Source: a virus
Reading direction: 5' to 3' (one strand)
Length of the DNA: 64,000 bases
Virus record (IMG/VR): IMGVR_UViG_3300036791_000462
Span: 1-64,000 of that record
The notes under the pieces were generated by a model, which made no database searches, was not told the DNA's origin, and saw only the letters and a list, made by a program, of their open reading frames with translations. Within the stretch, counting starts at the first letter, position 1. The number at the start of each line of letters is the position of its first letter. Shown here one piece after another: positions 1 through 64,000 of this stretch. Made by a program: the position numbers and the translations under genes.

Positions 1-2128
1 TGTACGTGCCGGTCGCACTGAGACTGAAGGTGACGGCACCGCTGACTTGATACGCCCCGGCGGTCGGTGCGATAAAGCGACCGTTGGGGGTGCTGAGCAG
101 GTTGCCGCCAACATCGAAGGTCTGTGCGTCGAGCGGCACTTTGGTCCAGGTGGTGGCAGGGATTGCCAGCGCAGCGCTGCGAAACCCGCGCGCAGCGGTG
201 GTCGCGGCCGTGGTGCGGTTGGTGAACCCCTGGTCCACCCACGCTCCGCTGACGCGCTGGAAGTGCTCCCCGTCCGTCTTGCGTATCGCCCAGTCGCCGT
301 CAAGCTCGCCGACGAACGTGTTCGGAGCGGGGGTTCCGACGCCGTTGTACATGTACCAGATCGCGCCGCGTTGGCCTGGCGCTCCCTGGATCGCTCCGCC
401 TGGGTTGACCTGCACCCCGGTGACCTTCACGATCAGAGCGACGGCGACGAACGGCGGCATGTTGTTGTGCGGGCCGCCGCCGCCCTGCGCGGAGATCGAG
501 TGCTGGTGGTTCGGGTCGGCGTTGTTGCCGTCGATGCTGTTTCGCATCGTGCTCTGCCAGACGCCGCTCCAAGGGTGGTGGTGGCGGGTGGACGCGCCGT
601 AGGTCGTGACGTTGTGCGTGTGGACAAAGTCAGCCCATTTGTTCCCGTCACCGCCAACAAAAACGCCGTTGTAGGTGATCGCGACGAAGTTCGAGCCGCC
701 GCCAGCGGCGAACACGTTGAAGCCCTGGCCCGTGTTCCAGCTAGGACCGTCGGTGTAGCCGGTGTGCCCGTGGTCGGGCGTATCGTCGCCGGTGTTGCCG
801 CTGTGGTAGTGGTCGGTGCTCGTGAATCCGGTCACGCCACCCGCGCCACCCAGGCCGTCAGCGCGGTGTGAGTGCGACACCATCTCCCCAATCGACAGGA
901 TGTGGGTTTCCTCGCCGCTGCTGGCTCCTATCGCACGGCTGGTCAGCCCCGGCCCACCCCCGGAGCCGACAAGCATCCTGGAGCGCAGGTCGGGGATGTT
1001 GAACGTCGTGGAGCCGTCGCCCTGTCCCCACGGGGAGCTTGCGCTACCGAGCGCGGTGTACAGGTCCGGGTAGCTGACGCGGCTGAGCGCCCGTCCGTCC
1101 GCGAGCATCCAGTTCGTCGGGATCGTCGCCCCCGAGAACGCCTTGACCGTGCCGATCTGGTCGGTGTCGTACACGACGCCCATCGGCCCCTGTGCCCCAG
1201 TTGCCCCCGTTGCCCCGGTCGCGCCGGTCACCCCGACTGGGCCGGTGGGGCCGGTGGGGCCTGGGACGGCTGAGGCTGCGCCCTGAGCACCTTGTGGTCC
1301 TGTCGCGCCGGGCGGTCCGGTTATCCCTGCTGTCCCGGTCGGGCCAGCGATGCCCTGCGGCCCGGCGGGACCGGTACCGGCGGTGAACAGCGTAACCGCG
1401 AGGTACGTGTTCGCTGCCAACGCGGTGACCGCCGTGCCCTGGGCGTTGTACGCCCACAGTTCCAGGTAGTCACCGGCAGTCAACTGCACCTGGTCGATGT
1501 GTTCGATGCTGTAGTAGCTCTGTACCGCCACAATCTTCGCGGCCTGCGAGGACTGGGAGCCGTTGCGGTAAATCGCCGCGCCCACCGTCGTGTACGTACC
1601 GGTTCCCGACAGGCCCGTAAGCTGCACCACGCCGGTCACGTCGTAGACGCCGGTGACGGGGGCGGTGAAACGCCCGTTCGCGAGGTTGAAGCACCCGTTC
1701 GGATCCCTGCTGGCGGTGTCGAGCGGCACCTTCGTCCACACCCCGGCGGGGAGCGTGTACGCGGCGTTGCGGTACGCCCGTGCGGAGATCACCGTGATCT
1801 CGGACGCAGCCCCACCACCGGGGCCTCCGCCGGTGCCGATCTTGCCCGGCACCGTGTCGGAGATGACATCCGTCAGCGTCCAGTCGTCGTTCTCCAGGTG
1901 CATCAGCACCACGTCGCCGACCACGAACTTGACGCTGGTGCGGTACACCTCCGCCCACTGCGACAGGACGAAGTCCTCGTCTTCGAGCAGCGGAATGTCG
2001 TGGTCCTGAAGCTCGACGGTCAGCGGGTTGAGCTTCGTCACGTTCCCGCGCCGCACGCTCTTGTGGCGGCGCACGACCCGCTGGCTCTGCGCCTCCAGCG
2101 CGTCTTTGAGTTGCAGCCTGCCGCTCAC
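1..2128 (-). CDS. Tail fibre with OB-like, C1q-like, collagen-like and tail-collar domains (partial)
   Basis: The reading frame opens at a GTG overlapping the stop of the next upstream gene (GTGA) and runs off the window start with no stop, giving over 700 codons. Residues 1-100 resemble a small baseplate OB fold (a VGDVVLM core). A beta-rich C1q-like module follows at about 110-235, then a Gly-X-Y collagen-like stretch at about 236-300. A tail-collar domain comes next ([20 protein letters not shown], then [10 protein letters not shown]). It carries many His-X-His pairs (HSH, HYH, HGH, HTH, HHH, HQH), the pattern that binds metal in T4 gp12-type short fibres. A second C1q-like copy starts at the edge. 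The probable role is receptor binding at the baseplate. The domain calls are from motif recognition; the product is incomplete. Confidence 0.85.
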
Positions 2129-2490
2129 GTCACGACCCCGACGTTGGCGATGATCGGTTCGACAGCGAGCTTCTCCAACTCCAGGTAGCAGCGCCGGGTG
2201 ATCCCCAGGTCGGTCCCGAAGTTCTGGACGCTGCCGATCACGTACACCAGCACGGTCAGCGTGCTCTGCGACAGCAGCGGACGGTAGGCAAGTTCGAGGA
2301 TCTCGCCGACGCAGTCCGCGAGCCCCATCTGCGGGTCAACGACAGCGAAGCTCCCGCGCTCGTCGGAGATAGCGGTGGCGTACCAGCCGATGGTGTAGAA
2401 CCCGCGCGGGACGGCGGAGCCCGAGTACGACGCCTGGGCGTCGAGCAGGCACTGGCGTCCTTCGAGCACGAGCGGTTCGGGGTTGAGCAT
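2125..2490 (-). CDS. Hypothetical baseplate-region protein
   Basis: A 121-aa protein lies between the tail hub and the collar fibre and overlaps both by a few bases, so it is translationally coupled in the baseplate operon. It has a mixed alpha/beta composition, an [13 protein letters not shown] start and no signal peptide or transmembrane segment. Position suggests a baseplate or fibre-attachment component, comparable to the small genes after XkdQ in PBSX-like phages. No family is recognised from the residues. Confidence 0.75.
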
Positions 2491-4148
2491 CAGTGCCCCT
2501 TCTTCTCCGACGCCTTCTTCTTCGCCGCCGCAACCGCCTTGGCCTTTCTGAGCGTTGCCGCGTTCTTCTGGTCGGCCTTGTACTTGCGCGTGGCCTGGTC
2601 AACCTGGACGCGCATCTCGGCAGGGTCGAGCACGTTGATGAACCCCATCTGCAGATCCATCGAGTAGCTCCCCGCCGCCACGGTGTGCGCCGCTGAGGTC
2701 ACGAACGCGATCCCCTGGTTGGCGACCGGCAGCCTCGCGGGAACGTTCTTGTCCAGCGGCCCGCTGGGGTTCTGCGGGGCGACCGCGCCGACGTTCGGGT
2801 CGGGCAGGTTGAACAGCGACGGGTCGAGCTTCTCCGCCTCTCTGAGCGCCGCGCCCTGCACCTTCGGGGACACGTCCGAGTAGGGCAGCAGGTTGACGTT
2901 CGTGTACCCCTCCTCAGGCAGGTTGATCTGGATCGCGTCACCACGGCGGATCGTCGCGATCCCAGGGTTCGTCAGTTCGGCGGTGCGCAGCGGCACGAGC
3001 CTGGTCGCGAGCATCCGCTGCGCGAGGATCGCCAGTTCGCGCTCTGACTCGACCCTCCCGAAGTTGACCGTTTTGCGGACCCACCCGTTGCGTTTGATCG
3101 CGCGGTCGTTGCGTGCGGTGACCGCAACCTTGCGCGTCTTCTTCTTCTTCTTGACGCCGGTGATGATCTGGCCGCGTGCGAGGATGACCGTCGCGAAGTC
3201 GGCGCTCTGGGAGCGCCCGAGCGTCGCTTCGGTCAGTTGCTCGCGGAAGGCGTACAGCAGCCGGTTGCGGCGCATCGGTACGACCTCCAAAGCGCCGAAC
3301 GGAAACTGGGTGTTCGGTGCGCCCCAGCGGATGATGAACGTGCGGCCCGTGCGCTTCGTCTCCTCGTGGTAGGCCTCGGTGATCACGTGGATCGGAGAGG
3401 TCAGCGTCGTTTGGGCGTGGCCCAACCCGAAGTAGCTGGTGCCCTGCGCGAGCGTGCGCACAGGGATCCGGTAGCGAACGCACAGGTCGTGGGCGATCTC
3501 GTCGCAGCGCCACCCGTGCGGGCGGATCTTCTTGCCCTTCGTGTACTTGTAGTCCGCGACGTTCTGAGCGATGTTCCAGAGGTCGTCGGCGAGCGTCAGC
3601 GTCCACGACCCGTCCGACAGCGTGACCGACTCGGCGGTGTCGTCGTTGTAGCCGGGCACGACCCGCATCACCCACAGGTTCGTGTACGTATCGCCGTACC
3701 CGACCTGGCAGACGATCTGTGAGCCCATCGCGCCAGGCTGCAGGTAGGTGGAGTTCTTCGAGATCCGGGCGGAGAACGACTCGCCGGGAAAAACGAGCGG
3801 CGCGAGCTTGTCGTACTCGCGCAACGGCGGCTTGTGCAGCGTCACCGAACCGGTCATCGCCGCCTGCGTGTTGATGTTCCGCAGATCGTCGGAGGACTGG
3901 TCCTGCCACGACAGGTTGTCGCACAGCCTGGAGATGTCAACGGTATGCCCTTCCCAGCGGACGAACAGTCGCAACCGCGTCTTCCAGAAGTCCGGCGCTC
4001 GGCGCTCGCCCTCCAGGTTGTCGGCCACGAGCTTCTGGTTGTGGTGAACCTCCGCGATCTCCCTGGCGGTCAGGTGCACGTTCGAGGGCGTTGCCTTCTC
4101 TGTGCGCTGCACCTCCTTGTGGCGGTCCTTGGCTTTGGTCGCGGTCAT
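2490..4148 (-). CDS. Tail hub / baseplate protein (XkdQ-like)
   Basis: A 552-aa protein that probably forms the tail hub joining tube, tape measure and baseplate, like XkdQ/gpD-type proteins. The ATG at 4148 overlaps the upstream stop (ATGA); a longer frame to 4322 only runs into the neighbouring gene. The first third (RLFVRWEGHTVDISRLCDNL, then a long beta-rich part with ARISKNSTYL) fits a hub beta-barrel. A KKKKKTRK basic loop and an Ala/Lys-rich C-terminal helix follow. The gene comes directly after the LysM protein and tape measure, the standard order. The family assignment rests on position plus overall pattern. Confidence 0.75.
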   Translation of the reverse strand: MTATKAKDRHKEVQRTEKATPSNVHLTAREIAEVHHNQKLVADNLEGERRAPDFWKTRLRLFVRWEGHTVDISRLCDNLSWQDQSSDDLRNINTQAAMTGSVTLHKPPLREYDKLAPLVFPGESFSARISKNSTYLQPGAMGSQIVCQVGYGDTYTNLWVMRVVPGYNDDTAESVTLSDGSWTLTLADDLWNIAQNVADYKYTKGKKIRPHGWRCDEIAHDLCVRYRIPVRTLAQGTSYFGLGHAQTTLTSPIHVITEAYHEETKRTGRTFIIRWGAPNTQFPFGALEVVPMRRNRLLYAFREQLTEATLGRSQSADFATVILARGQIITGVKKKKKTRKVAVTARNDRAIKRNGWVRKTVNFGRVESERELAILAQRMLATRLVPLRTAELTNPGIATIRRGDAIQINLPEEGYTNVNLLPYSDVSPKVQGAALREAEKLDPSLFNLPDPNVGAVAPQNPSGPLDKNVPARLPVANQGIAFVTSAAHTVAAGSYSMDLQMGFINVLDPAEMRVQVDQATRKYKADQKNAATLRKAKAVAAAKKKASEKKGH

Positions 4149-5524
4149 CAGCCACCCCTCCGCTTGGTGACCGAGCGCACGGCGGGTTTCTTCGGCGGCT
4201 GTTTGGGCACGATCAAAAACCAGCCGGTGGGTTTCCTGGATCCCTTCGGACCCCAGGTCTGGTAGATCGCGGCGTTGCCGCTGCCGCCGTGCAGGTCGTT
4301 CGCTTTCGCGATGGTGCGCCACTCACCGGGGTCGTGGTAGTAGAAGTGCGCGAGATCGCTGAGGCTGCAGGGCTTGTCGCGCGGCCCGATCTGCCCGATC
4401 TGGTCGTCCCACGCGAGGAACGGCCCGTTCTCCACCAGGTTGTTGGCCTTGAAGTAGACCCTTCCTGGGAGTCGCAACACCGTCTGTTTGGGCACTCTTG
4501 AGCCACGCGGGTCGCGCCACTCCATGAAGCTGACGGCCGACAGGTAGATCGCGTCGCCCTCCCCGTGGCGGTAGTCCTCGTTGAAGGCCGTCAGCAGCGC
4601 GTAGGTGCTGTGGATCGTGGTCGAGTCCTTGAACGCCGCGACGTAGCGGAACGGTGCCCCAGCCTCAAACAGGGTGCGAAGCTGCTCGACGTACCACTCG
4701 GGGCGGCGGTACTGCTGCCCGCCAGGCATTTTCGTCGGGTACGGCACCCAACCGGGGAGGTAGTGCTTGCCGTCCTTCGTCGTCCCGAGGTACATCGCGA
4801 GCGTGTCGAAGGACCAGGTGTCCAACTGCCGGGAGCCGCGTCGGGCGAACTGGTCGTCGTCAATCGTGTCGTAGGTGCCCATGTTGAAGTTGTGCGAGAG
4901 CGTGTACTGCTCCAGCGGGCCGCACTGGAACACGAACGCCTGCGGCAGCAGCGCCCGCCCCTCCTTGTCCACCGTCAGCCCTCCGCCGATGGCGGACAGC
5001 GTGACCTTCACCCCGTCCGGCGGCGCTGGCGGTGGGTCGTGCTTGCTGTCTGCGAGCCCTGCGCGAAGCTCCCGTTCGTAGCGTTTGGCTTTCGCTGTGT
5101 CGTCGGCTTTCGCGAGCGCCTTCTCGTACGGGGTGAGTTGGATCGGCGCCCACGGATCCCCAGGCGGATTGTTCTGGTTCGAGTTGGTCGCCTGCCATAC
5201 CTGCCCGGCGTTGAAGACGTACGCGCCGACCGGGTAGGTGGGCGATGCTGACCACGCCGGAATCTGGTTCCAGCCCGGACCGCCGGGCACGCCTCCCGTG
5301 GTGGTCGTCGCGATCCACGCTGAGCCCGCGTAGGACACGATGCTTCCGGGAGGGTAGGTCGGGTGCCTCGACCAGGCCGGTGCTGCTACGGAACTCCAGT
5401 TTCGGTTGTTCGTGCCTGGCTTGTGGTTCGTGTTCTGCCAGATCGCGGTCCACGTATCCCCGCTGTAGAACACCCGGTCGGCGACGTTGTAGGTCCACGT
5501 GCTGCTCCATCGCGGCGCGCTCAC
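4148..5524 (-). CDS. LysM baseplate protein with three N-terminal carbohydrate-binding repeats (XkdP-like)
   Basis: A 458-aa protein starting at a GTG that overlaps the tape-measure stop. Residues 6-48, 49-90 and 91-130 are three tandem repeats with the W...Y..GD/GS.V.Y.G..W.A pattern of CBM5/12 chitin-binding-like modules. The C-terminal 60 residues form a LysM-like fold (SLSDLAHFYYHDPGEWRTIA, an AND turn, then GWFLIVP). XkdP-type LysM proteins sit at the tip of contractile tails next to the hub. The added sugar-binding modules are unusual here and could grip cell-wall glycan at infection; that role is inferred. Confidence 0.82.
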   Translation of the reverse strand: MSAPRWSSTWTYNVADRVFYSGDTWTAIWQNTNHKPGTNNRNWSSVAAPAWSRHPTYPPGSIVSYAGSAWIATTTTGGVPGGPGWNQIPAWSASPTYPVGAYVFNAGQVWQATNSNQNNPPGDPWAPIQLTPYEKALAKADDTAKAKRYERELRAGLADSKHDPPPAPPDGVKVTLSAIGGGLTVDKEGRALLPQAFVFQCGPLEQYTLSHNFNMGTYDTIDDDQFARRGSRQLDTWSFDTLAMYLGTTKDGKHYLPGWVPYPTKMPGGQQYRRPEWYVEQLRTLFEAGAPFRYVAAFKDSTTIHSTYALLTAFNEDYRHGEGDAIYLSAVSFMEWRDPRGSRVPKQTVLRLPGRVYFKANNLVENGPFLAWDDQIGQIGPRDKPCSLSDLAHFYYHDPGEWRTIAKANDLHGGSGNAAIYQTWGPKGSRKPTGWFLIVPKQPPKKPAVRSVTKRRGG

Positions 5525-8500
5525 AGCGTCCTCCCGATGCTGTTCGCAAGCAGCGCCATTTCCTCGTCCACGATCCTCTGCACGTCACCCTTGCGATTGA
5601 CCTCGATGGTCCCGATGTTGATCGTCACCGGACGCCCACCGGCCGTGTTCTGGCTTTGCGGCGTGACGGTCACCCGCTCGCCACCGGGGCCGTCGCCGAC
5701 ACCGATCAGTTGCGGGCGATTCGCGATGAAGTCCGCACCGCCTGCGAACCACGGGATCCGCCCGCCATGCGAGTAGCTGCCGCCGTGCGGGTGGGAGAAG
5801 TGAACCGGATCCTTCGCGCCAGCCCAAACGAGCGTCTGGCCGTACGGCGAGCGCATCAGCACAGCAGAAAGCTGTGCGGCGTCGGTCACGTCAACGGCAC
5901 CGCCGGGATACCGAGTCTGTTCGTGGTTCGAGGTGCCCGGCAGGGCGGCGGGGCGAACGCCCGAGTTGTAGATCGCGGCCTGCGCGGCGTAGCTGCGCCA
6001 CCCGCTGGACACGCTGCCGCCCCACCCGTGTTTGCGCGCGTAGTTGAGGATCGGTTCGATCCACGCAGCGACGGGTTTGCCGGACGGGTCGCGAACGGTG
6101 CCCGCGCCACCTGGAACCATGCTGCCGCCAAAACCACCGGCTCCAAGACCACCGCCGCTCATGCCTGCCGCCGCCTGCAGGATGAAGTTGGCTGCGGCCG
6201 TGTAGTTGTTGACCGCTCCTTGAGCGAACGCCTGCTGGAAACCGAAACCGCCGATGCGCGGCGCACCGAGCATCGGGACACCCAGACCGCCTGTGATCGA
6301 CCCGCCGAGCCTGCCTGTGTACGCCATTTGTGCGTAGCGGATGCGGTTCGCCATCGCGGGGATGCCCGCCTTCTCAAAGCCCTGCTCGAAGATAATCGCG
6401 GCCCCCGCCGGTGTCGCGGAGTTCATCGCACCGCGCAAGCTCACGATCTGTGGGTACATCCGGTTCATCTGGGCGTTCAGCGACCCGCCGGTCCCGCTGC
6501 CGAAGTTCGAGATTTGCTGCCACATCCCGCCGCCGGGAGTGTTCGGATTCAGCGACGATTCCTGCATCGCGTTGCCGAGAATGCCCGCGATAGCTGCCTT
6601 GTCCCACCCGCGCTGGCTGAAGAACTGGTTGACCTCGCCGACGACCCCGCCGGTCGCGTATCCGGGCACTCGTCCGCCGTGCGCGTAATGCGGTCGGGTT
6701 TCCCCGGCGACCTCTTTTCCGAGGGTGGTGCCGTACGCCGCGAGCTTCGTGTTGACACGGTTTTCGGTGTGCCGGTTGACGACCAGTTCGCCACCGTCGG
6801 CGATCCCGAGCAGGCTCCCGCCCCGGCCGTACAGCGGGAGGTGGTCCCCCATCGCGGGGCCGGGCAGCCGCCCGCCTTGCGCGTGGCCGGGAATCGTCGG
6901 AGGGATGTACTTCGCTCCTGCTTGAGCGCCCGCGACGGCTTTCAGCGACCAGTGTTGGGATGCGAGCTTCTTCGCAACACCGGGCGAGATCCCCAGTTCT
7001 TGGAACGCCTTCGTCATCAGCCGGTTGACCTCTGCGATCCCATCCTTGGTGTTCTTGATCACGCCGTCCTTCATCGAGGTCTTCACGGCCTGGGCGGCGA
7101 TTGCGTAGTTGGTTGCCAGGGCGTCGGTCGCAGCCTTGGACTTGGTGCCGAGTTGGTCGGTGATGTCCTGGACGGCGAACTGGGTGCGAAGCTGGATCGC
7201 GCCGAGGTCATCCCCGGCGCTTTTCCTCATGTAGTCAAACTCGGGCTGGACTTTTTGCAGGGCACCGAACAGGCCGGTGGTCGGGTCTTTGAGCGCGTCG
7301 CGCACGTCCCATAGGCCTTGCTTGTATTGCTTGAGGTTCGGGTCGCGTGCGAGCTTGTTGGCCCAGTCCATCAGCCCCTGGAGCGTCTTGGGAGTCAGGT
7401 CCGCGAGATGCCCCTGAACCTCCTTGATGCGGTCCTGGAAGTTCTTCAGCTTCGCGTCGGCGACCTGCGTGTCCCAGCCCTTGGAGCCGAAAGCCTGTCC
7501 TGTCAGCAGCGGATGCAAGAGCGAATGGACGAAACCCCCGTAGCCAGGGATCAGCGAAGTCGGGTCAAGCGCCTCCGCCGCGTTCGCAGCCCGCCCCGGA
7601 AGCGTCTGCTTCTCAGCCCCAGGGAGCACAAAGCCAAGGGCAGCAAAAATCCCTGCGAGGATCGGGACTTTCCCGATCTTCGAGAGCACCGAGAGTCCGG
7701 GGATTTTGCTCGCGGCGCTGCCGCCCTTGCTAGCGAGGGTGGCAGCCCTGTCGTAGAGCGGGATCCGTGTCAGCGCCGACGCGGCCGGGTCGCCCTTTCG
7801 CAGCCAGCTAAAGAGCTTCGATCCGCCAGGGATCTTCGTGACCAAGCGTTCAAAGAGGCCCGGTTTCTTCGCCAGGGCCGCAGCCTCAGTTTCCACCGCC
7901 GCGCCCTTCGTGCCGATGCCGCCGGGACCAAGGCCGAACCCCTCGTTCACGACCTCGACGTACAGTGGTTTCAGCGGTGTCGCGCCCTGCTCGGACAGCG
8001 CGCTTGCGAGCGCCCCCGCGACACCGGATCCGCGACCGCCACGGCTCGCGAACTTGTTGAGCAGACCGGCGACGCCCGAGGCCCCGGACGCGGCACCCTT
8101 GATCGTTTTGAAGCCCAGCCACCCGACCGCGAGCGCGGCCACGGCGTTCGAGGGCAGGTTCCGCAGAAGCCATTCGGTGGCGGAGCCGAGCGGTTTGAAG
8201 ACCTTGTAGATCTCGGCGAGCGAGGTGGCGACGTTCTTGAGAATGGGCCACAGCCGGTCGGTCTGTTTCATCGACTGATCGAAGTAGTTCTTGATCCCGG
8301 TCGTGCCGCCCTTTTTGCTGAGGCTGTCAGCCGCCTTGTTGACCGAATCGGCCCAGCCCTTGACACGGTCGGTGCCGGTCTTGGCTCCCGCTCCGAGCAC
8401 GTCGCCGAGGATCCTCGCGAGCCCCTTGATCAGCCGCGCCCACTCCTTGAAGGAGTCCACCATCTCCTTGACCGCGTTCTTGCCCCTCTTGGAGCCGGTC

Positions 8501-9603
8501 CACTTCTCGAACTCCTTCCCCATTTTCTGGAAGCCGCCGCCTGCCTTATCGAGCGTTGGGAGGATGTCCTTGAGGATGTTCCCGAGCCCTTTGATGATGT
8601 CCACGAACCCCCGCATGAACCCCGGCAGGTTCGTGCGGAACACCCCGCCCAGGTTGCCGATGATCCCCTTGAACGCCTTGGAGTCCAGGAACGGGGCGAG
8701 GATGCTCTTGAAGTCCCTGCTGATCGCACCGACGTTCTTGTTGACCTGGGTCGCGAGGGTCGGCATCAGCTTGTGCAACGTGGAGATCCCGGTGTTCGCG
8801 AGCCCGAAGAAATCCTTCTGAGCGGGCTTGGTGGCCTTGTCCCACTGCTTTTTGAACTCTTTGAGGTTGCCGGATAGCGCAGCGACCTGCGGGTTCTGTT
8901 TCGCGAGGTGATCGACGGTCGCCTGGGCAGACTTGATCGTTGTCTGGTTGCCGGTCGCGATGGCCGTGTTCAGGCGTGTGACGGCCGCGTCGTAGGTCTT
9001 CAGGCTCGCCAGCGCTGGCTTGCCGACAGCGACGAGCGATCCGAGCCCCACCCCGAACGCGCCGAGCAGCCCGCCGCCGAGGATCGCACCACCTCCCACG
9101 GCGAACGTCAGCGACGAAACGAGCGATCCGACCGCCCCAACGAGCGCCACGACCGCCGGTGCAGCGAGCGTCGCTCCTGTGACCAGCAGCGGGAACGCGG
9201 TTGCTGCGCCTTTCACCGCACCGCCAAGCGCGCCGACACCGGTCGCAAGCGCACCGACACCGGTCGTGAGGGCTTTGAGCGCCGGGTGCGCGCCGATCAG
9301 CTTGGAGGTCCAGTCCTTCAGCGTCGTGAGGTGGCGTTTGAAGAACCCGCCGGTCTTTTCCACCTCCTTGCCCAGCTTCTTGATGTCACTGGTCGCTTTG
9401 CCAGTCTCACCGCTCAGGTCTTTCATCCCGCCGCGCGCTGCTTCGAGGTCGCCGGTGAACGACTTCAGCTTGCTGGTCCCGGCGGTGCCGCTGCCCATCG
9501 AGTTCAGCGCCTTGTCGGTCAGGATCGCCTGGCGCTGGATGTCCTTCAGCGGCCTCGACGCCTTGTCCAGGAGCACAAAGGCAGCTTCGACGCTGACGGC
9601 CAC
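5521..9603 (-). CDS. Tape measure protein with lysozyme-like and M15 peptidase domains
   Basis: The 1360-aa protein sets tail length and is expelled during infection. The N-terminal part is helical, followed by hydrophobic Gly/Ala/Val-rich segments near residues 105-190. Near residues 980-1090 is a phage tail-lysozyme-like domain (FFSQRGWDKAAIAGILGNAM, with the likely catalytic Glu in MQESSLNP). Near 1172-1268 is an M15/VanY-like peptidase domain with zinc ligands in SNHEQ, GGAVDVTD and VHFSH. TMP-type G-H-G loops (PGHAQGGRLPG, GELVVNR) lie between. Two wall-cutting activities in one tape measure suggest digestion of both glycan and peptide. The start is GTG, directly after the chaperone stop. 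Confidence 0.93.
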   Translation of the reverse strand: MAVSVEAAFVLLDKASRPLKDIQRQAILTDKALNSMGSGTAGTSKLKSFTGDLEAARGGMKDLSGETGKATSDIKKLGKEVEKTGGFFKRHLTTLKDWTSKLIGAHPALKALTTGVGALATGVGALGGAVKGAATAFPLLVTGATLAAPAVVALVGAVGSLVSSLTFAVGGGAILGGGLLGAFGVGLGSLVAVGKPALASLKTYDAAVTRLNTAIATGNQTTIKSAQATVDHLAKQNPQVAALSGNLKEFKKQWDKATKPAQKDFFGLANTGISTLHKLMPTLATQVNKNVGAISRDFKSILAPFLDSKAFKGIIGNLGGVFRTNLPGFMRGFVDIIKGLGNILKDILPTLDKAGGGFQKMGKEFEKWTGSKRGKNAVKEMVDSFKEWARLIKGLARILGDVLGAGAKTGTDRVKGWADSVNKAADSLSKKGGTTGIKNYFDQSMKQTDRLWPILKNVATSLAEIYKVFKPLGSATEWLLRNLPSNAVAALAVGWLGFKTIKGAASGASGVAGLLNKFASRGGRGSGVAGALASALSEQGATPLKPLYVEVVNEGFGLGPGGIGTKGAAVETEAAALAKKPGLFERLVTKIPGGSKLFSWLRKGDPAASALTRIPLYDRAATLASKGGSAASKIPGLSVLSKIGKVPILAGIFAALGFVLPGAEKQTLPGRAANAAEALDPTSLIPGYGGFVHSLLHPLLTGQAFGSKGWDTQVADAKLKNFQDRIKEVQGHLADLTPKTLQGLMDWANKLARDPNLKQYKQGLWDVRDALKDPTTGLFGALQKVQPEFDYMRKSAGDDLGAIQLRTQFAVQDITDQLGTKSKAATDALATNYAIAAQAVKTSMKDGVIKNTKDGIAEVNRLMTKAFQELGISPGVAKKLASQHWSLKAVAGAQAGAKYIPPTIPGHAQGGRLPGPAMGDHLPLYGRGGSLLGIADGGELVVNRHTENRVNTKLAAYGTTLGKEVAGETRPHYAHGGRVPGYATGGVVGEVNQFFSQRGWDKAAIAGILGNAMQESSLNPNTPGGGMWQQISNFGSGTGGSLNAQMNRMYPQIVSLRGAMNSATPAGAAIIFEQGFEKAGIPAMANRIRYAQMAYTGRLGGSITGGLGVPMLGAPRIGGFGFQQAFAQGAVNNYTAAANFILQAAAGMSGGGLGAGGFGGSMVPGGAGTVRDPSGKPVAAWIEPILNYARKHGWGGSVSSGWRSYAAQAAIYNSGVRPAALPGTSNHEQTRYPGGAVDVTDAAQLSAVLMRSPYGQTLVWAGAKDPVHFSHPHGGSYSHGGRIPWFAGGADFIANRPQLIGVGDGPGGERVTVTPQSQNTAGGRPVTINIGTIEVNRKGDVQRIVDEEMALLANSIGRTL

Positions 9604-9840
9604 CTAGCGACCTCCGCCCATCGCTTTGGCGACCTTCACGGCACCCGCTCCGCTCGCGAGCTTGGCGTCCATGTCCATGCCGAACAGCCCAGCCCCGTAG
9701 AGGAAGTGCCGCAGCCGTGTGGGGTAGCGCGGCGGGCGCGGCTCCTCCTCGGGGTGGCCGAGTGGGCGGTAGTCAGCGTCCAGGCCGTTGTACAGCCGGT
9801 AGGGGTCTTCCCTTCCGTATCGCCAGGCCAGGAACAGCAT
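9604..9840 (-). CDS. Frame -1 extension of the tail assembly chaperone
   Basis: This 78-codon frame (ATG at 9840) follows the chaperone by 23 bases. It joins in phase with a -1 slip at the AAAAAAC heptamer ending the upstream gene: after the slip the reading is LIKAGGEAQ and then MLFLAWRYG. The fusion would be 300 aa. Contractile and siphophage tail chaperones are normally made as a short and a frameshifted long form in just this place before the tape measure. Independent translation from the ATG is possible but unlikely. Confidence 0.8.
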   Translation of the reverse strand: MLFLAWRYGREDPYRLYNGLDADYRPLGHPEEEPRPPRYPTRLRHFLYGAGLFGMDMDAKLASGAGAVKVAKAMGGGR

Positions 9841-9863
9841 CTGCGCTTCGCCCCCGGCCTTGA

Positions 9864-10505
9864 TCAGTTTTTTGCGCTGAGCGCGTCCCGCACGTCCTCG
9901 TCATCGAAGCCGGACAGCGCCATGATCTGCCCGGAGAGTTGGGCGATCAGCCCCGGCTTCGTGCGGAACTGCTTTTGCAACAGCGCCTCGGGGGTCACGC
10001 CGCGATCTCTCGCGAGTGCCTCGATGTCAGGGTCTACCGACCCGGCCATGATGATCTTCAGGTTCCCCAACGTGTCGATGGCGAGGTCGTCCTGACGCCC
10101 CCGTCGGCGCAGCGCCGAGGTGGTGCGCTGAATCCGGCGAAGCTCGTCGGAGTCGATGGGGCGCACGATCCACGACACCCACTTCGGAGCGTCGCCGACT
10201 CCCACGTTGAGTTCGAGGACGTGGGTTGGTTCCGTCTCCTCGTCCGGGTCTTCTGAGAGGAACCACTCCAGGGCAGAGGTCGCCTCGGGCTCGGATACCG
10301 GTCGGTCGTGCCCCAGGTCCGCGAGCACATCGGCGGTGGTGCGATCCTCGTCCTGTGGGCGATCCTCCCGGCCCCTGAGGGTCGTTGGGGGCGGCAGCGC
10401 CTGTTCGGCCTGCTGCGAGCGTTGTCTGCCCGCTACGCGCTGCTGGGGCGGCTCAGGAGACGGGACGCGAACGTCCGGCGCGTCCACAGTTTCGGTGTCT
10501 GACAT
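9864..10505 (-). CDS. Tail assembly chaperone (XkdN-like)
   Basis: This 213-aa protein is the short chaperone that coats the tape measure during tail assembly. It has an acidic, low-complexity N-terminus (residues 1-75), then a conserved-looking core (LELNVGVGDAPKWVSWIVRP, DELRRIQRTTSALRRRG, a KPGLIAQLSGQIM helix) matching XkdN-type proteins in style. It ends SAKN then TGA, with the slippery heptamer overlapping the last codons. It sits between the tube-side small protein and the tape measure, the usual place. Confidence 0.85.
   Translation of the reverse strand: MSDTETVDAPDVRVPSPEPPQQRVAGRQRSQQAEQALPPPTTLRGREDRPQDEDRTTADVLADLGHDRPVSEPEATSALEWFLSEDPDEETEPTHVLELNVGVGDAPKWVSWIVRPIDSDELRRIQRTTSALRRRGRQDDLAIDTLGNLKIIMAGSVDPDIEALARDRGVTPEALLQKQFRTKPGLIAQLSGQIMALSGFDDEDVRDALSAKN
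9867..9873 (-). promoter_or_regulatory. Programmed -1 ribosomal frameshift site AAAAAAC
   Basis: On the minus strand the end of the chaperone reads GCA AAA AAC TGA. The heptamer A AAA AAC fits the X XXY YYZ rule and stands directly before the zero-frame stop. A -1 slip opens straight into the downstream frame without any stop. This is the canonical arrangement for tail assembly chaperones. Confidence 0.85.
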
Positions 10506-10547
10506 GGTGCTCCTTCGGGGCCTGTGGCCTCACGATGGTTTGACAGG

Positions 10548-10754
10548 TCAGCCATGTCGCGTCACCTCGCGGAGTGCTCGTGCAGAGGGCCGTTGTTCCA
10601 AGGGGGTCGGGTCGAAGTTGCGCTCGCCTTCAGGCAGGCGGCACTGCACCTCGATGCGGCTCATTTGCGAGAGAAGATCTCGTTGACCGTGCGAGTTCTT
10701 CCCGACAACGTAGGTCTTCAACTCCAGCCAGGCACGTTCGTAATCAACGATCAC
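10548..10754 (-). CDS. Small conserved tail protein
   Basis: A 68-aa protein starting at GTG, between the tail tube and chaperone genes. It has the form of a short helical protein often found here in phages (DYERAWLELKTYV, then a GQRDLLSQMSRIE helix). No catalytic motif, membrane segment or signal is visible. The role is unknown; position argues for tail assembly. Confidence 0.7.
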   Translation of the reverse strand: MIVDYERAWLELKTYVVGKNSHGQRDLLSQMSRIEVQCRLPEGERNFDPTPLEQRPSARALREVTRHG

Positions 10755-10761
10755 GACGTGC

Positions 10762-11313
10762 CTAGCTGCTCAGCGTGTCCAAATACCGGATTGCGGGCTG
10801 GCCGGTGATCGGGTTCGTCTGCCCCTCGATGATCTCGAAGCTCTGCAACGGCTTCTCTGTCTCCCAGCCGAAGCTGAGCGACTTGTCGATCACGTCGGTG
10901 GTGATGTCGAACCCGAGCGGCAGATCCCACAACTGGCAGCCGTTCAACTGCCAGACCTCGGCACCGAGGGCGTCGGGGTCATCCAGCCAGACCTGCATCG
11001 AGAACGACCGCATCGAGCCTGCCTGCGTGCCTCTTGCTGCGCGGCGGGCCGCGAGGCTCTGGCTCATGTACCCGTGGATGTACTTCTCCCAGTGGGTGTC
11101 GATCTTCTGGATGTTGAACGTGCCGTCGCGCGTTTCACGGCCGGGCTTGATGCCCATGCGGGTCGCCCCGACGAGCGGGATCTCGACCTTCGCGATGGTG
11201 ATCGTCGCCGTGACGTTCGTGATCTCCGCCCTCACGAAACCGTCCATGATGGCGTAGCCGTACATCCCTGAGATGCGATACAGGCCCTCGCTCGATCCAA
11301 CTTCAGCAGCCAT
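10762..11313 (-). CDS. Tail tube protein (XkdM-like)
   Basis: The 183-aa protein should form the inner tube of the contractile tail. It follows directly after the sheath gene and resembles XkdM/DUF2001 tube proteins in its beta-rich core with an extended central helix (RRAARGTQAGSM) and a final GWETEKPLQSFEIIEG strand. It has one of the strongest ribosome-binding sites of the window: AAGGAGGTG, eight bases before ATG at 11313. A degenerate copy of the repeated operator lies just upstream. Confidence 0.88.
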   Translation of the reverse strand: MAAEVGSSEGLYRISGMYGYAIMDGFVRAEITNVTATITIAKVEIPLVGATRMGIKPGRETRDGTFNIQKIDTHWEKYIHGYMSQSLAARRAARGTQAGSMRSFSMQVWLDDPDALGAEVWQLNGCQLWDLPLGFDITTDVIDKSLSFGWETEKPLQSFEIIEGQTNPITGQPAIRYLDTLSS

Positions 11314-11351
11314 TAGAAGTTCACCTCCTTCTTAGCTCACGTTAGGGGTTA
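11314..11351 (-). promoter_or_regulatory. Degenerate copy of the 19-bp operator, upstream of the tail tube gene
   Basis: The 19 bases at 11333-11351 read TAACCCCTAACGTGAGCTA on the minus strand, matching the outer positions of the dispersed inverted repeat. The first TAA is the stop codon of the sheath gene. The copy is weaker than the eleven clear ones; it may be a remnant or a late variant. A strong AAGGAGGTG Shine-Dalgarno follows. Confidence 0.4.
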
Positions 11352-12821
11352 GGAGATGTAGACGGTGTTGAAGATCTGCTCGACCGAGCGGCCGAACGCG
11401 ATCCCGTATCTCACCGCGATGAACTCGTCTTCGTCGGTCGGCGGTGGGATCGGGTCAACGCCAACGGTGTAGCCGTCCTGGATCACGCCGAGCCCGGCGC
11501 GCTGCTCCATCACCTGGTGGCCGTAGCCGACAACCAGCGCCCTGGTTTGGTCGTTGACCTGAAGCAGGCCGATGGCGGAGCCGGTCGCCCACTCGGTGAT
11601 GTCCAGTTCGATCCCGTGCATCGTCCGCACGAACTTCGGGTTGCGGTAGATGATGTACGGCTTGGTGCTGTCACCGCCCGTGTAGCACGTCAGGCCCTTC
11701 TCCACACGGATCGGATCGGCGTTGGAGTCCATCCCGAACACGACCACCCCGGCGTTGAAGCACAGGGTCACGTCGGTGTCGGACGGCAGCACCCCGGCGG
11801 TGCACCCGGCCATCCTCGCGAACGTGAGGCTCATCGACTCGCCTCGCGCTGCGAGCACCCCGGCGATGCGCGGAGCTAGCTGCGAGGTGGACAGTGTCCC
11901 TAGCTCGTCGTCTACCAGCGTCCCGACACCCAGGTTGACGATGTTCTCCCCGCCACCGTTGCCCGGCAGCCCGGACATCGCGGTTGAGCGCGTCACCGCA
12001 GTCGTTGCCGAGTCGGTCGGCCCTCCGCCGACCACGACCATGAACCGTTTGCCGGTGCTGTTCAGCATCTGGCTCCACGTCTGGATCGACGTGAGAATCG
12101 ACTGGTCAGTGAGATCAAACGGGGCGAACAGCGAGAAGCGCGAGGCAGACAGCGCGTCGAGTGCGTCCTGCCAGTCGGAGATCAACAGCGTCGCGCCGTC
12201 GTCGCCGCCGGTGAACGGCAGGATCGTGCTCGGGGTTGACGTGTCCAGCGACGTTCCGGTTCCCGCCACGGCGCTGGCCCAGGCCGAGGTCGCGTTGATC
12301 TGCGCAACCATCCCCGGAACGTCACCCGAAGCCCAGGTGTGCACCTCGATGATCGTTCCGGACAGCGTGATCACCACGTCGGTCGTTGTCGGGGCGGTAC
12401 CGACGCGGACACGCGCTCCCAGGTTTTCGGTGGAGTACGTGCCCTCGTACAGCGCCGTCAGCGTGATCGCAGTCGCGGCCGTGGTGGACTTCAGAGCGCA
12501 CGTGCCAGCTTTGGCGCTGGCCCCAATCATCCGGTAGAACAGGATCTCGCCCGCGCCACCTCGGCCTCCGACACCCTCGCCCCGGAAGCACTGCTGCGCC
12601 GCCGCGTAGCCGGGGGTGTCGGTCGAAGGTCCGAAGATTGACTGGAACGCGCCGAGCGACAGGCACGACACGATCTGCTCGGACGGCCCCCAGTCGTGCA
12701 CGATGGGCAGCGCCACAACCGAGCCGATGTTCGGCTGGATCGTGGTGGTCGGCAGCGCCTCCCAGTCGAAGTACGCGCCTGGGCGGACAGGCCGGGCGTC
12801 TTTGGTGAAGGAACCCGGCAT
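11349..12821 (-). CDS. Tail sheath protein (XkdK-like)
   Basis: The 490-aa protein is the contractile sheath that drives the tube into the cell. It opens with the typical sheath start (an RPGAYFDWEAL strand), then ITLTALYEGTYSTENLGARV, the beta domain common to phage sheath proteins, an Ala/Ser-rich nucleotide-fold-like middle part and a C-terminal helix plus strand (RSVEQIFNTVYIS) for tube contact. GAGGAG precedes the ATG. The next gene is the tube, as in PBSX. This gene defines the phage as a myovirus type. Confidence 0.93.
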   Translation of the reverse strand: MPGSFTKDARPVRPGAYFDWEALPTTTIQPNIGSVVALPIVHDWGPSEQIVSCLSLGAFQSIFGPSTDTPGYAAAQQCFRGEGVGGRGGAGEILFYRMIGASAKAGTCALKSTTAATAITLTALYEGTYSTENLGARVRVGTAPTTTDVVITLSGTIIEVHTWASGDVPGMVAQINATSAWASAVAGTGTSLDTSTPSTILPFTGGDDGATLLISDWQDALDALSASRFSLFAPFDLTDQSILTSIQTWSQMLNSTGKRFMVVVGGGPTDSATTAVTRSTAMSGLPGNGGGENIVNLGVGTLVDDELGTLSTSQLAPRIAGVLAARGESMSLTFARMAGCTAGVLPSDTDVTLCFNAGVVVFGMDSNADPIRVEKGLTCYTGGDSTKPYIIYRNPKFVRTMHGIELDITEWATGSAIGLLQVNDQTRALVVGYGHQVMEQRAGLGVIQDGYTVGVDPIPPPTDEDEFIAVRYGIAFGRSVEQIFNTVYIS

Positions 12822-12824
12822 CTA

Positions 12825-13115
12825 TCACTCCTCGCTGTCGTCAGGCGGTGGCGTTGCTGGTTGATCGCGCCACCGCTGGATCGTGGCCTTGGCCGTTTCC
12901 ACGCTCATCATCTCGTCCGGGTCGCGGCCGTGCAGCGCCCCGGCGGCTGTCCAGGACGAGTACCCGAGATACGTGCGCGCGCCCTCGATCAACTGGCTGA
13001 CCGGCATCTCCGGAAGTTCCTGCTCGGCTGTGCTCGCTGTTTCCGGCTCGTCGGCCTTGGCTTTGCCCGACCTGCCGCTGCTCCGCGTTGACGCGGTTCC
13101 GCCTTCAGTTTCCAC
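12825..13115 (-). CDS. Small conserved protein before the sheath
   Basis: I place the start at GTG 13115, seven bases after AGGAG, giving 96 aa; a longer frame to 13142 has no site. Residues 1-45 are disordered. The rest is a compact helical domain (LIEGARTYLGYSSWTAAGAL, then MSVETAKATIQRW) of a type often encoded near head-tail junction genes. The function is not known. The gene ends four bases before the sheath start. Confidence 0.65.
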   Translation of the reverse strand: METEGGTASTRSSGRSGKAKADEPETASTAEQELPEMPVSQLIEGARTYLGYSSWTAAGALHGRDPDEMMSVETAKATIQRWRDQPATPPPDDSEE

Positions 13116-13182
13116 CTCGATGCTCCTCTCTGTGAACCCCACAGGACGGGCTGGGAGCGATACTAAGGCGCTCTACGCGCTT
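13116..13182 (-). promoter_or_regulatory. Operator-like repeat and promoter for the tail operon
   Basis: The minus strand at 13164-13182 reads AAGCGCGTAGAGCGCCTTA, a 19-bp dyad of the dispersed class, followed by TAGTATCG (a -10-like box at 13160-13165). It lies in the only gap before the sheath operon. The same CTTAGTATCG string also precedes the protease-scaffold gene. It is a weaker match than the early-type copies. Confidence 0.45.
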
Positions 13183-13195
13183 GCCCTCAGATGGA

Positions 13196-13786
13196 TTACG
13201 GCGTGGGCGGTGCCACCAACTCGGGGTGAACTCTGACGCTCTCCAGGGTCGGCCCGGAGGGAATCGTTTCGGCGACTCTGCGCCATGTGAGCCGCACGTC
13301 GCAGATGACGGTCCACAGCGTGTTCACGTCCGGGTCGGGGAACGGCTGGGTGGAGAGATCGTTGACGCGCATGAACGCCTTCGGGTACCAGGTGCCGGTA
13401 TCCCAGTCGTCCGTGCGGTAGTAGTTGTACAGCGGGACGCGCAGCGCCCGGCCGTTCTCAACACCGACACGGAACGCCCGGTACAGCGTGTTCTCGACAC
13501 ACTGGGCGAACAGCAGCGCCTGATCCGGATCACGCCCCTGCTCGGGGTAGGCGCTGATCACGAACGGCTGCACCATGTCCGCCAGCCAGCGCCCGCTGGT
13601 CAGCGGGTAGGTCGTTCCGGCGGCTTGCCACACACGGGCGAACGGTCTGGCGAACGCGCCCTCCTCGCGGGACAGGCGCACCTCCCACTCGTCGCCGAGC
13701 GCAACGGCGACATAGCGCTTGACGCTGCGTAGCGCGTCCTGGTGCGCGCGACCCGAGTCGAGCGGTGGTGGTGGCGCGGTGCTCAC
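13196..13786 (-). CDS. Tail completion / terminator-like protein
   Basis: A 196-aa protein between the HK97-gp10-like gene and the sheath. It starts at GTG with an ALRSVKRYVAVALGD segment, then MVQPFVISAYPEQGRD and a long strand-rich half ending DVRLTWRRVAETI. Proteins in this place usually close the tail end and join it to the head. Family membership is inferred from place and size, not from a diagnostic motif. Confidence 0.6.
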   Translation of the reverse strand: MSTAPPPPLDSGRAHQDALRSVKRYVAVALGDEWEVRLSREEGAFARPFARVWQAAGTTYPLTSGRWLADMVQPFVISAYPEQGRDPDQALLFAQCVENTLYRAFRVGVENGRALRVPLYNYYRTDDWDTGTWYPKAFMRVNDLSTQPFPDPDVNTLWTVICDVRLTWRRVAETIPSGPTLESVRVHPELVAPPTP

Positions 13787-14355
13787 TTCAGGGCCACCTG
13801 GGCCTGCACCGCTTGCGCCTCCATCTCGATCTTGAACGTCTGCAGGTCACCGGCCAGGATCTCGTTGACCTCCGCTTCGACCTTCGCGGCCCCGTTCTCG
13901 ATCATGTGCGCACCGGGGCTGCCTGGATGCCACACGTGCCCGGCGTACACACGGTTGCCGCCGACCGGGTCGATCCACGACAGGGCTCGTTTCGGGGCAA
14001 TCGGTTCGATCAGGTACTTGCGGTGCTCCGGTCCCCACAGCCCGGTGCCGTAGTTGACGTACGGCGCGTAATCCACCTCGGTGCGGACGTGGCTTTCGTA
14101 GCGGCTCTCGATGTGCTCGGTCGGCAGGCGGTAGAAGCTGGAGCGCAGGTTGCCGGTCTTGATCGGAGTGTTCTCCGTGATCCGGTGATGCAGCGCGTCG
14201 CCGCCGCTGTCGGCCATCCGGCGGGACGCACGCTCAGCCGGGGTCTGATCGAACAGGTCCGCGAGCTTCGGGCCGATGTAGTGCCACTGCGTTCCGGCTA
14301 TGGCACGGCCCTCACGAACTCGTGCTCGTCCACGCGCGTAACGGTGCCCATCCAC
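13783..14355 (-). CDS. HK97 gp10-like head-tail joining protein
   Basis: The 190-aa protein has the gp10-type core: NTPIKTGNLRSSFYRLP followed by VDYAPYVNYGTG, and a C-terminal helix. These proteins sit at the neck between connector and tail. The only available start in frame is GTG 14355, which overlaps the preceding gene by 58 bases without a clear ribosome-binding site; the true start could be internal. Confidence 0.72.
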   Translation of the reverse strand: MDGHRYARGRARVREGRAIAGTQWHYIGPKLADLFDQTPAERASRRMADSGGDALHHRITENTPIKTGNLRSSFYRLPTEHIESRYESHVRTEVDYAPYVNYGTGLWGPEHRKYLIEPIAPKRALSWIDPVGGNRVYAGHVWHPGSPGAHMIENGAAKVEAEVNEILAGDLQTFKIEMEAQAVQAQVALK

Positions 14356-14696
14356 CCAAGCATCCGGCGTTTCTTGCGGATCGGCTCAGGGTCGCCGGTA
14401 ACTTCGAAGATCGCCTGGCCGAGTTCCTTGGAGTCAACCTCCAGCCGGTCGGAAGCGATGATGGCGAGCGCGTTCCCGTCCGAGTCTTTCATCGCACACA
14501 TGAACTGCCCGGTGCGCGGCGAGCGCCTGCGCCCTCCCTGCGTGTCGTCGGAGTCCGGCGCAGGCATATACGTGAACCGGCATTTGAACCAAGCCTCGTT
14601 CAGCGTTGCGAACTGGGTGGTGCCCTCCACCCGCACCGGGGTCGGCGTGTCCACCACCCGCCGCGCACGGTCAACGAGGCACCCCTTGAACGCCAC
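14298..14696 (-). CDS. Head closure-like protein
   Basis: A 132-aa beta-rich protein between the connector and gp10-like genes. GTTQFATLNEAWFKCRFTYM and a C-terminal MLGWMGTVTRVDEHEFVRAV strand suggest a small barrel, the usual form of head-tail stoppers. The function is inferred from position. Confidence 0.62.
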   Translation of the reverse strand: MAFKGCLVDRARRVVDTPTPVRVEGTTQFATLNEAWFKCRFTYMPAPDSDDTQGGRRRSPRTGQFMCAMKDSDGNALAIIASDRLEVDSKELGQAIFEVTGDPEPIRKKRRMLGWMGTVTRVDEHEFVRAVP

Positions 14697-14699
14697 GGA

Positions 14700-15308
14700 T
14701 CACGCGCCCCAGGTGTTCGCGTCCGGGAACGGGCGGGTCATCCCGACACCCCAGCTATACGGGTACAGCCCGTCGTAGTTGCCCCAGTCCGCCTCGGTGA
14801 CAGCGAAGCTCGGGATCAGCGACACCGCCGACTGGCCCTGCAGCGTCGCCGTCCAGTACATCCGCATGTCGCTGGTGCAGAGCAGCCAGATGTCACGGTT
14901 CAGCCACGGGTTGGAGTTGATCTCCGGGAGCCCGGTCGTCAGGCCGGTGTAGCGGTCGCGGGGGCTGCGACGCGACTCGGAGTAGTTCCCGGCCGTGAAC
15001 GACTGGACCTGATCGTTGTTGACCGTCTCCGTGTAGTCCTCCTGCTCCTGCATCACCATCTGTTCGATGCGAAGCTGGGTCGCTTCCTGAGCGATGGGCA
15101 CGAGCGGCCCAGGCATCGAGTCATCGAACAGCCGTCCTGTGGTCGCCTCCAGGTACGCGATGGCGCGATCCAGACGGATCTGCAGGTCGGCGTCGGTGAA
15201 CGGATCATCGAGGGAGCCGAAGTCAATCCGGCTCCACGAGTCGATTTGCGCGACAGTCGGCGGCAGCGCCTCCGCAGGCGGGGCGTCCGGGTCGTCAACG
15301 ATGGTCAC
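14700..15308 (-). CDS. Head-tail connector (gp6-like adaptor)
   Basis: The 202-aa protein starts at 15308 and carries the helical adaptor pattern: DADLQIRLDRAIAYLEATTG, then EATQLRIEQMVMQEQEDYTE. Such adaptors dock under the portal. It comes after a charged small protein and before the stopper-like gene, consistent with neck assembly order. The C-terminal half is aromatic-rich and less conserved. Confidence 0.72.
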   Translation of the reverse strand: MTIVDDPDAPPAEALPPTVAQIDSWSRIDFGSLDDPFTDADLQIRLDRAIAYLEATTGRLFDDSMPGPLVPIAQEATQLRIEQMVMQEQEDYTETVNNDQVQSFTAGNYSESRRSPRDRYTGLTTGLPEINSNPWLNRDIWLLCTSDMRMYWTATLQGQSAVSLIPSFAVTEADWGNYDGLYPYSWGVGMTRPFPDANTWGA

Positions 15309-15314
15309 GGTGAC

Positions 15315-15758
15315 CTACTTGGACGCGGCTGCTCCAGACGACGCGCCGGTGCGGGAACGCGCGGCAGGCTTCTCCTCGCCGTCGTCGTCGTCCTCGTCGT
15401 CGTCGTCCTTCTTGGCCTGCCCACGGTTCGCGAGCCGCTCGGCCTTTTTCTCCTGGCCCTTCACCGGGTGCGCGGACTTGCGCACCTCGCCGGTTTCGTC
15501 GTCCTCGGTGACGATCACCACGAACGGGCCACGAACGGCGTGACTGACGACCGTCTCGCCCTTCTCAGCGTAGGCCTGCGCCCCGTCCTCGCCCATCTCG
15601 TCGGTGGCTTCCTGGTCGATGGGCCGGTTGCTCGCGGCGCGAAGCTCCTCGGTGAAGCGGGCGGTGTTCTCCGCGATCATGTCCTCCGCATTCGGGGTAA
15701 ACCCTGTGCGAGCTTTGAGTTCCTCACCTGCTGCTTCTGCGTCAGATCCTCTAGGCAC
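15315..15758 (-). CDS. Charged low-complexity capsid-region protein
   Basis: A 147-aa protein with GTG start seven bases after GAGGAGG. The middle has a short beta motif (GPFVVIVTEDDETGEVRKS). The tail is almost pure Asp/Glu/Lys (KKDDDDEDDDDGEEK) and then Ser/Ala-rich. It may be a decoration or neck protein; no family is recognised. The leader CGAGACTGAGGAGG resembles the start-associated element of the small-gene operons. Confidence 0.7.
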   Translation of the reverse strand: MPRGSDAEAAGEELKARTGFTPNAEDMIAENTARFTEELRAASNRPIDQEATDEMGEDGAQAYAEKGETVVSHAVRGPFVVIVTEDDETGEVRKSAHPVKGQEKKAERLANRGQAKKDDDDEDDDDGEEKPAARSRTGASSGAAASK

Positions 15759-15974
15759 TATGGCCTCCTCAGTCTCGGGGTTACGTGTCGAAGGCTACCC
15801 TCGCCGGATGTCTCAATCACAAACGAGCCACCGTGCTCTCCAAACAGCCGCGCGACGGCTGCTGGGCCGCGCCAGCCGCTACCCGCTGCGCGAATTACGC
15901 GCCCACCGCCCCAAAGCGAAGCGGCGACCGAAGCCGCCGCGTCACTCGCTCGGGACGTGAGCTAGTCCGCCTGC
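15759..15974. other. Intergenic gap between capsid and connector genes
   Basis: These 216 bases have no minus-strand gene, unusual in this compact region. A plus-strand frame at 15808-15960 would encode a 50-aa arginine-rich peptide (MSQSQTSHRALQTAARRLL and so on) with no convincing ribosome-binding site. Otherwise nothing is recognised here. Confidence 0.5.
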
Positions 15975-17033
15975 TCAGGGGACGATTGAGCGGTATGCGC
16001 CGCGCGGGTCGATCACGCCGACGCCGAAGTCCGAGCGGACTTTGAAGTCAACGGAGTCGAGTTCGAACTGGTACGGATCGGTTCCCGCACCGAGCGCCAT
16101 TCTGACCATCGGGTCGCGGAGCATCACCTGCGGTTCCGCCTGGCCGTTCAGGAACCCGATAGCGAACCCTGGCACGTCGTTCGGATCAGCGAACAGGTAC
16201 CAGTCGTTCGAGTCGTGGAACCACGGGTCGCGAATCACGCCGTCGGCCGGGAGGATCCCCGCGAGCGGATTGATCGTCCCCTTGTCCATGTACAGCGTGC
16301 CGGTGCCCTTCGTGCCGCCGGTGTAGGTGACGTTCGTGCCTGTCTGGGTGGAGTTCAGAACGCGCTGGGCGGTCATCTGCATCCGGGCGTTGCGAACCAC
16401 CAGCGCCGACGGGGTGACGACGATCTGGTTGCCGTCGTCGTCCTGCTGTGACTCCATGAACGCGACAGCGTCGGCGAGCGAGTCCTCCGACAGCGGGTCA
16501 ACGACCTGGTTGCCACGGCCGACCGAGTAGAACGGGTTGCCGTCCGGTGCGTTGCCGGGGTTCTCGATCATCGCGATCACGGTCTGCAGGATGAACACAC
16601 CGGCCGCGTACCCCATGTCCGACGGGTTGCGGTTCAGTAGCTCGTTCGAGTCGTCGTTGATGATCGCCTGGCGGGTGATCTGATACACGCCGCCGTACGT
16701 GTCCACCGACAGGGCGGCCGGTGCACGCTCGGTGCGGCGCAGCCCTGGGTAGTGCCCGTGGTCGCCCACGTAGCCGATCCCGAGCAGGCCATTCAGACCA
16801 CGCAGACGCCGCTCGCGGAAGTCGGGCGCGTTCTCCTGCCGGGTGTAGCGCTGGTACTGCGCCTGCGCACGGCTGTAGCCCGTCCACATCGACTGGCGGA
16901 CCGGGCCGTACAGGAAGCTCGGGAAGTCGGCCTTGGAGTCGGCCTCCTCCAGCATCCGTTCGTCGCGCCATTCCTTGTACGCCTCCAGCAGGCGGATCGG
17001 CCTGCCGAACACACCGTATGGGTTGCCGTTCAT
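15975..17033 (-). CDS. Major capsid protein
   Basis: The 352-aa protein forms the shell. Its C-terminal half has the pattern of gpT/HK97-fold capsid proteins: VIRDPWFHDSNDWYLFADPN, then GFLNGQAEPQVMLRDP, then DFKVRSDFGVGVIDPRGAYR. The N-terminal third (FGRPIRLLEAYKEWRDERM) is helical. It has AGGAG before ATG 17033 and sits after the protease-scaffold and cement genes, the expected order. No N-terminal protease or scaffold is fused. Confidence 0.93.
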   Translation of the reverse strand: MNGNPYGVFGRPIRLLEAYKEWRDERMLEEADSKADFPSFLYGPVRQSMWTGYSRAQAQYQRYTRQENAPDFRERRLRGLNGLLGIGYVGDHGHYPGLRRTERAPAALSVDTYGGVYQITRQAIINDDSNELLNRNPSDMGYAAGVFILQTVIAMIENPGNAPDGNPFYSVGRGNQVVDPLSEDSLADAVAFMESQQDDDGNQIVVTPSALVVRNARMQMTAQRVLNSTQTGTNVTYTGGTKGTGTLYMDKGTINPLAGILPADGVIRDPWFHDSNDWYLFADPNDVPGFAIGFLNGQAEPQVMLRDPMVRMALGAGTDPYQFELDSVDFKVRSDFGVGVIDPRGAYRSIVP

Positions 17034-17037
17034 CGTT

Positions 17038-17110
17038 GCTCCTGTGTCGTCAAGGCCAATCCGAGCCCGCTAAGCGCCGTGGCGCTATCAGCCGCTTCCC
17101 AGAGGGGGCC
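17038..17110 (-). promoter_or_regulatory. Structured leader before the capsid gene
   Basis: The gap between cement and capsid genes holds two short dyads on the minus strand: CCCAG...CTGGG and AGCGCC-ACG-GCGCT, followed by TTAGCGGG and an AGGAG site. They may attenuate or stabilise the capsid message; no T-run follows, so a classical terminator is not supported. Confidence 0.35.
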
Positions 17111-17134
17111 ACCTGGGAGGGTCAGAGTCCTAGA

Positions 17135-17521
17135 TCAGAAGCTGTCCTTCGTGTCGAGGTCGATCCGGACGCTGTTGGCGGGGGTGCCGCGCTGCCCGGC
17201 GACCTCCACGATCCGGCCGAACTTCACGTTGCCCGCCGAGGTTGCCGTCAGCGCCCCCGTCGCCGCAACGATGTAGATCGGGTCGCCCTTCACGTTCGCG
17301 GTGATCGGACCGTTCGGCACCTGCACCACGCCCTTCGTGATCAGGAAGAACGGTTCGCTCGCCGCGATCACCGCCGGGGTCTGGAACCCCTGTGTCCACG
17401 GCGGCGTCCTTTGTTTGACCGCGACCCCAACGAAGTTGGCGACTACCGCTGGCGCACCGTGGTTGAGCGCTGTGCCGCCGTTGGTGACGTAGACGCCTGG
17501 GCCTGGGCGGTTATATGGCAT
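17135..17521 (-). CDS. Capsid cement / decoration protein (DUF2190-like)
   Basis: A 128-aa beta-rich protein with the DUF2190 style: GVAVKQRTPPW, a central FFLITKGVVQVPNG, GDPIYIVAATGAL and a closing GRIVEVAGQRG. These proteins trim the outer face of capsids. It lies between scaffold and capsid genes and has AAAGGAG eight bases before ATG. Confidence 0.85.
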   Translation of the reverse strand: MPYNRPGPGVYVTNGGTALNHGAPAVVANFVGVAVKQRTPPWTQGFQTPAVIAASEPFFLITKGVVQVPNGPITANVKGDPIYIVAATGALTATSAGNVKFGRIVEVAGQRGTPANSVRIDLDTKDSF

Positions 17522-17551
17522 TGCGTGTGCTCCTTTCCCTTACCCGACGCC

Positions 17552-18091
17552 TCAGTCGTCCCACGCCTTGGCGGGATCGACTCCTGCTTCCTGGAGCACC
17601 GCGCCCCAGAGAGTTCCTTCGCCCTTCGCGGGCTCGTCCTCGCCCTCCCCGCGCTTGGCGGGAGCACCGACGCCCTGGCCGCGTACGGCGGTTGGGTTCG
17701 CGGCTGCGAGTAGCTCGCGCTGGTCGGAGATCGTTGCGGCAACGGACTCGGTCAGCTTCTCGGTCGCCTTTTTGGTCACCTTGCCGTCGTCGTCCACGTC
17801 GTCCACGACATCGAGCGCCGGGGTGGGACCGTTGTCGGCGATCTCGTACAGCGCCTTCGCGCGGCTCGCGAACGCTTCCGGGAGCTTGGACTCCGAGATC
17901 TGCGTGTGCGCCGCGTCGCGCATGTCCCGCAGATCAAGCTGCCGGTCAGCGTCAGCGCGAGCCTCGGCGCGAATCAGTTCGCGCTCGTCGGCGACCGCTG
18001 CCTCGACCAGCGTCTTGACACGCTCGTCCAGCATGCTCTGGAAGTCCTCACTGTGGAGAGCTTCCTGGAGCGCCTCTGGGGTGACACCCAT
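17552..18091 (-). CDS. Nested scaffold protein (internal start)
   Basis: Inside the protease-scaffold frame, ATG 18091 is preceded by AGAGGAG with six bases of spacing, one of the better ribosome-binding sites here. It would give a 179-aa protein (MGVTPEALQEALHSEDF onward) holding only the helical scaffold. Lambda C/Nu3 and other phages make free scaffold in this way. Expression is inferred from the site alone. Confidence 0.6.
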   Translation of the reverse strand: MGVTPEALQEALHSEDFQSMLDERVKTLVEAAVADERELIRAEARADADRQLDLRDMRDAAHTQISESKLPEAFASRAKALYEIADNGPTPALDVVDDVDDDGKVTKKATEKLTESVAATISDQRELLAAANPTAVRGQGVGAPAKRGEGEDEPAKGEGTLWGAVLQEAGVDPAKAWDD

Positions 18092-19036
18092 ATCTGTCTC
18101 CTCTGTGTTGGCTTCCTCGACTGTCGCTTCCTGGGCGTTCTTGAGAGCTTGCTGCGCCATCGCCTCCGCCTGCTTGTCCGAGAGCTTCGGGTTCTTCTTC
18201 TTGAGCTTGGCGACCATCTCGGCAAGCTCGTCGTCGCCCTGGTCAGCCGCGTCCTCCGCGTCACCGTCGGACTGCTCGGCGAGGAGGTGCGGGCGGACTT
18301 CCTCAACGTAAGCGACGAACTCCTCGTCCGTCATTGACTCCAGCAAACTCATCCCGTCCTCCTTGTAGGCGGCCTCCATCAGTTGGACGACGCGGCCACC
18401 AGCACCGGCTTCCGTCACCCAGTCAACGCTTCCGTGGTCCTCGATCCCTTCGACCAGCCACGCGCGGCGACCGCCGTGCATCGTGGGTTGCACACCCGTG
18501 GCGTTCGCGGAGATCGACGCTTCGACCAGTTCGGGATCGTTTTCGGCAAGCTCGCGGATGAACGGTGTCGGCAGCGACCAGCCAACGACCGCGCCCTGCC
18601 CGAACCCCTTGGACTCGTCGGCGGGCACGTTGCCGTCCCAGTAGCTCTCCACGATCCTGCCACCCAGGTCGCGGATCGAGCGGGGCAGCCCCTTCGCGGC
18701 CTTGCGCGCCTCCGGGCTCAGATGGTCGATGTACTGCCGCCACCCGGAGAACTTGTGCGCGTTCTCCTGCAGCATGTTCGCTTCGTAGATGTGACGGCCC
18801 CGGCCTTTGCCGAGGCACGGGCGCAGGATGTGCAGCGGCACGAGCTTGGAGCGCTCGTCCGCCTCGGTGGCGGTCGCCTCCTGCAGGTCCAGGCCGCGCT
18901 CGACAAGTCGATGGATGCGCTGTTCCTGAAGCTCGGCGGGGAACTCGACCGCGTCGCGCGATAGCGCGTACATCGACTCTCGCAGCACGGTCGCATCGAC
19001 GGGAATCTCTGTGTTTTCAGCCTCAAGCACACTCAT
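17552..19036 (-). CDS. Capsid maturation protease fused to scaffold
   Basis: The 494-aa protein combines a prohead protease (about residues 70-240) and a scaffold tail. The protease shows the likely catalytic His in YIDHLS, the Ser in EASISANATG, and the family pattern VEGIEDHGSVDWVTEAGAGG. Residues 270-494 are acidic, helical and Ala/Lys-rich, as in scaffolds, ending VDPAKAWDD. The ATG is only 7 bases after a TAGTAT box, so the message is probably leaderless. A second start inside the frame would give scaffold alone. Confidence 0.85.
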   Translation of the reverse strand: MSVLEAENTEIPVDATVLRESMYALSRDAVEFPAELQEQRIHRLVERGLDLQEATATEADERSKLVPLHILRPCLGKGRGRHIYEANMLQENAHKFSGWRQYIDHLSPEARKAAKGLPRSIRDLGGRIVESYWDGNVPADESKGFGQGAVVGWSLPTPFIRELAENDPELVEASISANATGVQPTMHGGRRAWLVEGIEDHGSVDWVTEAGAGGRVVQLMEAAYKEDGMSLLESMTDEEFVAYVEEVRPHLLAEQSDGDAEDAADQGDDELAEMVAKLKKKNPKLSDKQAEAMAQQALKNAQEATVEEANTEETDMGVTPEALQEALHSEDFQSMLDERVKTLVEAAVADERELIRAEARADADRQLDLRDMRDAAHTQISESKLPEAFASRAKALYEIADNGPTPALDVVDDVDDDGKVTKKATEKLTESVAATISDQRELLAAANPTAVRGQGVGAPAKRGEGEDEPAKGEGTLWGAVLQEAGVDPAKAWDD

Positions 19037-19060
19037 TGCGCCGATACTAAGCCCGGCTCA
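19037..19060 (-). promoter_or_regulatory. Leaderless-type promoter of the capsid operon
   Basis: TAGTAT (19044-19049, minus strand) stands 7 bases before ATG 19036, so transcription would begin at or next to the start codon. No Shine-Dalgarno is present. Leaderless genes with TANNNT at this distance are common in actinomycetes. The string CTTAGTATCG is also found before the tail operon at 13160. Confidence 0.5.
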
Positions 19061-19087
19061 ATGGCTTTCCACATACGGATTCGTGAG

Positions 19088-19288
19088 CTAAAGCGGGTAC
19101 AGCCAGTAGATGGCGATCACGATCCGCTCACGCCAGGCGTACGGCAGCCGCGACTCCTGCAGCACCCTGAGAGCGATCCCACGGTGGTGGCGGTGGAGCA
19201 GTCGTTCGCCATACCAGCCGCCGCCGAAGATGAGCGCGTTCCAGAAGGCGACGGCGAGCAGAATGTCGAACGGGATCGTGGTGACCAC
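19088..19288 (-). CDS. Small membrane protein
   Basis: A 66-aa protein starting at GTG. The N-terminus has a hydrophobic helix (FDILLAVAFWNALIFGG), then a basic stretch (RLLHRHHRG) and a second short hydrophobic C-terminus (RIVIAIYWLYPL). It is placed between the capsid operon and a plus-strand membrane protein, and diverges from the latter. The role is unknown; a membrane-acting lysis or exclusion function is only a guess. Confidence 0.55.
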   Translation of the reverse strand: MVTTIPFDILLAVAFWNALIFGGGWYGERLLHRHHRGIALRVLQESRLPYAWRERIVIAIYWLYPL

Positions 19289-19339
19289 CGACGGCGACTC
19301 TACGCGAGCAATCCGCGAATCGCGGGTAGTCCTACGCGC

Positions 19340-19498
19340 ATGGTAATTCTCGGATTGGCTCTGCTGATCGTTGGGCTGCTTGTGCCAAAGCTCGCGGTCC
19401 TGTTCACCATCGGGATCATCGTCCTGGTCGTGGGACTGATCCTGTTGGCGATGGGAGCGTCTGGTCGCCCGGTCGGCGGCAGAGCGTATTGGTACTAG
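19340..19498 (+). CDS. DUF6131-like small membrane protein
   Basis: A 52-aa plus-strand protein: almost wholly hydrophobic with two helices (VILGLALLIVGLLVPKLAV and IGIIVLVVGLILLAMGA) and a GRPVGGRAYWY tail. This matches the layout of DUF6131 proteins known from actinobacteria and their phages. It is one of few plus-strand genes and ends at a G-rich run. No clear ribosome-binding site is seen. The function of the family is unknown. Confidence 0.72.
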   Translation: MVILGLALLIVGLLVPKLAVLFTIGIIVLVVGLILLAMGASGRPVGGRAYWY

Positions 19499-19513
19499 GG
19501 GGGGGCGGGGGGG
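19498..19513. repeat. G-run (G8-C-G7) between convergent genes
   Basis: The plus strand has eight G, one C and seven G directly after the TAG stop of the DUF6131-like gene. Such runs are prone to slippage and sequencing error. It lies between two convergent gene ends, so a change in length would not alter a known product. Confidence 0.7.
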
Positions 19514-19538
19514 CCATCGTTCCGCCCGGCCATCACCA

Positions 19539-19916
19539 TCAGGTCATCCACGTCTTGAGGATCGTCCCGACCCCGATATGGATGCTCTGACCGACGAACG
19601 CCTCGACGCGGTAGCCCCACTTGTAGTGCAGGACGTGATGGTTCCCCGCCGGGCGACCGGCGGTTGAGGCAACGTAATCGGTGCCGTAGCAGGAGTAGTC
19701 GTTCTCGCGCTTCCAGACGCACAGCATCGTGAAGTTCGACGCCTGATCACCGTAACCAGCCCTGTCCAAGCTCTGGGTGACCGCGCGCTCAAAGTCGCCC
19801 TTCACCCTCTGGGTAACGGCCGCTGCACTGGGACTAGCCTGGGCACCGGGTGGTACGAGCGCGAAGGTCGCGGCGATGACAGCCAGCGCTCCGCCAATGG
19901 CGATGATCTTTCTCAT
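19539..19916 (-). CDS. Small secreted protein
   Basis: A 125-aa protein with a Sec signal peptide (MRKIIAIGGALAVIAATFAL, cleavage after AQA). The mature part has two close cysteines (MLCVWKRENDYSCYGTDY) that could form one disulfide, and a beta-rich end. It is the last gene of the operon starting at 21126 and overlaps the zinc-ribbon gene by one base. CCGACCGAGGAG lies 11 bases upstream of its ATG. Export by a phage gene points to the envelope; the function is unknown. Confidence 0.75.
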   Translation of the reverse strand: MRKIIAIGGALAVIAATFALVPPGAQASPSAAAVTQRVKGDFERAVTQSLDRAGYGDQASNFTMLCVWKRENDYSCYGTDYVASTAGRPAGNHHVLHYKWGYRVEAFVGQSIHIGVGTILKTWMT

Positions 19917-20269
19917 CAGAATGGTTTCTCCTCGGTCGGGTCTGGTGGGAACTGTTCGGCGAACAGGTCTTTGATCCAGCCGGTGTCGGCGCGCACCGGC
20001 TCGTCGTCTTCATCTTCGTCGTCGTCTTCCTTCTCCGGGTCGCCGATGCTCCACTCGCCACACGACGGGCAGGTCGCCATCTCGTAGTAGGCCGGGTCGA
20101 TCCTGGTCGCGCGGTGGTAGCCAGCCTGCCAAAGCTCGCCACAGTTGCCGCACTCGGTGGCGGTTTCCGCCCACTTCTCGTGCTGCGCTTCCACCCAGGC
20201 GTCGTAGACATCGTCGCCGTCGCGAGGGTCGCTGTCGTACGGGTCGTAGTCGAGATCACGTCCGGTCAT
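19916..20269 (-). CDS. Zinc-ribbon protein
   Basis: The 117-aa protein has two CxxC pairs (ECGNCGEL and TCPSCGEW) spaced as in a zinc ribbon, then an acidic stretch (KEDDDEDEDDE) and a short C-terminal helix. It overlaps its upstream neighbour by four bases. It may bind nucleic acid or a protein partner; no family is recognised. Confidence 0.72.
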   Translation of the reverse strand: MTGRDLDYDPYDSDPRDGDDVYDAWVEAQHEKWAETATECGNCGELWQAGYHRATRIDPAYYEMATCPSCGEWSIGDPEKEDDDEDEDDEPVRADTGWIKDLFAEQFPPDPTEEKPF

Positions 20270-20496
20270 CCCGCGCCTCCCCGCTCCGCCTCAAGCTCCG
20301 CGAGCAACCTCGCGTTGCGTTCGGCCTCCTCGCGATACCACTCGTCTTCCTGTGCGCGAGCGTCAGCCATCGCCGCGTAGCCCAACTCGTCAGCGAAGTA
20401 GCGCATGTCGTCCACACCGAGGCTCATTCCCAGCCCGCGTGCCGTGTCGGCGGCGCGGGCCATCTCCTCGCGGACCTCGTCTTCGTAGCGTCCCAT
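20266..20496 (-). CDS. Small helical hypothetical protein
   Basis: A 76-aa charged, all-helical protein (MGRYEDEVREEMARAADTAR, then a coiled ADARAQEDEWYREEAERNAR). I use ATG 20496, which overlaps the upstream stop (ATGA); a longer frame is not credible because it runs through another gene. The function is unknown. Confidence 0.68.
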   Translation of the reverse strand: MGRYEDEVREEMARAADTARGLGMSLGVDDMRYFADELGYAAMADARAQEDEWYREEAERNARLLAELEAERGGAG

Positions 20497-20852
20497 CAGC
20501 CCTCCTGCCGCTCGCGGAAGACCTGCTCGGCCTCGTACTCGCCGCGCGCCGGATCCATGAAGCTGACGTGCTCGTGGCCGAACTCGCACTTCCACGAGCC
20601 GTGCTCGTTGACGGTCAGCTTCCCGCCGCACTCGATGATCCGGTACAGGTCTTCGGGGAAGTCGGGCTCGGGGTTGCCGGACGCGACCTGGATCAGCCAG
20701 CCGCAGCCGTGCTCCTCCTGCGTGCAGAAGTGCTCGCAGTCCCGGACGTTGATCGTTTCGTACTGTTCGCAGCCGCACGCTGGGCAGTGATCTGAGCCGT
20801 GGTATTGCGCGCCGCAGTGGCAGTAGTCGGTGGTGTCGTATCTCTTGGTCAT
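20496..20852 (-). CDS. Cysteine-rich zinc-finger protein
   Basis: The 118-aa protein has a treble set of metal-type pairs: CHCGAQYHGSDHCPACGC, then CEHFC, a lone C in HGCGW, and CEFGHEH. It probably binds two zinc ions. It is the third gene of an operon of coupled small genes. Zinc-finger proteins like this are common in early phage regions; the partner is unknown. Confidence 0.72.
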   Translation of the reverse strand: MTKRYDTTDYCHCGAQYHGSDHCPACGCEQYETINVRDCEHFCTQEEHGCGWLIQVASGNPEPDFPEDLYRIIECGGKLTVNEHGSWKCEFGHEHVSFMDPARGEYEAEQVFRERQEG

Positions 20853-20983
20853 CGTGCTCCCGTCGTCGCGGCGATCCAGGCCTCAGCCTCCTCGCGCGTG
20901 TAGCGCGTCGCCTGGAACCAGCCGTCGGAGTCAACGACGATGTAGAACTCGCGGTCCTGTATCACCCGGTAGGTGCGGGTCAT
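20849..20983 (-). CDS. 44-aa hypothetical protein
   Basis: A tiny protein (MTRTYRVIQDREFYIVVDSD, then an EEAEAWIAATTGAR helix) coupled at both ends by ATGA-type overlaps. It has the look of a small beta-beta-beta-alpha domain. The start at 20983 overlaps the stop of the preceding 48-aa gene. Confidence 0.6.
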   Translation of the reverse strand: MTRTYRVIQDREFYIVVDSDGWFQATRYTREEAEAWIAATTGAR

Positions 20984-21126
20984 GCGGTCGCTCCCTTCGT
21001 TTCGACAGCGACGATCTCGCCGAGCGAGCCGACGTACTTGCCGAGCTTCTTGGTCGCGGCGTCGATGCTCGCGGCTTTGATCGAGCGGATCGCGCCGCTG
21101 GCGAAGGTCACCTTCACCTTGATCAT
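20980..21126 (-). CDS. 48-aa hypothetical protein, first gene of operon
   Basis: The frame reads MIKVKVTFASGAIRSIKAAS and ends EIVAVETKGATA, 48 residues. It is the first gene after operator copy 1 and the shared CCGACCGAGGAGG element, five bases before ATG 21126. Strand-helix-strand composition suggests a compact domain. The function is unknown. Confidence 0.65.
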   Translation of the reverse strand: MIKVKVTFASGAIRSIKAASIDAATKKLGKYVGSLGEIVAVETKGATA

Positions 21127-21201
21127 CTGGCCTCCTCGGTCGGAACATCAGTGGCGAGGGCCTTTCCCTCGCACCAACATCATAGCACAGGTCGTGCGCT
21201 A
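21127..21201 (-). promoter_or_regulatory. Operator/promoter copy 1 with 5' hairpin and start-associated element
   Basis: The 19-bp inverted repeat TAGCGCACGACCTGTGCTA lies at 21183-21201 (minus) and its 3' half runs into an extended -10, TGCTATGAT (TATGAT at 21179-21184). The predicted start of transcription falls at the 5' arm of a perfect 7-bp stem (GCGAGGG-AAAGG-CCCTCGC, 21154-21172). CCGACCGAGGAGG follows. The first TAG of the repeat is the stop codon of the fibre gene. Confidence 0.8.
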
Positions 21202-24200
21202 GGCGTTGCCGCCGAACCAGTTGTCACACAGCACGGTGCCGTTGCCGAGGATGCCCGGCGAACCGCCCGTGTAGGTGGTGTCCGTGAACGTCTGGATCGT
21301 CGTTCCGTTGAGCGACACGGTGAGCGTCGAGCCGTGCGCCGTCAGCCTCAGCCTGTCGCCGGGGCTCGGCGACGAGGTGTAGCCGGTGCCCAGTTGGGTG
21401 TAGTTGGTGTTGTCGCCCCGGTAGAGGTTGATGCTCCCGGAGATCCAGATGACGACGTACATGCTGAGGAGCGGGTCGGTGGTGCTGTTGGAGGAGCCCT
21501 GCATGCGCACCGCTGGGCCGATGGCGTTCCCCGTGAACGTCAGGGGCGCGGCGATCTCCGAGAAGTGATCGCTGGCGTAGGACTCGCCGGTGCGCAGAAG
21601 GCCCGAGTCGTACCCGCCGAGGGTCTGCGAAAGCTGAAGCTGGTTGCTGACGATGGTGCCCTTGGGCTGCTGGGTGAGCCAGTTGGTCCAAGCAGAACCT
21701 GGGTCGCCGTCGGCACGGTTGAAGTTGTCGGAGTAGACGACCGAGGTGTTGAAGTTCTGGAAGATCGCGTTGGCGTCCGTCTCGGTCGAGTAGTGCCCAG
21801 ACCAGAGCCGCACGAACAGCGAGCCAGTCGGAAACGGGTCGGCGATGCTGAACGCGGTTGTCCAACCGCTCCCGTCCGTTGAGTAGTCCCAGTAGATCGT
21901 GCCGCCCGACTCGCGAATCCGGACCCAGCACGGGCTCGCGGGCAGCGTGATCGGCGTCTGCCCGTGCGTCACACCCGCTGTAGTCCAGTAGATCGGCTCT
22001 ATCTGACGGGTACCGCTCGTCGCAACGAACTGCCACGCTGCCCCGCCTTGAGAGGTGCTGCCTGATGCCACGTCCAGTTCCAGTCCGGTCTGGAACGAGT
22101 TGTTGATTCCGGCTGGCGGCGGCGTCACTTGCACGGCCGCGTTTGACCCGGTCAGCGCCCATGCGTGTCGGGAGACGACCGCCGAGTTGGTGGTGCCTGC
22201 GAGTAACGCCAGCCCACTGCTCGATTCGCTGACGGTCCCGGACGTTCCCCATTTGGTGGTGTCAACAGACGCGCTCGCGAATGCGTCTTGCAGGTTTGCC
22301 ATCGGACTCATGGTGACGGTGGCGGTCGCAGCCGACGCGGCCTGCGCCACCGGCGCGAGCGCGACAGTTCCGGGCACCGCGACCGTAGCTGTGGCGCTCG
22401 CCGCCGCCCGTGCGGTGGGCGTGAGCGGCACAGGTGTCACGGCGGAGGCGTTGCCGCCCTGCCAGTTGTCGCAGGCAGCGGCACCGTTACCAGCGATGCC
22501 TGGAAGGCCACTCGTAAAGCGGGAGTCCGTGGTCGTGATGATCGTGGTGCCGTTCAGCGCCACGGTGAGCGTCGAGCCCAGAACCGTCAGCCTGAGCCTG
22601 TCGCCAGGAGTCGGCGTTGAGGCCACGCCGGTACCAAGCTGGGTGCTGCCACCGGTCGAGTCGGTAACGGCAAACAAGCCGATGTTGCCGCCATACCAGA
22701 TGGCTACGTACATGCCGTTCATCGTGCTCACCATGCGAACCGCTGGACCGATGGCGTTGCCGGTGAAGGTCAAAGGAGCCGCGACCTCGGAGAAGTGATC
22801 CGCGCCGTACGTCTCGCCGCCTGCGTTGCGAAGCAGGCCCGAGTCGCTACCGCCAGCATTGGCGAGCACCAGTTGGTTACTGACGATTGACGCGCGAGCC
22901 TGGGCGCTCCAGGTTTGCCAGTTCGGACCCGGATCACCGTCAGCGCGGTTGAAGTTGTCGCTGTAGGTGATCGCGGGCACGGTGATCGTCGCCGTGGCGC
23001 TCGCCTTCGCTTGCGCAGCGGGCGTGAGCGCCACGATGCCGACCATGCTGCCAACGGCTGGCTCGACCCAGCCTGACTGCCACTCGTGGGTGATGTTCGC
23101 CATCGCGCCGAGGGTGTGGGGAACCCCGAGGGAGGTGAGCAGCGCGTCGTAGTTCGTCACGTCCGCCTGGAAGGCGTTGTAGCCCCCGATCCAGATTCGG
23201 TTGGAGCCGGTGAGCGGTCCGCTGAGCGCCGTGACGTTCGCGGTCGAAAGCTGGTAGTTGGCGGCGAAGTTGGCCTGGTTGCCGAAAATGTCCGCGCCGT
23301 AGTCGTTGTAGTTGACCATGCCCTGGGCGGGGAAGTCCCAGGAGGCTGCCTTGGCGAAGATGTTCGGGAAGCGCAGCAGCAGATCCTGCGCCCCCATGCC
23401 TGAGCGCGAGAAGCCGATCAACAGGTTCTTTTCGCCGCCTGATCCGAACGTGCTTTTGACCCACTGGGTCACGTCGCCGACGAGGTAGGTGACGCGCTGG
23501 TCGCCGGTGTCCGTGATGCTGTTCCCGTACCAGTTCGCACCCGACAGGTTCGCGGCGATGATCGTCAGGTTGTACTTGTTGGCGAGCGCGAGCGGGACGG
23601 CCACGTCGCCCATCGGATCGCCGTAGGTCGCGCTGGGGTAGGCCTCGGTGGTGAGCATGTACAGGAAGTTGTGCGCGAGCCCAGGGTTGGGGGCCGTTGG
23701 CTGGAGCACGCGAACGGCGAGCGGGTTGCCGTCGTTGACGATTGGGGTGGTGGCGTTGTAGGTCGCGACGCCGTTGCCGTCCGTGCTCGCGAACAGGAAC
23801 GAGGCGGGCGGTGCAACCAGCGCTCTCGCTGCCGAGGCTGCGCCTGCGGTCGGAGTCAGCGCCGCCGTGCTGATCTGGGCGGTGACGTTCCCCGCCGCAA
23901 AGTTGTCGGCGGTGCATGTCGGGTAAAGCTGATAGCCCGGCTGCCCGGCGGTGCATCGGCTGTCGTTGACCGAGATCAACTCGGTGTTGTTCGCGCGGAT
24001 CGACAGGCGTGTGCCGTACGCCACCCCCGTGTAGACGGTGTTCGTCGGGTTGGGCGCTCCCGCCCCGCTGTTCTGGCAGTTCACGCTTGCGAGCGCCACC
24101 GAGTTTTGTCCGGCCTGGATGAAGTAGATCCGGAAGACCCGGCCCGGCATGAAGTAGCAGTACATGTAGCCGGTGGTCCCGTTCCACCGCAGAATCACAC

Positions 24201-25260
24201 CGATGAACGCGGAGCCTCCCAGCGTCGGCGGGACCGACCCAACACCGATCTGCGCCCACTGGTCGGGGCCGTAGGCTTCGTTGCGCTGCGCGGTGCGGTG
24301 ACCGCTTGAGCCTGAGATGTTGAGTTCGTTGGCAACGATGGTCCCGTCGGTGCTGACAACGCCCGAGAAGCTGACGGTGACGGGCGTCCACATTGACTGG
24401 CCCGCCGAGGCGTTCCCGTTGGCGCGGTTGAAGTTGTCAGAGCCAATCGCCGGGCCGAGCGTCGCGCCCATCGTCGCGTTCCCGCACGCGAAGTTGTCGA
24501 GCGTCATCGTCCCGAACGTGGTGATGCCCGGCGAGCCACCGGCGGGGATGTGGTCGTCCACAACCGCCAGTTGTGGGACGCCGTTGATCGACCCGACGAG
24601 CACGTCGCCGATCACGTAGAACTGCAGGGCGGTGCCGACCGCGAGCGCCCCGGCCAGTTGCACACCGTCGATCAGGGTGTAGGCCCCGACGTTGGTGCGG
24701 TAGTAGAAGTTCAGGACCGGCTGGGAGCCGTTGAAGTAGTAGAGCAGCGCGTATTCGGCGTTGGTGGAGACGTTGTGGCGCAGCGTCAGCCCGACGAAGT
24801 CGTTGACGACGTTGTTGACGGACCCAACGGTGCCCTGCGCAAACTGGTCGCCGCTGTAGGTTTCGCCTGAGCGATAGGCCCCCGCAAGCGACGCGCCGAC
24901 GCCGGACGCTTCGTTGGTGGCGATCACCGCGTTGCCGTCGCCGGTCGCTGTCCACCCGTTCGAGCCGCCGAGCGGCCCGTTGGCACGCTGGAAGTTGTCG
25001 GCGAAAAGCTGGTTCAGCGTCAGTTGCGGAAGCAGCGTCGGGAAGCTGACCGTCGCTGTCGCGGCCGACACCGCGCTCGCGTGCGGGCTCAGGTGCGCAG
25101 CGCCGGGGATGATCACCGCCAGGGTTGCCTGCGTCACCGCCCGCGCGACGACCGTCAGCGCAACCGGGCCGGGCTGCGGAGGAAGCACGGGGGCGGGAGG
25201 TAGCGTTGCCACCGTCGGCTGGGGCGTAAAGAGGACGAACACCCCAGAGCGGTCGATCAT
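21199..25260 (-). CDS. Giant tail fibre with an embedded esterase-like domain
   Basis: The start is ATG 25260, overlapping the upstream stop; the product is 1353 aa. It begins with Ala/Thr/Val repeats (ATATVS style) and then ConA-like beta-sandwich modules of the DNFNRADG...DNW..GN type. In the middle (about residues 500-770) is an alpha/beta-hydrolase domain: NFLYMLTTEAYPSATYGDPM, the nucleophile elbow LIGFSRSGMGAQDLL, WDFPAQG, and a closing ITHEWQSGW with the likely His. Three more sandwich modules follow, one almost the same as the first module of the 1994-aa fibre. The likely role is receptor binding with ester removal from surface glycan; the substrate is unknown. Confidence 0.85.
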   Translation of the reverse strand: MIDRSGVFVLFTPQPTVATLPPAPVLPPQPGPVALTVVARAVTQATLAVIIPGAAHLSPHASAVSAATATVSFPTLLPQLTLNQLFADNFQRANGPLGGSNGWTATGDGNAVIATNEASGVGASLAGAYRSGETYSGDQFAQGTVGSVNNVVNDFVGLTLRHNVSTNAEYALLYYFNGSQPVLNFYYRTNVGAYTLIDGVQLAGALAVGTALQFYVIGDVLVGSINGVPQLAVVDDHIPAGGSPGITTFGTMTLDNFACGNATMGATLGPAIGSDNFNRANGNASAGQSMWTPVTVSFSGVVSTDGTIVANELNISGSSGHRTAQRNEAYGPDQWAQIGVGSVPPTLGGSAFIGVILRWNGTTGYMYCYFMPGRVFRIYFIQAGQNSVALASVNCQNSGAGAPNPTNTVYTGVAYGTRLSIRANNTELISVNDSRCTAGQPGYQLYPTCTADNFAAGNVTAQISTAALTPTAGAASAARALVAPPASFLFASTDGNGVATYNATTPIVNDGNPLAVRVLQPTAPNPGLAHNFLYMLTTEAYPSATYGDPMGDVAVPLALANKYNLTIIAANLSGANWYGNSITDTGDQRVTYLVGDVTQWVKSTFGSGGEKNLLIGFSRSGMGAQDLLLRFPNIFAKAASWDFPAQGMVNYNDYGADIFGNQANFAANYQLSTANVTALSGPLTGSNRIWIGGYNAFQADVTNYDALLTSLGVPHTLGAMANITHEWQSGWVEPAVGSMVGIVALTPAAQAKASATATITVPAITYSDNFNRADGDPGPNWQTWSAQARASIVSNQLVLANAGGSDSGLLRNAGGETYGADHFSEVAAPLTFTGNAIGPAVRMVSTMNGMYVAIWYGGNIGLFAVTDSTGGSTQLGTGVASTPTPGDRLRLTVLGSTLTVALNGTTIITTTDSRFTSGLPGIAGNGAAACDNWQGGNASAVTPVPLTPTARAAASATATVAVPGTVALAPVAQAASAATATVTMSPMANLQDAFASASVDTTKWGTSGTVSESSSGLALLAGTTNSAVVSRHAWALTGSNAAVQVTPPPAGINNSFQTGLELDVASGSTSQGGAAWQFVATSGTRQIEPIYWTTAGVTHGQTPITLPASPCWVRIRESGGTIYWDYSTDGSGWTTAFSIADPFPTGSLFVRLWSGHYSTETDANAIFQNFNTSVVYSDNFNRADGDPGSAWTNWLTQQPKGTIVSNQLQLSQTLGGYDSGLLRTGESYASDHFSEIAAPLTFTGNAIGPAVRMQGSSNSTTDPLLSMYVVIWISGSINLYRGDNTNYTQLGTGYTSSPSPGDRLRLTAHGSTLTVSLNGTTIQTFTDTTYTGGSPGILGNGTVLCDNWFGGNA

Positions 25261-25637
25261 GCTGCTCCAGGTAGCGAAAGGTTGCCGAGGATCTGGACTT
25301 CGAGGTAGCTGTCGCTCGGGACGCGGGCGTACACCTGATCGTTGATGTCGTAGAGCGCAAACTCCACGTCGTAGATCCCGGCGGTCGCGGTGTCGGCCGG
25401 GATCCAGTCGTACTCGCACCAGCCGACGTTCGTGCCGGTGATCGCGTCGCCCTGCTGAAGCACGTTCGCTTCGGCATCGGTGGTCGGTGTCGCCCCACCG
25501 CGCTGGCGCATCACAAAGTGAACGTGGTCGGCCTGGCTGAGGTCCACCGGGGTTTTGTCGGCCTGGCTGAGAAGCACCCGGTATGGCGGCGAGGTGGCTC
25601 CCTGCTTGATCGTGAACGGGCCGGTCAAGAACGCCAT
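25257..25637 (-). CDS. BppU-like baseplate/fibre anchor protein
   Basis: A 126-aa protein whose fold resembles the N-terminal domain of baseplate upper proteins: FTIKQGATSPPYRVLLSQAD, PVDLSQADHVHFVMRQR, then EYDWIPADTATAGIYDVEF. These attach fibres to the tail. I use ATG 25637 because TAGCAT stands 7 bases before it, as for a leaderless message; ATG 25646 overlaps that box. It lies between the two giant fibres. Confidence 0.72.
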   Translation of the reverse strand: MAFLTGPFTIKQGATSPPYRVLLSQADKTPVDLSQADHVHFVMRQRGGATPTTDAEANVLQQGDAITGTNVGWCEYDWIPADTATAGIYDVEFALYDINDQVYARVPSDSYLEVQILGNLSLPGAA

Positions 25638-25650
25638 ACCCGGCATGCTA
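25638..25650 (-). promoter_or_regulatory. Leaderless-type -10 box before the BppU-like gene
   Basis: TAGCAT (25645-25650, minus) is separated by seven bases from ATG 25637, and no Shine-Dalgarno is present. The surrounding CTCTTAGCATG resembles the box before the protease-scaffold gene (GGCTTAGTATC). The same layout at two late genes suggests a late promoter class; this is an inference. Confidence 0.4.
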
Positions 25651-25675
25651 AGAGCGACTCGGGACGCTCCCCCAC

Positions 25676-28600
25676 TTAGCTTTCGACGCCCGCGAGCATC
25701 CCCGTGTCGATGGTGGGTTGCGCGACGACCTCAAGATCTTCGACGCTGGCGCTGTACCGGCTCAGCAGCACCGTCGTGTACATCCTCAGGTCCACGACGG
25801 CGGCACTGGTGACGCTCGCGACCACTGACGCGCTGAGCGGCGGCTGCAGCGTCGTCAGGAGCGGCGCGACCAGGATCAGGGTCGCGCGAGTGGCTGCTGT
25901 CGCCGTCGCGAAGATCGAGGTTTGCCCTGCGACCGTCATCCTCGCCTGGGTCGCTGCCTGAGCGACGGGCACGAGCGCGACGACGGTGGGAACCTCGACC
26001 GTCGCGCTGGCTCTAGACGCCGCGCTGGCAGCGGGCGCGAGGAAGGCGGCTGTCAAAACACTCGCGGCAGCGGAGGTTTGCGCGCTGGCTGAGAGCACCA
26101 TCCGCACCCTCACGGCAACGGTCGCGGTCGCGGCAGCGGTGGCTCCCGCGCGTGCGAGCAGCGGCACCGCCCCGGCGGTCGCGAACATCACCGCCTGCGT
26201 CTGCGCAAGCGCGTCAGCGGTCAGTGCGACGGGCGCGGTTGTTAGGCTGACCGCCTGCGTCTGCGCCTGGGCGTGCGCCGCGAACTGCACTGGGGCAGTG
26301 AGTGCGGCCTGCGCCTGGGTGGCGGCAGCGGCCCTGGGGCTCAGGATGCTGCCGAGGATCACCGCCGCCAGCGCCTGGCTGCTTGCTGTAGCGCTGAGGT
26401 TCAGCAGGCTCGCGGCACGTGTCGCCGCCAGCGCCTGGCTGCTTGCCCCGGCGACCGGCGCGATGCTGACAACGTTCGCGACGCCCACGGCCATCGTCGC
26501 CTGGGTGGTTGCGGCGGCGCTTGGTGCAAGCTGGACGGCGGGGATGACCGTCGCGGTCGCTTGGGCTGCGGCGCTCGCTGCGGCGCTCAGCCGCATCGGG
26601 GCCTGAAGCTGAGCGGTGGCCTGCGTCACAGCACCGGCGGCGGCAGCGAGCTTCGTGGCGGCACTCAGGGGTGCTTGCGCCTGGGTGGCTGCCTGAGCGG
26701 TCACGATCAGCGCCGTCGCGGCAGTAAGCGGCGCGAGCGCCTGGGTGCTGGCGGCGGCGCTCAACGTCAGGAACGCGACGCCGGGCACCTGCATCCCGCT
26801 TGTCGCCTGCGACGCAGCCGTGGCAGTCAGAGAAAGCTGGACGGTAACGACAACGGTCGCGAGCGCCTGCGTGGAAGCTGCCGCCGTTGGCGCGATTGGC
26901 CGGGCGGGAATGACCGTCGCCTGCGCTTGTGATGTCGCCTGGGCGGTTGGGACGAGCAGCGTCGGGGCGTTGAGTACGCCAGTCGCAGCGGTTGCTGCCT
27001 GGGCGGTTAGGGCCAGCGCCTGCGCAGCTACCGGGATCGTGATCGTCGCGCTCGCCTGCGTCGCCGCCCCGGCCGTGGCGGTGACAGCCACGGGCGCGGC
27101 GTTGATGCTCTGGACGACCGCGTAGGGCACCACGACCGGCGCGGCATTGCCCGGATCGGTCTGGACGTAGAGCCCCACGATGTCGAGCCCCTTGACGTAG
27201 GGTGCCCACGCAAGTGGCGACCCTGCCGCCTCTGTCCACGCCACTGCGTCGGGCGAATACTCCATGTGTAGGTAGCCGTCGCCCGACTCCCTGACCCGCA
27301 GCCAGATGCTTCGGTCGGCGGCGAACGCGGACGACGGAATCCCGTTGCCCGACCCGCCGGGGCTGCTGAAGCTGGCGCACCACCAGTCGCCACCAGCCTT
27401 CGGACCGCCCGCCGCAGCACTCTGGTCGTAGAACTCGAAACCGACGCTGTTGGCGTCCCACGTCTGAATCTGGAAGTACGACCACGGCGGGTTATTCGAG
27501 TCGCCTGGTGTGAAGCGCAGGTACACCGCCGAGTTCGTGAGCCGGTACCAGTTCAGCGTCTGCATCCACTCGCCGCTGGTACCGCCCGAGTTCAACTGCA
27601 CCTGCCCGTTGCCTATCGGAGTCGCGCCATCGCCACTGAAGCTCCACTGGCTCAGGTCGTTGAAGGCATCCCTGAAGCCCGAGATCGGACCGAGGACCGG
27701 AAAGACGTGGCACGTCGCCTTCGTCTTTGCTGTCGCGCTCACCGTGAGCGGCTGTGCAACGACCGGGATCGTGACCGTCGCGACTGCCTGCGTGGCTGCT
27801 CCTGCCTGCACGATGATCGACGCCGCTCCGGTAACGACCGCGACTGTCAAAGCACTCGACGCGAGCGCGGTCGCTGTCAGCGGCTGCTGAGCGGCGACGA
27901 GCCCAGTCGCCTGGGTGCGCGCGGCAGTATTCGCGATCAGCAAGCTCGGCGCGGTGAGCGCGACCGTCGCCTGCGTCGCAGCGTTCGCGACAGCCGTCAG
28001 CGGAACGCCGCCGACGGACATGGTCGCCAGCGCGCTCGTCGCTGCGTACGCTGCTACGCCGCCGACGCCCGCCACGGTGCCCGCGCTGTAGTGGGCGAGC
28101 ACCTGCGTCGGCGTCAACACGTAGTTGTAGATCGCAGCCTCGTCCAGGACGCCGTCGAAGAACTGGGTGGTGCCGGTACCCCCCCAGCCGACCATCAGGT
28201 CGTGGCTCTGGTCGGAGACTGTGAGCGTCGTGTCACCAAGCGTCGTCACTGCTGCGCCATCGACGTACATCACGCATCCGTTCGCGACTCCGGACCGGAA
28301 CGTGAGCACCACATGGTGGGCGTTGCCATCGTTGAGATTCGGCCCGTTGGTGCCGTACCCGCCGCCGCCGCTGTTGAAGAACGCGAACCCGGTCCAGTCG
28401 AAAGCGTCGATGTAGCCGTTCGGATTGACGAAAATCCCGAATCCGTACTGCTTTACGATCACCGCCTGCAACTGGCCGCTCGGCGGCGGCGAGGCCAGCT
28501 TGAACCAGCCCTCGACAGATCCCGTGGTGAGTTGGAACGCGCTGGGATTGCCGCAATCGACGTAGCCGCTCGTGCCGTCGAACGTCGTTGCCTTGTCGGG

Positions 28601-31600
28601 GTCCGACGGGAGCAGGCCGGGCTGGCTCTGCGTGTACCCGCCGGTGTATGTACCGGGATCGCCGGAACCCGAGGAATCGACGGCGGTGGTAGTCGTGTCG
28701 TCCAGCCGCCAGTAGCCGGTCGGCGCGTCGGACAACACCGTGGCCCGGTAGTTGGCGGTCGGCGCTCCACCCAGCAGGACAGCGGCGGTAGTGAAGCCAT
28801 GGGCGCTCGTCGTCGCTTGCGCCGAGAGCGAAAGCGTGACCGCCCCGGTAACCACGACCGTCAGAGCGCTCGACGCGCGGGCGGTCGCTGTAAGCGGCTG
28901 CGGAGCAGTGACGAACGCGGTCGCCTGGGTGATCGCGACAGCGGTCGCGGTCAGCAGGCTCGAAGCGGTAAGCGTGACCGTCGCCTGCGTCACGGCGTTC
29001 GCTACGGCCGTCAGCGGAATGCCGCCGACGGACACGGTTGCGAGCGCCTGCGTAGCCGCTTGCGCGCTCGGAGCCAGCACGCTCGCGGTAGTCAGCGACA
29101 CGCTCGCGGCCGACGTGGCCCCGGCCGTCAGAGCGAGCTTCACCGCTGCGGTGACCGCAACGGTTGCGCTCGTGGTAGCCCCAGCGCTTGCGCTCAGCGC
29201 CGTAGCGGCGCGCAGGACAACAGTCGCCTGGGACGCCGTCGCAGCGGTTGGTGTGAGCAATGACGGCGCGCTCAGAACCGTCGTTGCTTGTGCTGTCGCC
29301 CCGGCGGTTGGAGCAAGCGCCTGGGCGGTGATCGTCGTGACCGTGGCAGTGGCCGCACTCGCGGCCTGAGCGGCGGTCGCCGCAACAACATTGCCGCCGG
29401 ACCAGTTGTCGCCCGTCGCGGTGTTGCTGAAGATGATGATTCCGGGAGCGCCGCCGCTCGGGAACTGGGTGTCGGTCGTCGTCAGCGCCAACGCACCGTT
29501 CTGGTACAGCGACAGCGTCGAGCCCACCACGCTCAGCATCAGCGTGGTGCCCGCTGGCAGCGGGGTCGCGCCGAGCACCGTCGTCGCTAGCGTCGAGCCT
29601 GTGCCTGACACCCGCTTGCCGATCCGCAGTTCGTAGCTGCCGCCGTTGTTGAAGTAGATGAACCGGTAGAGGTTCTGGCCGGTAGCGAGGTCGGCGCGCA
29701 CGCAGGTTCCGATCCAGTCGCTGAGCCCAGGCGGCGTTTCGACCTGGATCTGTGACCACTGGTCGTTGCCGTAAGTCTCGCCGCGAAGGATCTCGTGCCA
29801 GGTCGCGCTGGTCACGCCTTTGATCTGTTGGGAGACGATCACCGGCGCGGCGTCGAACCCGGTGACCCAGCCACCACCGACAGCGCCGTCGGCACGATTG
29901 AAGTCGTCGGAGGCGACTTGCACATTCCCCCCGGCCGCGCCACCGGGTTGCAACCAGACGGGCGCGGTGAGCGGAGCCAGCGCCTGTGTCGCAGCACTCG
30001 CTGTCGGCGTCAGTAGCTGAGCGGTCGGCGCAGTAACGGTGGCGGTCGCCTGGCTGGCTGCGCCAGCGGTCGGGGTCAGCCGCGTAGCGGCGAAGACCGT
30101 TGCGGTCGCTGCAGACGCAGTCCCGGCGCTCGCTGTGAGCTTCGCTGCGGCGGTTGTGGCAGCGAGCGCCTGGCTGGCCGCACCGGCCACTGGCGCGATT
30201 GGTATTGCGGTCGGCGCTGTGACGGTGGCGGTCGCCTGGCTCGCGGCCCTGGCGACCGGGGCCATGTACGGCTGACCCGTACCGATGCCGTAGTGGGTGG
30301 CAACCTGCGCCGCGCTCAGCACAACGCCGTAGACAGCAACCTCGTCAATCGAGCCCTGGAAGTTGCTGCCACTGCCGGGGTTGCGGTCGAAGATGCAGAG
30401 CGCGCCGTTGGTCGCGATTGAGTTCGCGGTCGCTGCCGCCGTCCCGACCTGTACGCCGTTGATGTAGCACTTCAGCACGGTCGCCGGGTCGTAGGTCATG
30501 ACGATGTGCTGCGTCACTCCAACCTGCGCGACAGGCGAGTTGACTGCGGTTGTGATTCGCGCCGCAGCGGAGTCGAAGACGTTGAACTCCCAGCGCCCAT
30601 CACCGGTCTGGTAGTGGCGGATGTACCACAACTGGTCGCTGCCACGAGAGATGACCTGCGGGCTGCCGCTGGCCGGTATCCCCGAGGGCTTGACCCACGC
30701 TTCGACGGTCAGCGCGGTGGTCACGTCCAGGCTGGCGCTCGTCGGGATGTTGATGTAGCTGGTGGTGCTGCCGAACGCGGGAGCGTTGCTCGCGGCGGCG
30801 TCTGCGCTGTTCGTAATCAAGCCGCCCGCGTTGTAGGCGATGCTCGACCCGACCGTGGTCGATGGGTTGGTGCCCTTTGAGTCCTGGAACTGGCCGGACG
30901 TTTCATCGAGCCGCCAGTAGGAGATCAGCCCCGCTTCGGACAGAATCAGGTCGCGGTAGGCGGTGGTCGGGATGATGACGTTCGCCGCCGCCTGGCTGGC
31001 CGCCCCGGCGGTAGCGTTCAAAGGCTGCGCTACCGGTGGAACGTTGAAGTTGTCAAAGGTGGCGTTGGTGTCAGTCTCAGCCGCGTAGTACCCCGCCCAA
31101 AGCTGCGGGAACATCGCACCGGTCGGGAACGGATCGGCGATGCTGAACTGGTTCGTCCAGTTGACCGCGTCCGTCGAGTAGTCCCAGTAGAGCGTCCCGG
31201 CCGACTCGCGGATCCGAACCCAGAGCGTGCTGGCTGGCAGCGTGATCGCGGTCTGCAGGTGCGACGTGCCTCCCGTGTCCCAGTAGACCGGCTGTATCTG
31301 CCGCGTGCCGCTGGTCGCGACGAACTCCCACGCCGCGCCGCCCTGGCTGTTCGAGCCCTGTGCAATGTCGATCTCGACACCGGTCTGAAACGAGTTGTTG
31401 GTACCAGCCGGTGGCGGCGTCACCTGCGCGAGCATGCTTGAGCCAGTCAGCACCCACGGTCGCTGGGCGATAACCCCCGAGTAGGCGGTCGTCGCGAGCA
31501 CCGCCAAGGTGCCGCCCGACTCGGTGACGGTGCCGTACGTCGTCCACTTGCCGGTGTCAACAGACGCGCCCGAGAACGTGTCGGTCAGCGTCGCCAGCGG

Positions 31601-31660
31601 TGCCGCCTGCCAGGTCGGCAGGACAGGGTGCGACGGGTATGTCCTGCCGGTGCGAGCCAT
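25676..31660 (-). CDS. Giant tail fibre of ConA/LamG-like modules and Ala/Thr-rich repeats
   Basis: The 1994-aa protein starts at ATG 31660 (overlap with the upstream stop). Five beta-sandwich modules can be seen: LTDTFSGASVDTGKW, YRDLILSEAGLISYWRLDE (LamG type), DDFNRADGAVGGGW, YRATVLSDAPTGYWRLDD (LamG type) and FRDAFNDLSQWSFSG. Between them and over the last 450 residues run some dozens of 18-19-residue repeats (pattern L..TA.AA.QA.A.V..P). The repeats probably form a long beta shaft that displays sugar-binding heads. The gene is the largest in the window and its repeats look prone to recombination. Confidence 0.85.
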   Translation of the reverse strand: MARTGRTYPSHPVLPTWQAAPLATLTDTFSGASVDTGKWTTYGTVTESGGTLAVLATTAYSGVIAQRPWVLTGSSMLAQVTPPPAGTNNSFQTGVEIDIAQGSNSQGGAAWEFVATSGTRQIQPVYWDTGGTSHLQTAITLPASTLWVRIRESAGTLYWDYSTDAVNWTNQFSIADPFPTGAMFPQLWAGYYAAETDTNATFDNFNVPPVAQPLNATAGAASQAAANVIIPTTAYRDLILSEAGLISYWRLDETSGQFQDSKGTNPSTTVGSSIAYNAGGLITNSADAAASNAPAFGSTTSYINIPTSASLDVTTALTVEAWVKPSGIPASGSPQVISRGSDQLWYIRHYQTGDGRWEFNVFDSAAARITTAVNSPVAQVGVTQHIVMTYDPATVLKCYINGVQVGTAAATANSIATNGALCIFDRNPGSGSNFQGSIDEVAVYGVVLSAAQVATHYGIGTGQPYMAPVARAASQATATVTAPTAIPIAPVAGAASQALAATTAAAKLTASAGTASAATATVFAATRLTPTAGAASQATATVTAPTAQLLTPTASAATQALAPLTAPVWLQPGGAAGGNVQVASDDFNRADGAVGGGWVTGFDAAPVIVSQQIKGVTSATWHEILRGETYGNDQWSQIQVETPPGLSDWIGTCVRADLATGQNLYRFIYFNNGGSYELRIGKRVSGTGSTLATTVLGATPLPAGTTLMLSVVGSTLSLYQNGALALTTTDTQFPSGGAPGIIIFSNTATGDNWSGGNVVAATAAQAASAATATVTTITAQALAPTAGATAQATTVLSAPSLLTPTAATASQATVVLRAATALSASAGATTSATVAVTAAVKLALTAGATSAASVSLTTASVLAPSAQAATQALATVSVGGIPLTAVANAVTQATVTLTASSLLTATAVAITQATAFVTAPQPLTATARASSALTVVVTGAVTLSLSAQATTSAHGFTTAAVLLGGAPTANYRATVLSDAPTGYWRLDDTTTTAVDSSGSGDPGTYTGGYTQSQPGLLPSDPDKATTFDGTSGYVDCGNPSAFQLTTGSVEGWFKLASPPPSGQLQAVIVKQYGFGIFVNPNGYIDAFDWTGFAFFNSGGGGYGTNGPNLNDGNAHHVVLTFRSGVANGCVMYVDGAAVTTLGDTTLTVSDQSHDLMVGWGGTGTTQFFDGVLDEAAIYNYVLTPTQVLAHYSAGTVAGVGGVAAYAATSALATMSVGGVPLTAVANAATQATVALTAPSLLIANTAARTQATGLVAAQQPLTATALASSALTVAVVTGAASIIVQAGAATQAVATVTIPVVAQPLTVSATAKTKATCHVFPVLGPISGFRDAFNDLSQWSFSGDGATPIGNGQVQLNSGGTSGEWMQTLNWYRLTNSAVYLRFTPGDSNNPPWSYFQIQTWDANSVGFEFYDQSAAAGGPKAGGDWWCASFSSPGGSGNGIPSSAFAADRSIWLRVRESGDGYLHMEYSPDAVAWTEAAGSPLAWAPYVKGLDIVGLYVQTDPGNAAPVVVPYAVVQSINAAPVAVTATAGAATQASATITIPVAAQALALTAQAATAATGVLNAPTLLVPTAQATSQAQATVIPARPIAPTAAASTQALATVVVTVQLSLTATAASQATSGMQVPGVAFLTLSAAASTQALAPLTAATALIVTAQAATQAQAPLSAATKLAAAAGAVTQATAQLQAPMRLSAAASAAAQATATVIPAVQLAPSAAATTQATMAVGVANVVSIAPVAGASSQALAATRAASLLNLSATASSQALAAVILGSILSPRAAAATQAQAALTAPVQFAAHAQAQTQAVSLTTAPVALTADALAQTQAVMFATAGAVPLLARAGATAAATATVAVRVRMVLSASAQTSAAASVLTAAFLAPAASAASRASATVEVPTVVALVPVAQAATQARMTVAGQTSIFATATAATRATLILVAPLLTTLQPPLSASVVASVTSAAVVDLRMYTTVLLSRYSASVEDLEVVAQPTIDTGMLAGVES

Positions 31661-32463
31661 CAGCCCAGGTAGACGCCTGCGAACGCGGGACGTTCAGGGA
31701 GCCAGAGGCGAGGACGCCACCAGTTGCGCCGCGCGTCGGCTTGCATTCTGCTGGCGGCACGGCCGACCGCCTGGCCGAGGATGACCGGTTGCCCGCTGAC
31801 CGGGGCGGCCGGGGGGAGCTTGTAGGTGCTGACCACTACCCCGATGTAGTTCGGCGATCCACTAACCGCCAGCGAGTCCGAGGTGGCGGCTGCGTTGCTG
31901 GTCGTTATGCCGTAGCCAAAGTTGTAGTGCGCCGTGGTCGAAGTGCTGTTGTTGTTGGTTGACGTAATGGTGACGCCGTTGTTGACCGTGTGCGTGAGCG
32001 TGGCGGTCGCGGACATCGAGGCCGTGGACACGCCTGCGACACATACCAGTTCGCCGGGGCCTGTGTCGGCTCCGGTCGCGGTGGCTACGACCGGACTCGT
32101 TGTCCCGTTCGTCCCGCCGTCCCTATCGAGTGGCAGTGAGACGTTTGCGTTGCCCGAAAACTCGTAGAGTTGCGCCGTGAGGACACTGCTCGTTATCGCC
32201 GCAACGGTCGGAGCGGCATCGGCACCCGCTGCCTCTTTGTTGAATATCACAATGTTGTGACTGATGGCGTCGCCCGTCCCGGGCGCGAAGCTGTTCCAAC
32301 CCGTAGGGTTGTTCGGCACGGCACTGCCACCGTTAGAGAAGACCACGAGAAGCAGCAAGTTCCCAACCGAGCGGTTCGAGCCGGTGCCCCAGGCTGGCGT
32401 GACCGCCGCGCCCGAAGAACCGATTGAAACGACACCCGCCGATCCCACGAGCGCGGGGGGCAC
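31660..32463 (-). CDS. Beta-sandwich virion surface protein
   Basis: A 267-aa protein starting at GTG with GGAGGGT upstream. It is Ser/Thr/Gly-rich and beta-structured (NLLLLVVFSNGGSAVPNN, AQLYEFSGNANVSLP), a type seen in phage fibre and decoration proteins. A basic/aromatic C-terminus (RRNWWRPRLWLPERPAF) stands out and may anchor it. It lies between the methyltransferase and the giant fibre. Confidence 0.68.
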   Translation of the reverse strand: MPPALVGSAGVVSIGSSGAAVTPAWGTGSNRSVGNLLLLVVFSNGGSAVPNNPTGWNSFAPGTGDAISHNIVIFNKEAAGADAAPTVAAITSSVLTAQLYEFSGNANVSLPLDRDGGTNGTTSPVVATATGADTGPGELVCVAGVSTASMSATATLTHTVNNGVTITSTNNNSTSTTAHYNFGYGITTSNAAATSDSLAVSGSPNYIGVVVSTYKLPPAAPVSGQPVILGQAVGRAASRMQADARRNWWRPRLWLPERPAFAGVYLG

Positions 32464-32982
32464 CTACACCCTCCAGATCCGGTCGGCGACCGGCTCGGAC
32501 CAGTCGGGCGCGGGGTCGCTGGAGAACCAGTACGACGCACCGGGTCGCATGCGGCCCATGATCAGCCGGTTGATCTGCTGCTGGTGCTCAAGGTCGAGCG
32601 CGAGCCCGTTGCAGTGGACCACGTCGTAGTCCGAGTACGCCGTGAACTCCTCGGCGTTGACGCAGGTCGCGCGCAGCTTGGGGTACAGGCTCAGTGACGC
32701 CTCGACGTAGGGCTCGTACCGTTCGATGCCGTCAGCGCCAAACCCCAGGATGTCGGCCAGGAACAGCTTGCTGCCGATCCCGGAGCCCACGTCCAGGAAG
32801 CGGTAGCGGCCCTCGCCCAACAGCCGCCGAACACGGTCGATGCCGTCGTAGAACTCCACGACGGCCGAGGGCTGGTAGGAGTACCACACCTGCTCGTCAT
32901 CCGGAAACGGCGGCGTGAATGCCGTTTCAAGATGCGTGACAAGCTGCTGTGCCGCCTCCTGAAAGATCGGATAGCCGTTCAT
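32464..32982 (-). CDS. Class I SAM-dependent methyltransferase
   Basis: The 172-aa protein has a Rossmann-type motif I (YRFLDVGSGIGSKLFLADIL), an acidic motif II (DGIERYEPYVEAS), then NAEEFTAYSDYDVVHCNGLA for motifs III/IV and a C-terminal WFSSDPAPDW strand. It is small, without a recognisable target domain. Its place within the fibre cassette suggests modification of a virion or host surface component rather than DNA, but the substrate cannot be read. Confidence 0.82.
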   Translation of the reverse strand: MNGYPIFQEAAQQLVTHLETAFTPPFPDDEQVWYSYQPSAVVEFYDGIDRVRRLLGEGRYRFLDVGSGIGSKLFLADILGFGADGIERYEPYVEASLSLYPKLRATCVNAEEFTAYSDYDVVHCNGLALDLEHQQQINRLIMGRMRPGASYWFSSDPAPDWSEPVADRIWRV

Positions 32983-32995
32983 CTCGCACCGTGGG

Positions 32996-33643
32996 CTATT
33001 CCTCCCATTCGAGGTAGCTGTCGCTGTTCGGCGTGCCGGTCGAGGTGGTCAGCCTGAGGCAAAGCCCCTTGCCCGCCGTCCCAGCGGTGACGATGCCCGT
33101 CGTTTCGCGGCCGAGCGGGGACTGTAGGACCAACGGCCCGCCGGGGAGGTTGAAACGCCAGCGTTTGACGCCCGAGGTCGTGAGCACGGTGGGTTCGGCG
33201 GTGTAGTTGATGCCAGCCGTGTTCGCGCTCGCCTGGGCGGGCCAGCCGCGCAACTGGTTGGGGGTCGGACTCGTTGTCGGCGTTCCGGCCGTCGCCTGCG
33301 TAGACTGGCAAAGCTCGACTAGCAGGTTGCCGCTCGTGCCGTCGCACGAGACGCCAAACTCGATGATTGACGGCTGGTTGGAGGTTCCGGAGATCAGGTC
33401 GATCACCGTCTTCGGCGTCGTTCCCACCGGGAAGAAGTTGGCGACGACCGTGTAGGCGTTGCCCGGCACGCTCGCCGACGGCTGTCCGGAGCGCAGCACG
33501 TCGCGCAGCATCCGGCCCCACTCGCGCCGCTGGCAGTCGCGCTCACGGCTCAGATCGAACGTCTCCCAGCTACGCAGGAAGTCCGACTCGATCAGATCCT
33601 CGGGGACCGGGACGAGCGCGCCTCGTTCGCGGGTCCACCGCAT
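32996..33643 (-). CDS. Putative virion decoration/fibre protein
   Basis: A 215-aa protein: a helical N-terminus (SWETFDLSRERDCQRREWGR) and then a beta domain (YTVVANFFPVGTTPKTVIDL, PSIIEFGVSCDGTSGNLLVE) ending EWEE. The style resembles beta-sandwich decoration proteins in actinophages. The start follows GAGGCTCG directly. The gene is in the fibre cassette; its precise role is unknown. Confidence 0.65.
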   Translation of the reverse strand: MRWTRERGALVPVPEDLIESDFLRSWETFDLSRERDCQRREWGRMLRDVLRSGQPSASVPGNAYTVVANFFPVGTTPKTVIDLISGTSNQPSIIEFGVSCDGTSGNLLVELCQSTQATAGTPTTSPTPNQLRGWPAQASANTAGINYTAEPTVLTTSGVKRWRFNLPGGPLVLQSPLGRETTGIVTAGTAGKGLCLRLTTSTGTPNSDSYLEWEE

Positions 33644-33649
33644 CGAGCC

Positions 33650-34093
33650 TCAGTTCCGGCCTTCGGTGTCCCCGGCCTCCGTCTTGGCCCAGGTGCCGTC
33701 GTCGCGCTGCTCGACCAGGCCCGCTTCCTCCAACTGATCGAGGTGCTTCTGGACGGCCCCCTCCTCGCTGTACTCGACGGCGCTGAACGGGTCCGAAGCC
33801 ATGTCCTCGGTGATCACCGCGACGGTGTTGCGCGGCCTGCCGAGATGCTCCTCGTCGGTCACGAACGCGAGCACGCGACGGGTGGTGCCGAGCGGATCGA
33901 AGTGGGGTTCGTAGCCAGGAACCTGACCTGGGGCAAGCTCCTCGCCCGTGTATTGCGGCGGGTTTGACCAACTGGTGATCTCCCCGGCCTCGTTGCGGTA
34001 CACGAGCGACCCTTCGGGGATCGGGATCTCCTCGCCGGTGTCCGGGTGGACGTAGACGCTGTCGTCCGGTTCGTCTGCCTTCGCCTTCGCCAT
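33650..34093 (-). CDS. Hypothetical protein of the fibre cassette
   Basis: The ATG at 34093 follows AGAGG; the product is 147 aa. It is acidic, with a short HPDTGEEIPIPEGSLVYRNE segment and a helical C-terminus (GAVQKHLDQLEEAGLVEQRD, winged-helix-like). A C-terminal TWAKTEAGDTEG tail follows. No family is recognised. Confidence 0.65.
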   Translation of the reverse strand: MAKAKADEPDDSVYVHPDTGEEIPIPEGSLVYRNEAGEITSWSNPPQYTGEELAPGQVPGYEPHFDPLGTTRRVLAFVTDEEHLGRPRNTVAVITEDMASDPFSAVEYSEEGAVQKHLDQLEEAGLVEQRDDGTWAKTEAGDTEGRN

Positions 34094-34104
34094 TGCCGTT
34101 CCTC

Positions 34105-34764
34105 TCAGGTTCCCGTGACGCTCACAGCCAGCGCACCGGCAGCAATCGTCGGCGGCGTCTGGGTGGTCGAGATGACCGTGCTCGTCAGTGTGCCGTACCA
34201 CAGCGCGTTGCCCGCGTTGACGGTCGCGGAGTCAGCGACCAGGAACCCGACGAGAGTCGCGGTGCCTGCGGTGCAGTTGCCGAACGTGATCGTGGCGGCG
34301 TTCGCGCCGACGGACGGAGTCGCGGCGGTCGCAGCAACCCAGCCCGCGCCCGCGATTGTCTGGCGGGCGTAGCCGGTGTACGCCGCTTCGTTCGCGCCCA
34401 GGGCTCCGGTGCTGATTGACGTAGGCGCTGAGTTGATGCCAAGCGCGAGCGCGCAAACGGACGGCATCGTGAACGACGTTTTGCCGTTCAGATGGTCCAC
34501 GATGTGCGACATCGCGTACTGCGAGATGCCTGAGGTGATCGCAACCGGCACGTTCTCCTCACGGAGAATCCGGTCGATCTCGTCCCACATCCCTGCTTCG
34601 TATTCGGCGAGCTTCGCCACGTCGAGCAGCACGCCACGGTAGCGCTCAAGCTCGGTCCACGTGTCGTCCATCCACCGCTTGCCGTACTCGGTTGGCTGCA
34701 TGGGGCCAGCGGGCTCCAGGAGGACCGCGCCGCGTTCCAGCAACCGCTCGATTTCGTTGTCCAC
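34105..34764 (-). CDS. Virion protein with YTGYAR-type beta domain
   Basis: This 219-aa protein has a helical N-terminal half (WTELERYRGVLLDVAKLAEY) and a C-terminal beta domain with the known phage structural pattern AAYTGYARQTIAGAGWVAAT, ATITFGNCTAGTATLVGFLV and PPTIAAGALAVSVTGT. Such domains occur in minor virion and fibre-associated proteins. GTG 34764 is preceded by AAGGAGG with five bases of spacing. Confidence 0.72.
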   Translation of the reverse strand: MDNEIERLLERGAVLLEPAGPMQPTEYGKRWMDDTWTELERYRGVLLDVAKLAEYEAGMWDEIDRILREENVPVAITSGISQYAMSHIVDHLNGKTSFTMPSVCALALGINSAPTSISTGALGANEAAYTGYARQTIAGAGWVAATAATPSVGANAATITFGNCTAGTATLVGFLVADSATVNAGNALWYGTLTSTVISTTQTPPTIAAGALAVSVTGT

Positions 34765-34828
34765 CAGAGCCTCCTTCGCTGAACTCTGCTAGAGCCTAAG
34801 CGAGGATGGCGACACTTCCGGATTCGGA

Positions 34829-35068
34829 TTAGTGCTCGGCGATACCGAGCCGCGCGAGGCGCAGCTTTGAGTAGAGCATCGCTATCGCGCTGATCAGCGC
34901 ATCTATCGTCTCCTCGCCCGACATTTCGGTATCGAGGTAAAGCTGGCCCTGGCGGGTTTTGGTCATCGTGATGCCCTCCACCGTGCTCTCGGCCAGCGCT
35001 TCGTTGAGGAACTCCGGTCCGATCTTGAACGACTCGGGCTCGGCCCCTGTTCGCTTGCGTAGTCTCAC
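34829..35068 (-). CDS. 79-aa hypothetical protein
   Basis: A small protein at the end of the operon led by the 609-aa zinc-finger protein, overlapping it by four bases. It starts at GTG after GGAGAGGAGG. The fold is likely two strands (GITMTKTRQGQLYLDTEMSG) and a long helix (DALISAIAMLYSKLRLARL). The function is unknown. Confidence 0.65.
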   Translation of the reverse strand: MRLRKRTGAEPESFKIGPEFLNEALAESTVEGITMTKTRQGQLYLDTEMSGEETIDALISAIAMLYSKLRLARLGIAEH

Positions 35069-36894
35069 ATCCCCTCCTCTCCCTGCGTCGTGGTTTGCAG
35101 TTCCTTGAGCTTCGCCTGGTCGGCCTCCAGCCGGTTGATCAGCCTGGTCAGCCGGTCGATCTGCTCCTGGTAGTAGCGCTTCCAGTCGCCGCTGTCGGCG
35201 TGGCTCAGCGAGTCGTTGTAGTCGTTGTAGCTCGCGCGAGCCGCGTCGATCTGCTCGTCCAGCATCGTGGGGTCGAGCCGCCGCAGACGGTCCTGCTCGC
35301 GCTCAGCGGCGGTTTTCGTGACCTCGATCTCGGTGGCCTCAGCGTCAGCCTCGACCACCGTGATCGAGCGGAGGTTGGTCACCTGGGTGACCTTCCCGCC
35401 GCCGTTGTAGGAGTCCGTCTCGTGCTTCTTGATCGTCGCGCTGCAGGTGACCGTGGTGCCCTGGTCGATCCCGCCAGCACCCCACCAGATGATCCCGTTG
35501 CCGTCCCGGTCATAGCCCTTCGTCAGCCACCGGGTGCCGTACTGGCCCTCGAAGCTCTTGACGAACGTGACGGTGAAGGTCAGGCCCTTGATCCGGTCGC
35601 CAACGGAGCCGATCCACTCCGAGCCCGCCGTCCGCTTGGCCTCCAGTTGACGCTGCAACTCCCGCTGGTAGGCCCCGATGGCGGAGGCGACGAACCCGTC
35701 GCCCTTCTCGCCCAGGTAGTCGGCGCGGCAGTAAGTGGTCAGGTTGTGCTCGAACTCTGAAAGCTCGTCACGCTCGCTCAGGTCATCGCGGACCCAGTCC
35801 AGGGCGGTGGTCGCGATCTCGCGATCCTCGTCGGTGGTCGCGACCCGCAGCTTCGCGTTGCGCTCCAGGTAGTTGTCCTTCGCCCGGTCGGCGGTCGCGC
35901 CGTAGTTCCGGGTGAAGTCCCCGTAGGAATCGTCCCGCGTCCACCGGGGCGTCCACCCGAACTCGCGAATCATCGCCGCGACGTTCGTCAGGAAGTCCCG
36001 TGTGGGGATCGCGATCCGGCCGCCGCCGATCCCGACATCGCCGAACCCGTCGTCGCCGGACTCGAACCCGAGGTCGGCGTACAGCGCCTCCAGCCACTCG
36101 GCCCACGCTGCGACACGCTCGGGATTGTGAGCGCCGGTGTAGTCGCCCAAGCAAGTTGACCCAATCTGCCTCAGTTCGCCGGTTGCGACCTCGAACAGGA
36201 TGTAGGTCTGCTTGCGGCGGCGGTTGAAACCGCAGTGGTCGCAGTCAGGCCCGGCGTGCCGGTAGCTGGTCAGGTCAGCGGCCTCAACGGCCGCAGCGGC
36301 CTCCTCACCGATCTTGTTCTTGAGGAACGTTCCGACGGGCGCGCGGCGGATGCCGACACTCTCGTCAGCGCCCTGGTCGGCGTCGTGATCCAAAGTTGCA
36401 AGAAAAACCCACCCCCCAATCTGCGGCGTCTCGCCGTTGACGGTGATGAAGGTGAAGTCGATGACCCGCTCGACGTAATCGCGGGTCGTGCCCTCGACCG
36501 CCAGCAGCGCCGCCGACACACTGTCGGTGGCGGGGCGCATCTCGCGGCGGACCTCCTGGTCCTTCTCGTCAGAGACGGTCAGCGTGATCTCGCCGGTCCC
36601 GAGCTTGACGGCCTTCTTGTTCAGCTTGGTGATCCGCTCGCGAAGCTCGGCCATCTTGGAGTCAACAACGCGGAAGACGCGCCCGCCGACCTCCTCGCGC
36701 AGCGCGGCGACCTCGGCGATCAGCCGGTCGGCCTTCGCCTGGGCGGCGATCACGGTGGGGTGCTCGTAAACGTTGACGCGCTCACGGGCGCGAGCGTCAA
36801 GGCTCCAGTAGATGTCCTCGTAAGCGACAGACACCTCGGTCCGCGCTTCACGCGCATCCTGCTGGCGCTCGTAAACAGTTCTCAGGTCAGTCAT
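35065..36894 (-). CDS. Zinc-finger and OB-like protein, probably nucleic-acid binding
   Basis: The 609-aa protein is the first gene after operator copy 2. The N-terminal third is coiled coil. At about residues 215-255 is a metal-type site (CDHCGFNRRRKQTYIL, then QIGSTCLGDY). Near residues 430-510 is an OB-like beta domain (FTVTFVKSFEGQYGTRWLTK, TVTCSATIKKHET). A second coiled coil closes it. The zinc/OB pairing suggests DNA or RNA binding. No enzyme motif is seen. Its role is unknown; it sits in an early-type operon between virion modules. Confidence 0.7.
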   Translation of the reverse strand: MTDLRTVYERQQDAREARTEVSVAYEDIYWSLDARARERVNVYEHPTVIAAQAKADRLIAEVAALREEVGGRVFRVVDSKMAELRERITKLNKKAVKLGTGEITLTVSDEKDQEVRREMRPATDSVSAALLAVEGTTRDYVERVIDFTFITVNGETPQIGGWVFLATLDHDADQGADESVGIRRAPVGTFLKNKIGEEAAAAVEAADLTSYRHAGPDCDHCGFNRRRKQTYILFEVATGELRQIGSTCLGDYTGAHNPERVAAWAEWLEALYADLGFESGDDGFGDVGIGGGRIAIPTRDFLTNVAAMIREFGWTPRWTRDDSYGDFTRNYGATADRAKDNYLERNAKLRVATTDEDREIATTALDWVRDDLSERDELSEFEHNLTTYCRADYLGEKGDGFVASAIGAYQRELQRQLEAKRTAGSEWIGSVGDRIKGLTFTVTFVKSFEGQYGTRWLTKGYDRDGNGIIWWGAGGIDQGTTVTCSATIKKHETDSYNGGGKVTQVTNLRSITVVEADAEATEIEVTKTAAEREQDRLRRLDPTMLDEQIDAARASYNDYNDSLSHADSGDWKRYYQEQIDRLTRLINRLEADQAKLKELQTTTQGEEGM

Positions 36895-36954
36895 CAGTCT
36901 CCTCGGTCTGCGGCTCTCTTACCGCACTAACATCATAGCACAGATCGTGCGCTA
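36895..36954 (-). promoter_or_regulatory. Operator/promoter copy 2 with 5' hairpin
   Basis: The minus strand at 36936-36954 reads TAGCGCACGATCTGTGCTA and continues into TATGAT (36932-36937). A stem TGCGG...CCGCA (36909-36926) begins at the predicted transcript start, followed by AGACCGAGGAG before ATG 36894. The TAG of the repeat is the stop of the preceding gene. Confidence 0.8.
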
Positions 36955-37530
36955 GGAGCGCGCCGCCAGGATCGTCTTCAGATCCTCGTCGGAGTTCAGA
37001 GCCCCCCACACGTCGTTGCGGCGCAGAATCTCCAACAGCGCCTGCTTCTCGACGGCGATCCCAAAGTATTGGGCGCGCTCCAGCGTCGGATGCTCGCCGT
37101 CACGCTCGCCAGTGCCATCGCACCACCGGCACGTCACCCACCAGGTGCTCTCGTCACCCTCGTCGTAGCCGTCGTCGTCTTCGTCAAGCTCGATCTCACC
37201 GTTGTCGCAGAAGCCGCACTCGGTGCCGCCGTCGCGCCACGTGACCTCCAGGGCCTTCCCCTCGGCGTTGATGACCCAGGCGTGGTGGATGAGTATCCCC
37301 GAGCGGCTGGCGAACCCCTCGACGTAGGTCAACTCGCCGTCGCTGGCGAGCGCGGCGGTCGCGGCGTTCTGGAAGCACTCTCTCAGCTTCCCGTTCGGGG
37401 CTGACGCCTCACGGTCAAGCTCGTACACCTGGCCGTGCTCCAGGACTGCTGCCTGGAGGTTCTGTTCGCGCGGAACACCCAGGCGCTCCCAGCCTTCGGC
37501 TTCCCAGCGCAGCGTCTCCTCGATGTTCAT
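36952..37530 (-). CDS. Hypothetical protein with Cys/His pattern and zinc ribbon
   Basis: The product is 192 aa from ATG 37530. The middle shows CFQNAATAALASDGELTYVE, then HHAWVINAEGKALEVTW: a Cys, a His and an acidic/TW motif in the order seen in papain-like or transglutaminase-like folds, but no catalytic role is shown. Two zinc pairs follow (CGFCDNGE and CRWCDGTG, DnaJ-like). Its stop codon lies inside operator copy 2. Confidence 0.65.
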   Translation of the reverse strand: MNIEETLRWEAEGWERLGVPREQNLQAAVLEHGQVYELDREASAPNGKLRECFQNAATAALASDGELTYVEGFASRSGILIHHAWVINAEGKALEVTWRDGGTECGFCDNGEIELDEDDDGYDEGDESTWWVTCRWCDGTGERDGEHPTLERAQYFGIAVEKQALLEILRRNDVWGALNSDEDLKTILAARS

Positions 37531-37682
37531 CGCCGCGCCTCGAACGCCAGTGCGATCATCTCCGCGACGATCTCGTCGGCGCGAGCCCGGTCGGCGCATT
37601 CGTAACCCCAGTGCAGCCGCGTGCGCTCGTAGCGCAGTTCGCGCAGACGCCGTTCGGCGGCGGCTCGCTGCTGGTCGGTCAT
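37527..37682 (-). CDS. 51-aa hypothetical protein
   Basis: A short arginine-rich helical protein (MTDQQRAAAERRLRELRYER, then a WGYECADRARADEIVAEMIA helix). It is the first gene after operator copy 3, with GACCGAGGAGG before ATG 37682. It overlaps the following gene by four bases. The function is unknown. Confidence 0.65.
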   Translation of the reverse strand: MTDQQRAAAERRLRELRYERTRLHWGYECADRARADEIVAEMIALAFEARR

Positions 37683-37746
37683 GCTGCCTCCTCGGTCGCT
37701 GCGGGGCCTTTCCCCACACCAACATCTTAGCACACGACACGCGCTT
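37683..37746 (-). promoter_or_regulatory. Operator/promoter copy 3 with 5' hairpin
   Basis: AAGCGCGTGTCGTGTGCTA lies at 37728-37746 (minus), followed by TAAGAT (37724-37729). The stem TGTGGGG-AAAGG-CCCCGCA (37700-37718) starts at the predicted 5' end and has the same loop as in copy 1. GCGACCGAGGAGG follows. Confidence 0.78.
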
Positions 37747-37859
37747 GAGAGGACGGCCCGGTGCTGGGTGCAATGACCTTCTTCCCAGTCACCGGCTTAC
37801 GCGGTGTCCAGTCGACCGCCCTCCACCCTACTGTGGCCGCACCAGCCCCAAAGTCGGGA

Positions 37860-38369
37860 TCAGGCGGCGGACTTCGCTGCCGTCTTCGCGTGCGACGCGG
37901 CCTTCTTCGCTTCCCACTCGGCGAGCGCCTTGGCGGCTGCGGCGCGGACCTCGGGGCTGACCTTGCCGCGTCCGCTGGCCCAGTTCTTCATCACCCCGAT
38001 AGCCATCTGGATCGCCTGAGATTCGGAGTGTCCGGACTTGATGATGCCTTTGGCGACATTCTGGATATATGCCGGGAGTCCTCCGACGCGGGCGACCCAG
38101 TTGCTCGTTTTGCTCGTGCTGAACGGTGACGGGGTGACCGAATACCCGGCGGTCTTCTCCGACTCCTCAAGCTGCGTCTCAGTTGGCAGCCACTCCTCGG
38201 CTTGCTCATCGAGCGCGGCCCACGCCGCTTCCTGGCTCTCGACGTTGGCTTTCAGCGCACGCAGGTGCGCCATCGCCTTCTCGTGACTGGAGTGGTGTTT
38301 GACGACCTCGCCCGTGTCGGAGCGGATCACGTCGTTGCCCTTGCAGGTGTATGGCATAGCCCCGCTCAT
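37860..38369 (-). CDS. Conserved virion-region protein
   Basis: The 169-aa protein has an N-terminal [20 protein letters not shown] motif and a C-terminal domain of a type often seen in actinophage genomes ([40 protein letters not shown], then an Ala/Lys helix). It overlaps the collagen-like gene. The function is not known; the neighbours point to a virion or lysis module. Confidence 0.7.
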
Positions 38370-38905
38370 TTCCGTGCGTTTTCAATGCAGGTGTAGATCT
38401 TGACCTTCCCGCCCGGCTGGTTGATCACCAAGATGCCCGGCGAGTAGCCGGTGTAGCACGAGAAGCTGCCAGCCGGACCCTGTACGCCCTGCGGTCCCGT
38501 ATCGCCCTTCGGACCCTGCGAGCCCGCCGGACCGGTTGCGCCCTGCGGGCCGGTAGCACCAGTCGGGCCTGCTGGCCCCGTTGGACCCGTCCCACCCGTA
38601 CCGCCGCCACCAGCAGGACCAGTCGCTCCCGTGTCGCCCTTCGGTCCGGCCACGCCCTGTGGTCCCTGTAGCCCGACGCCGCCGGTTACGCCCGCTGGTC
38701 CGGTCGCCCCCGTCGCGCCAGTGTGCCCTGCTGGCCCTGCCGGTCCCGTGTGACCTCGCGGGCCTCGCGGACCTGGCGACAGGCTCACCGTCACCGTTCT
38801 CGTTGGTGGTGGCGCGGAGCTTGTCACCGCTGCTGCTGTTGCGAGCCCGCCTGCGGACACAAACGCCGCACCTCCGACCACCGTGAACACGCGGCTAGCT
38901 TTCAT
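38366..38905 (-). CDS. Secreted collagen-like protein
   Basis: The 179-aa protein starts with a signal peptide or membrane anchor ([20 protein letters not shown]), followed by about 100 residues of unbroken Gly-X-Y repeats ([16 protein letters not shown] and so on) and a short C-terminal head with two cysteines ([10 protein letters not shown] ... YTCIENARK). It would trimerise outside the cell or on the envelope. Unlike the collagen-like stretch in the tail fibre, this one carries an export signal. The role is unknown. Confidence 0.8.
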
Positions 38906-39155
38906 CTGGGGGCTCCACGTCGATGCCCAAGTCGAGCTTCAGGTCGTTCAACTCCATCTTCACCTTGTGCAGTTCCACCGAGTATTCCTCGGCCTCAGCG
39001 CGAGCTTCCCTCAGATGCTCCAAACACGCTTCGTGATCTTCGCTGCGGCTCCTGCGTAACGCCATGATGGTCGATGCGATACCGCCGGTGGCGGTCACGA
39101 GGGCTGCGAGCCCCAGCAGCGTCGGCTGGTCGATTGCGGCGATGGCCCAGACCAT
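38895..39155 (-). CDS. Single-helix membrane protein (holin candidate)
   Basis: An 86-aa protein with one N-terminal membrane helix (TLLGLALAVTATGG-like, near residues 12-32), a basic RRSRS break and a C-terminal coiled coil ([20 protein letters not shown]). Small one-helix proteins next to wall-binding proteins are often holins or spanin-like factors, but no lysin is beside it. The identification as a holin is weak. Confidence 0.6.
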
Positions 39156-39169
39156 GCACCAACATCACA

Positions 39170-39544
39170 TCAGGCGGTAGCGGTGGCCCAGCCCGCCGGG
39201 AGCTTGCCGGTCAACCCGAGCGCCTTCGCGCGCTTGATGATGAACGCCTTGATCGCACCCTTGTCATCGGGGTTGCCACGCCCGAACGCCTGGATCGCGT
39301 TCGCCAGGTCGGCGGGCGTTTCGATTGGGTAGCGCCCGCCGGGCATCGCGTGACCCTTCTTCTCCAGCGCCGCGCGCCTCTTGGTGGTGAACAGCCGCTC
39401 CTCCAACTGGCGGCGAAGCACCCGCTCGCGTGCGTACGCGCGGACGAACTCCTGCGAACTTGCAGCCGTCTTGCGCAGGTGGGTGGCTTCCTCAAGCTGA
39501 TACCACGGGTGCGCTGCTACGGGTGCTTCTTCGAGCACGGTCAT
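39170..39544 (-). CDS. Small virion-associated protein (DUF6582-like)
   Basis: The 124-aa protein has the pattern KKGHAMPGGRYPIETPADL, NAIQAFGRG, then a helix (AFIIKRAKALGLTGKLP) known from phage capsid-associated DUF6582-type proteins. The N-terminal helix (SSQEFVRAYARERVLRRQLE) closely matches a segment of the next protein downstream (EFTRALARERVLRARLAE). The shared helix may be a packing or sorting element; this is inferred. Confidence 0.7.
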   Translation of the reverse strand: MTVLEEAPVAAHPWYQLEEATHLRKTAASSQEFVRAYARERVLRRQLEERLFTTKRRAALEKKGHAMPGGRYPIETPADLANAIQAFGRGNPDDKGAIKAFIIKRAKALGLTGKLPAGWATATA

Positions 39545-39546
39545 GT

Positions 39547-41385
39547 CTACCTCCTCGTGCTGGACGCAAGCCCTACGGTCAGCTTGCCTGTCAGGTCGCC
39601 GCGCCGCTGCTGGATGGCCTGAACCTTCTGGCGCTCCTCATTGGTCGCGCCGCTGCCCGGCTGCAGGCGTTTCTGTAGCTGCGCGCCACCGAGATCCTCC
39701 AGATGCACCAGGTGAATCGGAACGTGCGTCAGCCCGCGCTCCTGCGCGACCTGGAACGTGGAGTTGCCGTCGAGGATCCGCATCGTCCCGTCAGGCTCAC
39801 GGCGGACCATCAGCGGCTTGCGTTTATCCATCTCTCCGCGCTTGGCCTTGTCCATGAACCCTGCCGCTTTCGCGACGTGCTCGGCGGTGTCCTGTCGCGA
39901 CGGGGTGAGATCGCGGACACGCACCAAGTCGTGCGGCTTGCGCAGGTCGAAGTAGTCGGATGCCATCTCCGCTCCGTGCGCTGCGCTACCACCCCCGCTC
40001 GGTTTTAGGCGGTTGAACACCTCCGACCATTTCCCGCCGCGCCCCCTCGGGTGCAGGCGAGCGTTCCAGAACGCCTCAGCCAGCCTGGCGCGGAGCACAC
40101 GTTCGCGAGCAAGGGCGCGAGTGAACTCCGTGCCGTTGGCGGCTGCCTTCCGGGCGATGATCGCCTCGGCCAGCGCCGTCACCGCTGGCGCGAGATCACG
40201 CCCATCCAGGATCGTCGTGTCCGCCGGTGGCGGTGGCTGCTCGGCACGCCCGTCCGGGATCGTGAGGTCCGGCAGGTCACGAACACCGGTCCGGGTCCAG
40301 ATCGGCAGGTCGCAGTCGGGTGTCTGCTCGCGCCCGTCGGGGATCGACATTGACGGGTCGCCGCCGTAACCGAACGCGACGGTTGTTTCCTCCAGGTCCG
40401 GTTGCTGGGCTGGGATCTGCGCGGAGGTCGCAACCTGCACCTTCCCCGTCCGGTGCGGAGTTGCCCCACCTTTCTTCGGCGCGGTGAGCTTCATCTTCGG
40501 CCCGCCGCCGCCGCTGGGTTTGTGCGCCTTCCCGCGTTCGAGCACCGCGACCTCGCCCGGCAGCGGAGCTTGTGCTCGCGCGATCTTCGCGGCCTCCTGC
40601 TTCGCTAGCTGTTTCTTGAGTGCCTTCACGGCCCTGAGTGCTCCTCTCGCGTTCTTCTGGGCGGTTCTCGCGGTACGTGCCGCTGCTTGCGCGTCCCTGT
40701 GCGCGATGGCGCTGCCGCCGACGGCGGCGGCTTTGGCTTCCTTCGCGAGCTTCTCGGCGTTCGCGGCAGCGGTCTGTGCCTGCGCGGCGTCGTGGCGTGC
40801 CCACATCAGGTTTGTGTCGTGTCCCGTCTGACGCGCTTCCTTGGACGTTTGCTGCCCGGCGGCGATGGCGGCTTTCGTTTCACCGGAGACGGTCGTGTTC
40901 GCCTGCGCCTGCGCGGGAGTGATCTTCGCGACGGACGCTCTCGACGTGCTCGACTTCGAGGTGGACCTGCTGGTGGACCTGGACTTCTTGGGGGCGTACG
41001 GGCCGATGCCCCGCATGCGCTGCACCTGATCGAGCGTCTGCGGCGGCGGGTTCTGCAGCAGCGTCATCGTCGCGGCGTCCACGCCCATGCTCGGACTCAG
41101 CCCGTAGCGCTTCTGGAACGTCTGCACCGCCTGGGTGGTCGCCGGACCGTACTGGCCGTCCACCGGCACCTTGAACCCAAGCTCGTTCAGGCGCTGCTGC
41201 AGTTGCGCGGTCGTCTGATCAGGGCCGCTGGCGGTGTACCCGTCGCCGTGTTTGACGATCCACTGCCCACCACGCCCGCGTGGGTGAAGCTGATTGAAGT
41301 TCCCACCGGCCGTCCCACCGGTGCGGCTCTGCGGTTTGGTCTGCGGTTTGGGTGGCGGAGGCGGCTTCGGTGAGATCAGCGGCAC
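39547..41385 (-). CDS. Putative virion protein with peptidoglycan-binding and ParB-like domains
   Basis: The 612-aa protein has, in order: a Pro-rich start, LHPRGRGGQW (33-42), a PG_binding_1 domain (LQQRLNELGFKVPVDGQYGP, residues 60-100), a long Ala/Lys coiled coil (150-270), three I.DGR repeats, the helix EFTRALARERVLRARLAE (420-437), LHPRGRGGKW (444-453), and a ParB/sulfiredoxin-like domain (RKPLMVRREPDGTMRILDGN, then FQVAQERGLTHVPIHLV; 520-560). It has no signal peptide. The mix of wall-binding and nucleotide-type domains fits a virion-packaged multi-domain protein. The function is inferred. Confidence 0.75.
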   Translation of the reverse strand: MPLISPKPPPPPKPQTKPQSRTGGTAGGNFNQLHPRGRGGQWIVKHGDGYTASGPDQTTAQLQQRLNELGFKVPVDGQYGPATTQAVQTFQKRYGLSPSMGVDAATMTLLQNPPPQTLDQVQRMRGIGPYAPKKSRSTSRSTSKSSTSRASVAKITPAQAQANTTVSGETKAAIAAGQQTSKEARQTGHDTNLMWARHDAAQAQTAAANAEKLAKEAKAAAVGGSAIAHRDAQAAARTARTAQKNARGALRAVKALKKQLAKQEAAKIARAQAPLPGEVAVLERGKAHKPSGGGGPKMKLTAPKKGGATPHRTGKVQVATSAQIPAQQPDLEETTVAFGYGGDPSMSIPDGREQTPDCDLPIWTRTGVRDLPDLTIPDGRAEQPPPPADTTILDGRDLAPAVTALAEAIIARKAAANGTEFTRALARERVLRARLAEAFWNARLHPRGRGGKWSEVFNRLKPSGGGSAAHGAEMASDYFDLRKPHDLVRVRDLTPSRQDTAEHVAKAAGFMDKAKRGEMDKRKPLMVRREPDGTMRILDGNSTFQVAQERGLTHVPIHLVHLEDLGGAQLQKRLQPGSGATNEERQKVQAIQQRRGDLTGKLTVGLASSTRR

Positions 41386-41412
41386 ACCCGGAAGCGTATG
41401 GCCGCCGGGAAG

Positions 41413-41577
41413 CTATCCGTCAGGCGGATTGCGTTCCTCCCAGGCTCGCATCAGGAGCGCGACGCCAAGGACTGCAAGGATGGCGGTGAACTCCCACGCC
41501 TTGCGTGTCGCGAAGATCCCGGCGAGCAGCAGGCTCGGGATCGACAGGACCAGCCAGAGAAGCGATCTACGTCGCAC
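41413..41577 (-). CDS. 54-aa two-helix membrane protein (holin candidate)
   Basis: The frame starts at GTG 41577, five bases after GAGG, and reads VRRRSLLWLVLSIPSLLLAG, a short loop (FATRKAW) and a second helix (EFTAILAVLGVALLMRAW), ending EERNPPDG. Two helices with a charged N-terminus fit class II holins in form. It lies just before the peptidoglycan-binding protein gene. Too short for family assignment. Confidence 0.55.
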   Translation of the reverse strand: MRRRSLLWLVLSIPSLLLAGIFATRKAWEFTAILAVLGVALLMRAWEERNPPDG

Positions 41578-41602
41578 TCACGCCTCGCGGGGTCTAACCC
41601 AG

Positions 41603-41622
41603 ATGATGCACGCGCGCATCAT
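41603..41622. repeat. Inverted repeat before the small membrane gene
   Basis: ATGATGC-ACGCGC-GCATCAT is a perfect 7-bp dyad, in the gap between the DUF7694-like gene and the two-helix protein. There is no T-run on either strand, so it may be an operator or a weak terminator. Confidence 0.4.
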
Positions 41623-41634
41623 TTGCGGTTCTAA

Positions 41635-42021
41635 TCAGATGGTGCCGAGTCCGCGCGTGAAGTCCGGGAGCGGACGTTTGGTCAAGCAGTGCCAGGCGTG
41701 CGCGACCTCGGCGATGTTGACGTGTTCCTCCATCGGGGGGATCACGACGATCCCGAGCGCGTTCGGGCCGCAGACCTCGTGGAACACGTCGCGCGTCTGT
41801 TCCCACGTCGGCATCTTGTCATCGTCGCGGGATAGCGACACGTGCTCCCAGACCTCGCCGTCCTGCTCGACCGCGATGGAGTGGATCAGGTGCAGCCTGC
41901 GCGGCCCGTGTCGCCACGCACCGAGCCCGTCCCCGCCCTTGGTGACCTGCTTCCAGCGGTTGCGCTGCAGGTGTGCGCTGGCTGCCCGCAGGCGATCCTG
42001 CAGCGCGGCGACATCGACCAT
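41635..42021 (-). CDS. DUF7694-like hypothetical protein
   Basis: I use ATG 42021, which overlaps the preceding stop (ATGA), for 128 aa. The core pattern EVWEHVSLSRDDDKMPTWEQ, then VVIPPMEEHVNIAEVAHAWH, is a known phage family of unknown function. It is encoded after two winged-helix-like proteins in the operon led by operator copy 11. Confidence 0.7.
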   Translation of the reverse strand: MVDVAALQDRLRAASAHLQRNRWKQVTKGGDGLGAWRHGPRRLHLIHSIAVEQDGEVWEHVSLSRDDDKMPTWEQTRDVFHEVCGPNALGIVVIPPMEEHVNIAEVAHAWHCLTKRPLPDFTRGLGTI

Positions 42022-42488
42022 CACCGCACCCTCATCGAGCGTTGCCACTGCCTCCGCAGGGCGTTGCGGATCTCCGGGGCGGTCGCGCTTCCGGCGTCAC
42101 CCAGTTCGCGAGTCAGCCGCAGACGCTGCGCGGGGTTCAGCTTTGAGAGCGCGTTCTCGACGGTCTTCGACAGGTCCGGATTGTCGAGCAGCGCGTTGCC
42201 CATCGCCGTCAACCGCCACCGTTGCGTCCACACCCACGTCCCGTCAGTCTGCTCGATCCGCTCGCGCTCACCGCGTTCGATCCACCCGTACCGGCGCAGC
42301 CACGCGAGGCGCGGGCCGACGCCGGACTTGCGGTCTGACTGGTCCATCTTCTCGCCCAGTTGGACGCGCACGGCGTAGGTCGAGGTCCACCCGTTCTCGT
42401 CAGCGAGGTCGTCCAGGATTCCGAGGATCTCGGAGTCGGAGATCCCGAATAGGCTCGCGTCAACGCGACCGTTTCGTGAGGCGCTCAT
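42021..42488 (-). CDS. Winged-helix-like DNA-binding protein
   Basis: The 155-aa protein has a helix-turn-helix form: SDSEILGILDDLADENGWTS, YAVRVQLGE, GVGPRLAWLRRYGWIERGER, then a wing (WVWTQRWRLTAMGNALLD). The C-terminal half is a second helical domain. It is cotranscribed with another such protein and both follow an operator copy, so one of them could be the regulator that binds the repeats; this is a guess. Confidence 0.65.
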   Translation of the reverse strand: MSASRNGRVDASLFGISDSEILGILDDLADENGWTSTYAVRVQLGEKMDQSDRKSGVGPRLAWLRRYGWIERGERERIEQTDGTWVWTQRWRLTAMGNALLDNPDLSKTVENALSKLNPAQRLRLTRELGDAGSATAPEIRNALRRQWQRSMRVR

Positions 42489-42964
42489 GCGTTCAGAGCC
42501 TCACGGGTCAGGCGGTAGAACTTCGAGTTGCCCTCGATCCGGGATACGCGCAGCACGTTGCGCTGGCGAAGCTCCTCGAACGCGAGCGCGCTCATCCCGG
42601 AGGTCATCGTCCCGCCGGACGGCAACTGGCTGTACGCGGCCCGGAGGTCAACCTGGCGGAACTCCTCGTGGTCGGCGGCGTACTCGCGGACCAGCGTTTC
42701 GATCTCACCGATGCGTTCCTCGCTCAGCTTCGACGGCTTCGTGCGCTCGCCCGACTGGCCTTGCTTCGGCCTCCCGGCTTTCTTCGGCTCCCCGGTGAGC
42801 GCTGCCAGCGCTTTCTCGTAGGTGCGTAGCTCGGTGACGATCTTGTCGCGCACGAGGTCGTGTTTCGCGAGCGCGTTCTCCCGGTCGGTGACCAGCGCGT
42901 GTAGTTGCAAAGCGATCTCGCTCGCCTGCGGCAGCGCGGGAGCGTCGCCGTTCTCATCGGACAT
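42485..42964 (-). CDS. Winged-helix-like protein with coiled coil
   Basis: I use ATG 42964, eight bases after the CCGACCGAGAGG element; the longer start at 42988 would bury that element in the coding frame. The 159-aa protein has an N-terminal coiled coil (DLVRDKIVTELRTYEKALAA), a basic linker (KKAGRPKQGQSGERTKP) and a C-terminal winged-helix-like part (FRQVDLRAAYSQL, MSALAFEELRQRNVLRVSRI). It is a candidate regulator. Confidence 0.65.
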   Translation of the reverse strand: MSDENGDAPALPQASEIALQLHALVTDRENALAKHDLVRDKIVTELRTYEKALAALTGEPKKAGRPKQGQSGERTKPSKLSEERIGEIETLVREYAADHEEFRQVDLRAAYSQLPSGGTMTSGMSALAFEELRQRNVLRVSRIEGNSKFYRLTREALNA

Positions 42965-43025
42965 CTGGGGTTCCTCTCGGTCGGGCATACAGACACTCGC
43001 GAGTATAAACGCCCGACGTGAGCTA
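42965..43025 (-). promoter_or_regulatory. Operator/promoter copy 11
   Basis: TAGCTCACGTCGGGCGTTT at 43007-43025 (minus) keeps the left half of the repeat; the right half is weaker. TATACT (43002-43007) is a good -10. The TAG is the stop of the preceding gene, and CCGACCGAGAGG follows. This copy drives the two winged-helix-like genes. Confidence 0.6.
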
Positions 43026-43772
43026 CGCGGTCCTGCGTGTCAGCGCGTCGGACCCGATTCGCAGCAGCCGCTCCCTGACGTTCCCGGCGAGGATCACGAC
43101 ACGCTTGGCGTCGAAGTCCGCAGCGAACACCTCGGGCACCAGTTCGCGCAGCCGCGCCGGGCTGCCGTCGTACTCGTCGCCCGCGAGATCCTCCACGATG
43201 GCCTGAGCGCTCGTGTGCGGCCCCGTGCCGCCGTAGCCGAACTCGAACTGGCCGTCTTCGCCGGGCGCGAGGTCGCGGCGCTCACCGTCGGCGTCAACGT
43301 GGTACAGCCGTACCTCGGTTTGCTTGGGTCCGTCGGCGTTGAACTTCTCGGCCTGCTCGCGCTCCCAACCGTACACGTTCACCCACCGCTCGACGGTGAT
43401 CGGCTCGCGGACGATCTCGAAGTGCTCACCGAGGGGTTTCAGCCAACCGGCGGCGTACACGTACCCGTATGACGCCTGGGTCGAGCCGACGATGATCCCC
43501 TGCTCATCCTCGTAGAGCACCAGTTCCTGATCGAAGTCCTGCCGAAACATCCAGTAGTTCTCGCCGAGCCACTCGCGCATCTTCGCGATAGCGCCGGTGC
43601 CCTCCGGTGAGCCGTTCAGCCACGCGACCAACTTGCTCTTGGCCTCGTCGTTCTCGGCGACGAGATCCTGACGGTCCCAGACGAGGTCGCTCGGGGCGAT
43701 CAGCCGCGCGCCCCACGCCGTTTTGATGTCTTTCGGAACGCCGGTCCGGCGTCCGTAGGCCAGGTCATCCAT
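43023..43772 (-). CDS. 249-aa hypothetical protein
   Basis: Single gene of the operon started by operator copy 4. It is rich in aromatic and acidic residues (KMREWLGENYWMFRQDFDQE, YVYAAGWLKPLGEHFEIVRE) with a C-terminal alpha/beta part (EVFAADFDAKRVVILAGNVR). No signal, membrane or catalytic motif is seen. The stop codon lies inside operator copy 11. Confidence 0.7.
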   Translation of the reverse strand: MDDLAYGRRTGVPKDIKTAWGARLIAPSDLVWDRQDLVAENDEAKSKLVAWLNGSPEGTGAIAKMREWLGENYWMFRQDFDQELVLYEDEQGIIVGSTQASYGYVYAAGWLKPLGEHFEIVREPITVERWVNVYGWEREQAEKFNADGPKQTEVRLYHVDADGERRDLAPGEDGQFEFGYGGTGPHTSAQAIVEDLAGDEYDGSPARLRELVPEVFAADFDAKRVVILAGNVRERLLRIGSDALTRRTA

Positions 43773-43824
43773 GCTTCCTCCTCGGTCGTTTCTCTACATC
43801 CAGCTTAGCACACAACGCGCGTTA
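43773..43824 (-). promoter_or_regulatory. Operator/promoter copy 4
   Basis: TAACGCGCGTTGTGTGCTA lies at 43806-43824 (minus), with TAAGCT (43802-43807) as -10 and CGACCGAGGAGG before the next ATG. TAA is the stop codon of the preceding cysteine-rich gene. No hairpin is seen in this leader. Confidence 0.75.
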
Positions 43825-44091
43825 GAAGCAGGTGTCGCAGGTGCAGTGTGGCTGCTTGCCGCTTCTGCAGGTCGCCATCGCTTTGTGCCTCGGCATGAAC
43901 GGGTCGAGCAGCGGGTGCTCAACGATCTCGCGACACTGCTCGCAGTTGGGGTCGTAGATGCCGAGCTTCTCCCAGCGCGCGAGGCGCTCCTCGCGGGTTT
44001 CGCTGGCCCCGAACGGCGAGATCGCGAACACGGTCTGGTTGCCGTTCTCGTCAAAGCGCTCGACGCTGCGGTCAATCAGCGGTTGTCCCAT
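43822..44091 (-). CDS. Cysteine-rich small protein
   Basis: The 89-aa protein starts at ATG 44091 (ATGA overlap). It has CEQC in the middle and a C-terminal cluster CRSGKQPHCTCDTCF, likely a zinc site. It is the last gene of the operon led by operator copy 5. The function is unknown. Confidence 0.68.
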   Translation of the reverse strand: MGQPLIDRSVERFDENGNQTVFAISPFGASETREERLARWEKLGIYDPNCEQCREIVEHPLLDPFMPRHKAMATCRSGKQPHCTCDTCF

Positions 44092-44450
44092 CAGTCCTGC
44101 CACCTCCTGGTTCCGGCTTCCTCGAACTCCTCGCGGGTGATCTCCTGCACCTCGGCGAGCGGCACGAACCCCGGCTCGCCACGCGGCTCCATCACCGAGT
44201 AGCACCACGCACAGAAGCTCTCGCGCATCGACCAGGCGTAGCGGGCGGAGTCGGCATCCTCGCCGTACAGACGGATGCTGTACCCGTAGATCGTGATCGC
44301 CTTGGCGGGTGCCATCGAGACGTACACGATCCCGTCGCGCTCGAACGGCTCCTGCGGGTTGCCGCCCCAGCGGCGTTTGAAGTAGAGCGGCTGGCCGTCG
44401 AGCGCGAACGGCGCGTCCGGCTCGGCCTGGTAGTCGAAGGTCGTGCTCAT
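44091..44450 (-). CDS. 119-aa hypothetical protein
   Basis: A beta-rich protein (GQPLYFKRRWGGNPQEPFER, YVSMAPAKAITIYGYSIRL) with a CAWC pair and a helical C-terminus. It overlaps both neighbours by four bases in a tightly coupled operon. The function is unknown. Confidence 0.68.
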   Translation of the reverse strand: MSTTFDYQAEPDAPFALDGQPLYFKRRWGGNPQEPFERDGIVYVSMAPAKAITIYGYSIRLYGEDADSARYAWSMRESFCAWCYSVMEPRGEPGFVPLAEVQEITREEFEEAGTRRWQD

Positions 44451-44683
44451 GCGTTCGCGAGATCGTCGTGCATCCGCCCGATCTCGGTCGCCCGGCGGAT
44501 CTCGCGCAGGTCCGCCTGATCCTCCAGGTAGCGGGCGTTGAGTCGCATCGCGGCGATCTCCGCGTCAGCGAGCGACGGGTAGGTCTTCGCGTTCTGGGTG
44601 CTGTTCGGGTAGCGCTGGTCGATCACCTTGAAAAACGGCGTGTTCAGCGCGTAGGTGGTGGTCGCCTCGTATGGCAGGTTCAT
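44447..44683 (-). CDS. 78-aa hypothetical protein
   Basis: A short protein (ALNTPFFKVIDQRYPNSTQN, then a long helix AEIAAMRLNARYLEDQADLR). The shared element CGACCGAGGAGG is before its ATG even though it is inside the operon and has no operator of its own. The function is unknown. Confidence 0.66.
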   Translation of the reverse strand: MNLPYEATTTYALNTPFFKVIDQRYPNSTQNAKTYPSLADAEIAAMRLNARYLEDQADLREIRRATEIGRMHDDLANA

Positions 44684-45088
44684 CTAGCCCTCCTCGGTCG
44701 TGGTTTGCAGCCGGTCGATCAGCGCGTCGATCCGCGCGTCCATGAGATCGCCCAACGTGGGATCCCTGTAGCGCCACGTGGCGAGATCGAAGTCGAAGTC
44801 GTAGAAGGCGATCAGCGCCCGCTGCGCACGGTCAAGACGCTGGAACGCTCGGGTCGCGTGCGACCGGTTCGCGGGGCTGCGCCCGTCCTTGACCGCCACC
44901 ACCTGGAACGTCGCGTCGGCTTCGAGCACCGTGCGCACGAGCGCTAGCTCGCGCCGGTAGAGCTTCGCGTCGTCACCGTCGGCGCGGAACATCCGGCGCT
45001 GCTCGGCGGCGATCAGCTTGACCTTCGACTGCTGCTCGGCGCTGTACGCGCGAGCCCAGGCGACCTTGCGTTTCATCAGCTTGCTCAC
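44684..45088 (-). CDS. 134-aa basic helical protein
   Basis: The protein is basic at the N-terminus (MSKLMKRKVAWARAYSAEQQ) and helical through most of its length, with ANRSHATRAFQRLDRAQRAL as the most charged segment. It starts at GTG overlapping the previous stop. It could bind nucleic acid; no family is recognised. Confidence 0.66.
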   Translation of the reverse strand: MSKLMKRKVAWARAYSAEQQSKVKLIAAEQRRMFRADGDDAKLYRRELALVRTVLEADATFQVVAVKDGRSPANRSHATRAFQRLDRAQRALIAFYDFDFDLATWRYRDPTLGDLMDARIDALIDRLQTTTEEG

Positions 45089-45261
45089 GCGGCGGTCTGC
45101 TCCTCGTAGAACCCCTGCGCGCGCTCCTGTGTGGAGAAGCGGTGAACCTGGATCGCCGCGCCCTGCTTGATCGTCACGATCCAGTCGGGCGTCCGTTTGG
45201 TGGTCGCGGTTCGGTGGTCGATGTACGGAGCGGTGACGGTCCGCTCAGAAGTGGTGCTCAT
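45085..45261 (-). CDS. 58-aa hypothetical protein, first gene of operon
   Basis: The frame reads MSTTSERTVTAPYIDHRTAT and ends AQGFYEEQTAA. Two ATGs stand in tandem; the second (45261) is five bases after GAGGAG and is preferred. It begins the operon led by operator copy 5. The function is unknown. Confidence 0.6.
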   Translation of the reverse strand: MSTTSERTVTAPYIDHRTATTKRTPDWIVTIKQGAAIQVHRFSTQERAQGFYEEQTAA

Positions 45262-45324
45262 CATGGCTCCTCGGTCGGTGCGGCCTCATCACCGCACCTA
45301 CATCATAACACACGATGCGTGTTA
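45262..45324 (-). promoter_or_regulatory. Operator/promoter copy 5 with 5' hairpin
   Basis: TAACACGCATCGTGTGTTA at 45306-45324 (minus) is the most perfect dyad of the set (TAACAC/GTGTTA). TATGAT (45302-45307) follows, then a stem GTGCGG...CCGCAC (45278-45297) at the predicted 5' end, then CCGACCGAGGAG. The TAA is the preceding stop codon. Confidence 0.82.
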
Positions 45325-45519
45325 GGACAAGTCCGCCATGCAGGTCGAGAGCATCTCGCGCACGATGTCGCGCTGCTCGTCACGATCCAACCCCACCCAG
45401 GCGTACAACCAGAGCGCGCTCTTGGCCTCGGCGTGCAGCCGCGTCTGCTCGATCCGATCCTCGATGGTGCCGAACTCGATCCCCTCGGCGAGCATCACGT
45501 CGATGTGCTCAGGGTCCAT
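45322..45519 (-). CDS. Small helical hypothetical protein
   Basis: With ATG 45519 the product is 65 aa (MDPEHIDVMLAEGIEFGTIE, then helices with ALWLYAWVGLDRDEQRDIVR). An upstream TTG at 45585 is possible and would add 22 residues. Its TAA stop is inside operator copy 5. The function is unknown. Confidence 0.58.
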   Translation of the reverse strand: MDPEHIDVMLAEGIEFGTIEDRIEQTRLHAEAKSALWLYAWVGLDRDEQRDIVREMLSTCMADLS

Positions 45520-45585
45520 TGCAGGCGCAGTCTCGCACCTCCCAACCCTGAAAACTAGAGCGTCTGACGTGAGCTTTCCTCGCAA

Positions 45586-46011
45586 TTAGCGGGATTCGGC
45601 AAGCTCGCGCGTCTCGATCCCCTCGCGCTCGATCAGCGACTTCGCGAACGAGATCGCCTGGCGCGCTCTGTTGCGCCGGAAGCAGTAGCTCTCCGCCCCC
45701 TCCAACTCATCGCAGTCGAGCCAGCCGGTGAACACGTCGCTGCCCATCCACTCCTCGATCTGCTCGTCGGTCGTGAGCCCGTTGATGTCGAGCGCCCGGC
45801 CGTCCGGCAGGGCGACGTAGACGTGGTCAAGCTCGCCGTCGCGCCAGGCTCCCATCAGTTCCGCGCCGGGGATCAGTTCGCACAGCGCGAGCGCAAGGCT
45901 GTGGCAGTGGCCGCGTGAGAACACGTCATGCGCGTTCTCGTCCAGGACGCCGGGTTCAAGCTCAATCTCTGTGTCGCGCCCGAACCATCCGTTGTAGGTC
46001 CAGGTGGACAA
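45586..46011 (-). CDS. Hypothetical protein with Cys-His-Asp pattern
   Basis: The 141-aa protein starts at TTG 46011, six bases after GAGGAGG. It has RGHCHSLALALCELIPGAEL, DHVYVALPDGRALDINGL and then a helical end. Cys, His and Asp fall in the order of papain- or transglutaminase-like folds and similar proteins occur in other phages, but activity is unproved. It is controlled by operator copy 6. Confidence 0.68.
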   Translation of the reverse strand: MSTWTYNGWFGRDTEIELEPGVLDENAHDVFSRGHCHSLALALCELIPGAELMGAWRDGELDHVYVALPDGRALDINGLTTDEQIEEWMGSDVFTGWLDCDELEGAESYCFRRNRARQAISFAKSLIEREGIETRELAESR

Positions 46012-46079
46012 TTTCTACCTCCTCGGTCGGTTGGAGGGGGAGCGTTTCCCACTAACATCCTAGCACAAAACGTGCGCTA
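46012..46079 (-). promoter_or_regulatory. Operator/promoter copy 6 with short 5' hairpin
   Basis: TAGCGCACGTTTTGTGCTA lies at 46061-46079 (minus), with TAGGAT (46057-46062) as -10. A short stem GGGA...TCCC begins at the predicted 5' end, and CCGACCGAGGAGG precedes the TTG start. Confidence 0.78.
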
Positions 46080-46083
46080 GCGG

Positions 46084-46107
46084 AAACTATTCATGCTTGA
46101 ATAGTTT
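46084..46107. terminator. Perfect AT-rich hairpin between two operons
   Basis: AAACTATTCA-TGCT-TGAATAGTTT is a perfect 10-bp stem, very AT-rich in this GC-rich genome. It stands between the end of the previous operon and operator copy 6. It looks like a bidirectional terminator, or alternatively a separate operator. Confidence 0.55.
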
Positions 46108-46114
46108 GCTGCAG

Positions 46115-46201
46115 CTACGAGAAGCGGCCGTTGACCAGAACCAAGCAGATCGCGTACGTCGCAAAGACGCAGAGGAAGTACAGGAAGGTGCGGCTGGTCA
46201 A
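46115..46201 (-). CDS. Possible 28-aa membrane peptide
   Basis: From TTG 46201 the frame reads LTSRTFLYFLCVFATYAICL and ends VLVNGRFS, a single hydrophobic helix. The open frame extends upstream without a better start. It follows another membrane protein. A translated peptide is possible but support is weak. Confidence 0.3.
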   Translation of the reverse strand: MTSRTFLYFLCVFATYAICLVLVNGRFS

Positions 46202-46220
46202 ACCGCCCGGATGGTACGGC

Positions 46221-46514
46221 TCAGGCTCGGCAGAGCCCCAGATACGTTGCCGCCGCCGCGATCACGGTCGGCAACCCGATCCAGAAGATCAGCGGGTCCA
46301 CCGTCACCGCGAGAATCGAGAGGATCGGAACGGCGACCCAGCGCGCGAGCCCCCACACGGCGCGAGCCTCGGCTCCGTGGTCGCGCAGGCGTTCGGCCAG
46401 TTCCTGCGGCCCCGGTTCTGGGGCGCGCAGACGTTGGCGTTCGGCCTGCTCCTCCAGACGCCGCCGTTCGGCTCTGCGCCCGCTCGCTCTGCCGAGTAGG
46501 AGCCAGCCAAGCAT
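46221..46514 (-). CDS. Membrane protein with coiled coil
   Basis: The 97-aa protein starts at ATG 46514 (overlap with the preceding stop). A basic/coiled N-terminus (RRAERRRLEEQAERQRLRAP) is followed by two hydrophobic stretches (WVAVPILSILAVTVDPLIFW and IGLPTVIAAAATYLGL). The function is unknown. Confidence 0.62.
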   Translation of the reverse strand: MLGWLLLGRASGRRAERRRLEEQAERQRLRAPEPGPQELAERLRDHGAEARAVWGLARWVAVPILSILAVTVDPLIFWIGLPTVIAAAATYLGLCRA

Positions 46515-46813
46515 CAGCGGGAGGGCACCTCGCCGTCGAGCGGCACCCCGAAGCGCTGCAGGATGACCATCACGCCCCACAGCACCTTCAGCAGGTCAAC
46601 CTCAGCGTCCGCGACAGGCCCAACGGCGGTGTAGTCACCAGTCGAGGCCTCCAGGTCGTACGCGCGTTTCCACGCTCTCGCGAACGTGTTGTCGTCCATG
46701 TGCGCAAGCGCGCTCGACACGTCCTTGCCTCGGTACTCGCACTCGGCGCAGTGGTCGTGAAGGATCTGCCGGGCGTCGAACCCGTCGAGCCCGTCGTGGT
46801 AGCTATGCGTCAC
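46514..46813 (-). CDS. 99-aa hypothetical protein
   Basis: The protein has a CAEC pair with nearby His residues (ILHDHCAECEYRGKDVSSAL) and a helical C-terminus (DAEVDLLKVLWGVMVILQRF). CCGACCGAGGGGG precedes its GTG start, a variant of the shared element. The function is unknown. Confidence 0.66.
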   Translation of the reverse strand: MTHSYHDGLDGFDARQILHDHCAECEYRGKDVSSALAHMDDNTFARAWKRAYDLEASTGDYTAVGPVADAEVDLLKVLWGVMVILQRFGVPLDGEVPSR

Positions 46814-47210
46814 GGTTCTCCCCCTCGGTCGGCTTGTCGGGAAAACGCTGCAAATACTGCGGCGAAGCGATCAGCTTCGCCCCCTGGTTCAGCACCTCGG
46901 TAACGGAATGCCACGAGTCGTACAGGTACACGGGAACGTCCACCGTCAGCGCTTCGCCGAGCCCCAGCGTCAGCGCATCGTCACCGAGATCAACCTTCAA
47001 CTGCTTGGTGAACCACAGGTGCGCAGCGCAGCGGTAGAGCGGGTCATCGCGCATCAGATTCTGGGCCAGGATCCGAAAGACGGCGATGCCCTTCGGGTCA
47101 AGCTGAGGGATCACCTCCAGCGGAAGCTGCTTCTCGTAGCCGTGCTCTCTGCCCAGCGCGTACACCGTGAACACGCCCTGCAGATCGACTGCTTTGGCGT
47201 CGTCAAGCAC
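46803..47210 (-). CDS. 135-aa hypothetical protein
   Basis: I use GTG 47210, near the preceding stop. The protein is alpha/beta (VFTVYALGREHGYEKQLPLE, LYRCAAHLWFTKQLKVDLGD, VDVPVYLYDSWHSVTEVLNQ). It ends with a GENRDA tail overlapping the next gene. No family is recognised. Confidence 0.62.
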   Translation of the reverse strand: MLDDAKAVDLQGVFTVYALGREHGYEKQLPLEVIPQLDPKGIAVFRILAQNLMRDDPLYRCAAHLWFTKQLKVDLGDDALTLGLGEALTVDVPVYLYDSWHSVTEVLNQGAKLIASPQYLQRFPDKPTEGENRDA

Positions 47211-47643
47211 GTGGCGTCCTGTCCGGCATGCGCTGGATGAACTCGCGCTCGCGCAGCGCCGGGTAGATGCTCGGCGCGTGCTCGCGCCTGCCGTTGCGCC
47301 GCCCATCCTCGTAGGCGGGCGAGCGGTCAAACTCGGGGTCGTCGCTGTGACGCTGGTAGAGCTTGGTCGCGAACTCTGGGGCACCGAACGCGAGCGTCAA
47401 CGCTGGCTGGTCGCGCGTGAAGTTCTCCAGCGCGTCAGCCATCCCGTCAGCGAACCCCTGCCCGTACGGGATCAGGTCTTCGTTCAGCAGCGGATCGTTG
47501 GGGTGGGGTTCGCGCTGCTGCTGGTAGCGCATCGCGGCGAACGCGGCGTTTGGTGCGGTGTAGCCAAGCTGCAGCTTCTCGCGGTCGCCGCGCATCAGCG
47601 CAGCGGTCGTTTCGCGCAGCGACATCTCATACGGTTCAGCCAT
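47203..47643 (-). CDS. 146-aa hypothetical protein, first gene of operon
   Basis: ATG 47643 follows CCGACCGAGGAG; a longer frame is not used. The protein is helical (YEMSLRETTAALMRGDREKL, GFADGMADALENFTRDQPAL). It leads an operon of four or five small genes controlled by operator copy 7. The function is unknown. Confidence 0.68.
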   Translation of the reverse strand: MAEPYEMSLRETTAALMRGDREKLQLGYTAPNAAFAAMRYQQQREPHPNDPLLNEDLIPYGQGFADGMADALENFTRDQPALTLAFGAPEFATKLYQRHSDDPEFDRSPAYEDGRRNGRREHAPSIYPALREREFIQRMPDRTPRA

Positions 47644-47692
47644 CCGGCTCTCCTCGGTCGGGTAGACCAAGGGTAGCACACGACAGGAGCTA
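47644..47692 (-). promoter_or_regulatory. Operator/promoter copy 7
   Basis: TAGCTCCTGTCGTGTGCTA lies at 47674-47692 (minus); the left half is weaker. TACCCT (47670-47675) is the -10 position. CCGACCGAGGAG follows closely. The TAG is the stop of the preceding gene. Confidence 0.65.
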
Positions 47693-48067
47693 CGGGAAAC
47701 GCATGTCGCTGTGATGCTTGGTGCTTGACCGACGCGCCGTGAGCCTCACCTCGAAGATCACCAAGGCGCTCATGTCCACCACCCACACCCGGCCCTCGTA
47801 CGCGGCGCGGTACGCGGGCTCTGCCCACTGGATCGTACGCTTCCACTCGTGGCGCTCATCGCGGTCATGCGGCCAGCGGATCCGGGCGACCGCCCACGGC
47901 CACACCCGGCTCCAGTCGGTAATCCCCTGCATCTTCTTGCGGCCCAGCAGCACACGAATCTGCTCCGCCGGGGTCATCGCCCGACCCGTGAACTCGTCGG
48001 GATGCCCGCGCGGCAGACTAGCCTGCAGCGGCTCCAGTATCGCCCCCACTTCCTCCGGTCCTTTCAT
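47690..48067 (-). CDS. 125-aa hypothetical protein
   Basis: From ATG 48067, overlapping the preceding gene by 50 bases; a later start is possible. The protein is rich in Trp and Arg (ITDWSRVWPWAVARIRWPHD, ERHEWKRTIQWAEPAYRAAY) with a beta end (VWVVDMSALVIFEVRLTARR). It is read after the toxin-domain and disordered proteins. The function is unknown. Confidence 0.58.
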   Translation of the reverse strand: MKGPEEVGAILEPLQASLPRGHPDEFTGRAMTPAEQIRVLLGRKKMQGITDWSRVWPWAVARIRWPHDRDERHEWKRTIQWAEPAYRAAYEGRVWVVDMSALVIFEVRLTARRSSTKHHSDMRFP

Positions 48068-48749
48068 CGTCGGACTGCAAGTCACGCGGAACCCCGAAGT
48101 CGGCAGCCAGTTGCGGGTCGATGGGAGGTGCCCCTTGATCCCACCCCGGCGGCGGTGTCCACGTTTGCTTGCCCGCACCCTTGCGATAGCGCAGCGGTTC
48201 CGGGGAGCCCGCCTCGAACGGCACGTCGATTCGCATCCCGGCGTCACGAATCTGCGTTTCGGTCATCCCCCCGGCCGGTAGCTCACTGGCCTGCGGGGGG
48301 TTCGGCAGGTCGCTGCTTGAGTCCGCTTCGCTCAACTGGTTCAAGTCCTGCAGCCACTGCGGGTCGTCGCCCGCGAAGTCCTCGTCCACCGGTCCTTCGG
48401 GCTCGGCGACGCCCTGCACCGGCTCGGTCAGACGGTGCCTGCCGCCGACCATCCCGGCGATCTCCTCGGCGCTGGACGGCCACAGGTCATCCTGCGCCTG
48501 GGGGTTGGTCATCCACCCGTTGTCGTTCTCAGAGAACGTGTCGCCGTCACCCGGTCCTGTCTGGCGGTACGGTGTCGTCCCGTCACGCAGCCAGTAGGTG
48601 TAGTCGCCGCCTTCGTAGTCCGATCTTGGTGGTCCCGGCAGCGGGCGTTGCGGCAGTGTTTGCGACGGGTCCGTTTCGCGGTTGACCGTCCCGCCTGGAT
48701 CGACTGGTGCGAGCGGGTCGCGGGCCTCGTCCAACTCGTCGGCCATCAC
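48018..48749 (-). CDS. Disordered acidic protein after the toxin-domain gene
   Basis: A 243-aa Pro/Gly/Asp/Glu-rich protein without clear domains; GTG 48749 overlaps the stop of the zeta/RelA gene and ATG 48746 follows directly. Short motifs (YWLRDGTTPYRQ, MTETQIRDAGMRIDVPFEAG) are the only ordered parts. Coupling to the toxin-domain gene suggests a partner role, such as chaperone, packaging tether or antitoxin, but none is shown. Confidence 0.62.
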   Translation of the reverse strand: MMADELDEARDPLAPVDPGGTVNRETDPSQTLPQRPLPGPPRSDYEGGDYTYWLRDGTTPYRQTGPGDGDTFSENDNGWMTNPQAQDDLWPSSAEEIAGMVGGRHRLTEPVQGVAEPEGPVDEDFAGDDPQWLQDLNQLSEADSSSDLPNPPQASELPAGGMTETQIRDAGMRIDVPFEAGSPEPLRYRKGAGKQTWTPPPGWDQGAPPIDPQLAADFGVPRDLQSDDERTGGSGGDTGAAAG

Positions 48750-51604
48750 GCCACCCTCGGGCGCAGCACCCCGGTGAGCCGATTGCCCCGACGGGCGCGG
48801 TTACCTGTTGGTTCCTGGGTGCCTGCCAGGATCGCGTTGGTGCGCGCGGTCAGGCCCTTCAGTTCTCTGGCGGCAGCGCGCTGCTCGTCGCGGGTGCCGA
48901 GAATCACCTCGTGCGGGTCCGCGACGAGCCCGCCGTGCTGGGACACGCCCCACGCCCGGTCGTAGTACGGCTTCGCGGCTTTCTGCAGGTCCGCGACAAC
49001 CTGTTTCTCGGCCGGTGTCGGCTCGCGTTTCTGCTGTTTGGCAAGCTCCTCGACCTGGCGTTCCAACTCGTAGTAGTGGTGGCCCGGCCCGATCTCCTTC
49101 GTCCACCACAGCGGGTTGGTGTTGACCTGAAGCTCGGTCGTCAGCCCACCGGCGGACTCGGGTGCGCGCAGGATCAGGGTCGTGTCGCCGTACCCGTTCT
49201 CCGTCGAGCGGTTCGACCCGTTCGCGTCCACCAGACGGCGTTTCATCCGCTCCACCGTCCAGCCCTTCGCAGCGACCTGCTGGCGGATCGTCGCGAGCGT
49301 GTGTTCGAGATCCTGCGCGGTCGGGACGGTCACCGTCGCACGAACCGCGTCGTGCAGGTCAGAGAAGTCGTTCGCGTGACCCAGCGACGCCTGCTTCGCA
49401 ATCGCTCGCTTCAGGCTCTTGATCGGCGCGACGATCAGGTGCGGCTGGTCCATGTTGTGCTGGATGTCCTGCCCGGTCTGCTGGAAGCTCTTGCCCTGCG
49501 AAATGTCGTGCTTGGTCCCGCCAAGCTGGTCGATCACGCCGGTGCCGATGTCGAGGATCTGCTGCAACGCCGGAAGCGTTTTCGACTCGCCTCGCGCGAG
49601 AAGCTCCTGCGGGTCGCTGACCGGCTGTTTCTTCTTCTCCCCGTCGCCGGTGATCCCGAACTGGTCGCGCATCGACTGAAACTCCTTCGAGACGTTGCGG
49701 CCCACACGACGCTCGACCTCGGGGTTCGTTCGGGTCGTCTGCCCGCCCGTTTTCCAGACGCCGCGCTTCGGGCCTGCCACGTCACGCACGCCAGGTAGCT
49801 GCTCGTGCGCCTTGGCGAGCACCTGCGCGTACGCGCGGTCGGCAGGGATCGCGTAGTCCGAACCGTCGAGCTTCTTGTCCTCCGCGCCCGACGGGAAGCT
49901 GATCTTGCCGTCCGGCAGCGCTTGGGCTACGAGCCTCGGTGGGTTCGGTCGGCCGGACGCTTCGTCCAACCCCTGGTTGGTGTCGTACACGTGGACTCGC
50001 GCGCCCATCTGCGCCGCCTTGTCCATCACGCCGGGGATCGTCGCGGACACGTCGCGGTGGACCGCGCGCATGATCACGTCGGGGATCATGCGACCGCCCG
50101 CCTCGGCGTTCGCACGCGCCTTCTCGGCACGGTCCTTCGCGCGGCTGATCGCGTCGTTCGTCGGCGTGCTGACGTAGGAGATGCGCGGGTTGACGTACCC
50201 CGCGTCGGTGAACGACTTGACGCGCTTGGCGACCTCGTCGGCGTTCGTGTTCGTGATCCCGTCCACGATCACGTTCAGCTTGCGCTTCTGCGCCTCCGCC
50301 ATCACGTGCTGCGCGATGTCCCACGCCTCGGCGTACACCCGCAGGTTCGCCTCCGGGTCATCCGCCGAGCTTGCCTGAAACTCGGGTAGCTCCGCCTTGA
50401 TCAGGTCCGGGTCGAGGAGCAGCGCGTTCTGAGGCAGCGCATCCGGGTCGTCAGGGTGCTTCTGGCTGAGCATGTGCAACAGCCCGCCCTTCCCGGCCGC
50501 GTACCCACCGCCGGTGAACATCACGGTCGGCTTGCCGGACGGCGCTTTCAGATACGAGTTCGTTTTGCTGAGCCCCCGGTCGTTGCCCTTCGCGTCCAGG
50601 TTGTGCTCGCGCAGCATCATGTCGATGATCCGCGCGTGCAGCTTCGCGCGGGACTGGTCCCACGTGCCGTCCGGGTTGCGGTACATCTCAGCGGTCGTCG
50701 GCCTGGTGGTCGCATCCTCCGCGTACGCCAACAGCGTTTTCTGGGACACGCGGCCCGCATCGTTGAAGTGAACCTCCGCTTGGCTCAGATCATGCTCACC
50801 GCGAACCTGCCCAGCGGCCGGGGTTGAGCGTGACAGCCCGACGCGACGCACCCGGCGGCCGATCCGCTTCTCCAGCGACTTGGTGCGCCGTTCGTACAGC
50901 GCCGACTGGCCGTGCGCGAGCGTCTGCTTACGGTCGTGGATCGCGTTGGTGTGCGCCTGCTCCTTCGCGAAGTGCTCCGCCGCCGCCGCGTGGTCACCAC
51001 GTTTCGCTGCCGCGTTGCCCGCCTTGCGTTCCTGGGTCGCGAGCCGCTCCAGGCGCTGGCGTCCAGCGAGGTGAACCTTCTGCGCGTCGGTGGCCTCCTG
51101 TTTGAACTGGCGCAGGCTCATCGCCTCCGGGAGCGTGCCGCCAGTCTGCACCGCCTTACCCGCAGGATGCGGTTCGGGGGTCGCGAACACGGGAAACTTC
51201 CCGCCTCTGACGCCAGCCCGGCGGCCCTTCAGCACCTTGATCTCGCCCGGCATCCGCTCCGTCGGTGGGCGCTGGATCGTTTTCAGACGCGGGCCTGAGT
51301 GAACCGCTTTCGCGATCCGGTTCTGCGGCACGACCTCGTGGGAGCGGAGCTTCGCGTCGGCAAACGCGCCGCCGAGCTTGTCGATCCACTTCCCGCCACG
51401 GCCGCGCGGGTGCAGCACCTCGGTCCAGTCAACCTCCTGCAGGCCGGTGAGCGCCAGGTCGAGCACGCCTGCCTGCTCCCACAGGTCAAGTTCGGTGTGC
51501 GACACCCAGCCGATCCGGTCCAGATCGTCGGTGGTGGCGAGCCCCCGGCGCAAGAACTCCTCTCGGAGGGTGGCGTTCTCGCGCGCAATGGTGGCAGCCT
51601 CCAT
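48746..51604 (-). CDS. Virion-type protein with zeta-toxin kinase and RelA/SpoT-like domains
   Basis: The 952-aa protein has a helical N-terminus, LHPRGRGGKW (64-73), a basic coiled-coil part (165-250), and a zeta-toxin-like P-loop kinase at about 350-545: Walker A in FTGGGYAAGKGG (365-374), LLDPDLIKAELPEF, VIVDGITNTN and GGRMIPDVIMRAVHRD. At about 705-870 is a RelA/SpoT-like synthetase region: DFSDLHDAVRATVTV, ENGYGDTTLIL, ELQVNT (with the likely catalytic Glu) and GHHYYE. Zeta toxins phosphorylate UDP-sugars of wall synthesis; RelA/SpoT domains make (p)ppGpp or related nucleotides. No adjacent antitoxin is recognised. Packaging and delivery into the host are inferred from the shared motif with another virion-type protein. 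Confidence 0.8.
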   Translation of the reverse strand: MEAATIARENATLREEFLRRGLATTDDLDRIGWVSHTELDLWEQAGVLDLALTGLQEVDWTEVLHPRGRGGKWIDKLGGAFADAKLRSHEVVPQNRIAKAVHSGPRLKTIQRPPTERMPGEIKVLKGRRAGVRGGKFPVFATPEPHPAGKAVQTGGTLPEAMSLRQFKQEATDAQKVHLAGRQRLERLATQERKAGNAAAKRGDHAAAAEHFAKEQAHTNAIHDRKQTLAHGQSALYERRTKSLEKRIGRRVRRVGLSRSTPAAGQVRGEHDLSQAEVHFNDAGRVSQKTLLAYAEDATTRPTTAEMYRNPDGTWDQSRAKLHARIIDMMLREHNLDAKGNDRGLSKTNSYLKAPSGKPTVMFTGGGYAAGKGGLLHMLSQKHPDDPDALPQNALLLDPDLIKAELPEFQASSADDPEANLRVYAEAWDIAQHVMAEAQKRKLNVIVDGITNTNADEVAKRVKSFTDAGYVNPRISYVSTPTNDAISRAKDRAEKARANAEAGGRMIPDVIMRAVHRDVSATIPGVMDKAAQMGARVHVYDTNQGLDEASGRPNPPRLVAQALPDGKISFPSGAEDKKLDGSDYAIPADRAYAQVLAKAHEQLPGVRDVAGPKRGVWKTGGQTTRTNPEVERRVGRNVSKEFQSMRDQFGITGDGEKKKQPVSDPQELLARGESKTLPALQQILDIGTGVIDQLGGTKHDISQGKSFQQTGQDIQHNMDQPHLIVAPIKSLKRAIAKQASLGHANDFSDLHDAVRATVTVPTAQDLEHTLATIRQQVAAKGWTVERMKRRLVDANGSNRSTENGYGDTTLILRAPESAGGLTTELQVNTNPLWWTKEIGPGHHYYELERQVEELAKQQKREPTPAEKQVVADLQKAAKPYYDRAWGVSQHGGLVADPHEVILGTRDEQRAAARELKGLTARTNAILAGTQEPTGNRARRGNRLTGVLRPRVA

Positions 51605-51641
51605 TTGGGCGGCAATGCTAACGCCGCTGCAGGCGGTTACC

Positions 51642-51905
51642 TCAGACGAACGGTGAGCGCTCCTGCGGGCGCGTCAACCGCCACCACTTCCGTGCCTGCT
51701 CCACTTTCTGTCTGATCGCGGGTCGCTGGTCCTCGTAGATGCAGTGGTCGCACACCGCTTCGAACTGCAGCAGCCGCTCTTTCGCGAACCGGCCGCAACA
51801 CCGGCAGCGACACTGGTGCAGCGCATGTCGTTGGCTGGCCTCGCGGCGGTCGTCGTCCACATCCTGCGGTGAGACGAACAGTCGCAGGCTGCTTCGGTCG
51901 GGCAT
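51642..51905 (-). CDS. Cysteine-rich zinc-binding protein
   Basis: An 87-aa protein with a dense metal-type cluster (HQCRCRCCGRF, then VCDHC) and a basic C-terminal helix (RQKVEQARKWWRLTR). It ends 38 bases before the toxin-domain gene. It may be a nucleic-acid-binding zinc finger; it overlaps no other convincing frame. Confidence 0.62.
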   Translation of the reverse strand: MPDRSSLRLFVSPQDVDDDRREASQRHALHQCRCRCCGRFAKERLLQFEAVCDHCIYEDQRPAIRQKVEQARKWWRLTRPQERSPFV

Positions 51906-51914
51906 GCGCGGACT

Positions 51915-52148
51915 CTATCGTGCGCTTGCGACCCACTCTCGATAGAGGCTCATCACCTCATCCGGCGCGTAGCTGCGCGCGTCCAGGTCAAGCCACTCCA
52001 GGAACCGTAGTGCGCGGTCCTCCGAGGACTCGCCATCTTCGCCTTCCTCGAACACCGGTCCGAACGCGATCCCGGTCACGCTGTCGTACAGCACCGCGAC
52101 CTCGCGGGAGTCGCCCGTCTCAAACCCGATGATGATCCTGACGCTCAC
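51915..52148 (-). CDS. 77-aa hypothetical protein
   Basis: A small acidic protein: beta N-terminus (VRIIIGFETGDSREVAVLYD), an acidic loop (EEGEDGESSEDRA) and a helical end (APDEVMSLYREWVASAR). It starts after the terminator-like hairpin of the secreted surface protein gene. The function is unknown. Confidence 0.62.
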   Translation of the reverse strand: MSVRIIIGFETGDSREVAVLYDSVTGIAFGPVFEEGEDGESSEDRALRFLEWLDLDARSYAPDEVMSLYREWVASAR

Positions 52149-52159
52149 GTTGATCCTGC

Positions 52160-52202
52160 GACCCCCAGGACTTGGTGGTCCACCGTTGTCCTGGGGGTCG
52201 GT
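52160..52202 (-). terminator. Hairpin terminator after the surface protein gene
   Basis: GACCCCCAGGAC and GTCCTGGGGGTC pair perfectly over 12 bp, with a smaller GGTGG/CCACC stem inside the loop. It lies just after the end of the surface protein gene. No U-run follows, which is common for GC-rich phages. Confidence 0.6.
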
Positions 52203-52213
52203 AGGTCAGGCGA

Positions 52214-53965
52214 TCAGGTCGCCTGAATCCGGACGTGCATCGCCTTGCGGTTCAGCACGACGCGGACCTGGTGCCCGTTGCGGATCAGACGGCGCAGAAC
52301 GCCGCATGTCTGGCCCTTCCCATTCAGTTCGCGAATGAGAACCTCACATGAGGTCTTCGAGCCCTTCGAGTTGAGCCACAGCACGTTGCGATGACCCTTG
52401 CGCAGGTAGCTCACTCGCTCGCCAACGAGGCAGCGCAGCACCGGCGGCTTGCTACCAGTGGGGGCCACGTACGGAGGCGGCGTGTCAACGACAGGCATCG
52501 GGTAGACGCCCGGCATCGTCGGGGTCGTGACCGGCACGACAGTCGGCGCTGGGGTTGTCGCCCCGGTGCCTGAGCCCGTCCCTGAGCCCGTGCCCGTAGC
52601 GGGCGGGATGACCGGCAGCGGCGGGGTGCCAGCAGTGGCGTTCGTGAACGTCACCTCGGTCACACCAGCGCTGATCGTGGCTGTGATCGTCCCTGCGGAC
52701 AGGCTGTCCGAGACGAAGTCGGCCGATGGGTCAACCGCTTCGCCGATGACCGACAGTCCGGTCGTGGGCGTTTCGGTGATCGTCTCGGTCGCGCTGAGCG
52801 GGAACGAGCCCGCGATGGCGCAGAAGCCAGCCGGGACGCTCAGCGTCTGGCCGCCGATGGTGAACTTGAACACCTGGCCGACGGTGACGCCGGTACCCGC
52901 GTTCTTGCAGACCTTCAGCAGACCCGGTGCGGCCGGGACGTTGGTGTAGAACACGTCCGTCTCGCCGGACCCGAGCGTCACGCTGACGTTCCCGCCATTG
53001 AGGTCGGTCGAGCCTGGCACCGCGCGGTTGTCGGTCACGTTGATCGCGCTGACAGCCGTGCCTGGGACGGCGGTTTCGTGGATGTTCAGAACGGTCCCGC
53101 CTGGGTACGGAGTCGGGATCAGCACACAGCTACCTGGGAACGGTTCGGCAACGGCGGTGTACGTGTTGCCGCCGACCGTGAACGAGTAGATCGTCCCGTT
53201 CAGGCTGGACGCCCCCGCGATCTTGCAGATCTTCAGCCGCGAGGTTGAGTTGACGAACGTCTCGATGACTTCGTTGTTGACATCGGTGCCCTGCGGGACG
53301 TTGACCTCGGTCGTGTCAGCGGCGAGGTTGTCGGACAGCAGGTCGGTCGAGGGGATCGTGGAGACGGCCACCAGGTCGGTGTTGTTCGACCCGATCTCGT
53401 TGACCTGATCCGTTCCGGCTGGCACCCGGAACGAGTCCGAGCAAGCGCCGACCGGCACGCCCGAGACGACCTTGTCGAAGCCCATCGGCCCCTTGACCTC
53501 GAACGTGAACGTGCCCGTCAACCCGGAGCCCTGCGCTGCTGATTTGCAGATCTCCAGAGTGCCGAACATCTCTTTGTTCGTGTATTCGACCGTGGTCGCG
53601 GTCGAGATGTCGCCCGCCGCGACCGTGACCACATCCGTGCGTGTGCTCAGGTTCGAGGACACGAGGTCGGCCTGCGGGATCGTGTCGGTCGCCGTCTCAG
53701 CCGTGAAGGTGTTCGACGCCTCCACGACCGTGTGGTTGCCAGCAGGCACCTGCAGCGGTGCCGAACACTGCCCGGTGAGCACAACTACCTGGTGCCCATC
53801 GACCGTGAACGTGAACGGCCCCGTCACCGGCGCGGTGGAGTCTGAGTGCTTGCAGATCTCCAGGAATCCGGTTGGTACGGCGGTCGGTACGGACGCGCTC
53901 GCGAGCGCCGGTACGACCAGGGCGGCGACAGCGACAGCTACCGCCACCAGAATGACTTTCTTCAT
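52214..53965 (-). CDS. Secreted four-repeat surface protein
   Basis: The 583-aa protein has a Sec signal peptide (MKKVILVAVAVAVAALVVPA, cleavage near ASA). Four Ig-like repeats follow, each opening L(E/K)(I/V)CK and holding a second Cys (GQCSAPLQVPAG; GACSDSFRVPAG; GSCVLIPTPYPGG; AGFCAIAGSFPL), so each likely has one disulfide. A Gly/Thr/Pro linker (GTGSGTGSGTG) and a small basic C-terminal domain with three cysteines end it. There is no LPXTG. Similar repeats occur in secreted actinobacterial proteins. The probable role is at the cell surface of the infected host, for example receptor masking; this is inferred. GGGAGA precedes ATG. Confidence 0.78.
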   Translation of the reverse strand: MKKVILVAVAVAVAALVVPALASASVPTAVPTGFLEICKHSDSTAPVTGPFTFTVDGHQVVVLTGQCSAPLQVPAGNHTVVEASNTFTAETATDTIPQADLVSSNLSTRTDVVTVAAGDISTATTVEYTNKEMFGTLEICKSAAQGSGLTGTFTFEVKGPMGFDKVVSGVPVGACSDSFRVPAGTDQVNEIGSNNTDLVAVSTIPSTDLLSDNLAADTTEVNVPQGTDVNNEVIETFVNSTSRLKICKIAGASSLNGTIYSFTVGGNTYTAVAEPFPGSCVLIPTPYPGGTVLNIHETAVPGTAVSAINVTDNRAVPGSTDLNGGNVSVTLGSGETDVFYTNVPAAPGLLKVCKNAGTGVTVGQVFKFTIGGQTLSVPAGFCAIAGSFPLSATETITETPTTGLSVIGEAVDPSADFVSDSLSAGTITATISAGVTEVTFTNATAGTPPLPVIPPATGTGSGTGSGTGATTPAPTVVPVTTPTMPGVYPMPVVDTPPPYVAPTGSKPPVLRCLVGERVSYLRKGHRNVLWLNSKGSKTSCEVLIRELNGKGQTCGVLRRLIRNGHQVRVVLNRKAMHVRIQAT

Positions 53966-54194
53966 GCGAAGAACTCTCCCGTCACAAGATTTACAGAGAA
54001 ACAGTTGATCCGTTGTGTCTCGTTTCTGCTAATTGCCCCCTCCCGAGCCCAGCGTCTGCGCAGCGGTTAGCTGCTCCACTTACACAGACAGTGGACTTAG
54101 ATCAGCTTTACCAGGTGCCACGGTGCCATCGCGGCGGGGGGATCTTACTCCCTGTGACGAACCCAACCAGGGTTTTTCTGGTGATCGTCTGTGG
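53966..54194. other. Intergenic region before the surface protein gene
   Basis: This 229-base gap is more AT-rich than its surroundings. It probably holds the promoter of the surface protein on the minus strand, but no copy of the 19-bp repeat and no convincing -35/-10 pair is seen. Confidence 0.4.
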
Positions 54195-54314
54195 TCACCT
54201 CTCGCGCTCCCGATAGCCGCAGCCGCAGCACACGCGGTAGATCCGCCACGGCAGCCAGCCACGCACCCGAATGAAGTTGTGCCCCAACTCGCCCCACTTC
54301 GGACAGACGCTCAT
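54195..54314 (-). CDS. 39-aa zinc-ribbon peptide
   Basis: From ATG 54314 the frame reads MSVCPKWGELGHNFIRVRGW and ends VCCGCGYRERER. It has C...CCxC metal ligands and a basic end. It overlaps the preceding gene. The function is unknown. Confidence 0.55.
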   Translation of the reverse strand: MSVCPKWGELGHNFIRVRGWLPWRIYRVCCGCGYRERER

Positions 54315-54514
54315 GGCGGCGTGCGGTTCGCGTCGGGGTGAGCGGCAAGCCAGTTCCGGTGAAGTTCTGGCGTAAGCCTTGGATCGGGTTCCTTCGTCGC
54401 CCACAGGCGACCCCGATGCGCGTTCCCTCGCGGCGTATGACAGCGCTCGCCGACGCCTGCGCCGCAACTAGGACAGCCAATCGCAAGCGCATACCGTTCT
54501 GCCTGCTCGCTCAA
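54311..54514 (-). CDS. Zinc-finger protein
   Basis: From TTG 54514 the product is 67 aa (LSEQAERYALAIGCPSCGAG, VGERCHTPRGNAHRGRLW). The CPSCGA...C.TP.G...H..R pattern is a small zinc finger known from phages and actinobacteria. The start is uncertain; the frame is open further upstream. Confidence 0.58.
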   Translation of the reverse strand: MSEQAERYALAIGCPSCGAGVGERCHTPRGNAHRGRLWATKEPDPRLTPELHRNWLAAHPDANRTPP

Positions 54515-54515
54515 A

Positions 54516-54713
54516 TCACCACAGCCCTTCGGCAGCCGTGCGGAGGTCGGCGATGAACTCCTCAACCTCGTCGCGCGAGTACAAGGCCGGTCCTTCGCTG
54601 TCGGCTGTCCCACCGTTCGCGCGGTACACGACCAGCACGCGGCGTTGGCGTTCGCGTGTCCCGTCGCCCCAGACCTGCTCGGCGATCACCCAGCCCTTGT
54701 CCTCGTCAACCAC
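54516..54713 (-). CDS. 65-aa hypothetical protein
   Basis: GTG 54713 follows GGGGGACAG. The product is alpha/beta (KGWVIAEQVWGDGTRERQRR, VLVVYRANGGTADSEGPALY) with a C-terminal helix. It overlaps the preceding gene. The function is unknown. Confidence 0.58.
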   Translation of the reverse strand: MVDEDKGWVIAEQVWGDGTRERQRRVLVVYRANGGTADSEGPALYSRDEVEEFIADLRTAAEGLW

Positions 54714-54906
54714 CCTGTCCCCCGTTCGTGAGCGGGGCTCGCCCGAACAGGATGCAGATCGCCTCGGAGGCAAGCGTGTCGCAACCCGCCTCGCAGATCT
54801 CCCACGGCTCCGTGTGACCCAGCGCATCGTGCAGCCGCATCGACAGGCCCCAGTGGCGCTCAATCGGGATGTGCTCAAAGTCGAGCGTGCCGCCAGGCTC
54901 GGCCAT
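54706..54906 (-). CDS. 66-aa hypothetical protein
   Basis: From ATG 54906 (overlap with the preceding stop): MAEPGGTLDFEHIPIERHWG, then ICEAGCDTLASEAICILFGR. Three cysteines are present but not in a clear zinc pattern. The function is unknown. Confidence 0.58.
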   Translation of the reverse strand: MAEPGGTLDFEHIPIERHWGLSMRLHDALGHTEPWEICEAGCDTLASEAICILFGRAPLTNGGQGG

Positions 54907-55157
54907 CAGTTCCACGGCGCGGCTCGGCGCATGTCGGCAAAGTGATCGTCGGGGGTGATCTCCGGGTGCATCCACTTCCAGATCTCCCAGCGCCCAAGAG
55001 CGAACACGAAGCCGATGCCGACGCCGACCGCGACCCCTTCCAGCGGCGTCACCGACACGAGCGTCAGGACGCCGAACACGACGGCGGCGCTGAGCAACGC
55101 GTTCGGCCAGTAGCGCGGTGTCCACGCCCGGCGGGTGCGACTGTAAAACCTACTCAT
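54906..55157 (-). CDS. 83-aa two-helix membrane protein
   Basis: From ATG 55157. A basic N-terminus (SRFYSRTRRAWTPRYWPN) precedes two hydrophobic helices (LLSAAVVFGVLTLVSVTPLE, VAVGVGIGFVFALGRW). The C-terminus is soluble. A membrane role such as lysis or exclusion is possible; no family is recognised. Confidence 0.62.
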   Translation of the reverse strand: MSRFYSRTRRAWTPRYWPNALLSAAVVFGVLTLVSVTPLEGVAVGVGIGFVFALGRWEIWKWMHPEITPDDHFADMRRAAPWN

Positions 55158-55419
55158 CGCCCACGATCCCGCGTCGTCGGCATTCGCGTTCAAGCTCCGC
55201 CATCAGCGACCGTTCGGGCTCGATCCCACGCTTGAACTGGTGGCGGCGATCAAGCTCCTGGAGGATGTCCAGCAGGCAGTAGGCCTCGGCGTCGCTGAAC
55301 CCGTCCCAGCGCTTGCGGCGGTCGCGGCGACGCAGGCGGCGCGGCTGTCTCGGCACGTCGGACAGCGTGGCATCCATCTGCGGCATCCGGAAGACCGTGG
55401 TGTCGTCAGCGTCGGCCAT
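55150..55419 (-). CDS. 89-aa basic hypothetical protein
   Basis: From ATG 55419. The protein is Arg-rich (RQPRRLRRRDRRKRWDGFSD) followed by a helical part (AEAYCLLDILQELDRRHQFK). It may bind nucleic acid. It overlaps both neighbours. Confidence 0.6.
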   Translation of the reverse strand: MADADDTTVFRMPQMDATLSDVPRQPRRLRRRDRRKRWDGFSDAEAYCLLDILQELDRRHQFKRGIEPERSLMAELERECRRRGIVGDE

Positions 55420-55738
55420 ACGGCCCACCCGCGCGGTTGACCGCGTCGATCAGGTCCGGCATCGCGTTGAGAGCCGCCTGCCGGGAGATCGCCCGCATCC
55501 TGACCACGTCGCACGCGGCCTCCTCGATGTCGAGCAACTGCTCCAGCCGCTCTGTGCGCCAGCACGCCCTGAAACGCTCCCAGCGGGTTTTGGCCTGGTG
55601 GTAGCGACAGTAGGTGCCGCGCCCCGATTTCAGGATCGCGATGTGGTGGGTGCGGGTGCAACGGCCCACGTAATGCTTGCCCAGGCGCATGCGGCGGACA
55701 GCGGGGCGGGCTTCACCGCGAGAGCGGTCAGCCTTCAT
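55406..55738 (-). CDS. 110-aa hypothetical protein
   Basis: A basic protein (GKHYVGRCTRTHHIAILKSG, then YCRYHQAKTRWERFRACWRT) with a helical C-terminus. Cys and His residues may form a zinc site. A partial start-associated element (GGACCGAG) is just before ATG. The function is unknown. Confidence 0.6.
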   Translation of the reverse strand: MKADRSRGEARPAVRRMRLGKHYVGRCTRTHHIAILKSGRGTYCRYHQAKTRWERFRACWRTERLEQLLDIEEAACDVVRMRAISRQAALNAMPDLIDAVNRAGGPYGRR

Positions 55739-55762
55739 CTCGGTCCATCACCCTAACCCCGC

Positions 55763-56056
55763 CTACCGGGTTCCTATCCCGGAATCGGCCTGCTGACCGG
55801 CCGATACCTTGAGCAATTCCAGCAACTCCATCGCGCGGTCGTGCGTGTTGTTGAAGTCCTCCTCGTCGCCGTCCGGCGTGACCCATTCTTTGTACTGGTG
55901 CTCAGCGTCGGCGTAGACGCCGTCGATCTGTTTGTGACCCGCGACCCAGCGCACAAACTGGTTCAGCCACACGGCCTCGGTTTTCAGCCGCTCGTTCTCG
56001 ACGGTCAACTGCTCGATCACGCGCTCGGCCGCTCGCATCGCTGGCGGTTGAGGCAT
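55763..56056 (-). CDS. 97-aa coiled-coil hypothetical protein
   Basis: The N-terminal half is a coiled coil (RAAERVIEQLTVENERLKTE), followed by AVWLNQFVRWVAGHKQIDGV and a helical end. It follows a 56-aa gene in the operon led by operator copy 8. The function is unknown. Confidence 0.63.
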   Translation of the reverse strand: MPQPPAMRAAERVIEQLTVENERLKTEAVWLNQFVRWVAGHKQIDGVYADAEHQYKEWVTPDGDEEDFNNTHDRAMELLELLKVSAGQQADSGIGTR

Positions 56057-56059
56057 CAG

Positions 56060-56230
56060 TCAGTCGGCCTGCTGCTCGGCCGATGTCTCTGAGGTCTTCG
56101 TGCGCTTGGCGTTAGCGCGACTGATCGCCACCTGCTCGCGCACACGCAGGTCGGGGTTGCCCTCGTTCGCGTCGGCGTAAGCGCCGGGACCGATCACCTC
56201 GTCGCAGACCTGCCGGGCGATGTCCCACAT
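56060..56230 (-). CDS. 56-aa hypothetical protein, first gene of operon
   Basis: MWDIARQVCDEVIGPGAYAD and onward, ending with a Ser/Glu-rich tail. CCGACCGAGAGGAG lies just before ATG 56230. It is the first gene controlled by operator copy 8. The function is unknown. Confidence 0.62.
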   Translation of the reverse strand: MWDIARQVCDEVIGPGAYADANEGNPDLRVREQVAISRANAKRTKTSETSAEQQAD

Positions 56231-56284
56231 GTGATCTCCTCTCGGTCGGGAACCGGTTTGGAGCATAACGCACGACGGGTGATA
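56231..56284. promoter_or_regulatory. Operator copy 8 between divergent genes
   Basis: The repeat at 56266-56284 reads TATCACCCGTCGTGCGTTA on the minus strand, with TATGCT (56262-56267) as the minus -10. On the plus strand its other edge gives TGATAGAGT, an extended -10-like box pointing to the RlpA-like gene. One operator may therefore govern both directions. Confidence 0.65.
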
Positions 56285-56339
56285 GAGTCCCGCGCTTCCT
56301 TACCGGTCGTTTAGCCACCAACGAAAGGAGCCGCACCAC

Positions 56340-56430
56340 ACGACCAACTAGCTGAGCCCCCGGAACGTAAGCGAGTACGGGAACAGGCTCGGCGTGCTGA
56401 TCAGTGACCTCAGACCGTCAGGAGGAGTCT
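56340..56430 (+). promoter_or_regulatory. Structured leader of the RlpA-like gene
   Basis: The plus-strand leader holds a long hairpin: GCTGAGCC pairs with GGCTCGGC (about 56352-56394), enclosing CGTA...TACG. GGAGGAG (56421-56427) follows three bases before TTG 56431. A regulatory RNA element is possible. It was compared by eye with c-di-AMP (ydaO) leaders known before actinobacterial wall enzymes; the match is not convincing. Confidence 0.4.
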
Positions 56431-57024
56431 TTGAAACGCTTGACTCTCGCGGCCAGCATCTTTGCGCTGGCCGTTGCTCTACCTGGAGCCGCCGACGCGC
56501 GGTTATCCGACGCGCAGTACCACGCCTACTACCACGCCTACGCGCACGTGGTTCAGCAGTTCGGCCTACGCGCCGCCGGTTGCAAGCTGATGGGTGCGGA
56601 CCGCACCTGCCACGAACAGCCAACCGACCAGCGGGTGCTGGCCTCGACGGACGTGCTGCACAGGATCGTCGGGCCTGTCGCGTACCCAGCAGCGGCGCAC
56701 CAGTCGCATCACTTCCGTCCGAACCTGCCCGCGAGCACGCCGTCGGTGCCGACCCCGGCGATGAACGGACCGGTGCTCGCGTCCTACTACGACCTCTCCG
56801 GTGATGGTGCGTGCGGCGCACCGGCGCAGTCGGGCTACCAGTTCGCTTCGCTGATCCTGCCGTGCGGGACGCGGATCGTGATCTGCAACGGCTCGACGTG
56901 CGTGACCGCGACGATGAACGACCACGGCCCCTACGTCGCTGGGCGCACGTTCGACCTGAATGTGGCGTTGAAGGATGCGCTGGGCTGCGGCGGGCTCTGT
57001 GAGGTGACCTGGCGACCAGCCTAG
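56431..57024 (+). CDS. Secreted RlpA-like double-psi beta-barrel protein
   Basis: I use TTG 56431, directly after GGAGGAG, which gives a perfect signal peptide (MKRLTLAASIFALAVALPGA, cleavage after ADA). The 197-aa product has a His/Tyr-rich linker and a C-terminal DPBB domain: LASYYDLSGDGACGAPAQSG, FASLILPCGTRIVICNG, then TMNDHGPYVAGRTFDLNVAL with the conserved Asp. RlpA-type domains bind or cleave peptidoglycan glycan. This is one of the few plus-strand genes. A role in lysis or wall remodelling during infection is inferred. Confidence 0.82.
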   Translation: MKRLTLAASIFALAVALPGAADARLSDAQYHAYYHAYAHVVQQFGLRAAGCKLMGADRTCHEQPTDQRVLASTDVLHRIVGPVAYPAAAHQSHHFRPNLPASTPSVPTPAMNGPVLASYYDLSGDGACGAPAQSGYQFASLILPCGTRIVICNGSTCVTATMNDHGPYVAGRTFDLNVALKDALGCGGLCEVTWRPA

Positions 57025-57034
57025 GATGTGTGCT

Positions 57035-57086
57035 GCGCCGCTCTCCCGTGCCCTTTCGAGCGGGACGCTCGTCGGGAGAGCGGCGC
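57035..57086 (+). terminator. Perfect 14-bp hairpin after the RlpA-like gene
   Basis: GCGCCGCTCTCCCG (57035-57048) and CGGGAGAGCGGCGC (57073-57086) pair perfectly, with a smaller CGAGC...GCTCG stem in the loop. It begins 11 bases after the stop codon. No U-run follows. It is probably a terminator. Confidence 0.6.
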
Positions 57087-57096
57087 GAACGAATCT

Positions 57097-57303
57097 GTGG
57101 CGCAGCCGCCCGGCGGCCGGATCATCTGGCGGGTGCTCGCGTTCATGATCCGCGTTGACGGTGGGGTGGAGATCTCCGGGAACGTTCGCGACCTCGCCGA
57201 CCTGATCGGCTGGATCGCGGTCGCGGTCAAGCACGGTGAGGCGACCGCCGCGTACGTGACCGACGAGACGCTCACGAGACTGCGAATCGAACTGCTGGAC
57301 TAG
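57097..57303 (+). CDS. 68-aa plus-strand hypothetical protein
   Basis: GTG 57097 opens a frame of typical codon usage (VAQPPGGRIIWRVLAFMIRV, LADLIGWIAVAVKHGEATAA). It ends convergent to the next minus-strand gene with four bases of overlap. The ribosome-binding site is poor. The function is unknown; it may be part of the plus-strand island. Confidence 0.5.
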   Translation: MAQPPGGRIIWRVLAFMIRVDGGVEISGNVRDLADLIGWIAVAVKHGEATAAYVTDETLTRLRIELLD

Positions 57304-57488
57304 TCGATCAGCAGTCGCTGGCCCATGCCCATCCCCAGGCCGCGTCCGAACCTTTCAAAGCACGGAACGCATTGATACGCCCACGGTCCCATCGTGGTCG
57401 CGGCATCGTACGCTGCCGGTCGTTCCTTGCAGATGTCGCAGGTCGGTCGTTCGCTGAGCACGTCGGTGGCGGTGTCGTCGTACAGCAC
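57300..57488 (-). CDS. Small zinc-finger protein
   Basis: The 62-aa protein has two pairs: PTCDICKERPAAYDAATTMG and YQCVPCFERFGRGLGMGMGQ. This compact CxxC...CxxC form ending GLGMGMGQRL is seen in many phages. The GTG start is eight bases after CCGACCGAGAGG, under operator copy 9. The function is unknown, possibly nucleic-acid binding. Confidence 0.75.
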   Translation of the reverse strand: MLYDDTATDVLSERPTCDICKERPAAYDAATTMGPWAYQCVPCFERFGRGLGMGMGQRLLID

Positions 57489-57543
57489 GCGGCATTCCTC
57501 TCGGTCGGTGTCCCACCACCAGCATAGCGCACGTCGTGCGTTA
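57489..57543 (-). promoter_or_regulatory. Operator/promoter copy 9
   Basis: TAACGCACGACGTGCGCTA at 57525-57543 (minus) is a near-perfect dyad. TATGCT (57521-57526) is the -10 and CCGACCGAGAGG precedes the gene. Confidence 0.78.
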
Positions 57544-57566
57544 GCGCAATGGTTTGCGCGACACGC

Positions 57567-57791
57567 CTACGACGCGAGGTCCAGCGACCCCTGGCCCGTC
57601 AACCCGCGCTTCATCTTCTGCACACAGTCGTCGTGCGCGAACACGTCGAGGTAGCGGTACACAACCCGGTCGGACATGTCGCGGCGGTTACCTGACGCGC
57701 GCAGCCGCTTGCGGGCGGTGAAGCACGACGTGGCCTGCCACACCTGCAGCCCATCCGGGTCAATCGGCTTCTTGCAGAAGAAACAGTTCAT
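57567..57791 (-). CDS. 74-aa zinc-finger protein
   Basis: From ATG 57791: MNCFFCKKPIDPDGLQVWQA, a basic middle, and FAHDDCVQKM. CxxC and HxxC pairs form a single zinc site (treble-clef-like). CGACCGAGGAG precedes the ATG, but no operator copy is here, so it belongs to the upstream transcript. The function is unknown. Confidence 0.66.
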   Translation of the reverse strand: MNCFFCKKPIDPDGLQVWQATSCFTARKRLRASGNRRDMSDRVVYRYLDVFAHDDCVQKMKRGLTGQGSLDLAS

Positions 57792-58240
57792 GGCTCTCCT
57801 CGGTCGCGGGACATCCCGTCGCGAAATGTACGCGCAGCCGCAGACACCGCCCTTCCAAGACGCACGAACCAGGCTCCCAGGCGTTTGCAGGCTCCCTGAG
57901 CCCACCTCAGCGCCGTGGCGGCGATCCCAGCGACCCACACGGCCCCTGCAGCGACCAGCGCGCCGAGCGCCAGCACAGCCGCCCAGAGGCGCATCAGCAC
58001 CGTCGGCCGCTCCAGTTGGATCCTCGGCGGTCCTGTCTGCCACTCCGGTTTGAAGCCGCTGACCCACATCGTTTCGGACCGGTGGCAGCGTTCGCACACG
58101 CGCGTCCTTGTCGGCAGGTCCGAGCCGTTGCGCCAGTCGGAGAACTCGTGGCCGTACAGCGCGCAGCGAACCCTGCCGGTCAGAGATACTCGCGGTTGGC
58201 GATCACCTGGTCGCGGTATTTCGGTGGCAGTGTCTCGCAC
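57788..58240 (-). CDS. Membrane protein with N-terminal zinc ribbon
   Basis: The 150-aa frame has a zinc-type N-terminus (RCALYGHEFSDWRNGSD, RVCERCHRSE) and a hydrophobic C-terminal half (LMRLWAAVLALGALVAAGAV, WVAGIAATALRW). GTG 58240 overlaps the glycosyltransferase gene by 60 bases and has no clear site; a later start is likely. The function is unknown. Confidence 0.55.
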   Translation of the reverse strand: MRDTATEIPRPGDRQPRVSLTGRVRCALYGHEFSDWRNGSDLPTRTRVCERCHRSETMWVSGFKPEWQTGPPRIQLERPTVLMRLWAAVLALGALVAAGAVWVAGIAATALRWAQGACKRLGAWFVRLGRAVSAAARTFRDGMSRDRGEP

Positions 58241-59181
58241 AGAAGCAGCCGGTCGGACGATTCGCGCGCCTGCTCGATCTCACCGAGATGCCAGGCGGCG
58301 ATGGATAGCTCAAATTCGCAGCCCCATTCGTACACCCAGCGGTGGACGAACAGCGCGTCTTCGGACATCGGGATCCGCGTGCCACGCTCAGCGACAACGT
58401 GCGCGGCGGCCCAGAACGCACGGTGACGCATCCGCCACGCGATCTCGTACAGCGGCTCGGCTCTGCTCGGGCGAAAGCTCCACGCTGCCAGCAGCCGCTC
58501 GATGTCGCCGGTCAGCTTGCCGATCTCGTACAGCGCGCAGAAGTGCTCCTCGGTCCAGCCGCCGAGCGCGGCGCGGTGCTCGTAGACGCTGAGCGCCTCG
58601 TCGCGACGGCCGAGGTCGCGCAGCGTGTTCGCGAGGTAGAAGACGGTGCGCGGGTCGTTGGGGTGGCGCTCGTTCTCGTCGGACAGGAGCTTCAGGTCAC
58701 GCTCGAACTTCTCCGGGCGATGCCCACCATCGCCGCTGTGCAGCACCGTGATCGACCGCAGACGCTGCGGCGGGATCTCCGCCTCGTTCGTCGCGATGTA
58801 CTCGTGCGTCGGCCCCACGAAAAACCAGTGTTTGTGACCTGACACCAATCGTTTGATCCAATACTCCGGGTCACCCTCATGGCGCAGCATGTAACTATCC
58901 ACCGCAAGGTTCAGTTCGACCTCGTCGTATGTGACAGTGTGGTCGGCGTCGAGCAGCAGCAGCCAGTCAGCTTTCCCGTACGCCAACTCCATCAGTTCGG
59001 TGCGGTTGTGACCAAAGTTCACCCATTCGCGTTCGTGCAGTTCACCGGGTATTCCGCTGCTTTCGATCAGGCGTTGGGTGCCGTCCTGGCTGCCGGTGTC
59101 AACGACCACAAACCTGTCCACCAGGCGGCGAACAGACTCCAGGCAGCGAACAATCGTGCTCGCCTCATCCCGAACGATCAT
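58180..59181 (-). CDS. GT2-type glycosyltransferase with helical-repeat tail
   Basis: From ATG 59181 the product is 333 aa; the first strand (LSIALAMIVRDE) suggests the true start is a few codons earlier, perhaps CTG 59199. The GT-A fold shows VVVDTGSQDGTQRLIESSGI and the metal-binding DADHT (WLLLLDADHTVTYDEVELNL). The C-terminal half has TPR-like helices (RTVFYLANTLRDLGRRDEAL). Such proteins glycosylate surface glycans or proteins. The acceptor (virion, DNA or host surface) is unknown. It overlaps a small membrane gene. Confidence 0.8.
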   Translation of the reverse strand: MIVRDEASTIVRCLESVRRLVDRFVVVDTGSQDGTQRLIESSGIPGELHEREWVNFGHNRTELMELAYGKADWLLLLDADHTVTYDEVELNLAVDSYMLRHEGDPEYWIKRLVSGHKHWFFVGPTHEYIATNEAEIPPQRLRSITVLHSGDGGHRPEKFERDLKLLSDENERHPNDPRTVFYLANTLRDLGRRDEALSVYEHRAALGGWTEEHFCALYEIGKLTGDIERLLAAWSFRPSRAEPLYEIAWRMRHRAFWAAAHVVAERGTRIPMSEDALFVHRWVYEWGCEFELSIAAWHLGEIEQARESSDRLLLCETLPPKYRDQVIANREYL

Positions 59182-59195
59182 CGCCAGCGCGATGC

Positions 59196-59309
59196 TCAGG
59201 ACCGCCCCCGCCTTCGGCTCTCGCGTGCCATCGGTAGCAGGATCAGCAGCAGGTATGCGACACAGCCCACCTGCAACCCCGAACCGGCCATCAGGCGTCG
59301 CCCCACCAT
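59196..59309 (-). CDS. 37-aa membrane peptide
   Basis: From ATG 59309: a short basic start, one hydrophobic helix (LQVGCVAYLLLILLPMA) and a basic end (RESRRRGRS). It overlaps both neighbours, which supports translation. The function is unknown. Confidence 0.5.
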   Translation of the reverse strand: MVGRRLMAGSGLQVGCVAYLLLILLPMARESRRRGRS

Positions 59310-59533
59310 TCCTCGTCCTGGGTTTCGGTGTACCAGCGCGAGCCGTGCTGAGGCATTGGTCGTGCGCTCCGTCCGTGCGGGCCGGGGAGCGCCCCGGCTG
59401 CCCACGCTGTGCCACTGGGCGGGCATGACTGGCTACCCCGCAGGTGGACCGGGTCAGGGGTGGTGCAAGCATCGGCGATGGCGTCGAGGCGACGCAGAGC
59501 GTGCTCGCGAGCGAGGTCGTGCGTGAAGGTCAT
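59291..59533 (-). CDS. 80-aa hypothetical protein
   Basis: From ATG 59533 (overlap with the preceding stop): MTFTHDLAREHALRRLDAIA, then a Pro/Gly/Ser-rich middle and YTETQDEEWWGDA. Low complexity; the function is unknown. Confidence 0.52.
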   Translation of the reverse strand: MTFTHDLAREHALRRLDAIADACTTPDPVHLRGSQSCPPSGTAWAAGALPGPHGRSARPMPQHGSRWYTETQDEEWWGDA

Positions 59534-59823
59534 CCGCCGCTCCGAAGCGGCTGTCGGTGGGCCATCCGTACAGCCTCTTTCCACCGAGCCCATGTCCCCG
59601 ACGGCGGCTCACCTTCGCGCCCTGGGAACTCGACCACCTTCTTGCAAATGGTGCAGACCGCGACACCATCGGGGTATCGCGTGAGGTCGTGAACCGGCTG
59701 GCCTGGTCGGCATACCTTCCGGACTCCTGAGCCGCCGCACGTCGGGCATGTATCGACCGGCGGGTCGTCCAGCCACTCGGGTCTGTGGCTCACGCCCGTG
59801 CCATCGCAGTCGGAGCATTGCAT
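59530..59823 (-). CDS. DnaJ-like zinc-finger protein
   Basis: From ATG 59823: MQCSDCDGTGVSHRPEWLDD, DTCPTCGGSGVRKVC, and a further pair in VCTICKKVVEF. Two CxxCxGxG units as in DnaJ plus a third pair. The product is 97 aa and may bind unfolded protein or nucleic acid. It overlaps the preceding gene. Confidence 0.68.
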   Translation of the reverse strand: MQCSDCDGTGVSHRPEWLDDPPVDTCPTCGGSGVRKVCRPGQPVHDLTRYPDGVAVCTICKKVVEFPGREGEPPSGTWARWKEAVRMAHRQPLRSGG

Positions 59824-60077
59824 CAGCGTCTCCACCCGATCACGAGCGCGCGCTGGGACAGGTACTCGCCCCACTCGTTGCGACGCCACGGGCGCAGGAT
59901 GATCGCCTTGCTCGCATACCGGTTGCCCTCGCGGTCCAGCGTTGTGGCCTCGTCCACGATCCGGTAGCAGGTGCCCTGAATGCAGGTCGTGACGATCAGC
60001 CGCCCGAAGCGCTGGGCACGGAAGCGGTAGCGTCGCTCGGGTTCACGGCCCGCGCTCCTGCTCGCATAGTCGTTCAT
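59823..60077 (-). CDS. 84-aa hypothetical protein
   Basis: From ATG 60077 (ATGA overlap). The protein is basic and beta-rich (RYRFRAQRFGRLIVTTCIQG, CYRIVDEATTLDREGNRYAS). No family is recognised. Confidence 0.58.
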   Translation of the reverse strand: MNDYASRSAGREPERRYRFRAQRFGRLIVTTCIQGTCYRIVDEATTLDREGNRYASKAIILRPWRRNEWGEYLSQRALVIGWRR

Positions 60078-60622
60078 GCCTGCGACCGCCACGACGACGC
60101 CCACATGAACGGGAACCCAGCGAGCTTCGCGCACTGCTCATCCTCAGGCCGGTCGCCGACGAACAGTCCCAGATGCGGCGGGTACATCTCGTCGTAGCGG
60201 TGGGCGATGTCGAGCGCCGCTTCGATCAGCAGCCCCGGCGATGGTTTGCGACACCAGCACCACGCCATCTCGGGGTCATCAGCGTGGGGGTGATGGGAGC
60301 ACCACGCGAGCTTGTCGAACAGCTTGTCGGCCTGGTTGTACGTCTCGGTCATCGCAGCCTGCACCAGGCCGTAGCTGACGAGCCCAAGCGCGATCCCGCC
60401 CTGGTTCGAGACGCCGATGATCCTGCCGCCCTGGCGTTTCCAGACGCGCATCCGCTCCACGGCTTCGGGGAACACGACCACGTCCTCGGGGCCGTTCACG
60501 AACCGGCCGAGCGGGTCGTCCTTGCCTTGGCGGACGGTGCCGTCGATGTCGAGCACGAGCAGCGGCACGCGCTTCTCGACAGCAAACTCGCTGGCCCGTG
60601 CTGCGGCTTGGCTTTGGCTCAT
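60074..60622 (-). CDS. HAD phosphatase (HisB/GmhB-like)
   Basis: The 182-aa protein (ATG 60622 overlapping the preceding stop, or 60628) has HAD motif I LLVLDIDGTVRQG, motif II in GVSNQGGIALG, the zinc-loop pattern CSHHPHADDPEMAWCWCRKP, and motif IV GLFVGDRPEDEQCAKLAG. The CxH..CxC loop is typical of GmhB/HisB-N phosphatases acting on small sugar or histidinol phosphates. The substrate here is unknown. It is encoded near a glycosyltransferase, so sugar-phosphate processing is plausible. Confidence 0.82.
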   Translation of the reverse strand: MSQSQAAARASEFAVEKRVPLLVLDIDGTVRQGKDDPLGRFVNGPEDVVVFPEAVERMRVWKRQGGRIIGVSNQGGIALGLVSYGLVQAAMTETYNQADKLFDKLAWCSHHPHADDPEMAWCWCRKPSPGLLIEAALDIAHRYDEMYPPHLGLFVGDRPEDEQCAKLAGFPFMWASSWRSQA

Positions 60623-61086
60623 AGCCATCCCATTCGCTTCGCGGTGTTGTACAGCAACAGCCGGACCTCCGGGCCGTAGTCAAACCGTGTCGAGTTCTGC
60701 ACGATGCTGCGACCCAGGTCACCGTCGGCGTGGCGGAGCGTCGCGGCTTTCCAGTCGGCGAGCATCTCCAGCACCTGGATCAGGTCCATGTCCCGCATCC
60801 CGTTCTCGAAATGCTCGGGGTGATGGTCGTTCTGGCGGTAGTGGTGTTTCAGCCCCTCGCCCATCCCGAGCAGGAAACGCTTGTACTCCTCAGAGCCGTA
60901 GGTGCTGTCTCGCAGCTTCGGGGTGTACTCGTTGAAAACCGCCAGTTCGGGCTCGACCATCTTTGACTCGTCGTGGTGCTCAGCGCGGATCTGCAGGTCC
61001 ACGATCACGGCTGCCAGCAGTTGCCGAACCTCGACTATGTGATCGAGCGTGTCCCGGCGGCTGTCGTAGCTCGTTGCCTCAGCCAC
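60619..61086 (-). CDS. DUF5662-like protein
   Basis: The 155-aa protein has the pattern AEHHDESKMVEPELAVFNEY, STYGSEEYKRFLLGMGEGLK, HHYRQNDHHPEHFENGM, EMLADWKAATLRHADGD and NSTRF. These His/Glu/Asp-rich motifs match DUF5662, known in phages. The many conserved His and Asp residues look like a metal site. The function is unknown. Confidence 0.8.
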   Translation of the reverse strand: MAEATSYDSRRDTLDHIVEVRQLLAAVIVDLQIRAEHHDESKMVEPELAVFNEYTPKLRDSTYGSEEYKRFLLGMGEGLKHHYRQNDHHPEHFENGMRDMDLIQVLEMLADWKAATLRHADGDLGRSIVQNSTRFDYGPEVRLLLYNTAKRMGWL

Positions 61087-61510
61087 GCGCGTAGCCCTCG
61101 ATACCGAACTCGGCGAGGAGCGCGATCACGCCCTCGCTGATCTCACGGTCGGGCATCACCACGTCGGGAGCTTCGCGCATCACCGCGCCCGAGCCCGCAC
61201 CGGCCGCCTGGAACGCGATCTCGCGGACACGGTCATCGAACCCGCGTTTGCGCTCGGTGCGGACGCCCTCGTCGTAGCCGGACATGATCGCGTTCGCGAA
61301 CCAGCCGATCATCGTGCCCTCGTCCGTCGGGATTCCGGGGTTCAAGCGGACGATCCGGGCGAACTCCTGCGCCCACGTCTGCGCGTCGGTGTTGCCGACT
61401 AGCTCCATCTCAACGTTGCTCACGGCATCTCCCTCGTGTGAGGCTTGGGCCTTCAGGTATCGGTAGCGCCGCTCGGCCACGCGGCCCGGTTCATCGTTAC
61501 TCACGCTCAC
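61079..61510 (-). CDS. 143-aa conserved phage protein
   Basis: GTG 61510 follows AAGGAG by five bases and overlaps the upstream stop (GTGA); a second GTG at 61423 also has a fair site. The core (NTDAQTWAQEFARIVRLNPG, MIGWFANAIMSGYDEGVRTE) is typical of a phage family of unknown function. The C-terminus is helical. Confidence 0.7.
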   Translation of the reverse strand: MSVSNDEPGRVAERRYRYLKAQASHEGDAVSNVEMELVGNTDAQTWAQEFARIVRLNPGIPTDEGTMIGWFANAIMSGYDEGVRTERKRGFDDRVREIAFQAAGAGSGAVMREAPDVVMPDREISEGVIALLAEFGIEGYARG

Positions 61511-61941
61511 GGAAGCTCCTTCATTCGGTGATCCACACACTCCTGGAACTCCGCTGCGAACCTACCGCCGCCACGAGCCGCCAGGCCGAATATCTGCGTC
61601 ACGATCCCCGCTGCGCCATCAGGGCCGAACAGGTACATCTGCTTGACGCGGTCGGTGGCGTAGTTGATCCGGCCCTCCATGATCAGCGCCATCGACGGGG
61701 CCTCGTCGCGTTTGGAGTCCACCAGGATCACCTCGTTGTAGTCGAGCAGCACCGCGCCGCGCATGTCGAGCAGCGAGTCGCCCCGGCCGTACGGGGAGCC
61801 GCCGACGCTGTCACCGCCGCTGCGAGCCGGATCGTGAAGTTGTTCGGCGTGCTCGCGCATCACCGCGCGCAGGCGTTCCACCTCACGCGCAAGGTCGGCT
61901 TTCGGCCAGTCCATCAGACGGGCGGGAGGCGGTCCGCTCAC
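61507..61941 (-). CDS. 144-aa conserved phage protein
   Basis: GTG 61941 overlaps the preceding stop. The N-terminus is a coiled coil (ADLAREVERLRAVMREHAEQ), then a beta part (DMRGAVLLDYNEVILVDSKR, ALIMEGRINYATDRVKQMYL). No catalytic motif is seen. The function is unknown. Confidence 0.66.
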   Translation of the reverse strand: MSGPPPARLMDWPKADLAREVERLRAVMREHAEQLHDPARSGGDSVGGSPYGRGDSLLDMRGAVLLDYNEVILVDSKRDEAPSMALIMEGRINYATDRVKQMYLFGPDGAAGIVTQIFGLAARGGGRFAAEFQECVDHRMKELP

Positions 61942-62411
61942 ACTGTTTCCGGCAGCGCCAGCAGCGGCGCTTCTAGCTCGATCCGGCCGTCGTGAGCAAG
62001 CTCCTCGTAGACGGTCCTGTTGGTGCGCGGGTTGATCAGGTGCGGCAGGAACGCCTGCTCGAAGCTCTCCAGACCCTCGTCCACGGCCACCATCCGGGCC
62101 TTGAGGTTCCACGCCAAGACACGCCAGATCCGCCGCTCCTCCTGCGCGTACATCTCGTTGCGAATCTGGGCGACGGTTTTGACGTGCGCGCGCACCGCTT
62201 TGGCTCGCACGTCGTGCTCGTTGACGAGCGTCAGCGGCACGCGCATGCGCACGGTGTGAGCCTTGATCGTGAACGTGATCGCTGCCCACCGCCAGTTGCC
62301 TTCGCGCTCCTCACCGAACGCGAGCCGGTCAGCGCCGTGGTCTTGCAGCAGCTTGCGGATCTCCGCCTGCGAGCGTTCAACTGCGACGGTAGTGGTTGCG
62401 TATGCGGTCAT
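61938..62411 (-). CDS. Conserved phage protein of unknown function
   Basis: The 157-aa protein matches a widespread phage family by pattern: TTVAVERSQAEIRKLLQDHG, WAAITFTIKAHTVRMRVPLT, EERRIWRVLAWNLKARMVAV and LESFEQAFLPHLINPRTNRT. The family has no known function. It is placed with other small replication-region-type genes. Confidence 0.75.
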   Translation of the reverse strand: MTAYATTTVAVERSQAEIRKLLQDHGADRLAFGEEREGNWRWAAITFTIKAHTVRMRVPLTLVNEHDVRAKAVRAHVKTVAQIRNEMYAQEERRIWRVLAWNLKARMVAVDEGLESFEQAFLPHLINPRTNRTVYEELAHDGRIELEAPLLALPETV

Positions 62412-62617
62412 GTCGCACTTGGCCCCCGGCTCGTGGCTTCGGATAGCGCTCGTCGCGTTTCGGCTTCGATCTCCTCAAGCCATGCCGACGTTTGGAGCGC
62501 CTGAGCGCTGTCGGCAGGGAGCATTTTGGCTTGGTTCATGTGCTCGACCGTGGCCCGTAAGAACACGGCGGCAGCGAAAGACAGGGTGACCGTGACTGAC
62601 GCTTCGCTTCGGCCCAT
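62408..62617 (-). CDS. 69-aa hypothetical protein
   Basis: From ATG 62617. Helical throughout (TVTLSFAAAVFLRATVEHMN, AWLEEIEAETRRALSEATSR). Overlaps both neighbours. The function is unknown. Confidence 0.58.
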   Translation of the reverse strand: MGRSEASVTVTLSFAAAVFLRATVEHMNQAKMLPADSAQALQTSAWLEEIEAETRRALSEATSRGPSAT

Positions 62618-62820
62618 CAGGATTCGGACTCGGCGCACATCGGGCAGCGGTAGCGCTCGGCAAACTCGCGCCACAGGGATTCGGTCATCCCGACCTTGGC
62701 GGCTGCCGGTGGGATGTCCGGCAGGAAGTCGAGCAGCGTGCCGGTGCCGAGTGGTTGGTCGCAGGCGACGCATCGTGGGGGTTGGGCACGCACGACGCCT
62801 TGTGTTTCGTAGCTGCTCAT
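62617..62820 (-). CDS. 67-aa zinc-finger protein
   Basis: From ATG 62820: PPRCVACDQPLGTGTLLDFL and YRCPMCAESES form a CxxC...CxxC site. A helix (MTESLWREFAERYR) lies between. The protein may be a nucleic-acid-binding zinc finger. Confidence 0.62.
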   Translation of the reverse strand: MSSYETQGVVRAQPPRCVACDQPLGTGTLLDFLPDIPPAAAKVGMTESLWREFAERYRCPMCAESES

Positions 62821-63107
62821 ACGCTCAGGTCGATGGCGTTGCGGTGATACCCGGAGTCGGGGTCGGCTTCGTGCTCGGCTAGCAGCCGCATCACCCGGTC
62901 GGTCACGAGCGGCTGTAGATCCTCGGGGACGCTGTCGTAGAAGGCCTCCAGCGGGATGCCCTGAAAGAACCCGCCGTCGCGGATGATCTCCTCGTCGGAG
63001 GGTTGCTTGGCGAACTCTTGCCAGAACGCCCCGTTGCATGGGTGGTCGTATCCAACGACAACTCGTTCCTGGCCGGTTGGGTATCTGCTCAGGATGATTC
63101 GGCTCAC
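62817..63107 (-). CDS. 96-aa conserved phage protein, first gene of operon
   Basis: GTG 63107 is seven bases after GAGGAG in the shared element. The protein has RYPTGQERVVVGYDHPCNGA, FWQEFAKQPSDEEIIRDGGF, and a helical C-terminus, a pattern common in phage small proteins. It leads the long small-gene operon controlled by operator copy 10. The function is unknown. Confidence 0.7.
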   Translation of the reverse strand: MSRIILSRYPTGQERVVVGYDHPCNGAFWQEFAKQPSDEEIIRDGGFFQGIPLEAFYDSVPEDLQPLVTDRVMRLLAEHEADPDSGYHRNAIDLSV

Positions 63108-63169
63108 GGCATTGCTCCTCGGTCGGTGGGTAGAAAACCAACCCTAGCGTACGCACCTGACGTGTGTTA
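63108..63169 (-). promoter_or_regulatory. Operator/promoter copy 10
   Basis: The dyad is slightly longer here: TAACACACGTCAGGTGCGTA at 63150-63169 (minus), followed by TAGGGT (63141-63146) and CCGACCGAGGAG. On the plus strand TGTTAGGTT forms an extended -10-like box toward the terminator at 63250. It is one of the more divergent copies. Confidence 0.65.
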
Positions 63170-63177
63170 GGTTTCCC

Positions 63178-63295
63178 GCAACGAGCGGTCCTGAGTACGG
63201 CAGGGGAGCCGCCTCAAGCCAGCCTGTCGCCCCCGGCAGGCTCGCAGCGAACAGGAGCCCCGGTTCTGAGCACAATCAGCCGGGGCTCCTGTTTT
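63178..63295 (+). ncRNA. Candidate small RNA with terminator
   Basis: A plus-strand transcript starting near operator copy 10 would run about 118 bases and end at a strong terminator. It holds a small stem (AGCCTG...CAGGCT, 63221-63242) and no credible reading frame. The promoter and length are inferred from sequence alone. Confidence 0.35.
63250..63295 (+). terminator. Strong intrinsic terminator
   Basis: AACAGGAGCCCCGG (63250-63263) and CCGGGGCTCCTGTT (63280-63293) pair perfectly over 14 bp, and the loop adds a CTGA/TCAG stem. A GTTTT run follows on the plus strand. It is the clearest factor-independent terminator of the window. Confidence 0.82.
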
Positions 63296-63330
63296 GACAT
63301 TTCGCGGCGCAACGCTCCTTCTAGGTAGGT

Positions 63331-63597
63331 ATGGGCTACTACACGTTCGCGACTACCAACCACGCGCCGCGCTGCCAGCGGCAGATCGAGCCGGTGCTCG
63401 TCCGCCTCACCAAGGCTCGCTACAACCTTGCGCCGCTTCAGACGGTGCGTTTCACGCCTCGGTACTTCGAGCCGGTGTCGTGCACCCGGCCGATGGTTTA
63501 CGGCGTCGGAGGTGTCTCGCCGCGCATTCGCATGCGCCGCCAGGATCAGCTTGGGGTGCGCCGGATGCCGACGGATCGTTACGAGCCGATTGGGTAG
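63331..63597 (+). CDS. 88-aa plus-strand hypothetical protein
   Basis: ATG 63331 opens a frame with normal codon usage (MGYYTFATTNHAPRCQRQIE, then YFEPVSCTRPMVYGVGG and a basic RIRMRRQDQ). The only site is AGGTAGGT, directly adjacent to ATG, so translation is uncertain. It follows the terminator and is the last recognised gene in the window. The function is unknown. Confidence 0.55.
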   Translation: MGYYTFATTNHAPRCQRQIEPVLVRLTKARYNLAPLQTVRFTPRYFEPVSCTRPMVYGVGGVSPRIRMRRQDQLGVRRMPTDRYEPIG

Positions 63598-64000
63598 AAA
63601 GAAGGTGCCCTCCGGACAACGGCGTCCTTGGCCGGTGAAGCGGGGCAGGGGTGGTGGGAAGTGCTCTGGCAACCACCACCAGATGAATGCAACTGCATAC
63701 CCGGTGGTGGACGCCAGCCGTGGCCGGGGGGTTCGGCTGACGCCCACCTCCTGGTTGGGAGGAGGGGCGTCGGCGCTTCGGGAGCGACCGGATTTGTTAG
63801 TAGCCGCCGACGCCGCTTGCAATGGTGCGGCCTGGTGCTTTTCGGCAGGTGAAGTTTTCGGTGCTTTGGACGGATAGGCAGGCGCGTCGGACTGTCTGGC
63901 AGGGGGGCGACAGCCGACGCGCCTAACGATTCAACGTAGGCGACCGGGCCGGACTTTGGGCTACAACGCGTGAATCGGGCGGAGGTCCACCGGCTGGCCG
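63598..64000. other. Gene-poor, repeat-rich end region
   Basis: No convincing gene is seen in the last 400 bases; a 75-codon plus frame at 63628 is Gly/Pro/Arg-rich and unlikely. The region has alternating GGTGGT and ACCACC blocks (63650-63710), a hairpin GACGCCC...GGGCGTC with CCTCC/GGAGG inside (63740-63772), and a strong dyad GGCGCGTCGG...CCGACGCGCC with CTGTC/GACAG inside (63881-63923). It could be a control region, an origin or a packaging site. Confidence 0.5.

Follow-up and report, generated by a model that had tools for sequence, protein, structure and literature searches.

A putative serine esterase between carbohydrate-binding-like modules in a fiber-type protein of an uncultivated contractile-tailed phage

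Introduction

Why does a phage carry a complete alpha/beta-hydrolase between carbohydrate-binding-like modules of a virion-type protein, and on what might the enzyme act? This question is raised by a gene of IMGVR_UViG_3300036791_000462, an uncultivated virus record of 107,110 bases, the first 64 kb of which (the window) were analyzed here. An earlier note on this locus, made from the sequence alone, had described an esterase-like hydrolase embedded in a tail fiber and had proposed the removal of ester groups from a host surface glycan.

Esterases in host-attachment proteins are known from other phages. SGNH-type fiber and tailspike esterases include gp63.1 of Escherichia phage G7C, gp66 of Pectobacterium phage Possum and those of Klebsiella prophage fibers (PMC9569702, PMC13123978). 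O-deacetylation was shown by NMR for Possum (PMC9569702), SGNH-type esterases were described for the Klebsiella prophage fibers (PMC13123978), and the tailspikes of the Schitoviridae phages Moo19 and B2 exhibit esterase activity (PMC11654681). As set out below, the window protein is probably a virion appendage (fiber) protein as well, in which sugar-binding-like modules are combined with a serine esterase acting on a host surface polysaccharide.

Results

Modular Organization of the Protein

The gene at 21199..25260 (minus strand) corresponded to exactly one open gene, with its ATG at 25260 and its stop codon at 21199-21201. It encodes a 1353-aa modular virion-type protein with the order N - A1 - A2 - hydrolase - A3 - B - A4. 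Module borders were taken from an internal comparison of the protein, whereas those of the hydrolase (about aa 486-743) were set by homologues. The N-terminal region (aa 1-80; 25021..25260) contains two repeats of the L.P.A.A.(T/S).A.A type. It is followed by two ConA/CBM66-like modules, namely the all-beta module A1 (aa 81-268; 24457..25020), which also occurs in L115, a sister phage, and in L043, an unrelated contig, and A2 (aa 269-462; 23875..24456), at which the protein of L115 ends. The alpha/beta-hydrolase (esterase-like) domain (aa 486-743; 23032..23805) comes next. It is followed by the ConA/CBM66-like module A3 (aa 759-952; 22405..22986), by B, a second, LamG/ConA-like module type (aa 985-1172; 21745..22308), and by the ConA/CBM66-like A4 (aa 1173-1353; 21202..21744), all on the minus strand. 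The placement of the hydrolase between ConA-like modules, as stated in the earlier note, was thus borne out, with A1 and A2 before the domain and A3, B and A4 after it.

The A modules were mutually homologous (z of 14-64 versus shuffles), with 114 of 172 residues identical between A3 and A4, and they were also homologous to one module of the neighboring 1994-aa protein (25676..31660, minus strand). In this neighbor, LamG (PF13385, 2.5e-42) is combined with modules of the A and B types, and a repeat motif of about 20 aa is matched 27 times; the N-terminus of the neighbor shares 124 of 191 residues with the B module. Relatives of the B module also occur in Streptomyces phages. The AlphaFold2 model of the A module was of low confidence (pLDDT 53). 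The best PDB match of this pLDDT-53 model was CBM66 of Bacillus subtilis (4b1m/4azz; E of 1.8e-4), at a sequence identity below 20%, and galectins and laminin-G domains followed. Since the predicted fold matched CBM66, galectins and laminin-G, the label ConA-like is reasonable, and the model suggests that the A modules may bind sugars. Neither Pfam nor PHROG provided a useful label for the gene, and its PHROG search returned no match.

Variation of the Cassette among Sister Phages

The window virus is a contractile-tailed phage, with genes for a tail sheath (11349-12821; PHROG 279, 1e-44), a tape measure (5521-9603), a tail assembly chaperone (9864-10505) and a major capsid protein (15975..17033, minus strand; PF25209, 1.2e-34). 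The portal and terminase genes lie outside the 64-kb window, further along the record. Relatives of the capsid protein in the order Bryobacterales were distant (26-34% identity).

The hydrolase gene belongs to a cassette with a RecT-like gene on its upstream side (35065..36894, minus strand) and a scaffold/protease-like gene downstream (17552..19036, minus strand; 75-89% identical in most sisters). The best match of the RecT-like gene was an acidobacterial phage. The start ATG of the hydrolase gene overlaps by 4 bases the stop codon of the upstream 129-aa gene (25257..25646, minus strand), a small conserved virion-type gene that serves as the constant part of this swappable cassette. The name BppU, suggested for this small gene by eye, found no support from Pfam or PDB profiles (no Pfam match; six aligned members).

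Sister phages were identified by a scan with the scaffold protein as anchor, which yielded 16 relatives. Among those in which the upstream interval was covered, the interval from the RecT-like gene to the scaffold gene was a changing cassette. The close sister L115 (IMGVR_UViG_3300021403_000022; the same contig as L134) has the same gene order, with capsid and scaffold proteins 86% and 82% identical, respectively. Its orthologue matched aa 76-458 of the window protein at 65% identity and stopped at the end of A2 (DNFAAGNA-stop); compared with L115, the window phage has the hydrolase, A3, B and A4 as an extension. In L133, L144, L141 and L115, the domain of the small constant gene was followed by differing extensions and often by collagen-like tracts. 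A glycosyltransferase-like gene replaced the fiber gene in L141, the cassette of L143 consisted solely of the small gene and a gene for a 2062-aa protein related to the 1994-aa one, and L140 had none of these cassette elements. The hydrolase was absent from the cassettes of all of L115, L133, L144, L141, L143 and L140. Since the gene of L115 ends after A2 and five more sisters are devoid of the hydrolase, the domain lies in a swappable C-terminal extension. Host-attachment genes typically show such presence and absence where the surrounding gene order is kept, and this pattern provides the strongest evidence that the hydrolase is an accessory of attachment.

Position of the Gene Relative to Head and Tail Genes

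Since the cassette adjoins the scaffold and capsid genes and not the tail module, a head-attached fiber is possible besides a tail fiber. A module gene was found directly upstream of the scaffold/capsid genes in the window phage, in L115 and in L043. The latter is a 20-kb podophage-like contig with an SU10/P22-like portal gene and SU10-like capsid genes, unrelated to the window phage, and its module-hydrolase gene lies between the portal and the scaffold/capsid genes. An A-module gene is followed by a capsid gene in L081, and the B-module relatives of Streptomyces Hiyaavirus, annotated as 'minor tail protein', are located between the capsid gene and the head-to-tail adaptor. Gene position may thus point to the head as much as to the tail. 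On a capsid fiber, the esterase would have the same function, and it would decorate the head and keep the particle longer near glycan-coated cells or particles. This placement is a serious but somewhat unlikely one. Gene position is only a hint, and fiber genes can sit away from the tail module. Moreover, the first genes of the record represent a baseplate region that is entered part-way, so other fiber genes may be missing from the record, and the hydrolase relative in L044 sits beside long fiber-like genes.

Fold of the Hydrolase Domain

Structure prediction had been proposed in the earlier note for about aa 490-780. The AlphaFold2 model of the hydrolase (mean pLDDT 76.8, pTM 0.83) matched esterase D, S-formylglutathione hydrolase and antigen 85 in Foldseek (E of about 1e-9). 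Relatives of the domain showed 34-38% identity (E of 1e-33 to 1e-42), and a six-sequence hydrolase profile retrieved S-formylglutathione hydrolases and esterases of solved structure from the PDB (E of 1e-7 to 1e-6). Such similarity goes well beyond what chance would give. An alpha/beta-hydrolase fold of aa 486-743 was thus confirmed at the level of the predicted structure. The hydrolase core with GFSRSGMG and a closing HEW, described earlier, was located at aa 616-623 and 725-727, with homologues, profile and predicted fold in agreement.

With the group of PF00756, esterase D, S-formylglutathione hydrolase and antigen 85, the domain shares the fold, the nucleophile elbow and profile similarity. 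It differs in that the putative catalytic acid lies after beta6, not beta7, and in its score for Pfam Esterase PF00756, which at 17.7 bits was below the 22-bit gathering cut-off; the homologues L002, L003, L004, L043 and L044 passed this cut-off. No SGNH hydrolase model was among the Pfam matches of the gene, and the predicted fold was esterase-D-like instead. Phage proteins with an alpha/beta-hydrolase fold are also represented by the 'Esterase' entries of Arthrobacter phages Seahorse and Faja (BFVD), one of them with 694 aa, but these share only 12-14% identity with the window hydrolase.

Catalytic Residues

Conservation of the catalytic residues was counted in a 35-sequence family alignment with relatives at 25-40% identity (codon positions on the minus strand). 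The nucleophile elbow G-x-S-x-G was found in the window protein as G-F-S-R-S-G (GxSxSG), with Ser in place of Gly at the fifth position. The putative nucleophile Ser618 (23407..23409) in GFSRSGMG was present in 35/35 sequences; in profile alignments, it fell on the catalytic Ser of esterases of solved structure (GHSMGG, GLSMGG). By alignment and predicted fold, a His after beta8 and an acid after beta6 were present. The proposed base His725 (23086..23088) in HEWQSGW was conserved in 33/34 sequences, L048 being the exception without His. The proposed acid Asp642 (23335..23337), directly after strand beta6 in a WDxP motif, was conserved in 34/35, with Gln at this site in L044. The alternative acid, Asp700 after beta7 (23161..23163), was Asp in 8/35 sequences and His in 20/35; in a separate comparison of four phage and Streptomyces sequences, every one had Asp at this site.

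Since Asp642 was nearly invariant whereas the beta7 site was usually His, Asp642 was favored as the acid over Asp700, and Ser618-His725-Asp642 is the most likely triad. The designation 'group B' has been given to alpha/beta-hydrolases in which the acid sits at the end of beta6 (PMC7034887). A fold devoid of a Ser-His-acid triad, which would have spoken against the earlier note, was not observed, as the fold was predicted and Ser618, Asp642 and His725 were conserved in the alignment. With regard to details, the Ser-His-acid residue set stood, and the position of the acid was refined to the residue after beta6, most likely Asp642, rather than one after beta7.

Loss of catalysis has to be considered, since L048 keeps the module pair but not the His, and part of the family may therefore lack activity. 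Carbohydrate-binding modules, moreover, make up most of the window protein, as would suit a catalytically dead hydrolase fold used for binding only. For the window copy, however, this is decidedly unlikely, because it retains Ser, Asp and His together with the motifs GFS.SG.G, WD.P and H.W.SGW.

Relatives of the Hydrolase and of the A Modules

Homologues of the hydrolase comprised three from a first genome scan, those in 32 of 257 genomes of the order Bryobacterales (E <= 1e-30), two more among 396 evenly drawn Acidobacteriota genomes, two phage contigs and three Streptomyces plasmid records (25-28% identity). The secreted acidobacterial hydrolases (mainly Bryobacterales; L002-L048) resembled the window copy over the whole domain at 30-40% identity, but they are cellular and most are without an A module. 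L048, a signal-peptide-bearing acidobacterial protein encoded on a chromosome, has the same N-terminal A module, followed by the hydrolase as in the window protein (26% identity over 525 residues, E of 6e-35). It was ruled out as a prophage gene, since it is flanked by ftsH and kdp genes on a large contig. The 472-aa protein of L043 consists of one A module (67 of 168 residues identical to A1) and the hydrolase, and the A-plus-hydrolase pair is collinear in the window phage, L043 and L048. In L044, a signal-peptide-like start precedes the hydrolase and C-terminal modules.

The standalone bacterial homologues looked exported when inspected by eye, and a plasmid-borne Streptomyces relative sits among sugar-nucleotide genes. 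Because of the modules, the exported homologues and this relative in a sugar-nucleotide cluster, we infer a glycan substrate. The support is indirect, and it comes from the CBM66/galectin-like fold of a low-confidence model, from secreted bacterial homologues and from precedent.

A modules by themselves were frequent in environmental phages (208 confirmed stretches). Among 80 A-module loci that were read, the hydrolase was present only in L053, which is the same contig as L043. As for catalytic partners of A modules, nine long proteins of other phage contigs contained only one GH16-like domain (L103) as well as fn3 domains. INPHARED, searched with the hydrolase domain, the whole protein and the L043 domain, yielded zero direct phage relatives, and a hydrolase search in 12 further phage records returned nothing. 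Weak matches to Gordonia 'minor tail protein' ran antisense to the gene annotated there and were discarded as chance hits.

The Foldseek search of the hydrolase model gave 1092 PDB matches at E <= 0.001, the top one being antigen 85C. This match would fit a cell-wall lipid or mycolate-type esterase (antigen 85 or lysin B-like) that targets wall lipids and not an acylated surface sugar. Such a role is very unlikely, since esterase D and S-formylglutathione hydrolase scored equally, zero PHROG matches were obtained, lysin B families included, and the bacterial homologues belong mostly to Acidobacteriota, which are not known to have mycolate. The bacterial homologues are exported enzymes, which would suit a gene that serves the host cell and not the virion, e.g., one for a secreted nutrient-acquiring esterase. 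This is most improbable, given that inspection revealed no obvious signal peptide in the phage protein, that its gene shares the 4-base overlap with the constant cassette gene, that it has modules in common with the 1994-aa neighbor, and that A1 and A2 are conserved in sister phages without the hydrolase.

Discussion

The preferred reading of the window protein is a fiber esterase directed at a host surface polysaccharide. The analysis supports the type of enzyme, and the proposed role is plausible. We infer that the protein is incorporated into the particle, is catalytically active, acts on a glycan and influences host range. The carbohydrate-binding-like modules would hold the particle on an acylated host surface polysaccharide and set the esterase against it. 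Ser618 would then attack the ester carbonyl, with His725, paired with Asp642, as the base. Water would release the acyl-enzyme, leaving the sugar backbone intact. The removal of acyl groups, perhaps acetyl, may ease binding, movement or release during adsorption.

With the SGNH fiber esterases, the window protein has in common an ester-cleaving domain within a host-attachment protein; in those enzymes, acetyl is removed and the backbone is uncut where tested. It differs from them in being a classical alpha/beta-hydrolase, in its repeated ConA/CBM66-like flanks and in the location of its gene near head genes.

A broader scenario, which is considered rather doubtful, is that a unit of a CBM66-like module and a hydrolase with a group-B acid, which is also present in secreted enzymes of soil Acidobacteriota, enters the head-side fiber cassettes of unrelated soil phages by module-to-module recombination. 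It would act there as a removable glycan esterase, perhaps displayed on the capsid.

Known fiber enzymes that deacylate rather than degrade are mostly SGNH folds, and the window protein would represent a sequence-distant alpha/beta-hydrolase version, which the present searches did not detect in sequenced phage isolates and which has counterparts among secreted enzymes of soil bacteria. Were the protein to sit on the head, it would constitute a head fiber bearing an enzyme. Close sisters with and without the hydrolase offer a natural comparison for the contribution of the esterase to host attachment.

Features Outside the Fibre Cassette

The 952-aa protein encoded at positions 48746-51604 contains a Zeta_toxin kinase-like domain (1.7e-22) and carries the PHROG label 'minor head protein'. 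An ADP-ribosyltransferase-like domain was found in a 530-aa protein encoded close to the portal gene, past the end of the window (positions 77053-78645 of the virus record, i.e., 13053-14645 of L013). A single tRNA-Pro gene (ggg; 17366-17465) is located between the capsid and scaffold genes and overlaps the called ORF 17135-17521. A phage tail lysozyme domain is present in the tape measure protein (5521-9603), as is a weak VanY-like stretch.

The Fibre Cassette and Relatives of the Hydrolase

Within its fibre cassette, the window phage possesses a methyltransferase-like ORF (32464-32982); likewise, Hiyaavirus phages of Streptomyces carry a methyltransferase gene close to capsid and fibre genes. 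Where the window phage has its hydrolase gene, sister phage L141 carries a GT2-like glycosyltransferase gene (7395-8441), which adjoins a collagen-like fibre gene. In sister phage L115, a fusion gene (6726-7934) combines the small constant gene with a collagen-like tract and, at the C-terminus, a knob that is also present in phage contig L043 and other A-module contigs.

Consecutive fibre-like genes of phage contig L044 (2994-10168), including its hydrolase gene, all encode a signal-peptide-like N-terminus, which is unusual for virion proteins. The acidobacterial chromosomal protein L048 1279-3042 combines the A module with the hydrolase; its catalytic His is apparently replaced, and its tail consists of repeats rich in Lys, Asp and Cys.

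The 1994-aa protein encoded next to the hydrolase gene (25676-31660) contains LamG domains, and a repeat of about 20 residues (L.P.A.A.TQA.A..AP) matches it 27 times. The same repeat forms linkers in the hydrolase protein. The 1994-aa protein may represent a stalk.
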